DNA from: Patellaria atrata CBS 101060
Taxonomy: Eukaryota > Ascomycota > Dothideomycetes > Patellariales > Patellariaceae
Assembly (NCBI GenBank): GCA_010093705.1
Contig: MU006109.1
Span: 1-64,000 of the forward strand
DNA: 64,000 nt
Direction: 5' to 3'
Shown here piece by piece: positions 1 through 64,000 of this stretch; within the stretch, counting starts at the first letter, position 1, and each line of letters starts with the position of its first letter. Below the pieces are notes generated by a model that saw nothing but the letters and a program-made list of their open reading frames with translations, had not been told where the DNA came from and did no database searches. The position numbers were made by a program, and so were the translations under genes.

Positions 1-740
1 TAGCATGGAATATGAATAAAAAGGGTATTAAATTGATCCATTAATATTGATAAGCCTAATGAAAAGGGAGTTACAACAAAGGAGAGGGAGAATAGAGAGA
101 GGGAGATATTCCATTTCTTCTATTCGGACTTTCTTCGCTTCTTCTCCTTCTTCTTCTTTTAATTGGTTGGAGGGATAGCGCCAGTAGGGACGCATAGATA
201 GAAAGTGACCCCATTAACATTCCTGACCAGCGATTTATATCGCAGGCTGCATTAAAGGAACTAGAAGCGATATAAAAAATCTAATTTGACCGGCTGATTG
301 CGTAAGGTTGATTTTACCTTTCTATCGAATTATATCTGCATTTACTTGAAGATTTACCCTTTACTGATTTGCAGCAAGTTTTTTAAATCAGTAATACCCC
401 TGCTCTTCAGGTGCGCACGGTCCACATTTAAATCAGTTATACATTTACTGATTTAAGCATTGCAGTTAGGTAGGTTTGGCAAAGTGATAGGATACGTATA
501 ACAAAAGGCACTTCAAGTTGACGATACAACTTGCTGACTCCTTGACTTCGGGTAACGCTCACAAAGAGACAAGACGTACTGTATGGAAACAGTGTAACAA
601 GTGAAGTCAAGTTCAAAACCGTAACATCCAAATCTATGGGTAAGATTGATGGTAAGAATAACTACGAAGAATCTAAATACATGAGGGAAAGACCGTCCTT
701 AAATATTCCTATTCTCCATAGTCAATTTGGTTGCCTATAC
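1..740. other. Left-edge non-coding DNA
   Basis: I see no supportable gene here. The stretch is AT-rich with purine-rich runs near 60-110 and a pyrimidine-rich run near 115-165. The short open frames have no recognisable protein character. It leads into the repeat graveyard that starts near 741. Confidence 0.5.
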
Positions 741-741
741 T

Positions 742-853
742 CTGGTCGTTCTGGTCGTTGGTCGTTCTACGCGACCAGCACGACCGGCGACCACTGTCTG
801 GTCGTTTTGGTCGTTGGTCGTTCTCTGCGACCAGTACGACCAACGACCAACGT
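742..853. repeat. Two tandem 56-bp fold-back units
   Basis: Positions 742-797 and 798-853 are two head-to-tail copies of a 56-bp unit. In each unit a TGGTCGTT-rich left arm is followed by a CGACCA-rich right arm, so each copy can fold into a hairpin. A third, diverged copy lies near 2656-2720 in the partner end segment. The repeats sit inside the LTR-like segment and probably belong to that element. Confidence 0.7.
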
Positions 854-1761
854 CTGGGTCACGTGATTCTCTATCACTCGTTTCATCCGCAGTTCTCCCG
901 AGTGGTGTTCCTTTCTTCCCCTCACTCTGTGACGACGTGTCACGATGCTGATCCCGTATTTCCTATGCTGAGTGTTTGGTTTATTTGCAAGAGATCTTTG
1001 CCGGGTCGGACGCGGAAAAGATCTCTAAGCGCTGATTGGTTAAACGGAAGATAGTCGGGCCGAGGCTTGGCAAGGCGGGACTGTTATATGCGGACATTCG
1101 GCCCACGATATTATTGTTCCTTAACTTAATCTCCACACTTAGTAGTTAGTAATAGAGATAGTCAAAATACGATTACTACAGCTATACTACATTGTCACAC
1201 ACTCGTCGTCTGCACGTTCCTACAACTTGTGGCCGTAACACTTTCCTAGCTTACCGGCTCCTATAAACTTTTAGTAGTATATACTTTAAATCTATAACTT
1301 TTCTCTATCTAGCTATAGACCGTTAGCTAGTCGTCCTCTATATTTACTAATCTATCTATATTCCTTATAATAGTGGCTTTTTATATTTCTTATATCCCTA
1401 TTAATATATCCGCACTTCTTTAGTCCCTCTATTATTACTTTTACTATATATCTAAGCTTATTCTTATAGATTGCTAATTCTAGAATCGGATTTAAACTTA
1501 ATACTAGCTAGATCACCTAATCTTCTATTATCGTAAATTCTTTAATACCGGCTGTAAATTAGACTATCTCTCTCCTACTTTTTACGGTTAAGTGCGTATA
1601 CCTTACTACTAGATATATACTACACTACGTTAGTAAATAGCTAATCCGACACTCTTTATAGATTATAATACCGTATCTTAATATATAGTCGAAAAGCTAG
1701 TTAAACTAATCTATAATAATAATAACTCTAACTAATTTTCTTATTAACTACTCCGTAAAGG

Positions 1762-2470
1762 TATAATCGCTAGGAGAGAATACTTCTAGAGAGGCTTACT
1801 CTCTCCTTAGATTAGGAGATAGAGGCCCTTAGTAGTGTGTATAGATGGAAATTTGCCTTATCTAAAGAATTCTAACCTAATATATTAATATAATAGTCTA
1901 GTATTAAAAAACTAGTTAATAAACGAATCTAACTTTATTAAAATATTTATCTAAGTTAATTATACCCTTCTATCGATTTATATCGTAATATATCTAAAGA
2001 TTTTAACCTTAAAACACTTTTAAAAGTAAGAAAGTGTTTTAAGCCCCCGGTTTTCAGAATCTTAGCGCTAAAAAAAAGTGTTTTAGACCTTAAAACACTT
2101 AAGTATTATAGTTAGATATAATCGCTAGGAGAGAATACTTTTAGAGAGGCTTACTCTTCCCTTAGACTAGAAGATAGAGGCCCTTAATAGTGCGTATAGA
2201 TAGAAATTTACCTTATCTAAAGAATTCTAACCTAATATATTAATATAATAGTCTAGTATTAAAAAACTAACTAATAAATAAATCTAATTTTATTAGAATA
2301 TTTATTTAGGTTAATTATACCCTTTTATTAGTTTATATCGTAATATATCTAAAGATTTTAACCTTAAAACACTTTTAAAAGTAAGAAAGTATTTTAAGCC
2401 CCCAGTTTTTAGAATTTTAACGCTAAAAAAAAGTGTTTTAGACCTTAAAATATTTAAGTATTATAATTAA
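1762..2470. repeat. Tandem duplication, period 355 bp
   Basis: Positions 1762-2116 and 2117-2470 are two adjacent copies at an offset of 355 bp. They agree over nearly their whole length and differ mainly by C/T and G/A transitions, the pattern expected from RIP. Each copy contains a fold-back rich in AAAACACTT and AAGTGTTTT. No coding potential is seen. The pair lies between the two LTR-like segments. Confidence 0.75.
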
Positions 2471-2570
2471 AGAATAGATAAAATATTATAGATCTATATT
2501 CTCGTTAGAGATTTATTTTAATACGGTTTAATATACTATCTTAAGTTACCGTTTTATACTATTGTTTTCA

Positions 2571-3078
2571 CCACTATTTTGAATTAGTAAATATCCATTT
2601 ACCCGGTAGCGAGCCTCACCATCTAATAATACATCTAAACGTTTAAGTCACGTGGTACCTTTTGGTCGTTCTAGTCGTTCGGTCGTTTGGTCATTTCTCT
2701 CACGACCGAAACGTCCGCGCGTCCAAACATCCAAGTCACGTGACTCGTTGTTACTCGTTTCACCCGCAGTTCCCCCGAGTGGTCTTCCTTCCTTCCCCTC
2801 ACTCGTTGTCTACATGTTCCTACAACTTATGGCCGTAACATATAATGGAATTAAAAAAAAAAAAAATTAATATTAATAAATTAAGCTATTAGAGACTTTA
2901 TTAAGTATATAAGGGCCCTGAAAAGGGATTTATATATATAGGAAGTTACGCTATAGCTTAAAGGCTACATGCGTAATATTGTAGGTAATACAATATAATG
3001 GAATTAAAAAAAAAAAAAAACCACTATTTTAAACTAGTAAGTATCCATTTACCCGGTAGCGAGCCTCACCATCTAACA
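2571..3078. repeat. 58-bp direct duplication flanking poly-A segments
   Basis: The segment at 2571-2628 recurs at 3021-3078 with a few transitions. Between them are two copies of a TATAATGGAATT stretch followed by a long A-run, at about 2840-2865 and 2994-3020. An A-tract directly abutting the right-hand duplicate resembles the 3' end of a poly-A-tailed retroposon. A 58-bp target duplication would be long, so an unequal duplication is equally possible. Confidence 0.4.
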
Positions 3079-3416
3079 CTATCACTAGGCCTTCCATCTC
3101 ATCACTTTGGTCATCAATTGCTCCACCATCTTGAGGCTGCATTGTCTACAGCAATCAGAAATGGTTTTGCGACGACTTCTTGATTTGAATGATATGCATT
3201 TCAACTGTAAGGCAAATGATAAGATTTCTTTAAAGAAATCCTAGCACTATTTTTTAGTTCTTACTGTTGGTACTATTTTCGTTATTTTCTAAGATATAGA
3301 TTTCATACTGTTCCGTCCTTTTTGGTACACACCTGCAGTATATAACAACTAGATAGAACCACTCTTTAAGAATCAAGAATGCATCTTTTCAGGTACCGCA
3401 GCAATCCGACAACCCC
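3079..3416. other. Intergenic, nothing recognised
   Basis: AT-rich sequence between the repeat block and the 3' end of the RBR ligase gene. It probably holds that gene's 3' untranslated region. Confidence 0.4.
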
Positions 3417-4813
3417 CTAAGTCCGATGGCGGCGGCACTCTTCGCACGCTCTAATATGACAACGACGACATTGTAGTATATACTTCCAATGATGGGCGTA
3501 ACATATTTCACATCTAAAACCTCTCCGTGGCGCATCAAAGATACGTTCAAATCGTCCAGGATGATTACACTCATGAGTCTCAAGAATTTCTTGTCTCATT
3601 GCCTCAACTGTACGATTTCGTTCGTGGACGGGTAATGGTTGGTGAGCCTCGCGTTGAACTAATTCATCCACACGTTCCATCAGGTTTTGCTCATCCCATC
3701 TGTCGCAAGTGCAGTTCTTCCACTCTACGCCGCAGTGATAGCAGAATTCCGCTTTGCATAAGCAACTGGTAGAAGATTAGCGACAAACGATACAACGGTT
3801 GGAAATGAGTCATACGTCATGTGGTAACAGCCGCGGTCGAGAGAGACGAGCATCCGACATTGATAGCAACGCTGCCATCCTAAATCCCTACCAAGCTGAA
3901 GCGTGGCCTGAGTGAAAACATCATCGGGACATTCACCATCGTGAACCTGTCCTTTACACTGGATACACGTTTGTGTATAGCAATGCTGGCATTCTGCAAT
4001 CTCAACTTTATACTGTTCTGGGAGAATGAATTTCCCGCATTGGTTGTTGCTGCAATAAGTCCTGTTCCCTGAAGTAAACTCAATCTTGGCTGATGTAAAC
4101 GTTTCTTTCTCTTCATCCGACATCGATCCCTCTATCGCGTCTATAGAGATTGTTTCTTTGCAGCATCTAGGCGGAAATAGGGATTGATCTTTCGTCGACC
4201 TCATGAATAGGTCTTTCAGACAGTTTCGACAATATATATGGCCACACTGAAGACGAATGATTTCCGCGAACGGATAATCTGAAACGCAGACAACACATTG
4301 ATGCGTGGTTTGGAATTTCTGTGCTTGGCGCCTTAAGTAAGGGACGGAAGGTCCTGGATTGTTTTCCTCATCATCAGACAGATCGTAACCCACGGGAAGA
4401 AAATTAGCTCCTTCGATATGACGACCGAAGGGGTATCTAGGCACATCTGCAACATATACGGGAGGTGAGTCGATTTCCTCTTGGAACTTATCGAATTGAA
4501 GCGCAAAATGCCTGTCTTGCTGAGCTTGCGTTTCTTCGTGGATAGTGATTATCTTCCCGTCTGCATCCACGGCTGATGCAATGCTATGAGCCAATATATT
4601 ATCCTTTAGAACGCATATCTGACTCTGAATCTCGGCTTGGTATAGAGTACGAGCAACCTCGAAGTCCGAGGGATCGTCGATGGCACGTTTTCCCTTTGAT
4701 TTGTGAACACTGATTTCTACTTCCTGTAGCTCAAGAGTAAGGATAGTAATACAATCATGAAGAGATGCTGGATCTATAGGTTGAGATGTGGTGGTGGTCT
4801 CCATGCCGGCCAT
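3417..4813 (-). CDS. RBR-type E3 ubiquitin-protein ligase
   Basis: Two exons, 4813-3816 and 3765-3417, separated by a 50-bp intron (3766-3815, GTATGA..CTACCAG), give 448 aa. RING1 begins at CVVC (residues 173-176) and continues through CGHIYCRNC. An in-between-RING domain follows (Cys 254-295). RING2 opens with CYQC (316-319) and GCYHMT, where Cys329 occupies the catalytic position of RBR ligases; splicing restores the remaining RING2 cysteines. The C-terminal exon has the CNHPGRF and FRCEICYAHHW region common in fungal RBR proteins. The family accepts ubiquitin from an E2 on the RING2 cysteine. Substrates cannot be inferred. It flanks the triterpenoid cluster but has no obvious pathway role. 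The fold and splice are well supported. Confidence 0.9.
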
Positions 4814-5179
4814 TCTGGCGTTAAGGGTGAATCTTATTCAAGGTCGGGTCTCGATTCAAATCTCCAATTTGAAAAATGTATCGTGGTCGAAAAAACTGCG
4901 AATCGAGTTTAACTAAAAAGAGAGTTAATAATGTCATTCGGCATTATGGTTTACGTCGGTTGATGGTGTGTCTCCACTTTTTTTCCAACTCTTTTGCGGT
5001 ACCTTTGACCCTTTGATACTTTTTTTATTGATAATGGCAGCGTATTTGTGTGCGTTTTAAAGTCAGGATTTTACAAAGATTGCTCTAGTAATAACTGTGG
5101 AAGTAGTACTTGACTATATTTATATATTTAATGATAATATACGGTCGCAATAATTACCTAGAAAGCTAAAAAAGATAAC
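4814..5179. other. Intergenic: RBR ligase promoter and P450 3' end
   Basis: Both neighbours are on the minus strand, so this 366-bp gap should hold the RBR gene promoter and the P450 3' region. No specific site is recognised. Confidence 0.4.
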
Positions 5180-6787
5180 TTACGGAGTAAGATCTATAGG
5201 GTAACGTTTACTGATAATAAGCCGACAGTCACGATCAGGATGCGTTGGAGCAAAGACAATATGACATTTAGAAGGCATAACCAGCGGGTTTCCATATTCA
5301 TCCACATTTGTCGGTGAATATATGGCGTCCTTAGGTAGAGAGAATTCGTAGTCTTTCAGTAGGTTTGCTAGGATGGTCATCATTTCAGCCCATGCCAAGT
5401 TACGACCAATACAGCTCCGAGCGCCGTAGGAGAATGCGAAGAGGTTGCGCTTGGAAGCTTCGTTATTCAAAAATCGATCCGGAAGGAATTTCTCGGGCTT
5501 TTCCCAGGTATCTGCGCGGTAATTCATTGCTATGAGGTTGAAGGCAATATCCGTCTGCGGCGGAAGATAATGACCTTGCAGGGTGATACTCTTTGTAGAC
5601 GAAAATCTGGGCATGAATCCTGAAGTTATAGGGGAGTACCTGAGCATCTCATATAGGAATGACTCGAGGAACGGGAGACTACGGCGACATTCGGCAAACG
5701 TAACGAGGTGCTCGAGAGAAAATTGGCTGCGCACCTCATCCTGAGCCCGCTTCAAATATTCCGGATATAGCGTCAATAGGTGGAGAGACCAGGTGAGCGA
5801 GGCAGATGTTGTTTCACTGCCAGCTAGTTGCATTCCAACGCTCTCAGCTTGCACTTCGACTGATGACATCTTTATCTTTGACTCTGGGTCTTCAGCGTCT
5901 ATGAATGCTTGGAGCATGTCAGCTGGCTTTTCGACAAGGTCAGTGCCAACAAGTAAGTCCTTGCGCTTAGCCACTGAGTCTCGACTGTATCGGACAAACT
6001 CATCGTATAAACGGATCCAGCGTCGAATCAACATGGAAAAGGGGAAAACTAGTAGCAAGTTAAAGTGGATCCGGACGCCAACATAGACAGCAGTGGCAGC
6101 TATCCAGTCGACGACTGTTAGGTCATTTGTAGCTAAGGAGCCACTTTCTTTACCAATTTCCCTTCCGAACGCGAGCGCACTCATTATGTCGAAGGTGGCC
6201 AGTTGAGTATCATGACGGTAATTGATTACGATAGGCTTATCACTATTCTGTTTTATCAACTTATCCCATTTCTCTTTGATCGCTAGGATGCCGTTACGAA
6301 GGATAAGTGGTTCCATTTTTGCGATGTAATTCAGGTTAAAATATGGATTGATCTGGCGGCGCCGACGGCTGGCAAGTGAAACGTCGTTGAAGGTAACAAT
6401 ATTGGCCATAACAGGGTCATTCAAACCATGGTAAACATCGATCTTCTGGAACTCGTGAGATCCTAGTACAGCTCGAACATCTTGAGGATGACTGATGCAG
6501 ACAGTATTAGGCTTAGATACGTAGATATCGCCATATGTGCGGTAGTCAGCCAGAGCAGCTGCAAAGACTCTTGCCGGAGTCCGATTAAATATTGCCCGGA
6601 GTGATGTTATACGCGCGAAAAATGGACCCCGAATGTGACGCAACGGCGAGAAGAAGTAAGCCTTAATGATTCGCCACAATAATATGAGCAAGAATATGTA
6701 CACTAAAAGTCGTGGATGTCCAATGTCGCGGACTTTTGTGTAGGCGTCGGCAAGACGGTCCAGCCAGTCGTTACTTATGATACCCAT
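5180..6787 (-). CDS. Cytochrome P450, fusidane-cluster type (CYP5081-like)
   Basis: A single uninterrupted 535-aa reading frame. An N-terminal hydrophobic anchor (about residues 27-46) suggests membership of the ER membrane. The I-helix carries AGSETT (322-327), the K-helix EMLR (380-383), the PERF-like region is DRF near 437, and the heme loop is FSYGARSCIGR with axial Cys459. All hallmark residues are present, so the enzyme is probably active with a P450 reductase. It is clearly paralogous to the P450s at 18244 and 20488: shared blocks include GDIYV, ISHP, RRRRQI and [12 protein letters not shown]. The CYP5081 label is inferred from its partnership with a protostadienol synthase, because helvolic acid P450s belong to that family. 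Which carbon it oxidises cannot be read from sequence. Confidence 0.88.
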   Translation of the reverse strand: MGIISNDWLDRLADAYTKVRDIGHPRLLVYIFLLILLWRIIKAYFFSPLRHIRGPFFARITSLRAIFNRTPARVFAAALADYRTYGDIYVSKPNTVCISHPQDVRAVLGSHEFQKIDVYHGLNDPVMANIVTFNDVSLASRRRRQINPYFNLNYIAKMEPLILRNGILAIKEKWDKLIKQNSDKPIVINYRHDTQLATFDIMSALAFGREIGKESGSLATNDLTVVDWIAATAVYVGVRIHFNLLLVFPFSMLIRRWIRLYDEFVRYSRDSVAKRKDLLVGTDLVEKPADMLQAFIDAEDPESKIKMSSVEVQAESVGMQLAGSETTSASLTWSLHLLTLYPEYLKRAQDEVRSQFSLEHLVTFAECRRSLPFLESFLYEMLRYSPITSGFMPRFSSTKSITLQGHYLPPQTDIAFNLIAMNYRADTWEKPEKFLPDRFLNNEASKRNLFAFSYGARSCIGRNLAWAEMMTILANLLKDYEFSLPKDAIYSPTNVDEYGNPLVMPSKCHIVFAPTHPDRDCRLIISKRYPIDLTP

Positions 6788-7784
6788 CAGTGATTGTAGG
6801 TGGATTGTAGAGCAAAGGACGAAAACAAGCAGACCATATCTAGCAGTTAGGTCATAAAATCTAGTAGAACACGGTCGGTGAATATATAGCTCTGTCTAAA
6901 TTTCTACGACGAATACATATATTACCATATCTGTGCCGCGTCTAAAGCAAGTGGCATGGTTTCCTTTGCAGGAGATCGACACGATCAAGCTTATATTCGC
7001 CGCTGCAGCTAATATACCGCGAAAGTCCTTACCACCGACAGGAGGAAGTACTGTACAACCGGTTGTTGTGGGGCGTCGCCACCTGATGAAACGGCACGAA
7101 GTAACATTCTGTAGTCGGTGTAAGCTTGTACGGTCGTACAGTAGACGAGTACTGTAACAAGGGATCATCAACAGATAAGTGAAACCGTATTGTATATCAA
7201 GTTGACAACAGTGTGGGATGAGTTACGGTATGTTTGTCGCGTCCACTTGTTTCTAGTTTGTCAACGCTGGGAGCTCTATCTAATCTACCTAAGATCTCAT
7301 CTCCGGTGATTGACCGTTAACACGTAACTTCATCACCACCAGATCTCCGTTCTATAAAACACGCTCTGTAAGAGACCACCCTAATATTTCCTGGCTAACC
7401 TTGAGCTGTAGATTAGATGTCTCCTCTACTTTCTCCTTGCTCTCATCACTTCGCACATTGCGGCAGTGAAGAGCTCGATCGGCAATGGTTATGAATCTTT
7501 GGCCTTCTCAAACGGAACGTTGCATGTATAACGACAAATACTCGAGATGGTACCTCGTCGTGCGCGCACTTTGAAATGGGAACTCGAGATGGGCACCCAC
7601 CCAATGTTAGGAGTGCGTGTCAATCGTGTCGAAACAGACCTAAGAGGAATGGGATATGTCCGCAGAATATACAACAGGCATTTTTCTCACCAAAGCATGA
7701 TTTTGAAAGGTAAGTACCGTTTGAAGGCTCGATTAATCATACTTTAGATTTGAAATAGGGGAGCCTTGGTCCTTTATTCTACGC
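6788..7784. other. Intergenic between two cluster P450s
   Basis: About 1 kb between the start of one minus-strand P450 and the end of the next. It should hold the promoter of the 5180-6787 gene near its right-hand start. Short frames here have no protein character, and no remnant or site is recognised. Confidence 0.4.
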
Positions 7785-9520
7785 CTACACTTTCCGTTCG
7801 CGCTTCTTGAATAACACCTTTCCTGTTGGGTCAGTGGAAATCCCTAATCCATTTATCCTATTCTCGGGCCTCAATCCCGATTCTATCTTGACGTGGTAAT
7901 GTAATAAGATGTGGGAGAGCAGAATCTTGATCTCGTTACCGGCAAAGAATCTTCCAGGGCAAGCGTGTACGCCGTGACCAAAACTTAGCGAGTCCGGACC
8001 TGTCATGGCGAATTGATGCTTGTTTTCGGAGCCGGGGACTGCGCGCAGCTTTGCAAAGCGGAAACCGTCGAACGTTTCTGGATCATTCCAAAGTGTGCCA
8101 TCTCGCGTGACGCCCCAGGAGGGAACTGCGATGGAAGTGCCTTTTGGAAGGACGGTACCATCTGACAATGTGATATGAGACATTACTAGGCGCCTCATAG
8201 CGACTGTTTGGTAGGACTATTAGTACTGTCTCCGAAGCGAGTTATTGGGTTGTCAAACCTAGCCCTGGGGGACTCAGCCTCTGGGATTCCTTAATAAAGC
8301 TGTCGAGTTTTCGTAATTTTATCATTGATACTTTGGTCATTTTCTCTCCTGTCTCCGCTAGGACGCTCTCGATCTCTTCACACAGTGGCTCAAGATACTC
8401 TGGGTGTGCACACAGGTCGTAGAGGCAATGACACACCTTCACCATCTTATTGTTAGCCAAATATCGCACTCTGTAAGACATAATTTCTTAGCTCTTGTTG
8501 ACAGCGGTTCACATACAGTCGTACTCGTGGTATCTGAATTTCATTTAGCTTGCATTTGATTAAACAGTCACTGATTGGAGTAAATTTACGAATTGCAGCC
8601 ATGCTCAGAGTCAACTGAATATCAGCTTGCCTATCTACTGAGCTTTCTCGTGTTCCTGTCGCGTTCTCTAAGGCCCATTGAATCATATCATCTGGCCGCT
8701 TAAAGTTTGGGTCTTTCATATCCTTCACGCGTCGCTGTATGATTGGCGTCAAAAGACGCACTGCCTCAGCCCTGTGCCTTTTTATCGCTCGGGTTTCTGG
8801 GCTAAACGGAACAACAAAGGGCCGTTTCCACGCTGGGATCGATGCAAACTTCTGAGAGGCCATGAAGCTTACAATGGTGAAATTGATCGAGATTCTGATC
8901 CAATCTTCATTGCGATTCAGCGGCAAGCCAACAAACACACGACCTGATATCAATGCCACTATACGAAGAAGAGCAGGATAGAGGTAAACTGGAGTCCATT
9001 CCTCGCAGGCGCCGATGTTGCGATCAGCTGCAAATTCCATCTCATCCTGCAGTGCCTCTAGAGTTTTGCTAATGTAACGCGTTAGATCCACTTTCACGGT
9101 ACTGACCATGGTTTTACTATTATGGCCGATGCCAGTGTAACGGCCTTGAAAGAGATTGCGAATCTCCTGCTTGCTGCTCAGTTGCCATTCTGGCAGAGAT
9201 TTGATTTCATTGATGAACTTGAGCGGGATCAGGGTAAGGAGACGACCTTGGACTTGAAGCTGAAAAGGCTGATCGGGATACTGTGTTTACTTAGCGGCGG
9301 TTTACCTAATACATTGAAGAACTTTGAGTACCTTTTCGTACCCAGCCTTGACCACAGGTCGAAAGTCTGAAGACCCTTCGGGAAGAGTCATAATGGGTAG
9401 ATCCAGCAGCTTCTTTTGCCATGGAATGAAGCTTTTTCCAAGATAAAGAACAACCAGGATTGAGAATACAACCAAGATTACTGGAGAGGACATAAATGGA
9501 AAAAACATGACCCTATCCAT
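7785..9520 (-). CDS. Cytochrome P450, CYP68-like, five exons with a 17-nt microexon
   Basis: Exons 9520-9332, 9280-8590, 8533-8517, 8436-8259 and 8203-7785 splice in frame to about 497 aa; an upstream ATG at 9586 would add 22 residues. Introns are 51, 56, 80 and 55 bp with GT..AG ends. The 17-nt third exon encodes the core of the I-helix, joining MAAI to HTTSTT, which matches the HTTT-type I-helix of the CYP68 group rather than AGxDTT. The K-helix is ESQR and the heme loop FGHGVHACPGR. A membrane anchor lies near the N-terminus (VILVVFSILVVLYLG). CYP68 enzymes include gibberellin and other terpenoid oxidases. This type is unlike the three other P450s in the cluster, so it may provide a distinct oxidation. 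An intact gene is favoured over a pseudogene because all junctions keep phase. Confidence 0.82.
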
Positions 9521-9586
9521 AATTTTGATATTCTTTATAGAGATCTTGGTGATAAATTTCGAAATTGATGTCGAAGAAGAGAGCAA

Positions 9587-10309
9587 TTTGAACCCGTCTT
9601 TACTATCTTACAACTTACAAGACAAAAATATAAGTTAACTTTTCTACTCGGAACATACCTAGACGAGGTGCAAACGGTAAATACATTCATATAGTGGAAG
9701 GGGAGAGCTGATTTCTATATGCGGTAGGTTACATTTTGTTGCAGAATATTCCATTCGCCAATGCAAGAGGGACAGGGTCCCCTGGGGATGATTACGTCGG
9801 ACGGCCCTAGTTTAGAATTTCCTCCTTTCCGGAAAGCAAAAGCTCTCTAATTGCTTAGCTCTCTATCCACTTATACTTTGTGCAGGTAAGAGTTCATAAT
9901 TGACGATCTATCTCCATCAGCGGGACAAATTTGTGTACAGAGCTAGCCGAGAATTTTAAGTTACTTGCAGGGCTCATGTTAATGTTGAGGTCGTCCATTA
10001 CCCTTGAACAAACTTTTTTCGGAGCATAAATTAACAAATCAGAATTCTCGCCGTCTCCACTGTGGGCTACTGTCGAAATGCTTGAACGATGCTTGAAAGA
10101 CGGATAGATGGAGACCTTGTGGCGTGGAGTATTTGGATCGAAGCTACCGGGACGTAGATAACGGAAGCATTCAATGGAAATACGATATGAACTGTTATGA
10201 ACCGGGTAGATCTAAGCAAATTTGGCGTAAAAGCTTCTTCGGTTAAAGGTTGGAACCTATATCGAAACCGTGACCATTAGCAGCCTTCCCGCCAACAACT
10301 ACATCAAAA
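9587..10309. promoter_or_regulatory. Divergent promoter region, CYP68-like P450 / extended SDR
   Basis: A 723-bp gap between two genes that diverge from it (P450 on minus, SDR on plus). Shared upstream DNA is common for co-regulated cluster genes. I do not recognise a specific factor site. Confidence 0.4.
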
Positions 10310-11523
10310 ATGGTAGCAGCGAAGAATCAGATGTCTCAGCCAAGTAACAACGATGTTCTAGTAATTACAGGAATCAACGGTTACATAGCAAGTGTTCTCG
10401 GCTACGCACTCCTCAAGAAAGGATATCATATACGTGGTACCGTAAGAAGCTTGGAAAAGGCGAAACCGTTGCTTGAAGGAGTCTATGCCCCGTATAAAGA
10501 CCGCGTGCAGATCTATCAGGTGCCAGATATCACAGCAGATGGGGCCTTTGACGAGGTTGTAAAAGGTGAGAAGTGAATCCAGTATGGAAACTTACTGCTT
10601 GGAACAAGAAGTTTTGAGCATGTAGATTAACCATTGTTCTACCTATATGGAAGAGTTCTTGACTCACATAACATCTTGTAGGTGCCCATGGGATTTTTCA
10701 TATTGCTTCCCCTGTCGGTATGTCACTCAAAACGTATGACGAAGCCATCAAACCTGCAATTCGCGGCTCTACTGGTATCCTTTCCTCTACCTTAGCCCAC
10801 GCCGGTCCTCAGCTAAGGGCAGTCGTCGTAACCTCTTCGATCGCTTCCCTCTTTTCTGGCCGGCCAGGACCGGGAGAAATCATTACTGAAGCATCTCGAC
10901 CAAACCTCGACCTGTTAACTCTACGCGTTCGGCTCGAAGCGGGTGAGATCAAAGCACCAGTTTATGCCCTCTCAAAGATTGCCGCCGATGTCGCTGTCTG
11001 GAAGTGGTATGAAACGAAGAAGCCCCCATTTTCCTTATGCTCTATTCACCCGTCCTTGGTAATTGGGCCACCTGTAACTATCCCCTGCTCCGGTGACGCA
11101 CTCTGTGAGACGCTTCACCCACTGTGGGAGATATTTTCCGGAAAATCCTTGACGCGACTTCCGACTTTGGGTAGTGGCCTTTACGTCGACATCCGTGATG
11201 TGGTTGATATGCATTGCTTTGGATATGAGCATCCCGAAGTTGTTGATGGGCATAGGTTCATCGCTTCCGGTGGATTCGGACCGGCTCAAGCTATCGCGGA
11301 TATTTTGCACGCGGCGTATCCTATGCGAGAGGGAAAGATGCCGAAAGGGAAACCGGGGGAGGGTTATATTGGTTTTCAGGATGGAAAGGTAGGAAAGGTT
11401 CAACCGATAGAAGGTGCCGTAACAATCAGTAGCAAAAAAGCAGAGAAAATGATGGGAATTAATTGGGTTGACTTTAGGGATAGTGTAAGAGATACCGCCA
11501 AAGCTCTTGAAGTTCTCCTATAA
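10310..11523 (+). CDS. Extended short-chain dehydrogenase (dihydroflavonol reductase / 3-beta-HSD-like)
   Basis: Exons 10310-10565 and 10682-11523 (intron 10566-10681, 116 bp) give 365 aa. The NAD(P) loop is TGINGYIA (20-27), the family signature continues at GAHGIFHIASPV (86-97), and the catalytic pair is YALSK (Tyr180, Lys184) with a preceding TSS. Length and motifs fit extended SDRs of the DFR/cinnamoyl-CoA-reductase/3-beta-HSD group. Sterol C-4 decarboxylases (ERG26) share this fold. In a fusidane pathway an SDR is needed to oxidise the 3-OH during C-4 demethylation and possibly to reset C-3 stereochemistry. That role is inference; substrate cannot be read from sequence. Confidence 0.82.
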
Positions 11524-11876
11524 AACCTTTCCCTCTGCTAGCACAAGTGTTTTATTAATAGGAGTCACTTAGCATAGAGAGTTTCTTCGGTTACAAAAGA
11601 CAATTGGGTTCCAAGTTTGTGCATTATGTACAGTTCAAGTGTTCTACGACTTTGCCGCATTCGGACCATCCTTTCGTCTATTCTAGATCCCTTGAGTAGA
11701 CCTTCGCTGCCATCGAAAAACATGACTAAATCCAAGAAAGTATTTTAGAGATGAAGAACCAAATAAATGAGTTGAATATATATCACATGTCCAAGTATTT
11801 TCCATTGACATGGTATAGCTTCCATCGCATACATAAACAAGTTCTTCAGGGAAGTTGAAACCCCTTTAAGTGGTAT
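11524..11876. other. Convergent 3' intergenic region
   Basis: A 353-bp gap between the ends of the extended SDR (plus) and the acyltransferase (minus). It should contain both 3' untranslated regions and polyadenylation signals. Nothing else is seen. Confidence 0.4.
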
Positions 11877-13346
11877 TTAGTAAACAAGTTTGGTAAAAGC
11901 ACGAAGTTGGACATTTTTGAGCAATGAAGTCATGACATTTGGTCTTAAGGTAAGAAAGACATAAACATCGTTTTGCTGGGATGCTGAGGGCATGATCACC
12001 GCAACCGTGTTGGAGTATGCCATAGGAACAACGAAAGCAGGTCGACCGAATCCAAAATCAACATCGTAAAAGGAGAGCCGTGACTGATTGGAGAATGCTT
12101 GACAAACGATCATAGAGTAGAGTACATTGGCCTTACGACCAACCAAATTGATGACTCTCAGTGCCCGGCGTATGAATTGCTCTACTGTCTTCTTGTCCAC
12201 ACAATCCACAGTTTCTCTGGAGATGGACGCAACTTGCGCGAGCGATTTTAGAGTGATTGAACTGAGGAGAGCGTCTCGCGGAGCCGTAACATACAGCCCG
12301 ATTGCGCAATTGCCGGCATAATGGTCAGGCATACCGATTCGACGGCGAAAGTCGCAAGGAACAATAGCACTTGCACTTTTACTACCAGAACCAAATAACT
12401 TCTTTGCAGTTTTGGCAAGAAGACTGGCTTTTGAATCTACCTCAGCACTTACCTTCTCAGTACTTTGGGAAAATGCCATGAGGAATAGTGCGGTGATGAC
12501 GTCGTTGTCTGAAACACGAAGACCATCTGGTCGAAGTCGAAATGCCTCTTCGCGTACATCGCTGAGTGTAGATCGTGGAATACGGAACATGTGACTCTCT
12601 ATGTAATCTGGTGCAGATTGTTTGGTAGAGAATAGAACATAGAGCCTCAGCAGCAGCCGTATTAACAGTGATAGAAGGACCGAGAGCCAAGTACGAGGGT
12701 CCACCGGGTTTCTATTAGGCCTAACGTCTTTCGGGAGGTATTCGTACATGACTCTACGATCGAGGATCGGTTCCACTACCATGTTAGGCATGCCTTGTCC
12801 AAGGCTTTCACGGCAATGCTCAGCCCAACAATTCATAAACGCGACGCAACCTTTCGCATCAAAAACGCTATGCGAGATACGTACTACTATGACCACGCCG
12901 CTATTCTCAGCTAGCCGGTGGACACGTACGTGAATAAGCTTTAAGACTCCCCGATAGTCCACCTGTGAGCGTGGATCGCGAATATTCATTCCCTTCGGCC
13001 ATTGTTCGCGATGAAATTGCGCCTGTTTGATGTCTTGGAAATAGACATTCTCATTCAACTCCTCATAGACGGGCATGTTCGGGTTGTTGCGGTCGACAAC
13101 AACACTCATTGCGTTCAAACCCTCCTGCGACAAAATTCCGACAAGAATTGGAAACTTTTGCAGCGCGTGATAAAATGATGTGCTGAGAGCTTCACCGGTC
13201 ATGAATGGTGGACATTTCGCTGACGGCTCGTTCTCAAAAAAGTACGCATTGGTGATATACAAATGGCTCGGAATGATGTCCAGCGGTGAAAGCATGTATC
13301 TCTTACTACTTAGGCTGCGTAAAAAATCCTCCATGTTTTCGGACAA
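11877..13346 (-). CDS. BAHD-type O-acyltransferase
   Basis: A single 489-aa frame. The catalytic HxxxD motif is HSVFD (His159-Asp163), and the C-terminal structural DFGWG motif appears as DFGFG, followed by RPAFVVP. Both are diagnostic for CoA-dependent BAHD acyltransferases, and the length is normal for the family. There is no signal peptide, so it should be cytosolic. Known fusidane clusters use such enzymes to acetylate ring hydroxyls (C-16 acetate is common to helvolic acid and fusidic acid). The position next to the cyclase supports acylation of the triterpenoid. Acetyl donor and target carbon are inference. Only one such gene is visible here, whereas the helvolic acid cluster has two. 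Confidence 0.85.
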   Translation of the reverse strand: MSENMEDFLRSLSSKRYMLSPLDIIPSHLYITNAYFFENEPSAKCPPFMTGEALSTSFYHALQKFPILVGILSQEGLNAMSVVVDRNNPNMPVYEELNENVYFQDIKQAQFHREQWPKGMNIRDPRSQVDYRGVLKLIHVRVHRLAENSGVVIVVRISHSVFDAKGCVAFMNCWAEHCRESLGQGMPNMVVEPILDRRVMYEYLPKDVRPNRNPVDPRTWLSVLLSLLIRLLLRLYVLFSTKQSAPDYIESHMFRIPRSTLSDVREEAFRLRPDGLRVSDNDVITALFLMAFSQSTEKVSAEVDSKASLLAKTAKKLFGSGSKSASAIVPCDFRRRIGMPDHYAGNCAIGLYVTAPRDALLSSITLKSLAQVASISRETVDCVDKKTVEQFIRRALRVINLVGRKANVLYSMIVCQAFSNQSRLSFYDVDFGFGRPAFVVPMAYSNTVAVIMPSASQQNDVYVFLTLRPNVMTSLLKNVQLRAFTKLVY

Positions 13347-13967
13347 TCTGAAAATGAAATGAGTGAGAAATTGGAGAACTGAAGTCGGCTATTCAGAGAT
13401 ACTGTAAGTGGTCTAAGTATTTCATATTTCCGATCATGTGATACGTATGGTAAGGAACGCATTAAACGTCGAGGTCGAGCATGGCCAAAAGTTAAGGCTA
13501 CAGCTCCATTAGCGGGATGTCAAGGTTTGGAAGCTCGGTCAGAATAAATAACAGTTGTACTAGTACTGTTTAGCTGACAAGGTATTTCGGGCGATATGAT
13601 TGTGTAATAGCTTACTAACTGGAAGGGAAAGTTTCGCGTAGCACCTTCTACAGCCTAGGTATCACAAAGCTAACACATTGGATGGAACCGCAATGTAGTT
13701 GATTGCCCACGGGATATGTGGGACCGCTTTCATCGAATAGATTTATTCTGGAACGATGATTGCAATGTATACAAATCTACGCGAATTCCAAACTCTGACT
13801 GCTTTAGATGTGTATGTATCCCATGAAAACTACACTGTTGAAAGCGTCGGCAACTTCGACAGCGACAACACAACCGAAGACAGTAGGAATGAAAGAATGA
13901 CCCGCAGGTTATAAGAAAGGAATGCAGATCGGTTAGAGAACTCTGGGTATAGAAAGCCATTTTTGGC
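13347..13967. other. Intergenic: acyltransferase promoter / cyclase 3' end
   Basis: A 621-bp gap between two minus-strand cluster genes. It should hold the acyltransferase promoter on its left side and the cyclase 3' region on its right. The short frame overlapping the cyclase 3' end is a shadow. No site is recognised. Confidence 0.4.
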
Positions 13968-16199
13968 TCAGTAGAGAAGCTGCTCGTTACCATACAGCTT
14001 TGCGAAACGCCCAAGAGCCGAAAGGGTAAAGTGAAACTTGTAATTAGGATATCGCATGCCGCCTGGAGGAGCAAACACTCCCTCAAGTGCACCAGGTAAC
14101 CAATCACCAGTTTGCTGCTGCTGTTCCATGAGGTACGCTATACCACGCTTTATGGCCATATGGTTGGTGCAGTTTGCCGCCATCAGACCGATGACGGCAT
14201 AAGAGGTATTTGTGACTTGACTACCAGCTGGATCTTGCACATATTGCTTCGTCCTTGCACTTTCGAGGGACTCCCCCCAACCGCCATCCGGGTTTTGATG
14301 ACTGAGTAGAAAGTTGCAGGCACTTTTGCACGCAACAGAGATTCTCTCAGAAACGTCAACACTCGCCAGTCCTTGTAGTGCAAACATTGTAGCATATGTG
14401 AAGCAGACACCCCAACTTGCAAACCAGCCGCCATTCGGGTACTGCGCGCTTAAAAGGTAGTTTACGCAGCGGTCAATACAGTTTTGAATATCATTAGTGC
14501 GATAGTCGGGGTACGCCTTGGCAAATGTCGTCAGACTTGTCATGACCGAACCGGTACACTCGGGATATAGTTGGTCTGTCATGACGTTCTCATATAATTC
14601 CGTAATATTCATGAGCTCTAGGCATAGGGGTCCACGAATCGGCTCATACGCGGAATATCCTCCGCCATTATTTTCCATCTTCAAGACAAGGTCAACCGCT
14701 TGTTTGAGCCGCTCGTCCGAGATCAGTTTGGGAACAAGTTGTGCTTGCTGAAGAAGAACAACAACCTTCACTGCTTCAGCTGTAGTGTCGGAGACGACGT
14801 ATGACTGATCACGCGTACTGAAAGGCCAGCCGCCCTTAGTAGCTTGCCTATAAACCCGGTTTAGACCGAGGGGGTTCTCGCGGATCTGCGTGTTGTCGAT
14901 GAATTCAAGTGCAGTTCGTAGAATTTCGCTGTTTTCTGGGTGAATCGCTATTTCTGAATCGATTGTGGCCTGGAGTGTGAATACGGTATCCCAAAGTGAT
15001 GTACCATTAGTACCTGATGCTGCCAGACCTTCGCGGCACATCCACATTGGATCAATGATACGCTCGCGCATGCCGCGAACCCAATGGCTGTCAGGACCGT
15101 GGGCGTGAAACATGGCAAGCATGTTAGATGCGAAGCTCACAGGTGCAATACACAAGTAGTTCGTATTGCGTACCTCGGCTTCGATCTGGAACAGAGCTTC
15201 CTCAAGTGCCCATCGACGCAGAAAAGGTAGCCTCAATCGTTCATGTATCTGAAGCATAGTTGCAACAGTACGCTGGGTAAATGTAATTGGTGCGAGGCGA
15301 TCAAATTTGCTGATATTGTTCCGTTGAGCAGGCCAGTCAATATGTTCGTAGGGTCGGTCGTAAAGTTCCCGGCGTAAGTCTCTTGTCAGATCGTTAAGTT
15401 GCATTACGAATTTATGACCATAGAAATAGCTCATGCTGATGAAAACGTTACGAGTGTGAACCCACCATTGACCTGGACTTAATGGTAACATGCTTGGTGT
15501 AAGCAACAGCTCTGGAGGTAGTGGAGTCATACCATCCCACTCGTATACTCCAAGAACGCATAGCCAGAATTTCCCCCATGTAGGAGTTGTCAGTATACCG
15601 CCCATTCTGGTCAGAGCACTGCGTGCCTTAGTCAGTACTGAATGCTTGGGTGACACTCCTAATATGCGTAGTGTGATGTAATTCATGACTGTACCAAAAA
15701 CTGTAGATGGACTTTGAATGAATAAGCCCCAGCCACCATCTTCATTAGAGACGTTCATCAGGTAACGACACATCTCTCTTCTCATGTGAGGTTCGAATGA
15801 ATTTCCCATGATAAAGTTGACAATGACAATTGCGCTCGTTACAAAGAGAGGACCGTCGTCGTTACATCCCCAATGACCATCTTGTGCCTGTAGACGTTTG
15901 AAGAATTCCCATCCGTTCTCAATAGCCTGCAATGGTCGTTGGGCCCGCGGAAGCGTAGGCATTTCAAAGGGTAAACCAAGCCAATATTTCTCGAGGAAGC
16001 TCTGAGGCTCTTCCGAGGCCTCGTCATCAGACAAATAGGTCCACATATGACGTCCATTCTCAACCCTGAGCCGCCAACGCGTAAGATCAGTTTTATACTC
16101 TCTCGCCTCCGTGGTATCAGAGAAATCGGCTCGGCCAATCGTGGAACCGTCACCTTTTATCATGGTCGTGATGTGATGACTCCAGTCGTTGAGATGCAA
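13968..16199 (-). CDS. Oxidosqualene cyclase, probable protostadienol synthase
   Basis: A single 743-aa frame, the normal length for fungal oxidosqualene cyclases. QW-type repeats include DGHWG, DGGWG, NGGWF and DGGWG. The active-site His region is WWVHTR (His248), and the channel region is NVFISMSYFYG. The protonation motif, usually DCTAE, is DTTAE (471-475) with catalytic Asp471; the second cysteine that contacts this Asp is kept in ECTG (Cys548). Near the C-terminus lies APPGGMR (710-716). In A. fumigatus protostadienol synthase exactly this block replaces the NKSCAIS block of lanosterol synthase, and swapping it redirects the product. The predicted reaction is (3S)-oxidosqualene to protosta-17(20)Z,24-dien-3-beta-ol, the committed fusidane step, at ER membranes. 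It is not the housekeeping ERG7, since it sits among P450s, SDRs and an acyltransferase. Confidence 0.92.
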   Translation of the reverse strand: MHLNDWSHHITTMIKGDGSTIGRADFSDTTEAREYKTDLTRWRLRVENGRHMWTYLSDDEASEEPQSFLEKYWLGLPFEMPTLPRAQRPLQAIENGWEFFKRLQAQDGHWGCNDDGPLFVTSAIVIVNFIMGNSFEPHMRREMCRYLMNVSNEDGGWGLFIQSPSTVFGTVMNYITLRILGVSPKHSVLTKARSALTRMGGILTTPTWGKFWLCVLGVYEWDGMTPLPPELLLTPSMLPLSPGQWWVHTRNVFISMSYFYGHKFVMQLNDLTRDLRRELYDRPYEHIDWPAQRNNISKFDRLAPITFTQRTVATMLQIHERLRLPFLRRWALEEALFQIEAEVRNTNYLCIAPVSFASNMLAMFHAHGPDSHWVRGMRERIIDPMWMCREGLAASGTNGTSLWDTVFTLQATIDSEIAIHPENSEILRTALEFIDNTQIRENPLGLNRVYRQATKGGWPFSTRDQSYVVSDTTAEAVKVVVLLQQAQLVPKLISDERLKQAVDLVLKMENNGGGYSAYEPIRGPLCLELMNITELYENVMTDQLYPECTGSVMTSLTTFAKAYPDYRTNDIQNCIDRCVNYLLSAQYPNGGWFASWGVCFTYATMFALQGLASVDVSERISVACKSACNFLLSHQNPDGGWGESLESARTKQYVQDPAGSQVTNTSYAVIGLMAANCTNHMAIKRGIAYLMEQQQQTGDWLPGALEGVFAPPGGMRYPNYKFHFTLSALGRFAKLYGNEQLLY

Positions 16200-16660
16200 C
16201 AGAGGTAAAGGCGGCGTAGAAGAATCTACTAAATTGATATTACCGTGAGTATTAAGATGAAGGATGCGAGTAGTGATATCTTTGTACAGATAGAGGGTTA
16301 GAGGAGGATTATAGTACTGAAATGGACGACTCTAAACTTGAAAAGTAGCTATCCAGTTTAGGAATCCACCTACCCTAACATCGAATGAGATATATCATTT
16401 AGTCATCTAATGAATGAGAGCAAATGTATTTGATAGTACTAATACCACGTTTTACGCTCGGGCACGGCGCATCAGATAGAGCCGAATGAAGCATGTCAGC
16501 CTACTGATACATGGTATATCCGCCGCTATATATGTGTCCTCGAATTTCTCGCGAACCCTCGTCATACTTTTGCTATTTGATTTTATCTTTTCCGTATCGG
16601 CTTTCCCCGCCCTTATTTTCCCACTTCGTACTTTTCAAGCTCATCCGAGTATAACGTATT
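16200..16660. promoter_or_regulatory. Divergent promoter region, cyclase / classical SDR
   Basis: A 461-bp intergenic region from which the cyclase (minus) and the SDR (plus) are transcribed apart. Short pyrimidine-rich tracts lie close to the SDR start. The arrangement suggests co-regulation of the first pathway step with a tailoring enzyme. No specific binding motif is claimed. Confidence 0.45.
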
Positions 16661-17440
16661 ATGCTCTCTTCCGTCAAGACTGCCATCATAACGGGCTCTG
16701 CTCAGGGCGTTGGATTTTGTATAGCTAAGGATTTAGCTAAGCGTGGATACAAGGTGGTCATCAGCGACATTGACACAGAGAAGGGATCGCAAGCTGCCAC
16801 AGAGGTCAACAAAAACCATGGTGATGGAACGGCGGTCTTCATTCCTTGCGATCTCACGCGCACCGAGGACATTGACAATTTGTTGAACAGTACGGTTGAG
16901 AAATTAGGCGGTTTTTCGGTATTGGTTAACAACGCTGGATTTTTACGGGCACCATTCTTAGCGATCTCTCCCAAGGATATTCAGGATACGATTGGAATTA
17001 ATCTTACTGCACCCATATACGCGACACAACAATGCATCAAATTGTGGAACGAGAATCCGGAACAGAATGGGCAGGTGGTCACAGTTACATCGTCATCTTC
17101 GTTTAAGACGTATGCTAGTATCTCAGCATACGGTGCTGCAAAAGCTGGTGCTGCACAGTTTACGTTCGCATCGCGCGCATTTGGACCCAGAATTCGCATC
17201 AACGCAGTTGCTCCCACCGCTATAGCGACCAATTTCGAGAACAACAAGATGCGTGTTCAAACGGACAAGGTGGGAGCGGGTTACACTCCTGAACCTGAAA
17301 TGCGGGCCATGGGTCTTAACAGGTTACAACCCGAGGATGTTGCCAACGGAGTTGTTCGGTGCATTGAGGATGATTCGATGTATGGCCAGGTCCTTTATCT
17401 TGATGCAATTGAGGGAATGAAGATCCACAGCAGCTTTTAG
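16661..17440 (+). CDS. Classical short-chain dehydrogenase/reductase
   Basis: A single 259-aa frame of normal classical SDR length. The cofactor loop is TGSAQGVG (11-18), followed by NNAG (90-93), a serine-rich catalytic stretch TSSSSF (143-148) and YGAAK (Tyr157, Lys161). There is no signal peptide or membrane segment, so a cytosolic oxidoreductase is expected. It shares a divergent promoter region with the cyclase. Fusidane pathways need an SDR for C-3 oxidation linked to loss of a C-4 methyl and, for 3-alpha-hydroxy products, a ketoreductase. Either job is possible; which of the two SDRs does which cannot be decided from sequence. Confidence 0.85.
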   Translation: MLSSVKTAIITGSAQGVGFCIAKDLAKRGYKVVISDIDTEKGSQAATEVNKNHGDGTAVFIPCDLTRTEDIDNLLNSTVEKLGGFSVLVNNAGFLRAPFLAISPKDIQDTIGINLTAPIYATQQCIKLWNENPEQNGQVVTVTSSSSFKTYASISAYGAAKAGAAQFTFASRAFGPRIRINAVAPTAIATNFENNKMRVQTDKVGAGYTPEPEMRAMGLNRLQPEDVANGVVRCIEDDSMYGQVLYLDAIEGMKIHSSF

Positions 17441-18243
17441 TCCAGGATGTGGACACATATGGAGACACATATGGAGACACAGGATTGAGACATGATGGAA
17501 CGCAATCTTCGCTTTTCAGTGAGGGGTCGTATGTCATAAAACCAGAAAAAGAAGGTGTCATCCGTCTGGCAGAGTGAAGTGGCAAGTTCTGATATGAATT
17601 TTCGATCGCTAATAGTAGGTAGAAAGTAGATTAACTTGAAGATTTTGGAAAATGGATGTTGAGGTTGTGATAAGATTCTACTATGCTTTCCCCCATTGTG
17701 ACTAGTTCCAATCTCTTCTTTTTCAGCCGTGTACATATCAACCGACAAAATGCACCGTTGCTCTCAAGGTAACATAACTAGAGCTATTTCAATGCAATGC
17801 AGGCTATCTTACTCCCCTCGCTTTCCCTTGACTATTGCAGCTTGATTTCATTACCTATAGCAACTCTTTGCAAGGGTAAAGAGGCGAATTCAAGGTTGCA
17901 ATATCCGGTTAAGAAGACAGTGCTGTGAGATGTTCTCAAATACTCTCTAATCAATGAGATGAGATTCATAGGCATTGATATCATATAGTCAGCGGTACAA
18001 ATACATAGAATGTAAGTAAACGGTATGGTCATATTGGTCAGTTATTAGAACACACAACGATGACTGCGGCCTTGCGAACTCTTGATCCGACACAGAAGTT
18101 TCCTCACAACAATACAATTACGTGTGAACCCCCACAAGCGCAGTGATTGAGACGAGAGCCTAACTATAGAAAGAAGAATATATCGTAAGTTTTCCTATTT
18201 GCAATTCCGTGGATCTCAGCCAACCTTTACAGCGCAATCCACA
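17441..18243. other. Intergenic: SDR 3' end and P450 promoter
   Basis: An 803-bp gap between two plus-strand cluster genes. Right after the SDR stop there is a three-copy micro-repeat of an ATGGAGACACA-like unit (about 17446-17482). The right side should hold the P450 promoter. Nothing else is recognised. Confidence 0.45.
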
Positions 18244-19824
18244 ATGGTGGCCCTTGATGTCGACTGGTTTAACATCTTGACCGAAACTTATTCCTCTCTC
18301 AGAGACTTCGGCATCGCACGCCTTCTCACGATAATCATTGGAGTGTTGTTGGCTTTCCGCCTCGTTCATGCCTTCTTTCTCTCACCATTACGCAATGTCC
18401 CTGGGCCACTAGTTGCTCGTCTGACAGCGAAGCGCGGTGATTTGGACAACTTCTCTGGCAGAGTGGCCCAGAATGTACAGGCCGATTATGAGCGATACGG
18501 TGATATCTATGTGTACAAACCAAATGCTGTATGCATCAGTCACCCTGATGATATACGGGCTGTGTTGGGGTCACAATCGCAAGAGTTTCGGAAGGCCAAG
18601 TTTTTTGATATCTTTGACGATGGTGGTACCCCCAACATTGTGTCTCTGAGGGAACCGGAACTTGTCAGTCGTCGACGTCGTCAAATTGGTCCATTCTTCA
18701 ATTATAGCTATCTAGACAAAATGGAAAACATCATCTTGAGCAGAGGATACGAAGCCATGAAGGCGAAGTGGGATAAACTAGTCCACGACAATGACGGTCA
18801 ACCAACAGAGGTCAATTATCGTATCGACACTCAGCTAGTCACGTTTGATATCATGAGTGCCCTAGCCTTCGGTCGCGAGTTCAATTCCATAGCCAAAGGC
18901 AGTTCATCCATTACCAAGTGGACAGGAACTATAATGTCTCTTCTGGATTCCCCTTTCGTTCTCGGCCTATTATCACTACTTCCCTTCTCGCTCGTTATGC
19001 GCCCTTGGAAATATATGTATCGCGATCTTGCTGTATACAGCAAAGAGTCCATAGCCCAACGGAAAGCTGTCCTTGCTAGTAGGAGCGCAAAAAAACCTGT
19101 CGACATATTACAAGCCTTTATTGACGCAGAAGATCCTGAGTCCAAAGCGAAGATGACTCCACCGGAAGTACAAGCGGAAAGCATAATGATGATGCTCGCG
19201 GGAAGTGAAACCACTTCGTCTGCTATCATGTGGTCGTTCCATTTGCTACTACTATATCCTAAAATCCTTCAACGCGCGGTTGCCGAGGTTCGTAGTGTGT
19301 TCCCTCTAGAGCATCTTATCACTTACAAGGAAGTGCGTGATCACTTGCCTTATGTCGAAGCTTGTGTTTATGAAGCACTACGTCAATCACCTACCACGGC
19401 TGGATTGACACCACGTATCTCTTACAGTAGGGGTATATCTATACAAGGCCACTATATTCCACCAAACACTGAAATCTACGTTAACCTACGGTCTCCCAAC
19501 ATGCATAATAGTCTTTGGGAGGATCCGAATCGATTCAATCCGGAACGTTTTCTCAACGATACTGCTAAGCATGCGTTGTTTACATTCTCATACGGTCCTC
19601 GCATCTGCATCGGCCGAAATCTTGCCTGGGTCGAGATGCTAACAATTATTGCCAACACCCTCAAGGATTACGACATAGCATTACCTGAAAATAGCCTATT
19701 TAATCCAGAAAATGTTGATGCTCAAGGTCTTCCGAAGCTATTACCTTGTCGGTGTTTCATTGCATCTTTCCCAGAAAATCCAGACCGCGACTGTCGTCTA
19801 TTGATTACCAAGCGTACCGAATGA
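18244..19824 (+). CDS. Cytochrome P450, fusidane-cluster type (CYP5081-like)
   Basis: An intronless gene. I chose the ATG at 18244 (MVALDVDW, 526 aa) because it aligns with the starts of its paralogues; an in-frame ATG at 18199 would add 15 residues. A membrane anchor covers about residues 23-46. The I-helix is AGSETT (319-324), the K-helix EALR (377-380), the PERF region is PERF (433-436), and the heme loop FSYGPRICIGR has axial Cys455. It shares long blocks with the P450s at 5180-6787 and 20488-22074 ([28 protein letters not shown]). All key residues are present, so it should be active. It is a cluster tailoring oxidase of unknown regiochemistry. Confidence 0.88.
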   Translation: MVALDVDWFNILTETYSSLRDFGIARLLTIIIGVLLAFRLVHAFFLSPLRNVPGPLVARLTAKRGDLDNFSGRVAQNVQADYERYGDIYVYKPNAVCISHPDDIRAVLGSQSQEFRKAKFFDIFDDGGTPNIVSLREPELVSRRRRQIGPFFNYSYLDKMENIILSRGYEAMKAKWDKLVHDNDGQPTEVNYRIDTQLVTFDIMSALAFGREFNSIAKGSSSITKWTGTIMSLLDSPFVLGLLSLLPFSLVMRPWKYMYRDLAVYSKESIAQRKAVLASRSAKKPVDILQAFIDAEDPESKAKMTPPEVQAESIMMMLAGSETTSSAIMWSFHLLLLYPKILQRAVAEVRSVFPLEHLITYKEVRDHLPYVEACVYEALRQSPTTAGLTPRISYSRGISIQGHYIPPNTEIYVNLRSPNMHNSLWEDPNRFNPERFLNDTAKHALFTFSYGPRICIGRNLAWVEMLTIIANTLKDYDIALPENSLFNPENVDAQGLPKLLPCRCFIASFPENPDRDCRLLITKRTE

Positions 19825-20487
19825 GTTCCAAGTAAACTTATCTCCAACCTTTGCAGATTCATGAACAACTGACAGTTCCGAAAGTGCACCTTAAGTAATG
19901 TTAGGAGGATATAAGGTAGAGTTGAATATCATGATCTGATAGTGAGCTAGATTTTGGTGTCAAGGGTTAGAATACTTCAGTGTTCGTTATAAGAACCTTC
20001 ATCTTTAGTCGCATTGAGCTCATAATTTCGTTTTGAATAATATAATACCGCTATAGGTAATAACGCAATACCGAGGCGTTCTGACGCTGAATAAAACAGG
20101 GCGCATATGCAGGTCAAAGTCTAAGCTTGATATGCAACAACTTCCACTCTACGAGGCTGGTACAACATTTCCTTATGTAGAAATCCCCTCGAGTATCTAC
20201 CATTATATGGTGTAGAGAGTTTTTGTAATATATCTAAGCTATCCCTTTGTTTTCTTTCTTTCATTCTAAATGGTATGTAATTTTCCCCCAAACCTGGTAG
20301 TCTATGTTCTTCCATCAATTCCTTATAAGATTTCCACAACTCTATATCGACGCAATCCAATAAGTGGTAAAATGAAAAATATACTTCCGATTGTGTGATA
20401 AACTTTCAGCATTCAAGTTCCAAATTCTATTAATATCTTTATCTTTCAACTTCGTTGATCTCCAGAAAGAATTCATTATTCCAAAAA
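19825..20487. other. Intergenic between two paralogous P450s
   Basis: A 663-bp gap between head-to-tail P450 genes. It holds the 3' region of the first and the promoter of the second. A short minus-strand frame (20121-20360) has no recognisable character and is left out. Confidence 0.4.
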
Positions 20488-22074
20488 ATGTCGACCCCAA
20501 GCATCAATCTAGACATTTATTTTACCAAGGTCCACCATCTTATTCAAGAGTTTGGGTACATCAAATTTTTCATATCCTTGGTTTGCCTGCGGTTGATTTG
20601 GTGTATCACATACGAACTATTACTTTCTCCGTTGCGTAATATACCAGGCTCGCTTCTCGCACGTCTCTCCGCAAAACATTCGATCCTCAAACGTGTATTT
20701 GGTAATGGACCGAAATTAGTTCAGGCCGACTACGAAGCATATGGTGACATATATGTTCATAAGCCTAACGGCGTGAGCATCAGCGACCCAAAGGATATAC
20801 GAGCGATACTCGGCTCGCAAGAGTTTAGGAAGACGGCAATCTATAAGACGCTCGACATTCTCGAGAGACCTAGCGTCTTTACAAATACGGATCCCTTGCA
20901 GGCCAGTCGAAGGCGCCGACAGATAAATCCGTATCTGAATCATGGGTACTTGGGTCGGATGGAACCAACGATAATCCGTTACAGTATCATTGCAATCAAA
21001 GCGAAATGGGAAAGACTTCTCCAACAGAGTAGTAGTGAATCTGTAATTATCAACTACCGAAACGATACGCAGTACGCTACTTTTGATACCATTGGTGCAC
21101 TAGCATTTGGAAGAGAATTTAATTCACTCGTCAACGACGATCCCTTAATTATAAGGTGGATCGAGGCTACTGGTCTTTATCTAGGCCTAACTAAGAATTT
21201 CTCTATACTTAATATTTACCCCTTCTCGCTGCTAATTTCTCGGCACAAGAAGCTGTTTGAAGAATTTATCAACTATAGTAAAGAGTCGGTAAATCAACGT
21301 AAGGAGGCACTTGCTCGTAAGGGTAGTGGTGAAGTTCAAGAAGAGAAACCCATCGACTTATTGCAAGCTTTTATCGATGCTGAAGACCCAGAGTCAAAAA
21401 TTAAGATGAATCATCACGAGGTCCAGACGGAAAGTATAGCCATGCAGCTGGCGGGCAGCGAGTCAACGTCCTTTGTGACATCCTGGGTTATCCACCTACT
21501 TACCCTCTATCCACAGCATTTGAACCTAGCGGTTCAAGAGGCCCGTCAATTCCCATCTGACCAGCTTATTTGCTTTCGTCACCGAACGGAGCTACCTTAT
21601 TTGGAAGCCTGCATCTACGAGACATTACGCTATTCACCAATCACATCGGGATTCATGCCCAGGGTCTCCCACAGCAAAGGGATTAATATTCAGGGATATT
21701 ACATCCCAAGCGGTGTGGAGGTCGCGATAAATTTGATCGGTGTCCACGCAAATCCTAAGATATGGAGATCTCCACACCTCTTCGACCCAAGCCGTTTTCT
21801 TGAGGATGAAGAAGCTAAAAGGAACGTTTTTGCTTTCTCTTACGGGCACCGCAACTGTATCGGCCGGAATCTTGCCTGGGTCGAGATGCTGATTATCATT
21901 GCTAACATCCTCAAAGACTTTGATATCAGTCTCCCAGAGGATAGTGTTTACGGGCCACATAACGTAGACGAGCTTGGACGTCCTAGGATCATGGCCACGA
22001 GAAGCTCACTATTCACGACACCCAAGTACCCGGAACGCGACTGTCGTTTAGTTATTAAAAAACGCGCAGTGTAG
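20488..22074 (+). CDS. Cytochrome P450, fusidane-cluster type (CYP5081-like)
   Basis: An intronless gene of 528 aa from ATG 20488 (MSTPSINL); an upstream in-frame ATG at 20455 is possible. A hydrophobic anchor is followed by SPLRNIPG. The I-helix is AGSEST rather than AGSETT, with the second threonine kept. The K-helix is ETLR, the PERF-like region PSRF, and the heme loop [11 protein letters not shown]. It is a close paralogue of the genes at 5180-6787 and 18244-19824 and lies head-to-tail with the latter, as expected from tandem duplication followed by divergence. It marks the right end of the recognisable cluster. Its role as a protostane oxidase is inferred from context. Confidence 0.87.
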
Positions 22075-23566
22075 ATACTTCGTAGGATTCCTTTTAGTGC
22101 TGTAGTTTTGTCAGATCACGCTAGCTTGCAGAATTTACTCAATTCAGCTGTCAATGGTCACCCTCGCTCATAGGTCGAAGAAAACTCCAGGCTGGTGGAT
22201 CCTATATATAACTAATTCTCCATGTGTACATGAACCTGTACTAGCCAGGGGATTTTCATTGGTCGTAATTAGTGTGTCAAGTCCAGTGAAGGGGTAGTGA
22301 CAGATGTAAAAGTCATTATAACTTGAGCTTAGTACAGTGTTCTGAGTTAACGGGATTGTTCTAGATGGTGCGAAACTGGTGTTGTACCCTGCATGTATTA
22401 AGAGTATACGCTCCTTTCATGTGAAAACCATCAAGAGGCAGCTTCATACCATATTGCGATCATCCTACTGATTATTGACTTTTTCTTCCTTTTTTTCGTG
22501 TCCCGGCTCCCGTTGCCACGTTGCACACCACCCTTTGCCGCTCCACGCTATAACACGATATTTCTCTCTGCGTTCTTTCCATACTTGGCCGACGGTGATT
22601 GAGTCCCTAATGATCTCTATCCGACCAGACGACCATCGGTGGCGATGTCGACGATAGTAATCGTAGTGAGTTCGGATTCAGAAACTTAGCACAGTGCGAC
22701 AGTATGGTAAGGGTACCTGGCTTGCGAGGTTCGAGATGATTGTAAGCTCATTACTGTCAATGGTCAACTCAATCCTATCGCGCCCTTACGGTGGTAAGAC
22801 CAATGTTAACCTAGATTCTCGTGAAGTGAATGACACTCCGGTACCTAGCTATGTTAGCTCCTTTGCTCTCAGATTGACTTGGCTGAGATATCGGATGGAG
22901 TGGAAGGCGATGATTCTAGGATCCTAGATAGGTATATCTCTCATCTACGGGAGCATCTGGCTTGAGAAAGTCACCGGATACGGATCGCGCATACCTTGCG
23001 AAGGACAACAGCATATAGGAGGTGCTTACGGCCGTGAAATCGGTTCAAACGGACTATCGGTGTCTTCTACACAAAGTAGTCTTCGAAGAAAATCCATCTT
23101 TAGCATGAAACTTTACAGAATTTGATAGGAGGTTTGGCGATATAAGTACGGCTCGTTGTCTCTTCTGCCGCAACCGTAGTCTACTGTTAATGAGATTCCG
23201 TCGCCACCCACGGAGTATCTTCAGCAATACTTTGCACTTCCCAACTACATCAGCGGACGAGCATAACATGTTGCTATGTCTCACCACGTTTTGCTTTACC
23301 GGTCCTCGAGCACCGAAGGCGTCCTCCGCAGGGTAACTGACAAGCGCAAACAGTGAGGAAAGTAAAGTCCAATGCAGCTCGTCATTTAGCTCTGACGTAT
23401 CCTTTGTTCACTCAAGAACCGTAACCTCGCCGTATTTCTGCCCCACAATCTGCACGGTTCACTTGCACATATCTTCAGTCAGTGTGAAAAGCACTCTCGT
23501 TGTGGCCATTTTCCGCAGTCTGAACACTTTCCACGTACCAACAATGGTCGACTCCAATGCCACAGA
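22075..23566. other. Decayed or non-coding region right of the cluster
   Basis: About 1.5 kb without a supportable gene. One exon-like frame at 22873-22965 (encoding a charged segment ending in DRYISHLREHLA) sits behind a plausible splice acceptor, so a gene remnant is possible. No product is recognised. The region borders the amidase relic. Confidence 0.35.
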
Positions 23567-24843
23567 GTGGTATCCATTCGAACGCTCATGCGGATGAACA
23601 CTGCTTATTTCGGATCCGAGACGTTCAATATGTTGCCGTGCCGATACCAATCGTCAGTCCAGCCTCGCCAATTATCAAGTTACATGGCGCTAATGAGAGA
23701 AAAGTTGCCTAGGAGTAACTATCCCGCAAATAAGATCGTACCTGTGACTGTCATAGCAGAAACCCTTCATGAACACTTGAACGAGACTCGGGTGAAAAAT
23801 CTAATTGACAGATGGTTGCGCGCGGACGATGCTTTCTGTCCTGAGTTCCTTCAAAACGTCGTCTTTATCATGCCTGTGGGCCAAACTTCGGACCTAGGAG
23901 GTATCCAAAGCAGTCTACAATCTCTCTGGGGTACTGAATGGTCTTCAACTATTTCGTTAGCTACAGTCAGCGGTAGCATCACTTCAGGGCCATTTGTTTT
24001 GTGGAAGGGGGAATTGTACAAAGCTTTCAGGCTATATGACGATATACAATAAGCATTTATCATTGCGATAAAACCTCAAATAGAGAAAGGGTAAGTATTG
24101 TGCACTCTTAAACCTTTCAAAAACTCACTCCAGCTAGACCATTCGAGAGGTTTACCAGGAATTGCATCAATTTCGAGAAGACTACCGAGCGAAGTACTCG
24201 AAAGAACCTTACGTAAATCCAGTTACGCGCTGTAGATACTTCGTTTCCTTTGGTCCAGTCAGAATACCATACTAATGTCCTTTAGGGAGGCGGCAAAAAC
24301 GTTAACGAAGAGCAGCACAAGGATGCTTTAGAGCGCTTAGCTGTCTATAAAGAGTTTCTTCTTAAGGAGGTGCTCCAGGGAAACCTGCGTGAAGCTCTTG
24401 TAGTCCTTTCCATCACGAGTCAAGCGGTAGACTACCGGAACGCAACTGTCGAGTCTGTTACACCCTATCAGCTATACGACATTCTCTAACATAGAATTAG
24501 TCCTCCTTCCGCGCCGAATGCGTTAGATGGAATATGGCTTGCGCCAATATTGAGCGCACCAGAACTCTCAGTCCCAAGTAAGTTTGCTACCCACCAAGGC
24601 AGTAACGCTACTACGCGTAGCATCTGATAGGTTACAGTCGAAGAGATGGAGTATGTCTCAGATCTGAGCAAGCGAAAAGAGCATTTACTGATTGTGGTGT
24701 CGCTTCTTGGGAGACCTGGCTCGGACATGAAACTTCTAGATACTGCTTGTCGAACCTTGGACCGCTCTGGACGCACCAGTCTCGTTAGTACAGGAAGCAA
24801 GATGAACATCGGAGGCAAATTTGTGAAGGAGGATCCGGCTTGA
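23567..24843 (+). pseudogene. Amidase-signature family relic lacking its catalytic core
   Basis: An N-terminal part (23567-24052) resembles the prodomain-like N-terminus of fungal amidases and ends in GPFVLWKGELYKAFRLYDD. The next recognisable piece, about 24145-24235 (QELHQFREDYRAKY, PYVNPVTR), belongs near the C-terminus of the same family. It continues at 24290-24490 and 24500-24843 (APILSAPELSVP, SLLGRPGSDMKLLD). Two or three introns with good splice signals remain. The whole Ser-Ser-Lys catalytic domain, roughly 300 residues, is missing between 24052 and 24145, and an in-frame TAA at about 24487 interrupts the C-terminal part. It is therefore a dead gene. The family call comes from my memory of amidase C-termini and needs a search. 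Confidence 0.6.
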
Positions 24844-26270
24844 CCTTCCTTGAAACTGACTACTCGCTCTGGTACTGACGATATGGAAGAAGAGAGGAGG
24901 CCCGAATGAGCGATGGCAGGGCTATAGTCCGGTGGTGGTATACTATTTCCGGCGGTTTTGGTATTCACGATGTCAATATGTACATCTCCATCGCCCAAGT
25001 CCTTAACTTGCTCTCCGTACAGACTGTGACGCGTTGTGCTACTGTAGACTAAGTAGCGGCGAAGTGGTGGACGAGAGTCTGACTTTGTACCGTGTTTTCG
25101 TTTGCCAAGTCTTGATGATGAAGTCGACGAGCGAGGATTGCTCGGTACAGGAGGAGGGAGCATAGGGTATTTGTTGGTGATAACCGTGGAAAGGTCTGCG
25201 TCTCTGCTACTGTGCTGTATTGTTGGCCATGGTGCAGTTACGGTACGATGGTGTTGTGAAGCGGCGGGGTGAAAATCAAACCAGCACGACCAGCTTACCT
25301 GTGAGCCCCGGCAAGCGTTTCTGCCATCACGATTTAGATTGAAAGCATCGATGCGCACCAAGGGTTGTATAAGCTCCATTCTGTTCCCATGCTCGACACG
25401 CGACAACTGGCTGCTTTCCTACTGCAGAACCGATTCCGCTTCTTGTGCCTCGCGCAGGCGGCGATAGAGAGAGCTGACCAGCATAGAAGCATTACACCGA
25501 ACAAGCTGACCCCGAACAAAACCGCTAATCACCATAGCGATTCCATCACAACGATACCATACCCCAATTCGCTCCTGTTTCGCCCACCAAGAGTGCCTCA
25601 AGCGCAGCAGTATCCGAAGCATCAGAAGTCGAGTCACACCAGTATGGACATCCGAGTCCCGTGAAGCAACTCCAGACGCTCGAAGATTTCGAAGAATAAC
25701 CTGTATTCCTTTGCAACTTCGATAATGTCGAGCACGGGGTGGAGTCGGAAGACGTCAATGAGATGCATAAAGCTGCTCAACGCTTTGTAGACGGTGTTGG
25801 AGCTTTAGGATATGATAATATAGATACGGCTGTTTCTGCTCTCGCGCCGATATACATAGTACGACTCCACTATCCCTGGGCAAACGACGTGGAATACCGC
25901 CGTCTCTTCGGCTCAATGTCCTGGGTAATAGACTCACAGGTTGCGTACACGCGATTGAAGACGACAGTAGCGTCCAGTAGAACTATAATCAGGCTCCAGA
26001 GCAATGTACATGAGGTCGAGTACAATTGGGACTCATGTGGACATTAGGTAAATGCCTTCTCTCCCGTCGAACCGTTCAGAAGCATTAACAACGAAAACGA
26101 CCTCGACAATGCGCGACGAGCATACTATTTCGCGGGTCCTCTCCCCACTCCATAACATGGCCCTTAACCCAATCTCCAGTGAAAGATTCATTTCGTTGCG
26201 GAATATAAGAAACACTAAGCTTATCATTCCATGCCTAATCCGCGATTGCACATAGGTGAAAGGCATGGAT
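24844..26270 (-). pseudogene. Possible remnants of an unidentified membrane protein gene
   Basis: On the minus strand several protein-like pieces occur in changing frames. Near 25880-26010 is a hydrophobic segment (LWSLIIVLLDATVVF). Near 25640-25770 is a piece reading HPVLDIIEVAKEYRLFF. Near 25440-25520 is a membrane-like segment (FGVMLLCWSALSIAACA) followed by a basic stretch. At 24850-25406 is a Ser/Pro-rich tail (PMLPPPVPSNP). They lie in the expected order for one multi-exon gene, but I could not join them with convincing introns. No family is recognised. It may be a decayed gene or chance frames. Confidence 0.3.
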
Positions 26271-27159
26271 TGAGAACAGAAGAGGTGCTTAGAGACCTAA
26301 TGGTACCAGCATGGTCAATCTTATATATCGTACAGAAGTATGAAACGCGCGGCTTATGCCTCAGGGAGTTCTCCAGCCTTTTCTAACGCAATAACATCTT
26401 GATCAACTCTGTGAAAGAGCATGAGATGAATTGTGAATAGAAATCACGTTGGAGTAGAATGTACCGAATCGACTTGAGCCGGTTTGATTCAAGCAACGGA
26501 TGAGACGCATGAAGTTCACCTTTAAGAACCAGACCCGGTACTTGGATTCATAGTGGACAGATCTGATATACTTCGGTTTCCTTGCTTCCCTCACTTTTAT
26601 CTGCCAGAATTCCGGTGTGCATTGAGCTACATTAGCAAACCACCCCGACCTCCTGGAATCTCTCTTCCACGCTCTTGCATTTTCTCTTCTAACTTTTCTA
26701 GATTTCCCCTTTTCGCACTCTTGTAGTTCCACCACCACACCGACGAAGAAGAACTTTTAGAAATTAAGTCGACATACCTCCAAGCATTTCCCTTGATTCC
26801 TTGTTTCCAATAATCATGTTCCCTCCTAATCCACCATCTTTATGACACGTTTAGAATCCGACTTACGCCACACTCCTTTCTCCAATATTGGCTTTGTCCC
26901 ACTTTTTCTGTTGTAGCAGTCGTAGATATCGCTGAAGAACAAGTTGAGCCACTTTCTCGATCGTTATACAAGAGAACAGAAAGGTGGGGACGGAAGAATA
27001 CCACTTTTGCCACGACGCATTGATTTCAACTTTATTATGTTTAAACGGATAATGAGCCAGATCAAGTTAATTCTCTTCAGACTGCTTCGGATATACCTCG
27101 TACGGCGATTTATGATTTGTCATTTATACGCCTAAATAATCTCTGTACATACAACAAGT
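26271..27159. other. Intergenic, nothing recognised
   Basis: About 890 bp before the 3' end of the beta-helix gene. A basic minus-strand frame (26403-26738) shows no recognisable domain and is not called. Confidence 0.4.
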
Positions 27160-28224
27160 CTAGCAAATGTTCTTCGCGGCGTTACCCGTGAGTGTCCAAT
27201 TGGTGTTATCACCGCAAGGGGACTCACGAACGGAATTGTTGTCCACCCTAAGAGTGATCGAAATGTCACGGTTGTTTGGAAACTCGGAGCGAGCTGCGAG
27301 ACGAACCTCTCCTCCTCCATTGACGGTACCACCCTGAATCGAAACGTTGTAGCAGTTCTCGATGAGAATTGCATTGTTACCATTGTTCGCGAGATCGATG
27401 CTGGTGATAACGACACCTCCGGATTGTGAGACGCAAAAGATACCACGACCTCCACCACGAGAGACGACTTTATCGATATAGACGTTAGTATTGTAGTTGC
27501 CATTGGAATTCTGGCCATTGTTGTTTGCCATGCGAAAGGTCGCGTACCCGGTCCCTGCAGCGACGTTATTGCCGTCGACGAGTCCAACCCGAGCGTTTGT
27601 AGTCTTCTGCAGTAGCAAGCCGGACTCGCCGACGTTTCGAGCGATGACCTGGTTGATGGTAAGACCGTCGATGTTCCATGTTTCAACGGCGTGGCTTCCA
27701 GCACCGGTAACGTTAATGACATCCATTTTCACATTAGAGTTCGCCGCCGCATCACGATCGAAACGGATACCTAACCCACCACTGAGATTCATGGTAATTT
27801 TGCCGAGGACCAAGTCTCGAGTCCCGTAAAAGCGCAAGCCAAAATACGGGTTCCCGGTCATGGTGAGGTATGGGATTTGAACGCCCGAGGTGTTCAGTGA
27901 CTCGATGGCACCCCGTCCGGATTTGTTACCAACATTGATGGTACCACATCCCTCGAAAATCTTACCACTACTGATGGTGATGCTGTTGGCACCGATGGAA
28001 CCTGATGCGATGACTGAGACGCGCTGACCGCTGCTGATGGAGTCGAGCGCAGACTGGATCGCAGCGCGGTAGTCGGAGCCGGAATACACCGTCCTTGAAC
28101 CTGTCGTGGCCGTGAAGGAGCTGCCGGACCCAGTCACCCTGGAGTCAGGTGTTCCCGAACCACACTGGCCATGAACGGTTGTGAGAAGTGCGAACACTGC
28201 CGTGAGGATCGAGAATCGGGCCAT
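27160..28224 (-). CDS. Secreted parallel beta-helix (pectin-lyase-fold) protein
   Basis: A single 354-aa frame with a clear signal peptide (MARFSILTAVFALLTTVHG, then QCGSG). The body consists of short repeating strands rich in Asn, Gly, Val and Ile (for example KITMNLSGGLGIRF, NGNNAILIENCYNVSI), the pattern of right-handed beta-helix proteins such as pectate lyases and polygalacturonases. Cysteines near both ends and at ENC could form disulfides. I do not see the GH28 NTD/DD/GHG set, so polygalacturonase is not supported. An extracellular polysaccharide lyase or glycan-binding role is likely. It diverges from the endo-arabinanase gene at 29238, which suggests a shared role on pectic side chains. 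Confidence 0.75.
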   Translation of the reverse strand: MARFSILTAVFALLTTVHGQCGSGTPDSRVTGSGSSFTATTGSRTVYSGSDYRAAIQSALDSISSGQRVSVIASGSIGANSITISSGKIFEGCGTINVGNKSGRGAIESLNTSGVQIPYLTMTGNPYFGLRFYGTRDLVLGKITMNLSGGLGIRFDRDAAANSNVKMDVINVTGAGSHAVETWNIDGLTINQVIARNVGESGLLLQKTTNARVGLVDGNNVAAGTGYATFRMANNNGQNSNGNYNTNVYIDKVVSRGGGRGIFCVSQSGGVVITSIDLANNGNNAILIENCYNVSIQGGTVNGGGEVRLAARSEFPNNRDISITLRVDNNSVRESPCGDNTNWTLTGNAAKNIC

Positions 28225-29237
28225 GGTAGCTGTTTCTCTTTGCGCTTGCGAGGACGAAGAGTGGAGTTGTGGCTATATTTCCATTGTCCATCAAGGAACC
28301 TAACGCATCATTTATACCTGTTTTTCTTCAGATGCGCACTGCTCTAGTACATGCTTCCATCCAAGCATGATATATTAGGTGAAGCCGTTTAAATCGTCAG
28401 TTCGTCTTCATAACTGGTATTTTGACAAAGGTTTGGAAATAATCCGTTACCCCCGCAAAATGAAAATGCATCAATGCAATTCCCGGATTCAATTGAGATC
28501 CTGGAGCGCCAACACCTGTACATTGAAATACGCAATCTATTCGAATCTTCGACTCCGCACTTTTCTTGGTGGGACGTAAACCTTACATGGTTTACCCGCG
28601 CGAGTTGAAGCGAGTTTCAGGGGACGGCTACTCGGTTACATCTTCGACCTTCCGATCCGACCGCAACCGTTCTTGGTCTGCTCCCGTTACCAAGCACTTC
28701 CCATGAGATGTTGTCATAAGGTATACGGAGTAATTTGGATGATTCGCGGAACTATTACTCCTGGAGAACGTCTACTACCTACTTCCTAGTCAATTGAGTA
28801 TTATCCCAAGGTACTACAACAGTCTTATAATAAAACTACCAAGTTGGAACTAAGATGTAAGGAGGGGGGAAAAAATGCAAAAAGAATTTTGTCCAATATC
28901 CTTCAAAATAAATATCGAATATCAACCCATAGGTGGAGTATCTCTCCTGTTGGGTAAACGGGGGCGAGGAGACTACGACCTCCCTTCGAACCCTAAAGTT
29001 CGACCACCGGACAAGTTGTAGATTGCCATGTAACGTCTGTTTTGACGGCGAGGGGAACTGGAAATTTTCCGGTTGGAGACTTGACAGTCGTAGGAGAGCA
29101 TCAGAGTGTGAAAAGTCTCTTCGCAATATAAATACATGTCGTGGCTACGTTAGAGGTTTGCGCAGTAAGGCGCGCTCCAGACGAACAAAGAATTTATTTA
29201 ACCGTACTTTTAGTCTTTTACACCATTCCTCGTTAGA
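28225..29237. promoter_or_regulatory. Divergent promoter region of two secreted wall-acting proteins
   Basis: A 1,013-bp gap from which the beta-helix protein (minus) and the GH43 arabinanase (plus) diverge. A pyrimidine-rich stretch immediately precedes the GH43 start. No gene is seen, and I claim no specific activator site. Confidence 0.4.
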
Positions 29238-30312
29238 ATGATTCGCATTCTTTTTCTATCCGCTACTGCTCTCCTATTATGGCAAACTCACGGTCAAGCC
29301 GATCCTCTACCCTGCTCTGGAGTTTGTACCAATTCCCACGACCCTTCCATTATTCGTCGTGATTCTGATGGAAGATACTTCCGATTTTCAACGGGAGGTA
29401 AAGTTGCGATTCACACTGCGCCGAGTCTGGACGGTCCTTGGACATATCAATGTGCTATGCTCCCTAGTGGTTCGGTAATCAATAATCCTGGGAGGAATGA
29501 TATTTGGGTGATGATTTCCGAGTACTGAATGAATATAGATGACTAACTAAGAGATATCAGGCTCCTGATGCGGCCAAAGTTGGAGATACGTATTACATCT
29601 ACTACAGTGTCAGCACATTTGGGTCTCAGAATTCTGCTATTGGATTCGCTACATCTCCTACTATGGACTGCAACTCCTTCAACGATCATGGAAGTGTCGT
29701 AACCTCGTACTCTGGCTCGCGCTTCAATACCATCGACGGGAACCTTTTCTTTGCGGGTGGCAAGTATTATCTGAACTTTGGTAGTTTCTGGGATGGTCTT
29801 TACCAAGTCGAGATGGCGAACCCACCAACAGCTGCCGTCTCAGCACCCCGTCAGATCACATACGAGCCCAGTGGTTCTAGGGCCATTGAAGCGCCGTTCA
29901 TGATCTTCAACAATAATTATTACTACCTGTTCTTCTCTAATGGTGTTTGTTGCGGCTATGACTCTAAGAGGCCACCTCCTGGGGAAGAATATAAGGTGAA
30001 AGTCTGTCGATCACCTTCGGCAACAGCCGGATTTGTATGTCCTACCTTCTCTAATATCCAAGACGAAATTCTCACTAACGCTACCCCCAGGTTGATAAAA
30101 ATGGGAGATCTTGTACTTCTGGCGGAGGTACTGTTATCCTCGGGTCACACGGGAATATCTACGGACCTGGCGGTCAGGGCATATACAATGATCCTATAAA
30201 CTCTTGGATCATCTACTACCACTATGTCGATACTAGAATTGGTTTCTCCGACGGTGCTAAGCGCTTCGGCTGGAATAAGATCAACTGGGTCGATGGATGG
30301 CCAAGTGTCTAA
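29238..30312 (+). CDS. Secreted GH43 endo-1,5-alpha-L-arabinanase
   Basis: Three exons, 29238-29507, 29561-30034 and 30091-30312, with introns of 53 and 56 bp, give 321 aa, the size of characterised fungal endo-arabinanases. The signal peptide is about residues 1-21. The catalytic base Asp lies in NSHDPSI, splicing restores NDIWAPDA, the pKa-modulating Asp is in NTIDGNLFF, and the general acid Glu is in AIEAPFMI. The C-terminus reads [11 protein letters not shown], the usual family ending. The enzyme hydrolyses internal alpha-1,5 links in arabinan side chains of pectin outside the cell. All three catalytic acids and splice phases are intact. Confidence 0.9.
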
Positions 30313-30681
30313 GGTAGGATGGATTGATGATGTATACCCATAAGAGTATACTGATTCATACTGGCTCACAAAAAAATTGAGAGGGTTGAGGAGCATAAAT
30401 ACAAAGAGGTAATGGGACCTGGTGGACTTGTGGGAAAGAGGAACGTAGGCCTAAATGAGTAATGGTCCAACAGGAAGAAGAGGGCGGGGGTTCTCGAGAG
30501 GTAGTAGAGATTCTATCATGATACCCACACAATTATGCGTTCTGCGGCTCTTGATTCGTTCTTTTCGACATATAAAGCTTCCTACTTCCTGACTTGATCC
30601 AGTAGTTTAGTACTGTACATGCGTCTACATTCGCATGAAGTTGTCCTTCGATGCTTCTTCAGGTCATCTAGATATGATGTT
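30313..30681. other. Convergent 3' intergenic region
   Basis: A 369-bp gap between the ends of the arabinanase gene and the coiled-coil locus. Nothing is recognised. Confidence 0.35.
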
Positions 30682-31254
30682 CTATTTTAATAAGAACTCA
30701 TTTTCAATTAGCCTTTCTATGGTACTATAGAATGACTGCACTTCTTTGACAAGTTCGTTCAATGTTTGGGTTGCATCCCTCATCTCTTTCCCCTTGTTCT
30801 CCGCATTCCGTTCCTTAACGCACTTCAAAGCATTCAGTTCTCCATTCAACCTCACGATCTCTTCATGTTTCCGTTGTTTTTCATCGGTCAAAATCTGTGG
30901 GATCCAATCCTCCGGATATTTCACGCCGTCTGGCAATGGCGGGCTCTTCATAAGCTTCTTCATGACTTCCATACGATTTCGGAACAAATGCTCGAAGTTT
31001 TTAAGTTTTGCAATCTGTTCTTGAAATTATGCCTGCGCATCTACTGGATAAGCATGTGCGCTTTTCAGCTCTTTGTAAAGGTCTTTCTTCACTCTAACAT
31101 ATTCCTGGATCTCTTTTTCCATCGTCTTATTGTTGATGTTCCGGTGCAGGAACCAGAACTTGTGGTGCTCTAGAATAGAATTCGTACGGAAGTCCCTCGC
31201 GTTCGCGGACATCGGTTTGTTCAGATCGGTAACAGGTGTGGATATAGATTCCAT
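30682..31254 (-). pseudogene. Small coiled-coil protein gene, one in-frame stop
   Basis: One minus-strand frame runs from 31254 to 30682 and is interrupted only by a TAA at 31026-31028. On either side the sequence is charged and heptad-like (VRRVKKDLYKEL-type upstream; LNGELNALKCVKERNAEN and LNELVKEVQSFY downstream). No intron of credible length removes the stop; the only candidate is 30 bp. Either it is a recent pseudogene, a sequence error, or a truncated 75-aa protein followed by a dead tail. No family is recognised. Confidence 0.4.
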
Positions 31255-32128
31255 TGTTGTAGCGGTGCGTTCTGTTGGCGAGAAGTCTTACAGGGAGGCG
31301 CGATTTAAAGAAGGAAGTAGATATGCTTGATGTAGGTAGGTATAAAAGAGATTGGGGTCGTGGGTCGCAATTGCTCAGGTTCGAAGTATGAGGGAGATGG
31401 GTCTGAAGGTTGCGATTTCTCGATTCGATGTATGGGGGGATATAGAGTCGAGGATAGTAATTGTTAGGAAATCGAATGAGTTCGGATGTCGTGCAGGTGG
31501 ATAGAAAGACTGCGTTGATACTGGAGCGAAAGGAACGAGAGTTCGTATGGGAAAGCAGCAAGGGAAAGACTTCAGCAGGAGTGCAAGGCGTGACTTCCAC
31601 TTTCGGATCAGGTGGAACATACCTTACGCCCGATCAACCTCAGTATGATGCATTCGGAACGTCCGATACAGATAGGTTAGCTCCTTCTATTTACTGTATC
31701 TCCATACCTACTCCACACATCCTTCTGCAAGTTCAGCTCCATATCTCACACACCCCTTCAGCTCTACACTCCCGTCTAGATATACCTATCCACTCAACTG
31801 TAGACACGAGTGTAGAGTGAGAAGGTCGGGAAAGAAACAAGGGCGAAAAGGGTTAGTTGGTGTGGTGAGGTGAGGTCGTTGATACAACCTGACAAAGATC
31901 ACGCGTACACGGCGGGTTTGCAGTATATATAGACAAACTCAGTATTGACAAACAAACCATAAGGTGTTATTGATGTCATGTCGAGTGACTCATAACTCCT
32001 TGAGGTGGTATTCAATCGAACAGCATTATGGCCAACGACCTCCCACCATTTACTCCCTTGACAAATCAAAACACCACACTTCTCAATACCGCAAGGATGG
32101 CGGAAACCAAAGAAGAGCAAGTCGCAAA
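31255..32128. other. Intergenic between two divergent coiled-coil loci
   Basis: About 870 bp from which the two small coiled-coil genes diverge. Open frames here (for example 31461-31820) are low-complexity and not supported. Confidence 0.35.
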
Positions 32129-32576
32129 ATGTTCGAACCCTACAAGAAGCTTTTGGCCGAAAATCGAGGCAAAGGTATAGTCTTTTGTCAGTAAAGGAAT
32201 TTCAGGACTGATTACAATCAACAGAAATCGACGACTTGTTCAAACGCGATGCTGCCATAGACCAGGACTACAAAAGGCTCCTCGAAATGCGCGAGGCAGT
32301 CGCCCGAGCGGAAGAGAAGCTCGAAGCAATCAAACAACAACCTCGTCAACTTGCTATTGAAAAACGGATAGGGAAGATCCGAGAGATGTACACAAAGGTC
32401 AAGAACGAGTCTGAAGACATGTCAGAGCTGAATGTGAAAAGATATGGGTGAGTCAGATTTATATCCATCTATCATCAAACTTCCTCATAGAATACTGATC
32501 CTTTTTCAGGCGGAAAATAAGCCCAGGTCGAATGAAGCTAGCGCTGCCTTCTAGGAAAGGTTCATACAATAAATAA
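32129..32576 (+). CDS. Hypothetical small coiled-coil protein
   Basis: Three exons, 32129-32174, 32225-32447 and 32510-32576, with introns of 50 and 62 bp and good GT..AG ends, keep frame and give 111 aa. The middle is a strongly charged helix (REAVARAEEKLEAIKQQ). The C-terminus is basic. No family is recognised. It lies head-to-head with another coiled-coil locus at 30682-31254, and the two may be remnants of one accessory gene family. Support is only splicing consistency and amino-acid character. Confidence 0.4.
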
Positions 32577-33806
32577 TTGTGAACTTCAAAGAGCGCCTTG
32601 TACGCTTCGAAGAGATCTTCGCCAGCGTTCCCCAGCTGAAGAACCGTCTTCACCTTGAAAGATAAAGTGAGCAGAAGACGCACAGCCCCAATGTCGGTCC
32701 TACTGGCTCTGAAGAGCGTATAGGGGGACAGCTGGGCGTCTGATACTGACGGCTACGAATGGATCGAGTTCGGAGATGATGGCCACTAAAGGGTCAATAT
32801 TCTTTTATAGTTCTTCTAACTATTATGATAAACCTGTCTACGCAATACAGACGTTGACTGTAAAACTGGTATAATAATGCAATGTGGTGACAAGTAACTG
32901 AAAGATCCAATCAATAGGTGAAATATGTAGATTTGGTCGGTGTTTTGATCTCACCGCCATTCAATCCATCTGACCACTTTGCTAGAAGTTAATTCTATAC
33001 ATTAAGTCCAACCATTTTACCGTGAGCCATCTAATGACTTTGCTATGACCCATTTGATGACCTTTCTGCGAGTCATACTTCTACCTATTCATGCTCAACC
33101 ATCTTCCTATTTCTGATCACTGCGCCGCGAAGTCATTTGACGCATTTGATACAAGCACACGACGTTTTAGATATTCGACTCTATTTGAGCAGCAATTGTG
33201 TTCTGTTAAAAAGCAAAGTGGAATAGAACGAAGTTATTTTAAGGTAACGGAGGTGGCTACCAAAAGTCCTCTCTCACCGCCCTGGTTTGAATAAAACCGG
33301 CAAAATATCAGCCTACACAAGAAGCGGCTCAACTACGCCAAATATCTTATTAGGCACCCGACACCCACACCCTCCATTCTCTGGGGGCTTTATATTCAAC
33401 CGGTTCTATTTGGACTAAGGCAATGAGAAAGAACTTTTCGTAGCTAAGGTTCCTCCGTATGGTGGATGACAGATCATAGGATAGTTCTACAGAAACTATC
33501 GCCAAGTGTAAGATGATAACACTACGGCAAAAGGCTGACCTTAATGCCGAGTTTAGCAGTAAGGCTACCGTAATATCTGCCACCAAGCTTCGTCGGAAAA
33601 AGACCAAAATGTTCAACTCCGCTCCGTTTTGAGCCTGTCCGGTAACTCCGGTTACCTGTATATCCCAATATAAGGACTGTTCAAGTATAAATAGTCCTAC
33701 GAGTCAGCTCTTCGATAATGATTTCAACCATCGCAAATCTCTATAGCCAGTTGTTCAAATCAGAGAGTGCTGGTTCCCTTCAACAATCTCACAATATTGA
33801 ATCGTC
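32577..33806. other. Intergenic with a short degenerate micro-repeat
   Basis: About 1.2 kb without a recognised gene. Between about 32960 and 33075 a unit resembling CCATCTAATGACTTTGCT recurs three times with changes. The right end should hold the promoter of the RidA gene. Confidence 0.4.
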
Positions 33807-34274
33807 ATGTCTCACTTACAGTACTTCGATTACGAGGGCTTTGGACAGAGAGTGAAGAAGGACACCCACTATAGTCAGGCGGTCCGAATAGGAGATAAGA
33901 TTCACTGTTCAGGTCAAGGTACGTTTATCGTAACCCTAGAATGCTATACCCCTAGATAATATACCAACCTAACCAAATCAGGTGGATGGGACAGAATCAC
34001 CGAGGAAATTCCCAGTAACTTGCAAAAGGAAATTGACCAGGCATTTGCGAATGTCGAGTTCGCGCTGAAGGAAGCCGGCGGAAAAGGGTGGGAGCAAGTC
34101 TATAAAGTACGCGGTTACTTCGCACCTATCGACATGGAAGCTGCCGGCTATGTCATAGAAAACCTCCGAAAGTACTGCCCAAACCACCAGCCACTCTTCA
34201 CTGGGATCGGCGTCCAGGGCTTGGCTTTCAACATGCGTATCGAGCTGGAAGTTGAAGCCCATCTTGGTGCTTGA
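33807..34274 (+). CDS. RidA/YjgF/YER057c/UK114 family protein
   Basis: Exons 33807-33918 and 33982-34274 (intron 33919-33981, 63 bp) give 134 aa. The N-terminal part has YSQAVRIGDKIHCSGQ, the usual start of the fold, followed by FANVEFALKEAGGKGWEQVYKVRGY and LAFNMRIELEVEAHL at the C-terminus. The family deaminates reactive enamine/imine intermediates. The conserved Arg that binds the substrate carboxylate (normally in an R-x-x-V/x-E-I/V-E-A-x-A context) has its counterpart in MRIELEVEA. Length and order are normal. Several fungal members are divergent, so enamine deaminase activity is likely but not certain. Confidence 0.8.
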
Positions 34275-35196
34275 GGAATTGCTCGAAATCAAACGAGACG
34301 TTGGAGATGAAACGGGGTCTTGACATTTTCACCCTCTCAAAAGCTTTACAACTTCCCCCTAGCTATTGTAACCTTGGTCTTTTATTCACCATTTGGAGTC
34401 TCTCACTTTCTGAGCCCTTCTAGTCCTCTAGTTACCAAATTTTCACCATATCGAAGCAACATTTTGTTATGATCCTGATCAATAGCGATCTATGGCAACC
34501 GCCTTTTTCCTTTTGATGACGGTTTAAGTAAAGAGTTATCGACCAGTCTAACAATGCTAACCCGCCTTCTACTAAGATCAACCCGACTCATACGAGTCCA
34601 TCAAAGCAAAATACTAAACATATTTATCGCAGCACCTGCATTTTGAAACAATTGTCGGTATCATTATCCATATGCATGATTTCAGTACCAAAACTAAGTA
34701 AAGAAGAATGACACCAGTAAAGAACGGCACTTCATTCAAAGTTAAAGCGTTATCTACTTCTACACTCATAAGTCCAGGAATTGATTTCGTTGAAGTCGAT
34801 TGCGGCGCATTCATGGTCGATTGAACTGTCAGTTCTAATTGTGAAGACTGAAGTGGATGGGTAAAGAATCTCATATTCGACCCTTTCTAAACTGAGTAGG
34901 TAACACAACCGACCATTTGACCCATTATCAACACTTTCGGAATGATGACGAGGCGATATTCCCAACACAATCCATATATGCTATCTTTTCCGGGGCGTTT
35001 TTGCTATATGCCCCATATGATGGGATAACGGGAGCACTTCAGACAAAAGGAAATCTCATATAGAAATTGTCCGCAACCGCATTGGCTACAACGAAGCACT
35101 TGGAAATGATTCAATCCAGAGGACTACAAGCGGATGTATAAAATTTTCCTCAAGTGGATCTACTTGTTTCTGGAGAGTACTACAGGATGATAATCT
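34275..35196. other. Intergenic, nothing recognised
   Basis: About 920 bp between the RidA gene and the broken HET gene. Short frames have no protein character. Confidence 0.35.
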
Positions 35197-37259
35197 TCAC
35201 ACAATACTGACCCTTTGAATTCTATGGCGATTCATCAGCGTTTTCAATGAGATGCTGTTGAGGCAAAGTGTGGCAGTTCCAATCCTCTCATATTCCTCTA
35301 GGTTTCTCGTAGACCTGATAATCAATCCCTGGAAAGCAGAGCTTTGGGACATGACATTAAGATATCGAATCTTATTTTCATATAGCCCCGATAGGTGTAT
35401 GTCGGGCCAGAAAGGAATGGATTCGCCCTCAATCAGTACCACCCATACGGTATGATGCTCTGTCTCGGTTCCGGAGTCCTTACGTATTACAACCGGGATA
35501 TTTTGCGATTCTATGACTAGTCTTCCAGAAGGGACTTGTCCAAATGGATTCTGGCCTCCGAAAACGCATGACGCTTCTATGACAGATGCACCCTTCGCAT
35601 CTTTCTCAAAATATGAGTAAGATGGGAAACCCGCAGTAGAGTGATCTAGTTCAGGGGAGTCCGGTCAGGAGATACCACAATCAACAGAAGACCAAGACCA
35701 CGTTGGTCTACGTGATTTGAATAACGCAAGCTCCCCAGTCTGATCGCAGCGCCAGAGGAGATCGAATGGGAGAGCATTTCTCCACAGTCCAGAGAGATAT
35801 TCGCCTTTAGTAGCATCAGCAAACAGTTTCGAAATCCCAGAAAGCGCAGGAAGCCTGTCTTCAGTGACCGTCAAGCTCTGGCGAGAATAGCTCTTGACGA
35901 TCTCCCTCCACATGAGTCTCATCGAACGCACTGAGAATGGATTGGAGAGGCAAAACTGTATAGCTGACTGCATATTGTTGAGTGAGGCTCTTATGTCGCC
36001 ACATTCACACCATGTGGATTCTTGACATTCCCATATGAGCTCTGTTCGCGTGAAATGGACAATACGTGTTGGAAGGTTTCGCTCCTGGAAGGCCCACCCA
36101 CGAGAAAGAGGTCTATATTTGGTACTGATATCATATTTCCATCTAATATCAGTCATTCCTCGGCAGAATGTCAAGTCTGGTGGTCTATACTTCTACGAGT
36201 GTAGACTCCGCACTCTTTTCCAGTGCGATCCGGCAAGGTCAGTTCATCCCTCGACTCGTCAATATCTCGTAACTTTAGAAACCATGCATGAGAATACGTT
36301 GATGATGTCGCAGCAAGGACTAAGTAAGCGTTTCCGTATATGAAACCCATTTTTGAAGATTCCCGGTCGAAGTCAGCCTGATCCTTCTGAATTATGCACA
36401 GTGCATCTATCCAGATGTATTTGATTCCAAGTTTAAGGTCACTTCAATAGCATCGAACAGCGTCTGAAGAAGTTCTTGCTTGGTAATTCCATCTTCTCTC
36501 ATTTTCAGTGTACTCATCTCTGTTGTGAAACCAGAACAATTGTCTCCCCAGCAATAACTCAGTGCTGTATAGGATACATTGTGGTCGTTCGGTGTGTGAA
36601 TGACTCGTCCTATAAATCTTTCATTTCCTTCCAGATGAATTAAGCGGGTAGGTAAGATCCGGCTACGATTGCTGTTTCCGCTTGTTGTGCTCGTAAGAGC
36701 CTGCTCGAAAAAAACATGTGCATTGCATTTCGTATGGGTACTACATATACTAGGCCAAGCCCGGAGAATAGTCTCTGCAATTTCTGAAGTCATCTCCTCC
36801 CGCAGTACTTGAGGCGAAGGAATCTCGGGGCGCTGATTTGGCCGAGCTAAAGTTGACATGGTAAGTATTCGAATCGTGACGTCAAATTCTTTGACGGGAT
36901 ATTGTTGTAATTACAACATATTCTTACTATTATCATATGACATGATGCAATTGTGAAGAAAGTGCCCACGTACAAGGATCAGTATATATCTCAATGGTCT
37001 GCGCATTGGCCCAGTTTCCTTTCACTACAAGTGTATTGTTTAATCTAATATTGAGTGCATTTTCGGAGTTCATGCACCTCCAATTTTCCAATCCAACATT
37101 GTCATGTTTGATTATTATTTCCTGGAGGAGTGAGCAGAAGGAACACCGATCTTTTGCCCGACTAAGGCTGCCCAAAGTAGTGTTCTTCTGGATGGTTTGT
37201 GGGAGTTGATTGGACAATGTTGACGGAATCTTTACCCATCCACAGTGCTTACAAGACAT
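35197..37259 (-). pseudogene. Broken HET-domain (heterokaryon incompatibility) gene
   Basis: The HET domain is clear: the core signature YTALSYCWG lies near 36560, followed by the IWIDALCIIQ block and, further on, LSRGWAFQERNLPTRIVHF. An N-terminal cysteine-containing region (SRAKDRCSFCSLLQEI) lies upstream near 37140, and one 127-bp intron (36847-36973) joins it cleanly to the domain. The reading frame is broken at about three places, so no functional product is expected. HET proteins trigger cell death after fusion of incompatible hyphae. Such genes are often multicopy and decayed in filamentous ascomycetes. Confidence 0.78.
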
Positions 37260-37479
37260 ACTGAAATGATTTGATATCCACGATTTGAAGGACGAATTCG
37301 TAGTGGAAATTGTGGTTTATATGAGTGTCCATACACTTTCGTGACCGACAGACAAGGCTGACTTCTGGTGTAGCGAGGAAGTTTTGATAGGTTCCTGGTG
37401 AACAGGCTACAAGCAAGGTTGAAGATAAGGAACGCATAATTCTCCTTTACTGACTGCGCGGGACGACCAATCAGTACAG

Positions 37480-38110
37480 CAACACGATATTTTCTTTGCG
37501 AGCGCGCCTACACTAATCTCTTTACCCACGTATGAAGCGGAAGTGGACGTATATACATTGTACCAGGGATCTAGGGCCGCTCTGGTACTGACCAACCGAT
37601 GATACTTCCGCACTTCGTTGTAGGGTGAATAGGTACAGCTATATGATAATTCTTTTGCTCGCGCGGATGGGCCGAGTCTTTTGTGTTCCTAGGCGTCGGA
37701 AACCTACGTGTATGCTTCGCGCTGAGTATCCGAAACCGTTCTTTTAACGAACAACCCACAATTTCTCGCTGCCCCACAGCGCCGTTTCACAGTGCAGTTG
37801 AGCCAAATTTTCTTTGCAGCCCGTGAAGGTTATACTCTTTACCGTCCCCAGAAGCGGAAGTATACATATATACCTTAAGTTCGGTATATGAAATACATCT
37901 CGCACCGGCCAAACAATGATCTTTTCTCACTCCGTGGTACAATGAATCGGTATAGACAGGTGAGATCCCTTTTTTACGCTTGTGAAAGGTAAACTCTACC
38001 TTGCAAGAAAGCGGAAACGTATGTGTATACTTTGACTGAGTATCTAAGACTTATAATTTAGCGCATATATGTCGGCAGCGGTCAAACAGAGAAAAGTCCT
38101 ACAGGATAGG
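37480..38110. repeat. Tandem repeat, four diverged units of about 158 bp
   Basis: A GAAGCGGAA-like landmark recurs at about 37534, 37693, 37851 and 38008, spacing 157-159 bp. A second landmark (ACCAACCGATGA-like) recurs at about 37591, 37749, 37908 and 38065 with the same phase. Within each unit the first landmark is followed by an alternating TA/CG stretch such as ACGTATATAC. The units have diverged a lot and encode nothing obvious. They lie between the HET relic and the bestrophin gene. Confidence 0.65.
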
Positions 38111-38388
38111 ATATAGATAGCGAATGCATGTTCTATGTCTAAGAACGGGGTCGTCGTCGTGAAAATAGGGTTTGATTAAGTAATGCTAAGCACGTATTGC
38201 GAGTTAGTAAGACCCTGTTAACCTTATTTTCCCTAGGCTCGACTTGAAAAAGTGCAACCTCCAGCAACAAACCCAAACTCCTGTTGCGATGTCTTCCACC
38301 TCCACATTTCTAGATACAGAGAATACCCATGACATTTCAGGATTCTACGTCACAGTCAATTTGAGAAACTGGAGGACCTATTTCCATC

Positions 38389-39426
38389 ATGCCCAATTTC
38401 AACCACCGTGAACCCACATTCCCGCTCTCCAACAGCTCGCGTCATAAACCCCGAAGGCTCCCACTCGTGCTTCGATTTGTCAAAGGCGCCGTACATGGAG
38501 TCATTGTCATTCCTGTTATCCTCCATGCTATATTCACCGCGCTGATAGTCGCTCTGGACTTCTATGTCGGTAATCTTGGTCTACCTAATAATTTCGTCCC
38601 GTCACTTTCAATTGTCGTGGGTCTCATGCTCGTATTTCGCAATGGAACGAGCTACGATCGGTTTTGGCAAGGCCGTAATCACTTTACGGCCATCATAACT
38701 TCTTCTCGAAACCTTTGTCGATCTTTCTTAACCAATTGCTCAAAACCGGGGGAAGAACCGAGTGAATCTGAACGTGCCGATACGGAGAAGATAGTGAGGA
38801 CTATGATAGCCATACTACATGCGGTCAAAAGCAACCTCCGGGCCGAGTGGACCACGTCACCTACCACATCACTCAATGGATCGTCTCTTACAGCAGATGC
38901 CTCAATCATGCAAGCAGTCGGACCAGGGTTACGGCCAGAGTTTAGTGGATTGCTTGACCCATCTATCGAAAGCTTAGAGGACCGAGGAATTGGGCTACCA
39001 TTGCAGCTAACCGTCTACGTCGAGGCGTACATCCGTCGTGCTCTACATCGGGAATGGATATCTGCTCCATACGGTGCGGGATTGACCGCCCAGCTCAACA
39101 CCTTGGTTCAGTCTTATGGTGCAATGGAGACTATCCGTACGACGCCCATACCTGTCGCTCACCTTATCCATCAGAAACAGGTTCTAGCTCTTTACACCTG
39201 TGTACTTCCATTTGCTATGGTAGATGAGCTAGGTTGGTGGAGCATTCCAATCGTTAGTCTTGTTGCATTTACGCTCTATGGCATTGAAGGGATCGGAAGT
39301 CAGTTGGAAGATCCGTTTGGGTATGATAGGAATGATATAAAGATGGACGCTATTGTGGAAGATGCGCGTACGGAAATTGGAGTCCTTCTTGATGAATGGA
39401 GAGGGGGAAGTGACCTGTTCATGTAA
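38389..39426 (+). CDS. Bestrophin/UPF0187 family anion channel protein
   Basis: A single 345-aa frame. The N-terminus has a basic stretch (HKPRRLPLVLRFVKG) followed by a hydrophobic hairpin (residues about 34-85) and the family block MLVFRNGTSYDRFWQGRNHF. A second hydrophobic pair lies at about 270-300 (YTCVLPFAMVDELGWWSIPIVSLVAFTLYGIEGIG), followed by LEDPFGYDRNDI, the conserved C-terminal signature. The length fits fungal and bacterial members, which form pentameric chloride-type channels. Subcellular membrane is unknown. The frame is intact, with no intron. Confidence 0.88.
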   Translation: MPNFNHREPTFPLSNSSRHKPRRLPLVLRFVKGAVHGVIVIPVILHAIFTALIVALDFYVGNLGLPNNFVPSLSIVVGLMLVFRNGTSYDRFWQGRNHFTAIITSSRNLCRSFLTNCSKPGEEPSESERADTEKIVRTMIAILHAVKSNLRAEWTTSPTTSLNGSSLTADASIMQAVGPGLRPEFSGLLDPSIESLEDRGIGLPLQLTVYVEAYIRRALHREWISAPYGAGLTAQLNTLVQSYGAMETIRTTPIPVAHLIHQKQVLALYTCVLPFAMVDELGWWSIPIVSLVAFTLYGIEGIGSQLEDPFGYDRNDIKMDAIVEDARTEIGVLLDEWRGGSDLFM

Positions 39427-39762
39427 AAGTCGAAATGCGTGATGGTTTTAAAAGATACCCATTTCCTTTTATCTCGGATTCCATTCCCTCAGTAAAGGAA
39501 CTTTCTTTGAATCTATCTCCTTCATTCCATTAAGATATTATGTAGTGGTGGAAATACAAGTGTATTGCTGCGTAGCAATTCCAAATAAAAGTTTCATTTA
39601 CCATATTGTCAACCTAAACGCAGACCGGGAACCTGGACTTCTACATGATAAAATTATCTACTGAAAGAGCACCCACCGGCCCTGAATGATTTTGTATCAC
39701 ATGGACGTGTCCCTCGAACGCCTTTATGGTACAGGTGACCTTTGTCAGACAAAATGATCATT
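39427..39762. other. Convergent 3' intergenic region
   Basis: A 336-bp gap between the ends of the bestrophin gene and the alpha-MPP gene. Nothing is recognised. Confidence 0.35.
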
Positions 39763-41587
39763 TCACCTCCTTCCTAATTTCCATCTGCTGATTCGCTCTT
39801 GAATCTCAGCCCAACCGAGATCTTTGGTCTCAACACCTTCCTCCTCACCCTCCTGTAATACAACTGTCGGTGCTCCAGATCCCTTACCCCGGTTCTCAAC
39901 TAAACCTCCAAAAACCTGTCTTGCAACCCGCTTCAAGTCCGCTGCCGTAACATTATCGATATCACTACACATGCGCTTGACACCAAATCTCTTGCCGTGA
40001 ACCTGTACCTGTCTACCGAGATCCTCTAACTCAACCATCCTACTCTCCAGGTTCATGAGAAGTGACGATTTGAGTTGATTTTTTGCTCGTTGAACCTCTG
40101 CACCCCTGAGTGCGTGGAGACCAGAGTCTAATGTCAAGGCCTGTAGTTCACGGCACATGACCTCTAACATTTGGCTGACACGATTCGGGGTGCAAGAGGC
40201 GGCGATACCGAACAGTCCGCTGTCCGAGTAACTATTGTTGAAGGAGACGCAAGATTCAACCCACCCATATTGGTTGAGAACGTTGGTGTAAAGGCGGCTA
40301 TACATTCCTTTACCAGGGCCACCAGCACTGAAGGAACCACCGCCACCTAGAAGAGTCTGAAGGATTGCAAGGGCATAAATGTCGGGAGAAGAAACGGGAA
40401 GTGCTTCAAATGCGAGATGAATATGGGATAGTGTACGAACGACAGGATTACGAGGAGGTGGTAGACGTGGGAGAGAGAGGAATCCACCTGTGTAGTGTGA
40501 GGAGGCGTTAAGATCAGGAGGGAAAAGGTCTATAAAATTATCGGCTGAAGTTTGAACGGATGCGTTGGTTGTAGCAGAAGTAGAGAGGTTTTTAAAAAAG
40601 GGGACCTTAGCAAAAAGTTTCGAAGGTTCTTGTAGCGGCGTTGCTGCACCCTGACCAGTTGATGATTGCTGGTTATGCGAGGGTTCGACTACGGCAGAAT
40701 TTCCACTTATGGAAGCTGAATTACCATACTGTGCAAGGACAGGACCACTATTCTTTTCCATGCTACCAAAATATTTCTTTGCAAGCTCAACGGCAGATTG
40801 ATGGTCAACTCCAGCAAAGGCAACCACCATTCTTTCAGGAGTGTAGAGAAGCTTCCGATATTGATTGACTACATTAGAGTCTATTTCGTTCAAACGTTCG
40901 GCGGGACATAGGAGTGGATTTCCCAGGGTGTTGTCTTTATATGCAGCCATGTGGACTAACTCCGGAAGGATAAGCTCGGGTTTTGACCAAATTTCTCCTA
41001 TTTCATAACTTGCAGTCTCGAGCTGCTGATGAACTTCATCTTCCGTGATAAGAGGCTCTCGAACAGTCTCAGCCAATACTGCGACAGCATCGGGAACAGA
41101 GGAGTTGAATGTTGCCGCTTGGTACATGATTGTCTCTCTTGAGGAGGCGCATTGTATGTTTCCCCCCAGCGTTTCCAAGGCTTCGAACATCTGATCTGCT
41201 GTCCTAGATGCTGTCGACTTGAAAGCTAAGCGGTCCATAATGTGGCTCACGCCTTGTAAGGTTTTGCCTTCGTATCTTGAGCCGGCATCAACATAGACTC
41301 CAACTCCGGAGAAAGGACCAGGTAGTGCCTCGGTTGCGACGCGAACGCCATTGGGTAGAGTAGTAATTTTATCTAATTCGACTGGATCCTGTAACGAAAT
41401 ATAGTCAGAAGGATGAGCGCAGCCTAGATTATGCGAGACATTAGATAGAAGGGAAACATACCTTTTCCTCGGCTCTTGCGGTTGCTAAACCTCTTTGCTG
41501 ACATGCTGTGGGTATGAGATGAGAAAGCGAGGTAGGGGAAAATCTCAACACATGCGCAATGGAACTTATACCAGATAATCGTTGCAT
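39763..41587 (-). CDS. Mitochondrial processing peptidase alpha subunit (MAS2-like)
   Basis: Exons 41587-41462 and 41388-39763 (intron 41389-41461, 73 bp) give 583 aa. The first exon encodes a basic, hydroxylated presequence suited to mitochondrial import. The M16 domain starts at TLPNGVRVA, and the zinc-binding HxxEH of the beta subunit is replaced by HIMDR, as expected for the non-catalytic alpha subunit. The glycine-rich substrate loop is present (GGPGKGMYSRLY). A longer low-complexity insertion lies near residues 255-310 (NSASISGNSAVVEPS). Alpha-MPP binds presequences and hands them to beta-MPP in the matrix. Confidence 0.93.
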
Positions 41588-42655
41588 ATCAGGATGATTT
41601 CCAGATAGAGATTGAAACGTAGAAGTGATGAAATATCAAAAAAGTTCGTTCGGGGGTCGCGCACTTTGCCGCAATCGACTTGTCGGGAAGTTTGCACTGT
41701 TTGGTTCTGATGCATCGTTTGATTTTGATCCTTGCCGTTTTAGCCACTTTAGTCCTTGCAAAGTAGAAATGAGGTAAGGTAAGCAGCACGTAAACAAAAG
41801 TAACGGTTGTAAGTTAAGGTACCTATACTTTGATAACCTATTAGGTCGCTGTGAACTGAAATACTACGGCACGTACGGATATCCGTCCATAAGGTATCCG
41901 TCATAAGTACGGAGTACCTTAACAGGATTCCAGTTACATCAATGGATCACAGAAGACTCTGACCTTACCGAGCAACCTTCTTTTGCCACGCAAAATAAAA
42001 AGCTAGGCAAGGCTAGAGGGTACTGTGCCGTACCATACCATGATAATGACAAGTTTATACTGTACAGGATCATTCCGCTATAACTCAGTATATCGATGTA
42101 ATTGAGGTCTTGGGGAGAGAACTTCATCCATAGCGGATGCATCTTGCTCTTCCGTTGTGCGATATACGGTACCTATCGCACCTGACTAAGCACTCAGTTA
42201 GGTATATATGCTGTCCTCCTTCAGTCTCCTCTGGATCAGACACTTCAATCTACATTTTTTCTTCACTTTACATGCCATTACCACCTTACAGTACCACTGA
42301 ACCGTTTGCAATCTATGGATATCTTGCGGTACGAATATATATCACTTAACCTACCGTAACTTAAGGTTGTGTTGTATCTTAGTAAGGTTTCCGTTATAAG
42401 TTAGCAACTATAAAATACAAAGTAAAGTAAAGTAAGGACTATCTACTCCGTACCACGGCTTATCCCTCATGTTCCCCCTCTCTCTGCCGACAACACCTCC
42501 TACAATGCATTCCTAATACCAACTGTACTGTACTCTAGCTTGATTCATAGAAGCTCCGTAAGGGAACATCTCTCGTATACCGGTGAACGTTCTGTGGTGA
42601 AGGAACTGTAGTTACAAATCCACGTTGTGAGGTGCGAGGAGCGAGGGTGCGCAGC
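41588..42655. other. Divergent intergenic region, alpha-MPP / FHA-RING ligase
   Basis: About 1 kb between two genes that diverge. It contains many short GGTA/TACC-rich palindromic bits and an AAAGTAAAGTAAAG micro-repeat near 42420. No gene is seen; it should hold both promoters. Confidence 0.4.
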
Positions 42656-44536
42656 ATGTTCACAACACCTACTACCCCTTCAGCCCCCACACTGTCCACC
42701 ACCACTTCTCCCGCTTCGCCGACTTCTCCACGTTCAGGCGGATTTCGTTCTCTGAGCTCCCTCAGAAGCTATACTCACAGTAGACTTCTCACTCATTCGC
42801 ATTCGAGGGAGAACCATTCATTCACCTCTCGGCCACCCCCGAATACCACCAACACCCCTCTACCTACTCCCGAGGCGCATGTGAGCACTTCCTCCACACC
42901 TGTTTTACAATCCGCCGCGGCCAGTCAGTTAGTTGATACAACACAGAGCGAAGCTCGCTATATCACAACTAACGACTGTACTGCACACGAATCCCTCCGT
43001 TTGTGTCCCAGTCCTTCTTCGGGATAAAACGCTTTATCGCTAACATAACCTCCTTGCGCAACAGATCAGGTATCTCCTGAATCAACACTTACATATACCA
43101 TGACGAGAAGTCGAGCCCAAACTACAGGTACACAGCCGAATGGACAACCGAATGGGCAATCATCTCAAGGTGGCGAAAACTCGCTCGCAGCGCATTTACC
43201 CTCCATACGATTCACGCCACATCAAGATTCAAGAACATCGCGACCTTCCCTAGTCTTCCCCCCTATATCCCGCATTCTTCCTCATTCAAGCTCTGTAATC
43301 CGGGTAGGGCGCTACTCAGAAAGAGATAACACTCCAGATGTCGCTCCCAACCAACCGTCCGATGCCGCAGTAGGTTTTAAGTCCAAAGTTGTTAGCAGAA
43401 GGCACTGCGAGTTCTGGTGGTCCGATAATCAATGGTGGATCAAGGATGTCAAGAGCTCGTCTGGTACTTTCTTGAACCATATACGATTGAGCCAACCGGG
43501 TCAAGAGTCCAAACCGTACGCTTTGAAAGATGGTGACGTGGTACAGCTCGGCATTGACTTTAAAGGTGGTGAAGAAATGATCTTTCGATGTGTTAAGATT
43601 AGGATCGAGTGTAATAGGGGCTGGCAGAATCAGGTGAACACCTTCAAGTAAGCCATCATGCCAACCGCTATGTTTGTTAAAATACTGATCTCACACGGCA
43701 ATAGCACCGAGGCTTATAAACGTTTACTTGGAAAAGCAAAGAAGGGGAATGATACAGATTGCGCAATATGCTTGATGGCCATAGCCGTAAGCTTCCTCCG
43801 CTCCTCCGAGCTTTTATTCGGCGTTAGTTGACTCAAACTCTAGCCTTGCCAAGCACTCTTTGTAGCTCCTTGTTCTCACGTTTGGCACTACAAATGCATT
43901 CGTCGCATTCTTAATGGTTCCACCTGGCCTAATTTTCTTTGCCCCAACTGTCGCGCGGTTGCCTACCTTGAAGCAGATATTGATGATCCTAGCGATTTCG
44001 AGATTCCCAAAGATGAGGAGGACGTCGAAGTAACCGCCGCTGCTCCTAACCCAGAGGTAGAAGAACCGAATCGTCGTCAACCGCATAATGCGGCAACAGT
44101 TAACCTTGGTGGAAGCAACGGTCAGACTGATGATGGATATATCAATCATGCAGATCTTGCCGCAGCCATGAATGGAATATCTGTACATGAATCAGGGCCA
44201 GGCTTTCTCACTCCCCCCTCTGATCAACATCATTCCAATGAAACGTCAGCAGATGAGCTGCCCCCAATCTCTTCAAGAGCAACCGTTCAACCACTAGCGA
44301 TATCGGGTGTTTCTCCAAGACCTTCAAGTCGTTCCACGTCCAACATTGTGCTAGGCTCATCAAATAGTCCAAGGAGAAACCTAAGTCCCGAAATCGCTTC
44401 ATCGGACTGTCCAATGACACCCAGAAACAATGCGGGTCCCTTCATCCTAGATGGAAGCGCTGGACGAGGCCGATCTGCTGAAGGTTTAAGAGACAGTGCG
44501 AATGATACTACAGAAGGAGCTCACAGGTCGATGTAG
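42656..44536 (+). CDS. FHA-RING E3 ubiquitin ligase (Dma1/CHFR-like)
   Basis: Exons 42656-42998, 43065-43647, 43705-43786 and 43844-44536 keep frame and give 566 aa. The N-terminal ~115 residues are Ser/Thr/Pro-rich. The FHA domain has IRVGRYSERD, SRRHCEF and the SSSGTFLNH block. The RING finger spans CAIC, PCSHVWHYKC and CPNC. The C-terminal half is disordered and Ser-rich. This arrangement matches fission-yeast Dma1 and budding-yeast Dma1/2, which delay mitotic exit and septation when the spindle is faulty. The first intron donor (GTTTGT) is less usual, so the exon 1/2 junction is the weakest. The SIN component Cdc14 is also in this window, but far off. Confidence 0.88.
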
Positions 44537-45301
44537 TATATACCCATTAAGTATTACCGTGTATTAAGATACCCCCACTCCCTTTGACACACGCGCTCCC
44601 CAGTAACCCATCCTATCTCCTAGAAATTAGGCGAGTAAGAACAAGCTCCCGAGGACAAATCACGATATAATGTCATTCTTGTCTCCTCTCCCATATCCAG
44701 CGTCTTCCTCCATTACAAACAATCCGCTGTCTACAATTATCCTCGATGTTCATCACAAACTCCTGAACCTAAATTTCCTATTGTCATTTGCATCTATGTT
44801 CGTTCTTTCTCAAGGTCAAACGTTGTAACTTAGCGAACTTCCGCAGGGTTAATTAGGACAGGGTGCATATGAGGCGTCTGGGTGGTCTCTAGGTAATGCA
44901 TATTTCACTAATCGTGGAAACGCGTAAAATTATAATTGTACTTATGAGGATGGGACCATAACTTAATTGCCCCAATTCAGGTTTCATGCATCAATGGCTA
45001 TTTACCTGTGAGGTCTACTAGTTGTCAGTGCTCTTTCACGCGAGATTCTATATATCGACTAACCATTTATTATTATTGGCTCTATTTCCTCACTATTATC
45101 AGTTTCAATTCACTTTTACAGCCCGATGGAAACATGACTTCACTTCATCTTCCCTTATAGGCATTCACTATCCCCTATGTACTAGGCAACGGAACCTCTA
45201 GAATTTTCGTATCTCACAGTGAGAGATGGGTTATTGGACATCTAACTAATTGTGACAGATTTTTGTACAGAGTTATCATGCAAAACAGTTTCCCTTTCTA
45301 C
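44537..45301. other. Convergent 3' intergenic region
   Basis: A 765-bp gap between the ends of the FHA-RING gene and the IBA57 gene. Nothing is recognised beyond likely 3' untranslated sequence. Confidence 0.4.
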
Positions 45302-46582
45302 TTATTGCACTCTTCTCGGTGGTTCCCTAATTCCCATATGAGGTTTATGCCATTCCGGAACAAAAGCTTTGACTCTAACTGTCTTCTCTTGTCCTCCATT
45401 CTCGATCCACTTCATCCCAAACTCTGTTCCCGGTTTCCACATTGTGGAAATACTATCTACTGTCAGCTTGACATCCGTCATCATCTCCAGACGACACATG
45501 GCTAGTCCTATATTTCCTATCCCAGCAATCCATCTACCTGGAGAATTACGCGATTTGACGTCCGCGTCTGTACGCTTGATAACGGTGTTTACGGGGGGAT
45601 TTATTACATTATCCCATGATGGATCGTAAGATTGAAAATTAGGCGGTGACGCTTGTTTCTCTGGAGAACCCGGTTCGGGATATAATTGGACGGGTAGGAC
45701 ACGTTCAGCAGAAACACCTTTGAATTTCGTCATGTGTGTTTTCTCTTGACCGACATAACAACCTTTTCGAAAGTGGATGCCAGACATATAGTCCATATTT
45801 AACTTTAGCGGCAGAGTAGTCGCTGGGGGGATCTCGCTCTGCCCCTCTGGGATGCCTGTTAAGTACCGCCTTATGGTATAGGAATCTATGGTTGTCTGAT
45901 CTAACTCCTCAAATGGGGCCAAAGACTTTGGTGACATATCTGCGGGTAAGACTAATCGATCACCAAATCCAGGGACTCGCGGGTCGGGAAGTATTATATC
46001 GTCCTGAGGTGACGGCGCAAGCTGCTGCTCCAATTCTGGACTTGTCCCAGTAGAAGCTGCTGCTGCGGCGTCTACTATGGGAGCTTGCTCTTTTACATTT
46101 TTCCTCCATGCTGCCCAAATAGCCCATTCATCATTCTCTATAACTCTAATATCTATCTTACTCCTGAGTTTATACCTCTTGAGATGTTTTGATAAACCCG
46201 CTACTTCTTTCGCATCCACCTCGATAAAATATGCGTATTCTTCCTGCCCAGCATTATTCGCACCTAGCCATTCCTTCCATTTTTTCGACCATCCCACTCT
46301 GTAAACGAATGTATCGTACAACACTTTCCCATCCGCCGTGAAAAACCCAGAATACCATCCTCGGGGTGGATTTGCAGCGGTAACGTTGTTGCTCGTCAGG
46401 CCTTGAAGGAACTTGCCTGCATCAATTCCGGATAGTGATATTAGGCGGCGGTCGCTGAGCTGTGCGATTCCCGAAGCTGGCGGCGCGGGAGGGAGATTTA
46501 CGGCGGTGCTGTAGGTGCGTCTGTACTTACATCGGGCGCAGATGAACACATCAGGTCTCCTTATGGTCCTTGAAACTCGCAT
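45302..46582 (-). CDS. Mitochondrial iron-sulfur assembly factor IBA57 (CAF17)
   Basis: A single 426-aa frame beginning with a basic targeting-like segment (MRVSRTIRRPDVFICARCKYRR). The GcvT-like fold starts at LSDRRLISLSGIDAGKFLQGL. The family hallmark KGCYVGQE occurs in FRKGCYVGQEKTHMT. An acidic/Ala insertion separates the two halves. IBA57 works with ISA1/ISA2 in the mitochondrial matrix to mature 4Fe-4S proteins such as aconitase and lipoate synthase. The whole domain order is present and no intron is needed. Confidence 0.92.
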   Translation of the reverse strand: MRVSRTIRRPDVFICARCKYRRTYSTAVNLPPAPPASGIAQLSDRRLISLSGIDAGKFLQGLTSNNVTAANPPRGWYSGFFTADGKVLYDTFVYRVGWSKKWKEWLGANNAGQEEYAYFIEVDAKEVAGLSKHLKRYKLRSKIDIRVIENDEWAIWAAWRKNVKEQAPIVDAAAAASTGTSPELEQQLAPSPQDDIILPDPRVPGFGDRLVLPADMSPKSLAPFEELDQTTIDSYTIRRYLTGIPEGQSEIPPATTLPLKLNMDYMSGIHFRKGCYVGQEKTHMTKFKGVSAERVLPVQLYPEPGSPEKQASPPNFQSYDPSWDNVINPPVNTVIKRTDADVKSRNSPGRWIAGIGNIGLAMCRLEMMTDVKLTVDSISTMWKPGTEFGMKWIENGGQEKTVRVKAFVPEWHKPHMGIREPPRRVQ

Positions 46583-46999
46583 TGGGATGAGGTAAAAAGT
46601 ATATCAGTCGTTCCCACAGTATATGCGTAAGATAGTTGTACTGAAGGTAACTAACTGTATGTCGAGTTTCGTCATTCTCCCTTGCAGTAGAACTACTTGT
46701 TCTACGGCATAATCCCGGCAACCCGCCTAGAACCCGAACTATCAACCACCAAGGCACCATTTTCGAACAGTAGTAGATATACTACGCCTGAAAAGAGACT
46801 TCTGTTAAGCAAGAACACGATAAATTTCACATGGTGATATGTTTCTGCATTCATCTAAGAATAAGTATACCAACATTGAGAGTTCGTTGAACCGTAACAC
46901 CCTTGCCGTGAGGTATCATGATTTCCACCGCGAAACCTTGCAACATGTGTCATGCCCATAATCCTAGAAATAATAGCAATACAAGAATTGCGAGCACGT
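46583..46999. other. Intergenic: IBA57 promoter / DCP2 3' end
   Basis: A 417-bp gap between two minus-strand genes. Nothing specific is recognised. Confidence 0.35.
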
Positions 47000-49693
47000 T
47001 TAACCTCGCTTGATTACCCCCTCTAAATATCCTCGTATCGAGGCCTCATGCTTCAACATAACCGAAGATTTTGTCGTTTGCGACTGTACCCTACCATCTC
47101 TGCTGGACGTCACACTACCTACCCTGGATCTTGCCGAATCTTCTACCAGAGGTTCTACTGGTACACCCTTTTCAGGAAACGAAAGCAAAGGGCTAATGAT
47201 AGTTTGTGATTTCTTCTGGGCCGGGTTAGGGGTGTGAACAGATAGAGGAAGGACACGGCTCGGCTGGTTGAATGGGGATGACCTAGTTCGCTTCGAGACA
47301 ATTGGAGGATATTCCATGGGTCTCGATTCGAAAGGAGGCGACACCACATTGGTCAGTTGCTCGGGGTGTAGAGGGTATATTGGCCTAGGATCTTGAAGAC
47401 CGATATTTGGGAATGCGACATGCAATGGGACAGATCGGGCGTCTAGAGTTGCCCCATGGTGAACCTTTACAGGTTGTACACGGTTTACACCAGAACGAGG
47501 GTCAGACGGGTGGTTTATCCCGTTAAACGCCCCCAACCGTTTGCTTTCTTCTTGAACGGTTTCGAAGTCTGGATTGTTCAATGGGCCCGTAACAGTTGCA
47601 GAGGTAAGGTCTCTCTCCCTCGATGTTTGGTTTGAACCTACAATCGGTAAGATCTGTTCAAAACGCCTTGCAACGTCCTTCGCAGGGTCGGGCGGCCCGA
47701 ACTGTGCCGCCGTTGAAGGTTTGACCAAACCTTGACTAGGATTTGCTGCTAACTCCGCTGGTTCTACGCGCGACGTTGTGCTTGGCTGTGGGACCGGTGG
47801 ATGCGACGATGAGCTAAATAGGCTAAGAAGATGCTCCTGACGAGCATTCATTCGTTTATCTGTCGTTGAAACAGATGTCGTTGCTTTTGTCACTCCATCG
47901 TCACGCGACGCATTTGACGCGCCAAATACATGTGCTACGGGAGGGTGCATTGAAGATTGTAATTGCTTACTGGAAGCTGAAGGCTGGGACAAATTTGCGG
48001 AAAGAGTCAGACTAGGCTGAACTGGTGAGGCTTTGACTGAAGGTACATTAACAGTATTGAAGTTACCGAGCAATTTCAATTGATGTTCGGTGAGCTGTGG
48101 AGATTTGGACGGCGCCGGGGCTGCCGTAATAGAGGCGTTACGGGGTTGAAGTACTGCAGATGTATAACCACCTGTCTTGCGATATTGGTCTAAGGTCTCC
48201 TGCGTGGTTTGTGATACCATGCGACTATGTGACTGGGGATTGGGGATACTGGAATTTAGTCTAAGTGAGGGAACAATCCCGCGTAGTGGTAGGTCTGCAG
48301 TAGATGTATTGATGTATCCGGAATGCATAAGTGATATAGAACTCTTGGGCTCAAGTGCGGGTGGCGGTATACTTGACTGCGGTTGCTGTCTCAAATATTT
48401 TAGATGTGATGCTCCAAGTTGGACGGTGGTTGAATCTATTGGGGCGGGAAGGTTTCGGGGAATTTGTTCACCGGTTGGTGTAGTTTCAATACCCAAGCTG
48501 CGTTTTAGTCCCGCCTCCATCTCCAGATTCCCATTCAATGGTTCTGGAAGATGGGCTGGGATTTGTGTTTTTCTCATCTTCGCAATCAAATCATCGAGAT
48601 GCCCACTAGAGAGACCAGTGACCCGCGGAACATCAAGGCTCGGCTCGAGGGCAGGGACAGTTTCTGATGCAAGAGCAGCATCATCAGTAAGGTCCTCATT
48701 TTCGTGAGCCGCCACAGGAATGACAAGAGAAGCGCGGTGAGCATTCAGGCGATCCTGCTTCCGTTGTTGCTTGATCCACTGTCTCAAAGGAGCTAGGAAA
48801 GGAGCGACCATATAGAACATAGTAGCTTTCAAAGAGTCATCTACGTACCCTTGTTGCTGTTGTTTTTCCTTTTTCCAAGTTGGAAGATCGGACAGTTTGT
48901 ACCATTGAATTTTCTGTTTCTTATTAGCAACGTCATAGTTCAAATTCGTCCGTACTTACACTGATCTCCTTCCTTGTCCTTGGTTCAAAGTAGGTATCCA
49001 TATCGACGCCCCGGATAGGATACAGCCTCATGTTTTGCTGACGTAAAGTAACTTGGATAAACTTCATTTCATCGTCATTCTTTACTAGGCCCGCCTCCCT
49101 GATATTGAACCCTGTCTCTTCATAGACTTCTCTTATGGCGCAATCCAAGTCTGCTTCATCCTTGTTGATCTTTCCACGTGGGAAGCTCCATCTCGAACCC
49201 TTCTTCCAGCCTTTCACGAGAACAACTTCATCCATATCATCGTTAAGCATGATTGCGCCTCGAACGGGAACTTTAGTCTTATAATCCAGAAACTCGGCGA
49301 ATGCGCGGTCTCGTTGGTGAGAAAATCCCGAGGTGAGAGGACAATGATCAAAGATTTTAGAGTAGAATTCTTTAAGGTTCATGGAGGGAAGTGAGGGATC
49401 GAGGGGACGGATGAAATCTTCGTAAAACCATTGCGCTTCCTCGATTTGGAAACATATTCGTTCGACTGATTGAAGCTCTTCTTTGGGTAGATTTAGGATG
49501 AACCGTACGCATAGATCATCTAACCCTATAGATAGATGCGTGTTAGAGCTTACTCGAGTGGAAGATATGAGCAAAGTAGGGTCCTGATAGTACTTTGCAG
49601 ACAGTTACAAAAGGTGGAAGTTGGTAGGATAGTCAAATTCGGTGAACATAAAGCATACTTACAATCAACTAGCTGCATCTTCTGTTTTGTCAT
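47000..49693 (-). CDS. mRNA-decapping enzyme subunit 2 (DCP2)
   Basis: Exons 49693-49663, 49525-48960 and 48919-47000 give 838 aa. Introns are 137 bp and a very short 40 bp (48920-48959). The N-terminal Box A domain (LDDLCVRFILNLP, EEAQWFYEDFIRPLDP) is followed by the Nudix domain, with GWKKGSRWSFPRGKINKDE and REVYEETGFN supplying the metal-binding Glu residues. Splicing restores KEISKQKIQWYKLSDLP. The long C-terminal tail is disordered and Ser/Pro-rich with short LLSLF and LLGNF-type motifs that in yeast recruit Edc3 and Pat1. The enzyme removes the m7G cap in P-bodies. Confidence 0.95.
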
Positions 49694-50631
49694 GCTGGTC
49701 AGTGTCTTTCTTCATAATAACGCCTGGCTAGCTGAGTGAGAAGCTAATGGGGTGACCGGGCTTGCACTGTACTAGACTTTGCGCGCCAACCGGTGGACCG
49801 TGAAGAAGAGAGATGGCCACGTTTGACCTTGCAGTATTAAGAGAATTTGTAACAATCGTTCAAGTTGAATAAGTGAGTTTCTTAGCCATAAGGTATAGGA
49901 GAGTTGAATATTGGATGGGATCACCTATGAGGTGGAAACGCAGCGGGTGAGAGTTACCGTATCTTAGACGTTGGGGTCAAGCCACGGAAGCCTTTACCTC
50001 GATCTAGCCTAAAGTAGTTAAATTGTGGCGTTCCAAAAAATGTGGCTATGTAGATAATCAGACCCTTACCTTACCTTACCATTCTACGTGCTTACCTTTC
50101 CAGGTTAGGTTTGACTCCTTTCAGGTTTTGCTCCCACCTCAAGATTCCTAAACCATCTATGGCTAGCCCCTCCGGAACAAGCGAAGCCTGATCAAACTTA
50201 GACTGTAACTTTACAGCTCATCCTGCACTTCGGCGTCACTCCAAGTTCCGTCTTGTGACAACTGACCACAAGCAAGAATAAAGTCATTCTGAGATGAAAG
50301 GGTCAAAGACGAATATAAAAACACCTTCTACCAGAAACCTTTTAACACTTTGAATTGATTTAATCCTTTCGCTTACACCTCGTTTCATCCTCCTCATCTC
50401 TGTACACCCTTCTCTCCCGTCATTGGACCTTTGACGCGCGCGAAACGCCTTCTCTTGACCTTATCAGTCAGAACATCTCCACGCACATCATCTGTTCGCC
50501 CTTTCAACAATATTTATACTCGCCACAGACTCTCTTTATTCCTTTGCTTTCCCTTATACTCCCTTTCTCTTTAACCAATTCCGCGAAGATCCCCCTTCCA
50601 AACAACACCTAAAAGACTCATCAAAGACGCA
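49694..50631. other. Divergent intergenic region, DCP2 / DUF4112 gene
   Basis: About 940 bp between divergent genes. It contains a short CTTACCTTACCTTACC micro-repeat near 50070 and a long pyrimidine-rich leader close to the right-hand gene. No gene is seen. Confidence 0.4.
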
Positions 50632-51435
50632 ATGGCGCAATTCGTGGCGCAGTATGTCGCCAAAAAATATCTGCACGACTATGCTAAGAAGTTCAAGGGC
50701 AAGAAAGTCACAGCATATGTATGTCATCTCTCTATAATCATCCCTAAATGACCTAACAGTTCTCAGGATCCCCTCTTCGTCGAGGTTGTAGATGAACAAG
50801 GCAGGACCAAAAAAGTGATTAGAGAGCTTCCACCCTATGTCCCTCAAGGAGATTCCCTAATTCTGTCCAAAATGCGCACTCGCGCTTACAACCTCGACTG
50901 CTCCCTGTTCAATCTCTTTGGCGTGAGGTTCGGATGGTCATCCGTACTGGGCATAATTCCCGCCGCTGGCGACGCTATCGACGCGGCTATGGCTCTATTG
51001 CTTGTTTGGCGCTGCAGTAAAGTCGAATGCGGGCTCGGTTCAGTGGCGCTCGTTTCCATGCTTCTCAACGTCCTGCTAGACTTCGTCGTCGGCCTGATAC
51101 CACTGGTTGGCGATCTTGCTGACGCCGGGTTCAAAGCTAACTCGCGTAATGTGCGAGTCCTTGAGAAGCGGCTAGACGAAGTTTATAAACCTAAAGGATG
51201 GCAAAAGAGCTCAACAGCAGGAAACACTTCCTCACAGGCACCCATAACCCCACATACCAAGGAGCGGCCAGATGGAAACGTAAGCCCACGGGGAGACAAC
51301 CTAAGTCCGCCGCCGGATGCGCATCTACCCGAAGCTCGCCATAGCGATCCTTCCCCGAAGACAAAACCCCCACGGTCTCATAGCTTCTTTGGCAAACGCA
51401 AGAAGGAAAGAGATGAAGAGCGGGGAAAGGCCTAG
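50632..51435 (+). CDS. DUF4112 family membrane protein
   Basis: Exons 50632-50718 and 50767-51435 (intron 50719-50766, 48 bp) give 251 aa. The conserved core reads FGWSSVLGIIPAAGDAIDAAMALL, then FVVGLIPLVGDLADAGFKANSRN, with the two glycine/aspartate-rich hydrophobic segments typical of DUF4112. The C-terminal ~80 residues are hydrophilic, Pro-rich and end in a basic stretch. The family's function is unknown; members occur widely in ascomycetes. The unannotated N-terminal exon includes the usual YVAKKYLHDYAKKF opening, which supports this start. Confidence 0.85.
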
Positions 51436-51798
51436 AAATGAACTATTACCTGTGATTTCCGACATCAAGGTTGAATATGGGAAGGAAGGGGAGCTGTTTG
51501 GGCATGTTATGTTCTATTTGCGACGGCTTTTGTGCGTTCTGAAACGATTATCTATCAGCGGGCGTTGGCAGTTCTTTCAATTCCCCAGGGTACGACTGAT
51601 CGTTGTTCAAGTTGGTGTTGTTTATGATAAGTACTACGAGAACCCATTCTCATAAACACGGCCATAATCTGCGGCCTCTTTCCGTGGTAAAGCGCCATTT
51701 TATGATGCTCAGAACTTTACCGTCAAGTGCATGTTGCCATGTTCTTTATACGATTCAGTGGTCTCTTGCAAGTACAATGAAGCATTCGACGCACATTC
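51436..51798. other. Convergent 3' intergenic region
   Basis: A 363-bp gap between the ends of the DUF4112 gene and the NLR-like relic. Nothing is recognised. Confidence 0.35.
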
Positions 51799-54700
51799 TC
51801 AATATCCCCCGTAATATAAGTATAACTTATCGGAATGGCAGTATAGCACCTGCCATGCATGATCCATTATGAGATTCTGGTATTCTTTTATGACATTTGG
51901 CCTAATAACGTACTCGAGCAGCTCAGTTCCCATCTCAATGTCTCTGCTAGACTGATACGCAATAGGAAGAGCGTACTGAGAGAGCAACAACCTCTGGTCG
52001 GTTTCGGGTAAGGTAGTCTTTCGGAGCTTAACAACATGTTCGAATAAATCTACTGCTCTATTCGTGTTCCCCATTTTGCTGTAGCAGAGTGCTAGGCTGC
52101 GCTCGCAGCTCAGACGAGTGGTACTGGTTTCCGGTGGCGTCTACTCTCGAATATCATCAAGGTTTTCCAATTGTTTTACAGCCCCTTGACTGTTGCCGCA
52201 CCCCATATAACACATTGCGAGATCGTGTTTTACCACTAGTAGAATTTCATTCGTGTCAGATAATCTATCGGCTTCTACTTCGACCAACCCCTCGAGTAAA
52301 TTGGCGGCCCTAGGCAGCATCCCCTTGATCTTTACAACAAAGTGTAAGATTATGCTGCGCTGTTAATCGAATGGAAGACGGTTTGGGGAGTAATGTCTCT
52401 GTTTCTTAACTAAATCCTCTAGGAGCCGTATTGCTTGAGCCAACTTGCCAGCCCGTATACAAGCATCCGGATGCTGTCGTATGGCTGTCCATTGAAATCT
52501 GTTAGTCTCGGGTAGGTTATTTGCTTCGGTCTCAATAATACTGTTGAGAAGTGATAACGCAAGGTCAACCTCTCCATTTACTATATAGGTAGCAGCGAGC
52601 ATATTCTGCGCCGTCCGTAGATCATAACTCGCATCTTCTGTCTGTGCTGACTTTGACGTATTTCTACGATCTTCTCGCGTAAAGTTACTCGCTCTTGGTG
52701 GTCTTTAGAAAGAAAGTTGCCGCAGCGAGTAGGTATAGTTCAACGGTCTTCTTCGAAGGCATCAATATGCAGAGTTCGCACAGAATGAATTTATATGGCT
52801 ATTGAGTCTGAGAGAATCTCCCCCTTATTTATCAGAATGATACCATAACGAATAAGGAGCGAGATTGATAATCTTCTTTTCTTGTGATACAAGGGGGAGA
52901 GAGTCCAAAAATCCGCAGGGAGGAAATTCTCAAGGTGAGGCAGGAGTTCCTCTTGATATTCTGCTGTACTGCTTGATCTCAGTTGGGCAAAAATAATGAT
53001 ATATCCCGCACTCAGCCATGCCTTTTGTGTCCAGTATGCTCTGTGGCGTTCTTTTATTATTGCGTGGAGAAGAGGATGCATTGATAATCTCATATTGCTA
53101 TCTTGTCCATCTTTCTCAATCATAGATAATGACACAAGTCGGGCGATAGCATCCATTAACATTTTATTCGAGCAACCTGGTACCAGATTCCTTATGAAAC
53201 TGGGCACGCAGTATGTTTGGGATCTGTGAAATGTCCCCCCTAGATCATTCAATCTTTTCGGATATTCTGCTACTTTCGTAGCACCAGCGGCCGCAACTTG
53301 AAACAGTTGGAAAGGGACAGGACTTAAGTGTAGCGCTGATAATATTTTGAGAAAGTGTCAGGTATACATCAGAGCAGAAAAAGGAAATTGCCATCTTGCA
53401 GTGAATAAGCCGCCTTCCAAGATAATCATTAATGCATCTAGCATTGCAACAACGTTGCCATATCTTGATTTGGCCTTTGTCGCGTCGTATCTAAGAAAAG
53501 TCAAAGAATCTTCTCGAAATATCTTCGGGAATTGTTCTAGCGTGTACAGACCTTTTGAAATCAACTCGCCTGTTTGAACCAGGCCAACTGGGTGATGCCC
53601 TAGAATTTTAGCCACTTCAGCAGCTCTTCTCGTATAAGTTGACCAGAAGTGCTCAGGAACTTCGCTTGTTCTCATCAAAGTTAGATAGATTCCTCACAAT
53701 CCAGACCACGAAGAGCTTCATCACCGACTATATTATACTGTTCGGAGTTCGTAAGACGAGACGTCATCAATACCGAACCGTACGTCCCAGTCGGAATGTA
53801 GATCTGGTAGTCAAAATCTAGATCATCTGCATTATCCAGGATAAGGAGCAGGTATTCTCTGACTACTGAAAGGGTGCACATAACGTCCTCGATACATTGA
53901 GCTCCAGACCCGAGCGCCGTTGATATAGAGAGCAGTTGAGCCACTTGAAACTGAAGAGCTGCTGAGATCTACCCAAAAGTTACCCCAATATCTAGTTCAC
54001 AGGTTAGCAAAGTGTGTGAAGTAAAAAACGCAGCTTTTACGCACTCTTCTTGTACCATATTTGCAAATTCCAGGCAGAGTTCACTTTTTCCTATTCCACC
54101 AATTCCTTTAATTACAAATCTTTTCTGGCTTGGGTGACAAGGTTCGCATCCCTCATTCAAAGCATGTTTATCCGATCAAGAAGTACGCAACGTCCGGTGA
54201 ACAGGTTGTTGAGCCGGTGAGGGACAGTCCAGTGCATGGTTCTTGGTTGGACGGTGGATGTGTTTCCTGGAGTTTCCAGTGGCGACAAAATATGTAATCG
54301 CTCCATGTCCATTGGTAAATGTTACGCTCCATTCACTATAGCTGTAGTTATCTGCCGATAACGATCGCCCACAACGGAAGGCCCTTCCCTCACCATTCTT
54401 TGAATCTCGGGCAGTAGTAGTTTGAAGTTCTCGTCATTAACCCCACTGAATTTATTGAGCCCGGAGTGATCTGTGCTCATGAATATCGCCCGTTTCCCAA
54501 GCACGGAGGCTGATTATTTCGTAACAATCTATTCCCAATGGTCTTAGTTTGACGGATGAGTGGAATAGAAACATATAATTACACCATTTCTTCTGTTTCA
54601 GCGGGCCATACGAGGCTTCCTTACTTTCGTAAAAGCACACTACATCCCAATTCTCATAGTTGTACCAGAAATTCGTCGATAACTGGAAGAGGTCTTCGCT

Positions 54701-55030
54701 CTTTGTTTTCAAGGATTGCAATATTGTCGAATCGAGGCGCAGAATATTTGCAAGCCATATGCGATACACTGCAGCGTCGCTGCATTGGAATGGAGTTCCG
54801 AGAAATATTATAACCGCGAGAGAGTTTCGCAGGTCGGTAAACTTTACCCGATAATAGACTATGACAAGAGCCTTTGCAATGTTAGCCTTGGAACATATGA
54901 ATAAGGAGCAAGGGAAGATGAACTTGTTGGATAACAATCCCATCAGGACTATGCCCGATTAATACCAATGCCCTTTGACGTTCCTGTAACCAGTATTGGT
55001 TAATAGAGTTCGTTTGGTAGGTGAGTATAT
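51799..55030 (-). pseudogene. Broken NLR-like gene: SesB-type hydrolase, NB-ARC, TPR
   Basis: Read from right to left on the minus strand the order is as follows. A SesB-like alpha/beta-hydrolase domain lies at about 54330-55030, with a nucleophile-elbow-like GHSPDG and then IIFLGTPFQ. An NB-ARC ATPase lies at about 53350-54160, with P-loop KGIGGIGKSEL, Walker B LLLILDNADD, the following VLMTSR, and a GLPL-like GHHPVGL. A winged-helix-like region lies near 52790-53250. Degenerate tetratricopeptide repeats lie at about 51830-52740. This is the standard layout of fungal STAND/NLR proteins thought to act in non-self recognition. The gene is broken by many frame interruptions across all domains. 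Its age looks moderate, since domain motifs are still easily read. Confidence 0.75.
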
Positions 55031-56851
55031 ACGAACACATACTTTTTACTGTTGCATGTGCTAGAGTGGAACGTTCAGAAACTGTTCACCACATTCGTAC
55101 AAGTTCGTCTTAATGGTACGATCTTTTCAATCCGAGGGATAGCTATACGTAGTAACACGGGCAGAGGGGAATAAAGGTACCAACAAATCCCTTGGCCACA
55201 TCACTTCCTTTATAGTATTTATCTTTTCAGGCTCATCATTGTTCCAAAACGTAACATTCCCGTTACATTGTCCGACGGGGAACCATCCTCAACCGAACAT
55301 TTTCGGACCTAGGTGTAGTAAGGATGAGATCTTAGTCCCTGTACTGCAACGATACTATATAATGTTAGAGCACTGTAGAACTTCCTCTGAATAAACAGCC
55401 TAACTTACTCAACGTCCGCATTTATATTAGTCGCGGAAGACCATATATTGAGACCGTTGCTCAGAACGGTAGTTACCATGTTGCTTTAATGCTCCCTCTA
55501 CAGCGAGGATGCGTCCAAACGGGTGGAATGATAAACGAGTTATATTGATTATATAGGTGCGGTTCCAGATACACTTGATCATACAATCCCTTTAATTGCA
55601 GGGCGGAGAATACAATTCAAACAATAAATTTAGGATCGAAATAAGAGGATCAGGCGAGGGAATTTTGCTGAGAATCTGGGAAAGCTGAAGTGAAGAACGA
55701 AAAAAAAAGCAACCCTTATCCGAAGGGTAAGGCTGAAATAACAGCACATCTTTCCCGTGCAACGGTTTCATGGTGGTGACGTTGGAACAGCGCTTTACCT
55801 CGAAGCAACCCTTTGGTCTTTCGACATAGCCATCATGTCCTCATCCCAAACAATAGGAATGGGTTTTGAAAACACCGTGGGTTGTAGGACACCAAACAGA
55901 GCGTCTAATGACACAAGACTGATTGAAGACTGTCAGCCATGATTCTTTTCGTCAAGTCTCTATTTGTTAAGTCCATAGGAAATTCAGAATTGGCTACACT
56001 GAAAAGACTCGCAGACTTCCAGCGTCAGTGCTCGATAGTGTAAGTGGCTTGTACGGAGTACAGCCTTTTCAGCTTTCCTTCATGTCCACTCAGACTCAGA
56101 GTACACTTTGGCTTCGCGTCTAAAGGCACCTCACACAAAACTGAGAATAGCGCCCAACGGGGCTCTGGATCGTTTGTGGAATGGCAGCGCTAAAGCACCT
56201 CTGCGTACAAACAAGTATATTTTTGTAAAGGCCCTGCGTCTGTTGTGGGTTGAACCCCTTTCTCATAGGAGTGAGATGCTTCAAAAAATTTAGATATGTT
56301 GAGCGGAAACACGGATGTGAAAGACTCATTCTATAGGAAAAGTATTGAAGAATTTAAGAGGAAAGAAATAGAACCGATGAAGAACTGAGGAAGACTCTTA
56401 CCAGGTATAATACCACGAGTAGAAGTCTCGAAAATCGTACGCACGTGATGCGAAAGAAATCTGAAATGCACTAGTTCTAATCCGAAAAAGGTACCTTAAA
56501 GCCGAAAGGGGTTTTTGCGCCTTAGTCAGCGACCAAGGACGAAGCGACGGGAAGATCTCGGCTTGAATAACTTAACTTAAGCTCCAAATTTTTGAGCTAC
56601 AACCTCGCTTGAAATATCATGAATCTTAATAACGACCTCAAGTCTAACATCTTGAAACACTCAAGCTGAGTTTCTAGTTATACCAAGGGTAGGTGCACAA
56701 TCGCTACACAATTGACTCTCAAATGCTCCCTGAGGCTAACTTGATTGCACAGATTACTTGCGCAACGTAATATTTTACGCTTCGCAAGGTGCACGTCAGT
56801 CACTTTACCTGAACTTCGCGTACGCACATTCTACTTGCATCGCCTGATAGG
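55031..56851. other. Long intergenic region, nothing recognised
   Basis: About 1.8 kb left of the NHP2 gene. Short frames lack protein character. The right end should hold the NHP2 promoter and leader. No RNA gene is recognised, though a C/D or H/ACA snoRNA could be missed by eye. Confidence 0.4.
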
Positions 56852-57743
56852 ATGGCAAAAGAACGGTCGGACAAATCGGAGCGCAAAGAGCGCAAGAAGG
56901 AAAAATCCGCTAAGGTAGATGGCGTTCTGAAGAGCTCCAGGAAAGAAGATAAGGTCAAGGAAGGAAGAGTGGAAAAGGAAGCTAAGAAGGACAAGAAATC
57001 GCACAAGAAAGACGCCAAATCAACGCGTCAGCTCAAGGCTGAGGAGGAAGCTCTGAAAGCAGTTGAGCTTGAGGAAGAAGAGCCGGAGGGTCATATAAAC
57101 GGAGAAGCCGAGGATGATATCTCAGACGCTGAAGCTGGTGCTCGCAACGGCGACATGGAGCATCCTGAAGATGACGATGTATCAGTCGCATCAGACTTTG
57201 AATATGCGCCGGGAAGAAATGTCTTCTTTGCGCATCCTCTGGCGGACAAGGAAATGAGCAGTATGATATACCAGGTTGTCCAGTCCGGTAAGTTATGCTG
57301 TCCTCGAATATTTGAGTGCTGCTTTTCTCTCTCTGCATTTTGCTTACTTTCTATCTTCTCCCCTAGCTTGCAAACAAAAGACGCTCCGCCGCGGTGTCAA
57401 GGAGGTCGAGAAAGCGCTAAAAAGGTTACCGCGCTTTGAGGGACCACCTGGTTCTTTTACTGGAATTTCCGATCATATCTGCATCTTAGCAGGGGACGTT
57501 TCTCCTGCAGACGTCATATCCTATCTTCCTGTCGTGTGTGAGGACCACGAAGTCCCTTACATTTACGTACCAAACCGTCGTAAGCTCGGATCCGCTGGGG
57601 CAACAAAGCGGCCTACCAGTGTCGTGTTAATTGGAAGGAACCGGATTTCGGGCCAAGACACATCGGTCAGCGCGGAATATGAGAAAGCTTACGTCGAGCT
57701 TCACGCAGCCGTCAAGCTAGAAAGGTCATACTACAGTATATGA
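56852..57743 (+). CDS. H/ACA ribonucleoprotein subunit NHP2 (L7Ae family)
   Basis: Exons 56852-57287 and 57367-57743 (intron 57288-57366, 79 bp) give 270 aa. The first ~130 residues are a highly charged Lys/Glu-rich tail, longer than in yeast NHP2. The L7Ae domain then reads ACKQKTLRRGVKEVEKAL, LAGDVSPADVISYLPVVCEDHEVPYIYVP and GATKRPTSVVLI, all canonical. NHP2 binds H/ACA snoRNAs with Cbf5, Nop10 and Gar1 for pseudouridylation in the nucleolus. The C-terminus has an extra ~35 residues after the domain. Confidence 0.93.
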
Positions 57744-59092
57744 GTCCGTTTCCAGAACATTTGTTAGATGTCCTTGGTGATTAGAACTGCACATCTTGTA
57801 TGATCACTGCACCGGTTGGTTCTTAGCATTGGATAGGGGCGTTCGGCGTATGAGGGATGTCATCATTCGCATGGTATCCACCGTGCTTGTCGATTTGGTC
57901 TTAGCTGTAGGGTTGGTTCGGTTGATGAATTTTACGTTCGATTTTCTCACTCTAGTAAGTTACGCTGTTTGCGGTGAAGCAAGCCTATCGGTTCTTGGAA
58001 TATCTCCAGGAGATGTTCCTAGTTGTTCCTAGTTCCAAATTTACATGGTTTAATTAACATGGCTCAATTATTGCAGAATGGCGCCAGAATGATCACCATA
58101 CTATTTACACTCACAACTTTACAGTTTGTCTATTTTAAAACCGAAGAATACGATCATTTGGAGAAAGTTTGACAAAGGAGATTAATGAGAGATCCGCGGA
58201 CAGCTTACTCGAACGCCACTCCATCATGGCGTTCTTTGACCTCCGGCGCAATAGTCTCACCCAACGGCGAATCCAATCTAGATTGAGATGACACGTATTT
58301 AAAGCTTATTACCTTAGTATTCTAAACCTTTAGGGTTGGATCTTACACCATATATTTCCTTCAAAGCGCATAAATCTCTGAGCAGTAACACCAAATCGAG
58401 CCTAAGTTACCCCGTACATAAAATCTCATACATGCGTATATCCAGCTGGCTAATCGTTTCCAAAATCCAAAACATGAGTGTCATCAAAGGATAGGTGTCT
58501 TATGGGTGAGTGGTGAAGCGAAATACGTAATCAATCTGGAGAAATTGCTTACCGCACAGCGTTAGTAGGAATAAGATATAGGGGATGGGGAAGTGGGCAT
58601 GGACGTGGACGGCAGTTTCAATGTGAAAGAGAGGTATAACTGGTCACGGCTTCTGTTGGAGCAGCATCGGTATAGTGGAAAATGAGCGGATGAGGATAAA
58701 TTTGGTGAGGATATGGAATACACTGAAATATCAAATGAGGAAGACCGCCGATCGAGGAAATAACTGAAGGGCTATATGTCAAACGACGAAGGAGGAAAGA
58801 AAGATATAAAGGTGGAGGTTCGAGCACGGAGATAATGAAATACATGAAGACCCCTTATGGGGACCACGTTATTAAATCAATCATTCTACTGGTAGAAACC
58901 TTAACCCAGGTGAAACTAAATGATGGATTGAACCCTACTCCCACATTAGCCGATGCGACCGCTAATAAATCTAACCAAACTCCTAGCTATGCAGAAATAC
59001 AGTAACATCCAAACCTCCCCAATCATTTAAGAAAGAAATTCGGCCCAAGTTCGAGTTACAAACAAACTGTTGTACAAGGAGAGATTGAGTTG
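57744..59092. other. Convergent 3' intergenic region
   Basis: About 1.35 kb between the ends of the NHP2 and Cdc14 genes. Short frames are not protein-like. Nothing is recognised. Confidence 0.4.
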
Positions 59093-60126
59093 CTAAATTG
59101 GGGAATTCTCCCTCAGATCCGCCACAAGGTCATCAACATTGCTCATGTATCGGCCTAGTAGCCTTTGCTTGTCCTCTGTGGTAAGAGTCTCATCTTCATC
59201 CCCTCCACCTCCTCCAAACTCTGGACCATTTATACTCCTGCGCTCAAAAGCTCCGAGGAGTTTACTAGGACTCCGTTGAAGAATTGCGGTAGATGGTGCA
59301 CTAGCTGAAGCGATACTTGGCGTTTCCGGCATGAGATAGAAGTATAGGAACTCCATCACCTTCAACTTAACACTCTGAGAAGTGCTGCGAGACTTGAAAA
59401 GTGATGTTACGGTGAGCAAACCGTCGATGGATTCGAAAGTTCGTATATTTCGAGGTGTGGAGAGAAGGGCACTGACTAAAACGAGGAGGGTGTGCGACTG
59501 GATGGCGGGACAGTTGAGTTCATCGAGGAGATCGAGTAACAGCTGTTAGAGATTAGTGACAACGGGCGACTGATCTCATATCTATTTTCCACTCACGTTC
59601 ATATGGATTTCTCGGCTGAAGAGAACTCTTGAGGGTGGATGTAGGAGAAGGATTCCTTGAAGCAGATCCAGCGTTGAGAGTATCATTAAGTCATTTTGAC
59701 CGCCTGACAATAGATGGATCAGACATGAAAGCTTCAAAAGTTCTGCACTCAAACGTACTGCTACTACCCATACCCATCAAGCGCTCCAAACAGGCAATCA
59801 ATCGAGTCGCCACTAGACGAGGTGTTGCATTAGCTCCAATGCGCAATCAACACCCTTGAAATATACCAACCGTTCCATTCAAATCCATCCTGTACTCTGA
59901 AGAATTCGCGGAAGGCTGGATCATCAGCTAGGGCGGCTAGATTCTTGGGCGATGATGTGTCGGTGGTGGAAACAGCTGATGCTCTCCGCTTACTGGGAGA
60001 TGACGATGTGGACTTGGATAAACAGATCTGCGCAAGTAGGCCCTCAATCTGTCTGAGTCCCTTTCTGATTTTGGAGAAGTCTTTTGAAGAGATGCTGTCG
60101 AAGGAAAGTGACAGTAATGCCTCCAT
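59093..60126 (-). CDS. Septation initiation network protein Cdc14 (SIN type, not phosphatase)
   Basis: Four exons are needed. The first starts at 60126 (MEALLSLSF) and ends at 59871. The second starts at 59812 (VATRLIACLERLMG). An intron of about 60-70 bp somewhere in 59680-59770 leads into GGQNDLMILSTLDLLQGILLLHPPS. An intron at 59543-59596 joins HMN to LLLDLLDELNCPAIQ. The end is at 59093. Total is about 285-290 aa. The all-helical family (named after fission yeast cdc14, unrelated to the Cdc14 phosphatase) binds the SIN kinase Sid1 and is needed for septum formation. The C-terminus has a Gly/Glu-rich acidic stretch. The exact second intron donor (two adjacent GGTA sites) is unresolved. Confidence 0.8.
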
Positions 60127-61097
60127 TGCTGGAGATTGACGACGGTACCGGTGAAGTCAACAAGGTGGAGGAAAACAGTGGTTGTAGGAGGTCGTTGGAG
60201 TGCGGAGAAGGCAGACAAAATTCATGCAGCTAAAGTAGATAGCGCATCTGGGACGAGTTGAAGAATTGAGAATTCAATGTGAAATCTCCGGCGCGAATTT
60301 TGAATCTCTGATTATCGTGGGTTTTCGCATGTGGTGATGGTGAAATTTCCCGCTTGTGAGGTTGGCGGAGCAACAATCGACAAACCCTTCGAGAAAGATA
60401 GCAAACGAAGCAAACATGTGACAGGGGTTAGGGTTGATACAAGTACTGTAAAATTGATCTTACCCATATACGGCAATCAGCTCTATTTCGGGAATCGCGC
60501 TTCTGTTCTAGGCCGAAAGTGGGAAAGTGGTAAAGTGACAAGGGACTAGGACCCCTGCGATTTTGACACCCGCATCTCAGCCCTGCTGTTCCATCACCTC
60601 GATCGAGTAATTTGTATGCTCGAGCTATCAAACACTACGTTATTGTTCTTGATTTTCAAAACCTTGATACATATGGATACGATGTACTTCCACATCTATT
60701 TGACTGCTGTTGTCTCCTTTTTTGCTGCATCAGTAAACCTCCTGTGAACTTGTTATAGGCATACGACGCCGTTGCATGTGAAAAAAAAGGGAACCTAGAG
60801 AAATATCGTCATACGTTTTTAGACTGGGGCTCTCATCTGATCTACACCTGACCAGAACCTTTTTTGTCTTCAACTTGTAGCCTAATCTCATCATTCTCTT
60901 CTATACCATCTCCCACTCGGCCACTTTCCTTAAAGCTAAAACCGCAACCCTCATATTACCCGGGTGCTGAAACTTTGCCGTTCCGACTCTACATACATCT
61001 CACCGCGCCCGCAACAGAAGTCCTTTCCTTCGCGGAAACCGGCAAAGAGCTATTTTTCTAGAGCTTGATTTCAGATGGTATATTGATAAAGTTCGAG
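60127..61097. promoter_or_regulatory. Divergent intergenic region, Cdc14 / GGPP synthase
   Basis: About 970 bp between divergent genes, presumably both promoters and leaders. An open frame at 60864-61061 lies in the GGPP synthase leader and shows no homology I can recognise; an extra upstream exon cannot be excluded. Confidence 0.4.
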
Positions 61098-62349
61098 ATG
61101 AGCCTACATCCGCCCAAGCCTGTTCCAGTACGTGACAGCTCCAGAGGATTCGGGATCGGGAGAGGCCTGCAACAAGATCACATCGCACCATTCAACCCCA
61201 GTGTCCTTGCTAAACCTCTGCCTGAAGGAAGGTGGATGGCTATTAGCAGAAACGACACTGCGACCCCTCCATCACCTTCTCCTCCGGGACCACCGCGCGA
61301 CTTTGGAGACGTCGTGATCGGTCAACGAGAAGCCATGTGGTCGCCCGAGAAAGAGAAGATACTACTAGGGCCTTTCGATCATTTATTTGGTCATCCAGGA
61401 AAGAATATAAGATCACAACTCATCGCAGCGTTCAATGTGTGGTTAGATGTAAGACCAGATAGCCTATCCATCATAACGAAGGCTGTAGGCATGTTGCATA
61501 CTGCCTCATTATTGTAAGCTTGACTATGTTGTCCATGAGTTGATCTCTCACTGATCTGTACATAGAATTGACGATGTAGAGGACTCTTCACTTCTTCGTC
61601 GCGGTGTACCCGTCTCACATAGCATTTTTGGTATCCCCCAAACCATTAACTCCGCAAACTACGTCTACTTTCTTGCACTGCAAGAGATTTTGCGACTCGA
61701 AAATGCCCGAGCCGTCCAAATATATACGGAAGAACTACTACATTTACACCGTGGGCAAGGGATGGATCTCTTCTGGAGAGACACGCTTACTTGTCCTTCT
61801 GAGCCCGAATATCTTGAAATGGTTTCTAACAAGACAGGGGGACTCTTTCGACTCGCTATCAAGCTTATGCACGCTGAGAGTATGTCACCACTCACCAAAA
61901 CAGATGATAACGCCGAAAATTTTGATAGAGCCAATGAGTTCCTCAGTGCCTGCACTACTCTCGTAGACACTATTGGTCTACTTTTTCAAATTCTCGACGA
62001 CTACAAGAATCTGCATTCGCAAACATACACCGCACAAAAAGGATTCTGCGAGGATTTGACAGAGGGGAAGTTCTCTTTCCCGGTCATACACTCCATCCGC
62101 ACGGATCCACAGAACCAAGTCCTCATCAACATCTTAAAGCAAAAGACTGAAGATATTGAAGTCAAAAAGTATGCAATAAGTTATATGGAAAAGACAGAGA
62201 GCTTCGACTATACCAAGAAGGTATTAGTACAGCTGAGAACGAAAGCATTGGAACAAGTAGCAACCCTAGAGGAAGCAGTTGGCGGAGAGCGAGGTGCCAA
62301 AGGTGCTCAAGCTTTGAGGGCATACCTAGAGGAGATGAAAGTTGCTTGA
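61098..62349 (+). CDS. Geranylgeranyl diphosphate synthase
   Basis: Exons 61098-61513 and 61566-62349 (intron 61514-61565, 52 bp) give 399 aa from the ATG of MSLHPPKP; an in-frame ATG at 61065 would add 11 residues. After a Pro/Ser-rich N-terminus of ~75 residues the prenyltransferase fold begins at [18 protein letters not shown]. The first Asp-rich motif, restored by splicing, is [14 protein letters not shown]; the second is [12 protein letters not shown]. The spacing before the first motif fits chain length C20. The enzyme condenses FPP and IPP for protein prenylation and diterpenoids. It is probably the housekeeping copy (al-3/BTS1-like), since no terpene cyclase adjoins it. Confidence 0.92.
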
Positions 62350-62708
62350 GTATGAGATGTTGCTTTGGAAGTAGTACTTGCATTTCCGAGGGGATATCAG
62401 CGTGACACGATTGAATTTAGCGTGTGCCTTACCTTGGGTTGTATAATACCAGAGCTGTACAATCGATCAAATGGTTCATTTTCTGATTATATCACTTTTA
62501 GAGTACTATGCTGTTTTAGCGCTGATAATGTCTATTACTCTGCCAGTCGTGCCCTGACCAGAACATATTACTCGTACAAGCTGTACAAGCCACATGTTCA
62601 TATTTGACATTCATTGTACAGAATATGTACAGTATTTGAAGAGGAGAGGTTTGAGGATAGGGTCCTACTGTGGCTGCGTTTGGGATAAAGTATTTCATCA
62701 ACTGAAAA
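62350..62708. other. Convergent 3' intergenic region
   Basis: A 359-bp gap between the ends of the GGPP synthase and PanE-like genes. Nothing is recognised. Confidence 0.35.
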
Positions 62709-63758
62709 TCACAGTTTACTCCTACCTTTCTCTTCTGCGTTTTGCTGCCGCTTATCCCTATTCTCTTGGGCCATGCGCAAGAGAGCATATAAAGTTTGCA
62801 ACCTCGGCATCTCAATCCCCTTTTCCCTTGCCATTCGAATTGGATTCCCCATAATTACTTCCAACTCCATCCGCGCCCCCTTTTCCCAGTCAAACCACAT
62901 GCTTGGCCGACTGCCGCTCGTGTTCTTCCGTGTAGACGCGAGAATCCTCTCTGGGGTTGCAAATTCGGCTGGAAGCGGTTGCCCTAGTACTTTCGGCGCT
63001 GTAGCCAAAACTTCTTCCATGACACCATTCAGGTGTATGGCCAATTCTGTGTCTAAAGACATTGCGTTATTAGACGATCCGCCACTAAGTACAGATGAGG
63101 GGTTCATAGATGCATTGATGGCTATCTTATGCCACCTCACCATCTGTAGCTTCCCGTGGGTGTACGCTTCCGCATCCTTAACACCCCCTTCTTGTAACAA
63201 TGCAACAAATTCCGCGTTTTGTTTCTCCGCCTCTCTATCACTGTCTTTCGTTCCCTCTTCCCCGCTATCTAAATGTGGTAAATACGGTCCTATGCTTATC
63301 CTCGTCCAGCGATTATGTGCAATCTTTCCATGCTCCGGTTGCGCCGCGCTCACGACCGTTACCGCGCTTAAAACTAATGTATCGGGAAACCGAACAACGT
63401 ACGGTGCTTCGATCCCCAGCCCGTTTTGGATCAGGACCACCACCGTCCGCGACCTGACCAACCCAGCCAAGATTGCGGAGTCATCACTCACGTCCGGCAG
63501 GGCCTTCGTCGACACGACGATGTAGTCCCACTCGATGTTCGCACCTCTCGCTTCATCTGGATTCGCAAAGACACGTGCGGGTTTGAAGATGTAGGAGCCG
63601 TATTGGGGAGATGTGACGTGGAAGCCAGATGCTTTGACAGCAGAGTAGTTGGAGCGGCAGATGACAGAGACAGAGGTGAAGGCGGCGAGGGCGAGACGAG
63701 AGGCGTAAAATGCACCTACGGCGCCAGCGCCGACGATGAGGATGTTAGTTCTGGACAT
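62709..63758 (-). CDS. 2-dehydropantoate 2-reductase family protein (PanE/ApbA-like)
   Basis: A single 349-aa frame. The N-terminal Rossmann fold starts with ILIVGAGAVGAFYA. The family block VVLIQNGLGIEAPYV follows, and the C-terminal domain has the catalytic Lys region MVRWHKIAINASMNPSSVLSGG. A final region of basic and Gln-rich residues ends the protein. The founding reaction is NADPH-dependent reduction of ketopantoate to pantoate for coenzyme A. Fungi carry several paralogues of unknown substrate, so pantothenate synthesis is likely but not certain. The frame is intact with no intron. Confidence 0.88.
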   Translation of the reverse strand: MSRTNILIVGAGAVGAFYASRLALAAFTSVSVICRSNYSAVKASGFHVTSPQYGSYIFKPARVFANPDEARGANIEWDYIVVSTKALPDVSDDSAILAGLVRSRTVVVLIQNGLGIEAPYVVRFPDTLVLSAVTVVSAAQPEHGKIAHNRWTRISIGPYLPHLDSGEEGTKDSDREAEKQNAEFVALLQEGGVKDAEAYTHGKLQMVRWHKIAINASMNPSSVLSGGSSNNAMSLDTELAIHLNGVMEEVLATAPKVLGQPLPAEFATPERILASTRKNTSGSRPSMWFDWEKGARMELEVIMGNPIRMAREKGIEMPRLQTLYALLRMAQENRDKRQQNAEEKGRSKL

Positions 63759-64000
63759 TGGGGGTGTAAATGGGGGAGCATGATGATGGCGGGTTGTTGG
63801 GTTAAAGTGAAGATCTGTTGCGGGATGCCGAATGGCGTCACACCGAGTGGAGGTCCGCGTTCGCTGACTAATCAGATGATACTGTTCTGGTTGCTCAAGG
63901 GAGTTGGGTATGCCACTTCAACTACTTCTCTACTAAGAATATCGGCTTTCTTCTATCTATGACATTAGAACTCCTGGCGGGGTTTTTACTCTCTATCGTA
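63759..64000. other. Right-edge non-coding DNA
   Basis: The promoter side of the PanE-like gene. No gene is seen before the window ends. Confidence 0.35.

Follow-up and report, generated by a model that had tools for sequence, protein, structure and literature searches.

The question raised by the biosynthetic genes at positions 5180-22074 of the window, i.e. the whole stretch of 64,000 nucleotides from Patellaria atrata CBS 101060 analysed here, is which triterpenoid they make, and whether this compound is new. An earlier note on this DNA had proposed a fusidane other than helvolic acid, made by a non-standard gene set and possibly representing a new antibiotic-class metabolite. The locus is best explained as a fusidic-acid-type fusidane cluster whose end product would be fusidic acid or a closely related compound, 3-ketofusidic acid for instance, a reading to which we assign a probability of roughly 0.7. 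The pathway is very probably that of a fusidane (protostane), the product is probably not helvolic acid, and most likely the locus represents a known pathway in a new instance rather than a new antibiotic class.

Pfam searches and motifs identified eight biosynthetic genes, compiled in the table below: one oxidosqualene cyclase, four cytochromes P450, two short-chain dehydrogenases/reductases (SDRs) and one BAHD acyltransferase, all in the 17 kb and in the classes that the earlier note had given. Internal stop codons are absent from all eight, which are thus intact. Four proteins matched the P450 domain PF00067, with E values ranging from 4.1e-45 to 1.4e-68, and each of them carries the heme loop FxxGxxxCxG. 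The core tailoring classes, namely three P450s, the HelC-type SDR and the BAHD acyltransferase, as assigned by Pfam and motifs, adjoin the cyclase. Introns occur only in P450_2 and the extended SDR, which are adjacent and divergently transcribed; on account of this arrangement, both genes look like a tailoring module inserted into a six-gene core.

Table. Features of the triterpenoid locus, with positions counted from the first letter of the window
Feature	Position	Strand	Description
P450_1	5180..6787	-	535 aa, single exon; PF00067 E 9.8e-60; heme loop FSYGARSCIG; candidate HelB1/HelB2/HelB4-type
P450_2	7785..9520	-	497 aa, five exons; PF00067 E 4.1e-45; candidate FusB1-type hydroxylase
P450_2 exons	9332-9520, 8590-9280, 8517-8533, 8259-8436, 7785-8203	-	hand-made model, four GT-AG introns
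Divergent intergenic region	9521..10309	.	789 bp, common to P450_2 and extended SDR
Extended SDR	10310..11523	+	365 aa, two exons (10310-10565, 10682-11523), one GT-AG intron, hand-made model
BAHD-type acyltransferase	11877..13334	-	485 aa, single exon; Transferase family PF02458 E 8.7e-24
Oxidosqualene cyclase, candidate protostadienol-synthase type	13968..16163	-	731 aa, single exon; SQHop_cyclase N and C domains (Pfam)
Cyclase motif APPGGMR	14052..14072	-	residues 698-704; aligned human lanosterol synthase residues NKSCAIS
Cyclase catalytic-acid motif DTTAE	14775..14789	-	residues 459-463; human DCTAE
Classical SDR	16661..17440	+	259 aa, single exon; adh_short E 4.9e-44; YxxxK motif YGAAK at 157
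P450_3	18244..19824	+	526 aa, single exon; PF00067 E 3.3e-67; paralogue of P450_1 and P450_4
P450_4	20488..22074	+	528 aa, single exon; PF00067 E 1.4e-68; paralogue of P450_1 and P450_3

The cyclase has five QW-type repeats. CfaOSC2, whose function as a protostadienol synthase was proven in yeast, has ACPGGMR in its C-terminal region (PMC8227516). At the sequence level, the pattern A[PC]PGGMR, taken to mark the protostadienol-synthase type, is present here as APPGGMR, so that the protein, whose motif lies at the site linked to the formation of protostadienol, is a candidate protostadienol synthase. The replacement of DCTAE by DTTAE at the catalytic acid was counted against the preferred reading. 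Relatives of the cyclase were not confirmed in non-fungal collections of genome and viral contigs, where a single-protein query retrieves close relatives only. Fifty plasmid records contained a match, in every case below 60% identity; among the five matches listed, two are annotated as prenyltransferase/squalene oxidase repeat proteins and three carry no annotation under the match.

The assignment to the fusidic acid type depends on the comparison with known fusidane clusters. Fusidic acid biosynthesis is described as the work of six genes common with helvolic acid, i.e. the cyclase, three P450s, the HelC-type SDR and the acyltransferase, together with the P450 FusB1 and the SDR FusC1 (PMC8902786, PMC12299000). 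The fus cluster of Acremonium fusidioides ATCC 14700 thus shows the same classes in the same numbers as the present locus (one cyclase, four P450s, two SDRs, one acyltransferase), in a comparison by gene class alone (PMC8902786, PMC12299000). The two additions to the six-gene core are likewise present as classes, in the form of P450_2 and the extended SDR. It is this identical count, with the six genes conserved in hel joined by fusC1 and fusB1, along with the APPGGMR motif of the cyclase, that argues for a fusidic-acid-type cluster. In this light, the earlier proposal of a fusidane distinct from helvolic acid remains probable, while the description of the gene set as non-standard is not borne out, since the fus set is equal to it in gene classes. 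The earlier note had itself held that an identical gene set assigned to a known compound would refute its proposal, and at the level of gene class such a set exists in that of fusidic acid.

A plausible sequence of reactions can be outlined on this basis. The cyclase would convert oxidosqualene to protosta-17(20)Z,24-dien-3beta-ol, and the three paralogous P450s would oxidize the C-4beta methyl group, C-16 and C-21. The BAHD enzyme, with HSVFD (HxxxD) at 155 and DFGFG at 426, is a candidate HelD2-type 16-O-acetyltransferase that would acetylate the 16-hydroxyl group; its PDB matches are weak and partial (seven sequences, the best, at 1.4e-08, a probable hydroxycinnamoyl transferase). The classical SDR is a candidate HelC/FusC2-type 3-hydroxy dehydrogenase for oxidative C-4 decarboxylation, in which C-3 would be oxidized and the C-4 carboxyl group lost. 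The extended SDR, a putative FusC1-type 3-ketoreductase, would then turn the 3-ketone into the alcohol that fusidic acid carries. Its Epimerase domain (PF01370) was recognized at E 7e-09 by Pfam, YALSK was read directly in the sequence, and its best PDB matches are a ketoreductase (1.3e-32) and aldehyde reductase II (5e-32). With one SDR classical and the other in the ketoreductase/aldehyde reductase group, the pair suits one oxidizing and one reducing step. Finally, P450_2 may hydroxylate C-11, the presumed role of FusB1; the match of the locus to fus is one of gene classes.

The fate of the C-3 oxygen bears on the earlier suggestion that the product might keep its 3-hydroxyl group. In the hel pathway, the HelC-type SDR oxidizes C-3 during C-4 demethylation; FusC1 of the fus pathway subsequently forms the alcohol that fusidic acid has at C-3 (PMC8902786). 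By analogy, the C-3 hydroxyl group here is probably lost and then remade, so that its retention is unlikely. Together with the identity of the gene classes to those of fusidic acid, this leaves the proposal of a new antibiotic-class metabolite unsupported.

The alternative that survives best, with perhaps one chance in five, is a fusidane cluster with another end product, in which P450_2 oxidizes some carbon besides C-11, or the C-3 configuration left by the extended SDR is another one, to give an undescribed congener. P450_1, P450_3 and P450_4 are paralogues with 47.9-50.6% mutual identity (P450_1 shares 50.6% with P450_3 and 49.2% with P450_4), but P450_2 is unrelated to them (20.9-22.3%), its substrate is not readable from the sequence, and both P450_2 and the extended SDR are likened to FusB1 and FusC1 by class. 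It can likewise be imagined, at similarly modest odds, that this separately recruited, intron-bearing pair makes a non-fusidic fusidane, or reaches fusidic acid by way of enzymes that are not orthologous to FusB1 and FusC1. On the other hand, fusidic acid has the identical set of classes and needs precisely the two that are added here. P450_2 is a candidate FusB1-type enzyme, with C-11 as its presumed position. The name CYP68 did not occur for P450_2 among the 60 of 262 PDB matches listed, the best of which was 'Sugiol synthase' (residues 216-466). If P450_2 were CYP68-like, as the earlier note labelled it, a C-11 hydroxylase role would suit it, a weak clue drawn from CYP68L1 and CYP68L8, which are fungal steroid 11alpha-hydroxylases (PMC11673057). 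In one study, CYP68J5 did not restore 11alpha-hydroxylase activity, and another reports no tie between this activity and a conserved P450 family (PMC5622474).

That the locus belongs to a helvolic acid or cephalosporin P1 pathway, with the remaining genes elsewhere in the genome, is improbable. A split locus is conceivable because in A. chrysogenum the genes for cephalosporin P1 reside in two separate clusters (PMC11719821). The cep system of Acremonium chrysogenum also combines the six-gene core with an additional SDR and P450; it comprises two loci and a second acyltransferase, in contrast to one locus with eight genes and one acyltransferase here (PMC11719821). Furthermore, cepC2, cepB4 and cepD2 lie together in the second cep cluster, whereas in P. 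atrata the added P450 and SDR sit within the core, and no additional acyltransferase accompanies them. As for hel of Aspergillus fumigatus Af293 (PMC5696383), helA, helB1/B2/B4, helC and helD2 are matched by class in the window, but helD1 and helE were not found in the scanned flanks, one of the four P450s is unrelated to the rest, and an extended SDR is added. The hel cluster is reported to contain four paralogous 'backbone' genes, two of whose four Metarhizium counterparts are labelled P450 (PMC5088523), and we read them as the four P450s of hel. On this reading the present locus departs from hel, with three paralogues and P450_2 standing apart, as would fit the absence of a HelB3 paralogue and the presence of a different extra P450.

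The flanks point in the same direction. Neither a delta-1-dehydrogenase (helE) nor a second acyltransferase (helD1) was detected by six-frame Pfam analysis of 1-4991 and 22075-37040, or in the 19 ORFs analysed out of 52 of at least 110 aa listed for 22000-64000, in agreement with the earlier note, which had seen neither. Their absence from the two scanned flanks, as a second acyltransferase or ketosteroid dehydrogenase, argues against hel and cep, although such a scan may miss weak or intron-split domains (a weak beta-helix match from a single ORF was not recovered). That the genes make a lanostane or some other triterpenoid outside the fusidanes is hardly credible. Human lanosterol synthase does align with the cyclase over its residues 22-727 (6.5e-171), but this is opposed by APPGGMR in place of NKSCAIS, by the paralogous P450 trio and by tailoring classes that are those of the fusidane set.

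The locus has parallels beyond Acremonium. The seven-gene cluster of Cordyceps farinosa likewise features a PGGMR protostadienol synthase, three P450s, an SDR and an acyltransferase, but it includes a gene resembling ketosteroid dehydrogenases and lacks the extra P450 and SDR seen here (PMC8227516). Both fusidic and 3-ketofusidic acid are obtained from the helotialean Polyphilus sieberi (PMC10995996); the compound is thus not confined to Acremonium, and the link to P. atrata is a parallel only. Among the fusidanes, fusidic acid is the one in clinical use (PMC12299000). What the present locus would contribute is a candidate producer rather than a new class of antibiotic. As a compact, single-locus set of eight genes it would provide each of the enzymes from another source, most notably the candidate C-11 hydroxylase and 3-ketoreductase, and a modular history of six-gene core and two-gene tailoring module becomes testable.

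Relatives of P450_3 were not confirmed in the non-fungal viral-contig collection with a single-protein query, which finds close relatives only. In a search for a promoter motif common to the genes, no CGG-N-CCG spacing from 0 to 12 reached three occurrences across the nine intergenic stretches. The seven upstream regions, two of which (P450_2, extended SDR) overlap, contained no 9- or 10-mer common to at least four of them; two 8-mers were so shared, and were treated as chance. Neither a tRNA nor an Rfam match at the gathering threshold was detected in the window. GC content is 0.425-0.487 in 2-kb windows to the right of position 4000. GC3 of the eight cluster genes (0.454-0.510) falls within the range of eight flanking genes (0.421-0.606), so that base composition shows no sign of recent horizontal transfer. 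For the mitochondrial processing peptidase alpha, the best solved relative is 1hr6, a yeast structure.

The cluster at 5180-22074 is real and complete, and it is most likely of the fusidic acid type. Its eight genes are all intact, without internal stops, and the classes given for them in the earlier note are borne out by Pfam (class assignment obtained for 8/8 genes); the catalytic motifs were found in the cluster proteins where sought. The five introns of the two hand-made models all have GT-AG borders, and the other open reading frames of at least 120 amino acids listed within the interval overlap the eight genes.

Genes of the cluster, in order along the forward strand
Gene	Position	Strand	Structure
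P450_1	5180-6787	minus	single-exon
P450_2	7785-9520	minus	five exons, gene model made by hand
Extended SDR	10310-11523	plus	two exons, gene model made by hand
Acyltransferase	11877-13334	minus	single-exon
Cyclase	13968-16163	minus	single-exon
Classical SDR	16661-17440	plus	single-exon
P450_3	18244-19824	plus	single-exon
P450_4	20488-22074	plus	single-exon

The gene set had been called non-standard because it was compared mainly with that of helvolic acid; this description falls, since the fusidic acid pathway in sum comprises the same classes, namely one cyclase, four P450s, two SDRs and one acyltransferase (excerpts of PMC8902786 and PMC12299000). In the latter, fusidic acid was sought by adding fusC1 and fusB1 to an A. 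oryzae strain that carried the six genes. The helotialean fungus Polyphilus sieberi is a source of both fusidic acid and 3-ketofusidic acid (PMC10995996), and a Ramularia isolate also gave fusidic acid (PMC11459954). Among the matches listed in the open-access literature, in the text excerpted from them, no fusidic acid cluster described outside Acremonium was found; a Metarhizium paper mentions fusidic acid biosynthesis genes (PMC5088523).

The best single piece of evidence pointing to a fusidane pathway is the APPGGMR stretch at cyclase residues 698-704, where human lanosterol synthase, with which residues 22-727 align (E 6.5e-171), reads NKSCAIS. The C-terminal region of CfaOSC2 from Cordyceps farinosa carries ACPGGMR, to which a role in protostadienol formation is ascribed, and in yeast the enzyme made protostadienol along with a minor isomer as its two products (95:5; PMC8227516). 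The catalytic-acid motif (14775-14789, minus strand) is DTTAE, compared with DCTAE in human lanosterol synthase, and the downstream ECT cysteine is retained in the same alignment.

P450_1, P450_3 and P450_4 are 47.9-50.6% identical to each other, and P450_2 is 20.9-22.3% identical to them. FusB1 acts at C-11, and P450_2 would hydroxylate this position in a FusB1-like role. The precursor common to fusidanes is reached via HelB1, HelB2 and HelB4, HelB3 serving helvolic acid (PMC8902786); on the simplest reading, the trio would be candidates for the former three as a set, without one-to-one pairing. The A. fumigatus helvolic acid cluster is described as holding four paralogous 'backbone' genes, here taken as its P450s, whose origin is traced to duplication of an ancestral monooxygenase and other genes (PMC5088523). 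Steroid 11alpha-hydroxylases include two CYP68L members, which would fit the putative CYP68-like label that the earlier note gives P450_2; CYP68J5 did not restore this activity (PMC11673057). The activity is apparently not bound to one conserved P450 family (PMC5622474).

The fusidic acid route requires one oxidising and one reducing SDR, and the two SDRs here are candidates for these roles. In the classical SDR the second strand is followed by an aspartate (VVISDIDTEKG), as is usual in NAD-dependent SDRs. Among PDB entries, a ketoreductase (1.3e-32) and aldehyde reductase II (5e-32), of a group that uses NADPH, come nearest to the extended SDR, whose RGTVRS aligns with RGTARS. The HelC assay used NAD+ (PMC5696383). 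One and the same substrate is turned into fusidic acid by FusC1 and into the C-3 epimer of fusidic acid by FusC2 (PMC8902786). FusC1 in yeast completely converted the ganoderic acid GA-TR, when fed, to a reduced product, though co-expression strains bearing FusC1 gave low yields (PMC12234687).

By analogy with helvolic acid (PMC5696383), the C-4beta methyl would be oxidised, C-16 hydroxylated and acetylated, and C-21 oxidised, after which the classical SDR would oxidise C-3 and so trigger decarboxylation at C-4. On this route the hydroxyl at C-3 would not be kept, which argues against the earlier note's proposal that it is.

P450_2 and the extended SDR are adjacent and divergent, share a 789-bp intergenic region, sit between P450_1 and the acyltransferase, and alone among the eight genes contain introns; for these reasons we infer that the two form a tailoring module which entered an older six-gene core (cyclase, three P450s, HelC-type SDR, acyltransferase). 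Base composition does not set them apart from the core (GC3 0.510 and 0.456 vs 0.454-0.504).

Six-frame Pfam over 1-4991 and 22075-37040 likewise did not find the delta-1-dehydrogenase and second acyltransferase that the earlier note did not see: it gave no match to a ketosteroid dehydrogenase or an acyltransferase, and none to a transporter or a transcription factor. The scan is not exhaustive, having missed a weak beta-helix match given by the same frame scanned alone. It returned a RING/IBR gene, a GH43 gene, an L-PSP domain and HET domains. Right of 37040, Pfam was run on individual frames. Of the 52 frames listed for 22000-64000, 19 were run one by one, as was one frame of the left flank; Pfam matches came from 14 of these 20, including bestrophin, M16 peptidase (processing peptidase alpha by PDB match), Dcp2, Cdc14, polyprenyl synthase and ketopantoate reductase. 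Further pathway genes may lie elsewhere in the genome, which matters because those for cephalosporin P1 are split between two loci (PMC11719821).

The AT-rich left flank (1-4000, GC 0.36-0.37) contains five families of direct repeats, of which a 300-bp pair with 92% identity is the longest. The RING/IBR gene has its sole Pfam domain, and the flank resembles degraded mobile or repeat DNA. To the right, about 5 kb (22075-27064) gave zero Pfam matches in six frames, with frames of 218 and 310 amino acids present. Near the cluster, at 27163-30196, lie the beta-helix protein gene (match below cut-off) and the GH43 glycosidase gene, possibly encoding plant-polymer enzymes. The L-PSP endoribonuclease-family domain lies at 33849-34262 (plus), and a HET (heterokaryon incompatibility) gene at about 36231-36571 (minus), its domain split between two frames, as an intron or a frameshift would cause. 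The polyprenyl synthase gene (61555-62346), some 40 kb from the cluster amid housekeeping genes, probably belongs to primary metabolism, outside the cluster.

Follow-up and report, generated by a model that had tools for sequence, protein, structure and literature searches.

We identified in Patellaria atrata CBS 101060 a compact cluster of eight genes that is best read as a fusidic acid-type biosynthetic cluster (probability about 0.7), the most likely product of which is fusidic acid or a closely related analogue. The cluster lies at positions 5180-22074 of the window, which is the whole stretch of 64,000 nucleotides that was analysed. In the accessible portions of the published work, the fus cluster adds one P450 and one SDR to the six core genes of fusidane biosynthesis. 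Because the genes found here match the fus set class for class, a further fusidic acid-type pathway is more likely than a new kind of antibiotic. A preliminary description had listed one oxidosqualene cyclase, four P450s, two SDRs and one BAHD acyltransferase within about 17 kb, all eight of which were confirmed by Pfam, and its assignment to the fusidanes (protostanes) is supported by the cyclase motif together with the gene classes. The composition equals the published fus set, however, so that it is not the 'non-standard gene set' of that description, and the proposed 'new antibiotic-class metabolite' gives way to a set of classes already assigned to fusidic acid. That an identical gene set might already belong to a known compound had been named there as what would refute the proposal; such a set was found, with the identity holding at the level of enzyme classes. 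The genes and their proposed roles are as follows.

5180..6787, minus strand: P450 'a', 535 aa; PF00067 E 1.2e-59; heme motif FSYGARSCIG, with AGSETT and EMLR
7785..9520, minus strand: CYP68-like P450, 497 aa, five exons; proposed FusB1-type extra hydroxylase (C-11)
10310..11523, plus strand: DFR/GRE2-like extended SDR, 365 aa, intron 10566-10681; proposed FusC1-type 3-ketoreductase
11877..13334, minus strand: BAHD acyltransferase, 485 aa; proposed HelD2-type C-16 O-acetyltransferase
13968..16163, minus strand: oxidosqualene cyclase, 731 aa; proposed protostadienol synthase
16661..17440, plus strand: classical SDR, 259 aa; proposed HelC/FusC2 counterpart for oxidative C-4 decarboxylation
18244..19824, plus strand: P450 'c', 526 aa; PF00067 E 3.9e-67; heme motif FSYGPRICIG
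20488..22074, plus strand: P450 'd', 528 aa; PF00067 E 1.6e-68; heme motif present

The Pfam and ORF models agree with the positions first described. All eight models read from Met to stop with no internal stops and with their catalytic motifs kept, and coding sequence, stops included, accounts for 11,802 of the 16,895 bases of the cluster. Six models consist of a single exon; for the CYP68-like gene (five exons) and the DFR-like gene (two exons), the exon borders were placed by eye from splice signals, and the modelled introns are all of the GT..AG type, one with the rarer AAG end. From the flanks, ORFs of at least 150 aa were given to Pfam, namely 17 of 28 to the right of the cluster and one to the left. 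The contig of the window (C21) stops about 5 kb beyond the left edge of the cluster, so another gene may be missing from that side. Genome-wide searches were read exon by exon in a 28.3 Mb assembly that may be incomplete, and the counts derived from them are lower bounds. In NCBIfam, no tailoring enzyme had a hit over the cut-off among the matches listed, with the CYP68-like and DFR-like genes queried as single exons and the best 25 of 217 matches considered for the classical SDR.

The cyclase carries both SQHop domains (PF13243, C-terminal, E 5.9e-53; PF13249, N-terminal, E 5.7e-49), scores 575 bits against NCBIfam TIGR01787 (cut-off 322.7) and contains five QW-type repeats when a loose pattern is applied. 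It is one of two cyclases found genome-wide and is separate from the other, lanosterol synthase-like enzyme, with which it shares 244 of 626 aligned positions. At residues 698-704 it has APPGGMR, where the lanosterol synthase-like cyclase has NKS instead, and by this motif we propose that the cluster cyclase is of the protostadienol type.

The P450s a, c and d are 49-51% identical to one another in pairwise comparison. When P450 d was used as a genome query, a and c scored 553 and 512 bits, respectively, and the next match by score reached 98 bits (29% identity over residues 40-482); shorter, exon-length matches elsewhere in the genome were 26 to 44% identical. No fourth sister was found in this search. 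We propose that the three are counterparts of HelB1, HelB2 and HelB4, with the steps provisionally distributed among the sisters; HelB3 belongs to the same P450 family.

The P450 at 7785..9520, which we label CYP68-like from its motifs (AAIHTT, ESQR and FGHGVHACPG), matches PF00067 with E 4.1e-45 once its introns (9331-9281, 8589-8534, 8516-8437 and 8258-8204) are spliced out. Because CYP68L1 and CYP68L8 are steroid 11alpha-hydroxylases according to the available part of PMC11673057, a role as C-11 hydroxylase suits this gene, and it is a putative FusB1 counterpart. The same portion of that source also describes CYP68J5, which failed to bring back 11alpha-hydroxylation in A. nidulans and has a link to 7alpha-hydroxylation as well; action at C-11 is therefore not assured for a CYP68-like enzyme. 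Neither a published P450 family for FusB1 nor an SDR subfamily for FusC1 was met in the portions of the literature that our search returned.

Both SDRs keep characteristic motifs. The classical SDR matches adh_short with E 5e-44 (TGSAQGVG, YGAAK), and the DFR-like SDR matches Epimerase with E 7e-9 (TGINGYI, YALSK), its relatives in the PDB being the ketoreductase 9phg, the aldehyde reductase II 1ujm, GRE2 (4pvc) and dihydroflavonol reductases. As reported in the accessible text of PMC12234687, yeast-expressed FusC1 reduced GA-TR, a triterpenoid ketone used as a C3 keto substrate; the DFR-like gene would be the FusC1 counterpart.

For the proposed pathway, we relied on published hel and fus work for the chemistry of the six core classes, and we infer by analogy that each gene performs the step of its namesake. 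The cyclase would convert (3S)-2,3-oxidosqualene into protosta-17(20)Z,24-dien-3beta-ol, on which the sister P450s would turn the 4beta-methyl into a carboxyl, introduce the C-16beta hydroxyl and convert C-21 into the acid, while the BAHD enzyme would acetylate the 16-hydroxyl. Oxidation at C-3 by the HelC-like SDR, causing loss of the 4beta-carboxyl, would yield a 29-nor fusidane 3-ketone that the DFR-like SDR could reduce to the alcohol, and the CYP68-like P450 would hydroxylate C-11. A kept 3-hydroxyl plus an additional oxidation, as anticipated in the preliminary description, is likely.

The PF02458 search of the 28.3 Mb assembly recovered a single BAHD gene, the acyltransferase of the cluster (PF02458 E 1e-23; HSVFD and DFGFG motifs). 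Because the gene itself reached only 46 bits in that search, a divergent or intron-split BAHD gene could escape, and the count is a lower bound. As had been described, the window shows neither a second acyltransferase nor a delta-1-dehydrogenase: on C21, the PF02458 search lists the cluster's own gene and no other, and the PF00890 search lists none. Genome-wide, PF00890 gave at least 13 matches, with 16 of the 34 first-look candidates scored. Long matches occur at three places, on contigs C16, C15 and C18, which NCBIfam related to succinate dehydrogenase (over the cut-off), to flavocytochrome c (below it) and to 3-ketosteroid delta-1-dehydrogenase, respectively; the C18 match was below the cut-off because only its longer piece was submitted. 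Two of the remaining matches are second pieces of those on C16 and C15, and eight are short stretches. The C18 ketosteroid-dehydrogenase relative contains an in-frame TAG and lies 6.7 kb from one end of its contig. In the first 20 kb of C18, no fusidane gene was recognised among frames of at least 110 aa read by eye; a Zn2Cys6-like regulator is found among the frames there. The left 3.1 kb of the window matches dispersed repeats in many places (40 of 230 candidates scored), and these gave no link between the ends of C21 and C18, the sole C18 match among those listed sitting at the opposite C18 end. No extra EF-G/EF2 copy that could confer self-resistance was obvious, the domain IV family occurring at three places in the genome.

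Because fus needs one acyltransferase, the finding of one BAHD gene counts in its favour, and the same genome-wide count disfavours helvolic acid and cephalosporin P1, each of which needs two. A helvolic acid cluster that appears incomplete with its remaining genes on another contig would be consistent with the nearby end of C21 and with the dehydrogenase relative close to a C18 end, but it is extremely improbable: a single BAHD gene stands against the required HelD1 and HelD2, no fourth sister P450 was found, the C18 gene is interrupted by its TAG, and the CYP68-like and DFR-like genes would be left without a role. The earlier view that the product is probably not helvolic acid is supported. 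A cephalosporin P1-type cluster, which also combines the six core classes with a P450 and an SDR in the consulted part of PMC11719821, is very unlikely. It needs CepD2, and no second acyltransferase was found (a lower-bound count); its tailoring genes, in the same part of that source, form a separate second cluster in A. chrysogenum.

Less improbable, though still unlikely, is a fusidane other than fusidic acid, built on the same core with a CYP68-like P450, a DFR-like SDR or both that are not orthologues of FusB1 and FusC1, so that oxidation might fall at C-7 or C-12 or the other C-3 epimer might result. The link of CYP68J5 to oxidation at both the 7alpha and the 11alpha position (PMC11673057, in part) speaks for this, as do natural fusidanes oxygenated at C-6, C-7, C-11 and C-12 and an existing 7beta-hydroxy analogue (both from the available part of PMC3901436). 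The gene classes are identical to those of fus, however, and no gene is added or missing to demand another product. There is likewise a modest chance that a six-gene core joined by a non-orthologous CYP68-type hydroxylase and a GRE2/DFR-type ketoreductase arrives convergently at fusidic acid, or at an isomer oxidised at a different carbon.

Fusidic acid is in clinical use. Its reported producers are dispersed across fungi, according to the accessible part of PMC3901436. For the fusidic acid-type reading, the compact eight-gene set on a single contig is another source of fusidane enzymes, its candidate C-11 hydroxylase and 3-ketoreductase could be useful toward analogues, and the cluster is a data point on the pairing of a shared core with differing finishing enzymes.

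Compared with hel of Aspergillus fumigatus, the cluster shares the protostadienol-type cyclase, several P450s, a putative HelC-type SDR and a BAHD acyltransferase, but it has three sister P450s versus the HelB set of four and an additional CYP68-like P450 and DFR-like SDR, and neither a HelD1-type gene nor an uninterrupted HelE-type dehydrogenase was found in the genome. In cep of Acremonium chrysogenum, the six core classes are likewise joined by an SDR and a P450; in the portion of PMC11719821 available, this pathway also has the second acyltransferase CepD2 and keeps three tailoring genes of cephalosporin P1 in a second cluster, whereas one cluster and no second acyltransferase were found here. 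The seven-gene cluster of Cordyceps farinosa (PMC8227516, in part) resembles ours in a protostadienol synthase with the related ACPGGMR, three P450s, one acyltransferase and one SDR; it differs in having a ketosteroid-dehydrogenase gene and in lacking the extra P450 and SDR. With fus of Acremonium fusidioides, the cluster has in common the lack of a delta-1-dehydrogenase, the single acyltransferase and, at the enzyme-class level only, all six core classes together with the extra P450 and the extra SDR.

The window covers the initial 64 kb of contig C21 (371,011 bases), which belongs to a 28.3 Mb assembly of 46 contigs; judged from gene content and intron structure, the genome is fungal. The gene cluster occupies positions 5180-22074 of the window and comprises eight genes, listed here with the gene at its left edge.

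Genes of the cluster and its left edge (window positions)
3417-4837, RING/IBR-type zinc finger gene, bordering the cluster on the left
5180-6787, minus strand, P450 a, single-exon model
7785-9520, minus strand, CYP68-like P450, five-exon model
10310-11523, plus strand, DFR-like SDR, two-exon model
13968-16163, minus strand, oxidosqualene cyclase, single-exon model
18244-19824, plus strand, P450 c, single-exon model
20488-22074, plus strand, P450 d, single-exon model
within the cluster, minus strand, BAHD acyltransferase, single-exon model
within the cluster, plus strand, classical SDR, single-exon model

All eight models have a start and a stop codon, lack internal stops, carry the expected catalytic motifs and are backed by Pfam, which confirms the cluster as it had been preliminarily described. 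The I-helix of P450 d reads AGSEST and was not caught by the pattern used in the motif scan. The exons of the CYP68-like P450 and the DFR-like SDR were set by hand using splice signals; the least certain site is the acceptor of the third intron in the CYP68-like gene, where a nearby alternative would add three residues. No pathway-specific regulator was recognised within the cluster.

P450s a, c and d share 49-51% pairwise identity. Because a genome search with P450 d scored 553 bits for a and 512 bits for c but only 98 bits for the next match (29% identity across residues 40-482), these three enzymes make up a separate family, which is what counterparts of HelB1, HelB2 and HelB4 would be expected to do. 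Shorter, exon-length matches elsewhere in the genome showed 26 to 44% identity. Among the matches listed, P450 matches on C21 were confined to the cluster (5 of 95 rows; scores were computed for 92 of 102 candidates).

The fourth P450 (PF00067, E 4.1e-45) is of a different type, tentatively labelled CYP68-like from its initial naming and the motifs AAIHTT and FGHGxHACPG. In the fusidic acid pathway C-11 is the site of FusB1 action, and the product carries 3alpha- and 11alpha-hydroxyl groups. PMC11673057 assigns steroid 11alpha-hydroxylation to CYP68L1 and CYP68L8, but reports that CYP68J5 did not restore 11alpha activity in the same system and links its overexpression to 7alpha and 7,11alpha oxidation. 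Because these enzymes speak on both sides, C-11 is a plausible position for the CYP68-like enzyme by analogy, a guess with support.

At class level, the classical SDR fits the HelC/FusC2 role. The closest solved structures to the DFR-like SDR in a PDB search were ketoreductases, aldehyde reductase II, GRE2 and dihydroflavonol reductases; because these are carbonyl reductases, its sequence would suit the predicted 3-ketoreductase role. Its best genome paralogue, on contig C8, shares 40% identity in one stretch and 50% in another.

The genome search found two oxidosqualene cyclases, one in the window and one on contig C3, which share 244 identical residues over 626 aligned positions (39%). The C3 enzyme, whose frame runs to GVFNKS, breaks at a putative intron and resumes with MISYPNYKF, looks like a lanosterol synthase by sequence and has the active-site motif DCTSE, whereas the window cyclase has DTTAE. 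In the same alignment, a motif stretch of the window cyclase reads GVFAPPGGMRYPNYKF; the A. fumigatus enzyme carries APPGGMR.

At least one BAHD gene, the cluster's own, was found in the genome; it accounts for two of three rows, and the remaining one is a weak match within a 5,139-aa frame. Genome domain searches take exons separately, so that counts are lower bounds; even the BAHD gene of the cluster reached only 46 bits, and parts of the genome may be missing from the assembly. Because a conserved 5.8S rRNA stretch had no exact match in the assembly, the rDNA may not have been assembled. The three long PF00890 matches were succinate dehydrogenase, a flavocytochrome c-like protein and a relative of 3-ketosteroid delta-1-dehydrogenase on contig C18 (6705-8543, minus strand, ~6.7 kb from a contig end). 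The longer piece of the latter best matched a 3-oxosteroid 1-dehydrogenase in the PDB (E 5e-83); its frame is broken by an in-frame TAG, and no plausible intron removing it was seen by eye. Because EF-G/EF2 domain IV was found at three places in the genome, a lower bound, this search gave no sign of an extra copy hinting at target-based self-resistance.

To the left, window positions 1-3100 (3.1 kb) hold AT-rich dispersed repeats common to many genome places. Because several of these places lie only a few kb from the end of a contig, the left end looks consistent with a subtelomeric site; others are internal, and the first 3 kb showed neither TTAGGG nor CCCTAA. Pfam scanning on the right flank covered 17 of the 28 ORFs that are at least 150 aa long; ten had at least one match and seven had none. 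The domains include a weak Beta_helix, GH43, HET, bestrophin, peptidase M16, RING, GCV_T, DUF4112, polyprenyl synthetase and ApbA, and no P450, acyltransferase or FAD-type dehydrogenase was among the 17. The polyprenyl synthetase (61555-62346; PF00348, E 1.7e-54) lies ~40 kb right of the cluster.

Helvolic acid requires nine genes, including two acyltransferases, four P450s and HelE (PMC5696383); the common fusidane precursor is made by the cyclase with HelB1, HelB2, HelB4, HelD2 and HelC, to which cephalosporin P1 adds CepC2, CepB4 and CepD2 and fusidic acid adds FusB1 and FusC1 (PMC8902786); the cep genes are split, six in one cluster and three in another (PMC11719821); and a six-gene A. oryzae strain given fusC1 and fusB1 yields fusidic acid (PMC12299000). 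The single BAHD gene found, against two acyltransferases in the helvolic acid pathway, agrees with the earlier proposal of a product other than helvolic acid. The proposed fusidane class likewise holds, although the gene set is not non-standard as first described: the eight enzyme classes of the window are those of the published fusidic acid set, and a fusidic acid cluster is the most economical reading.
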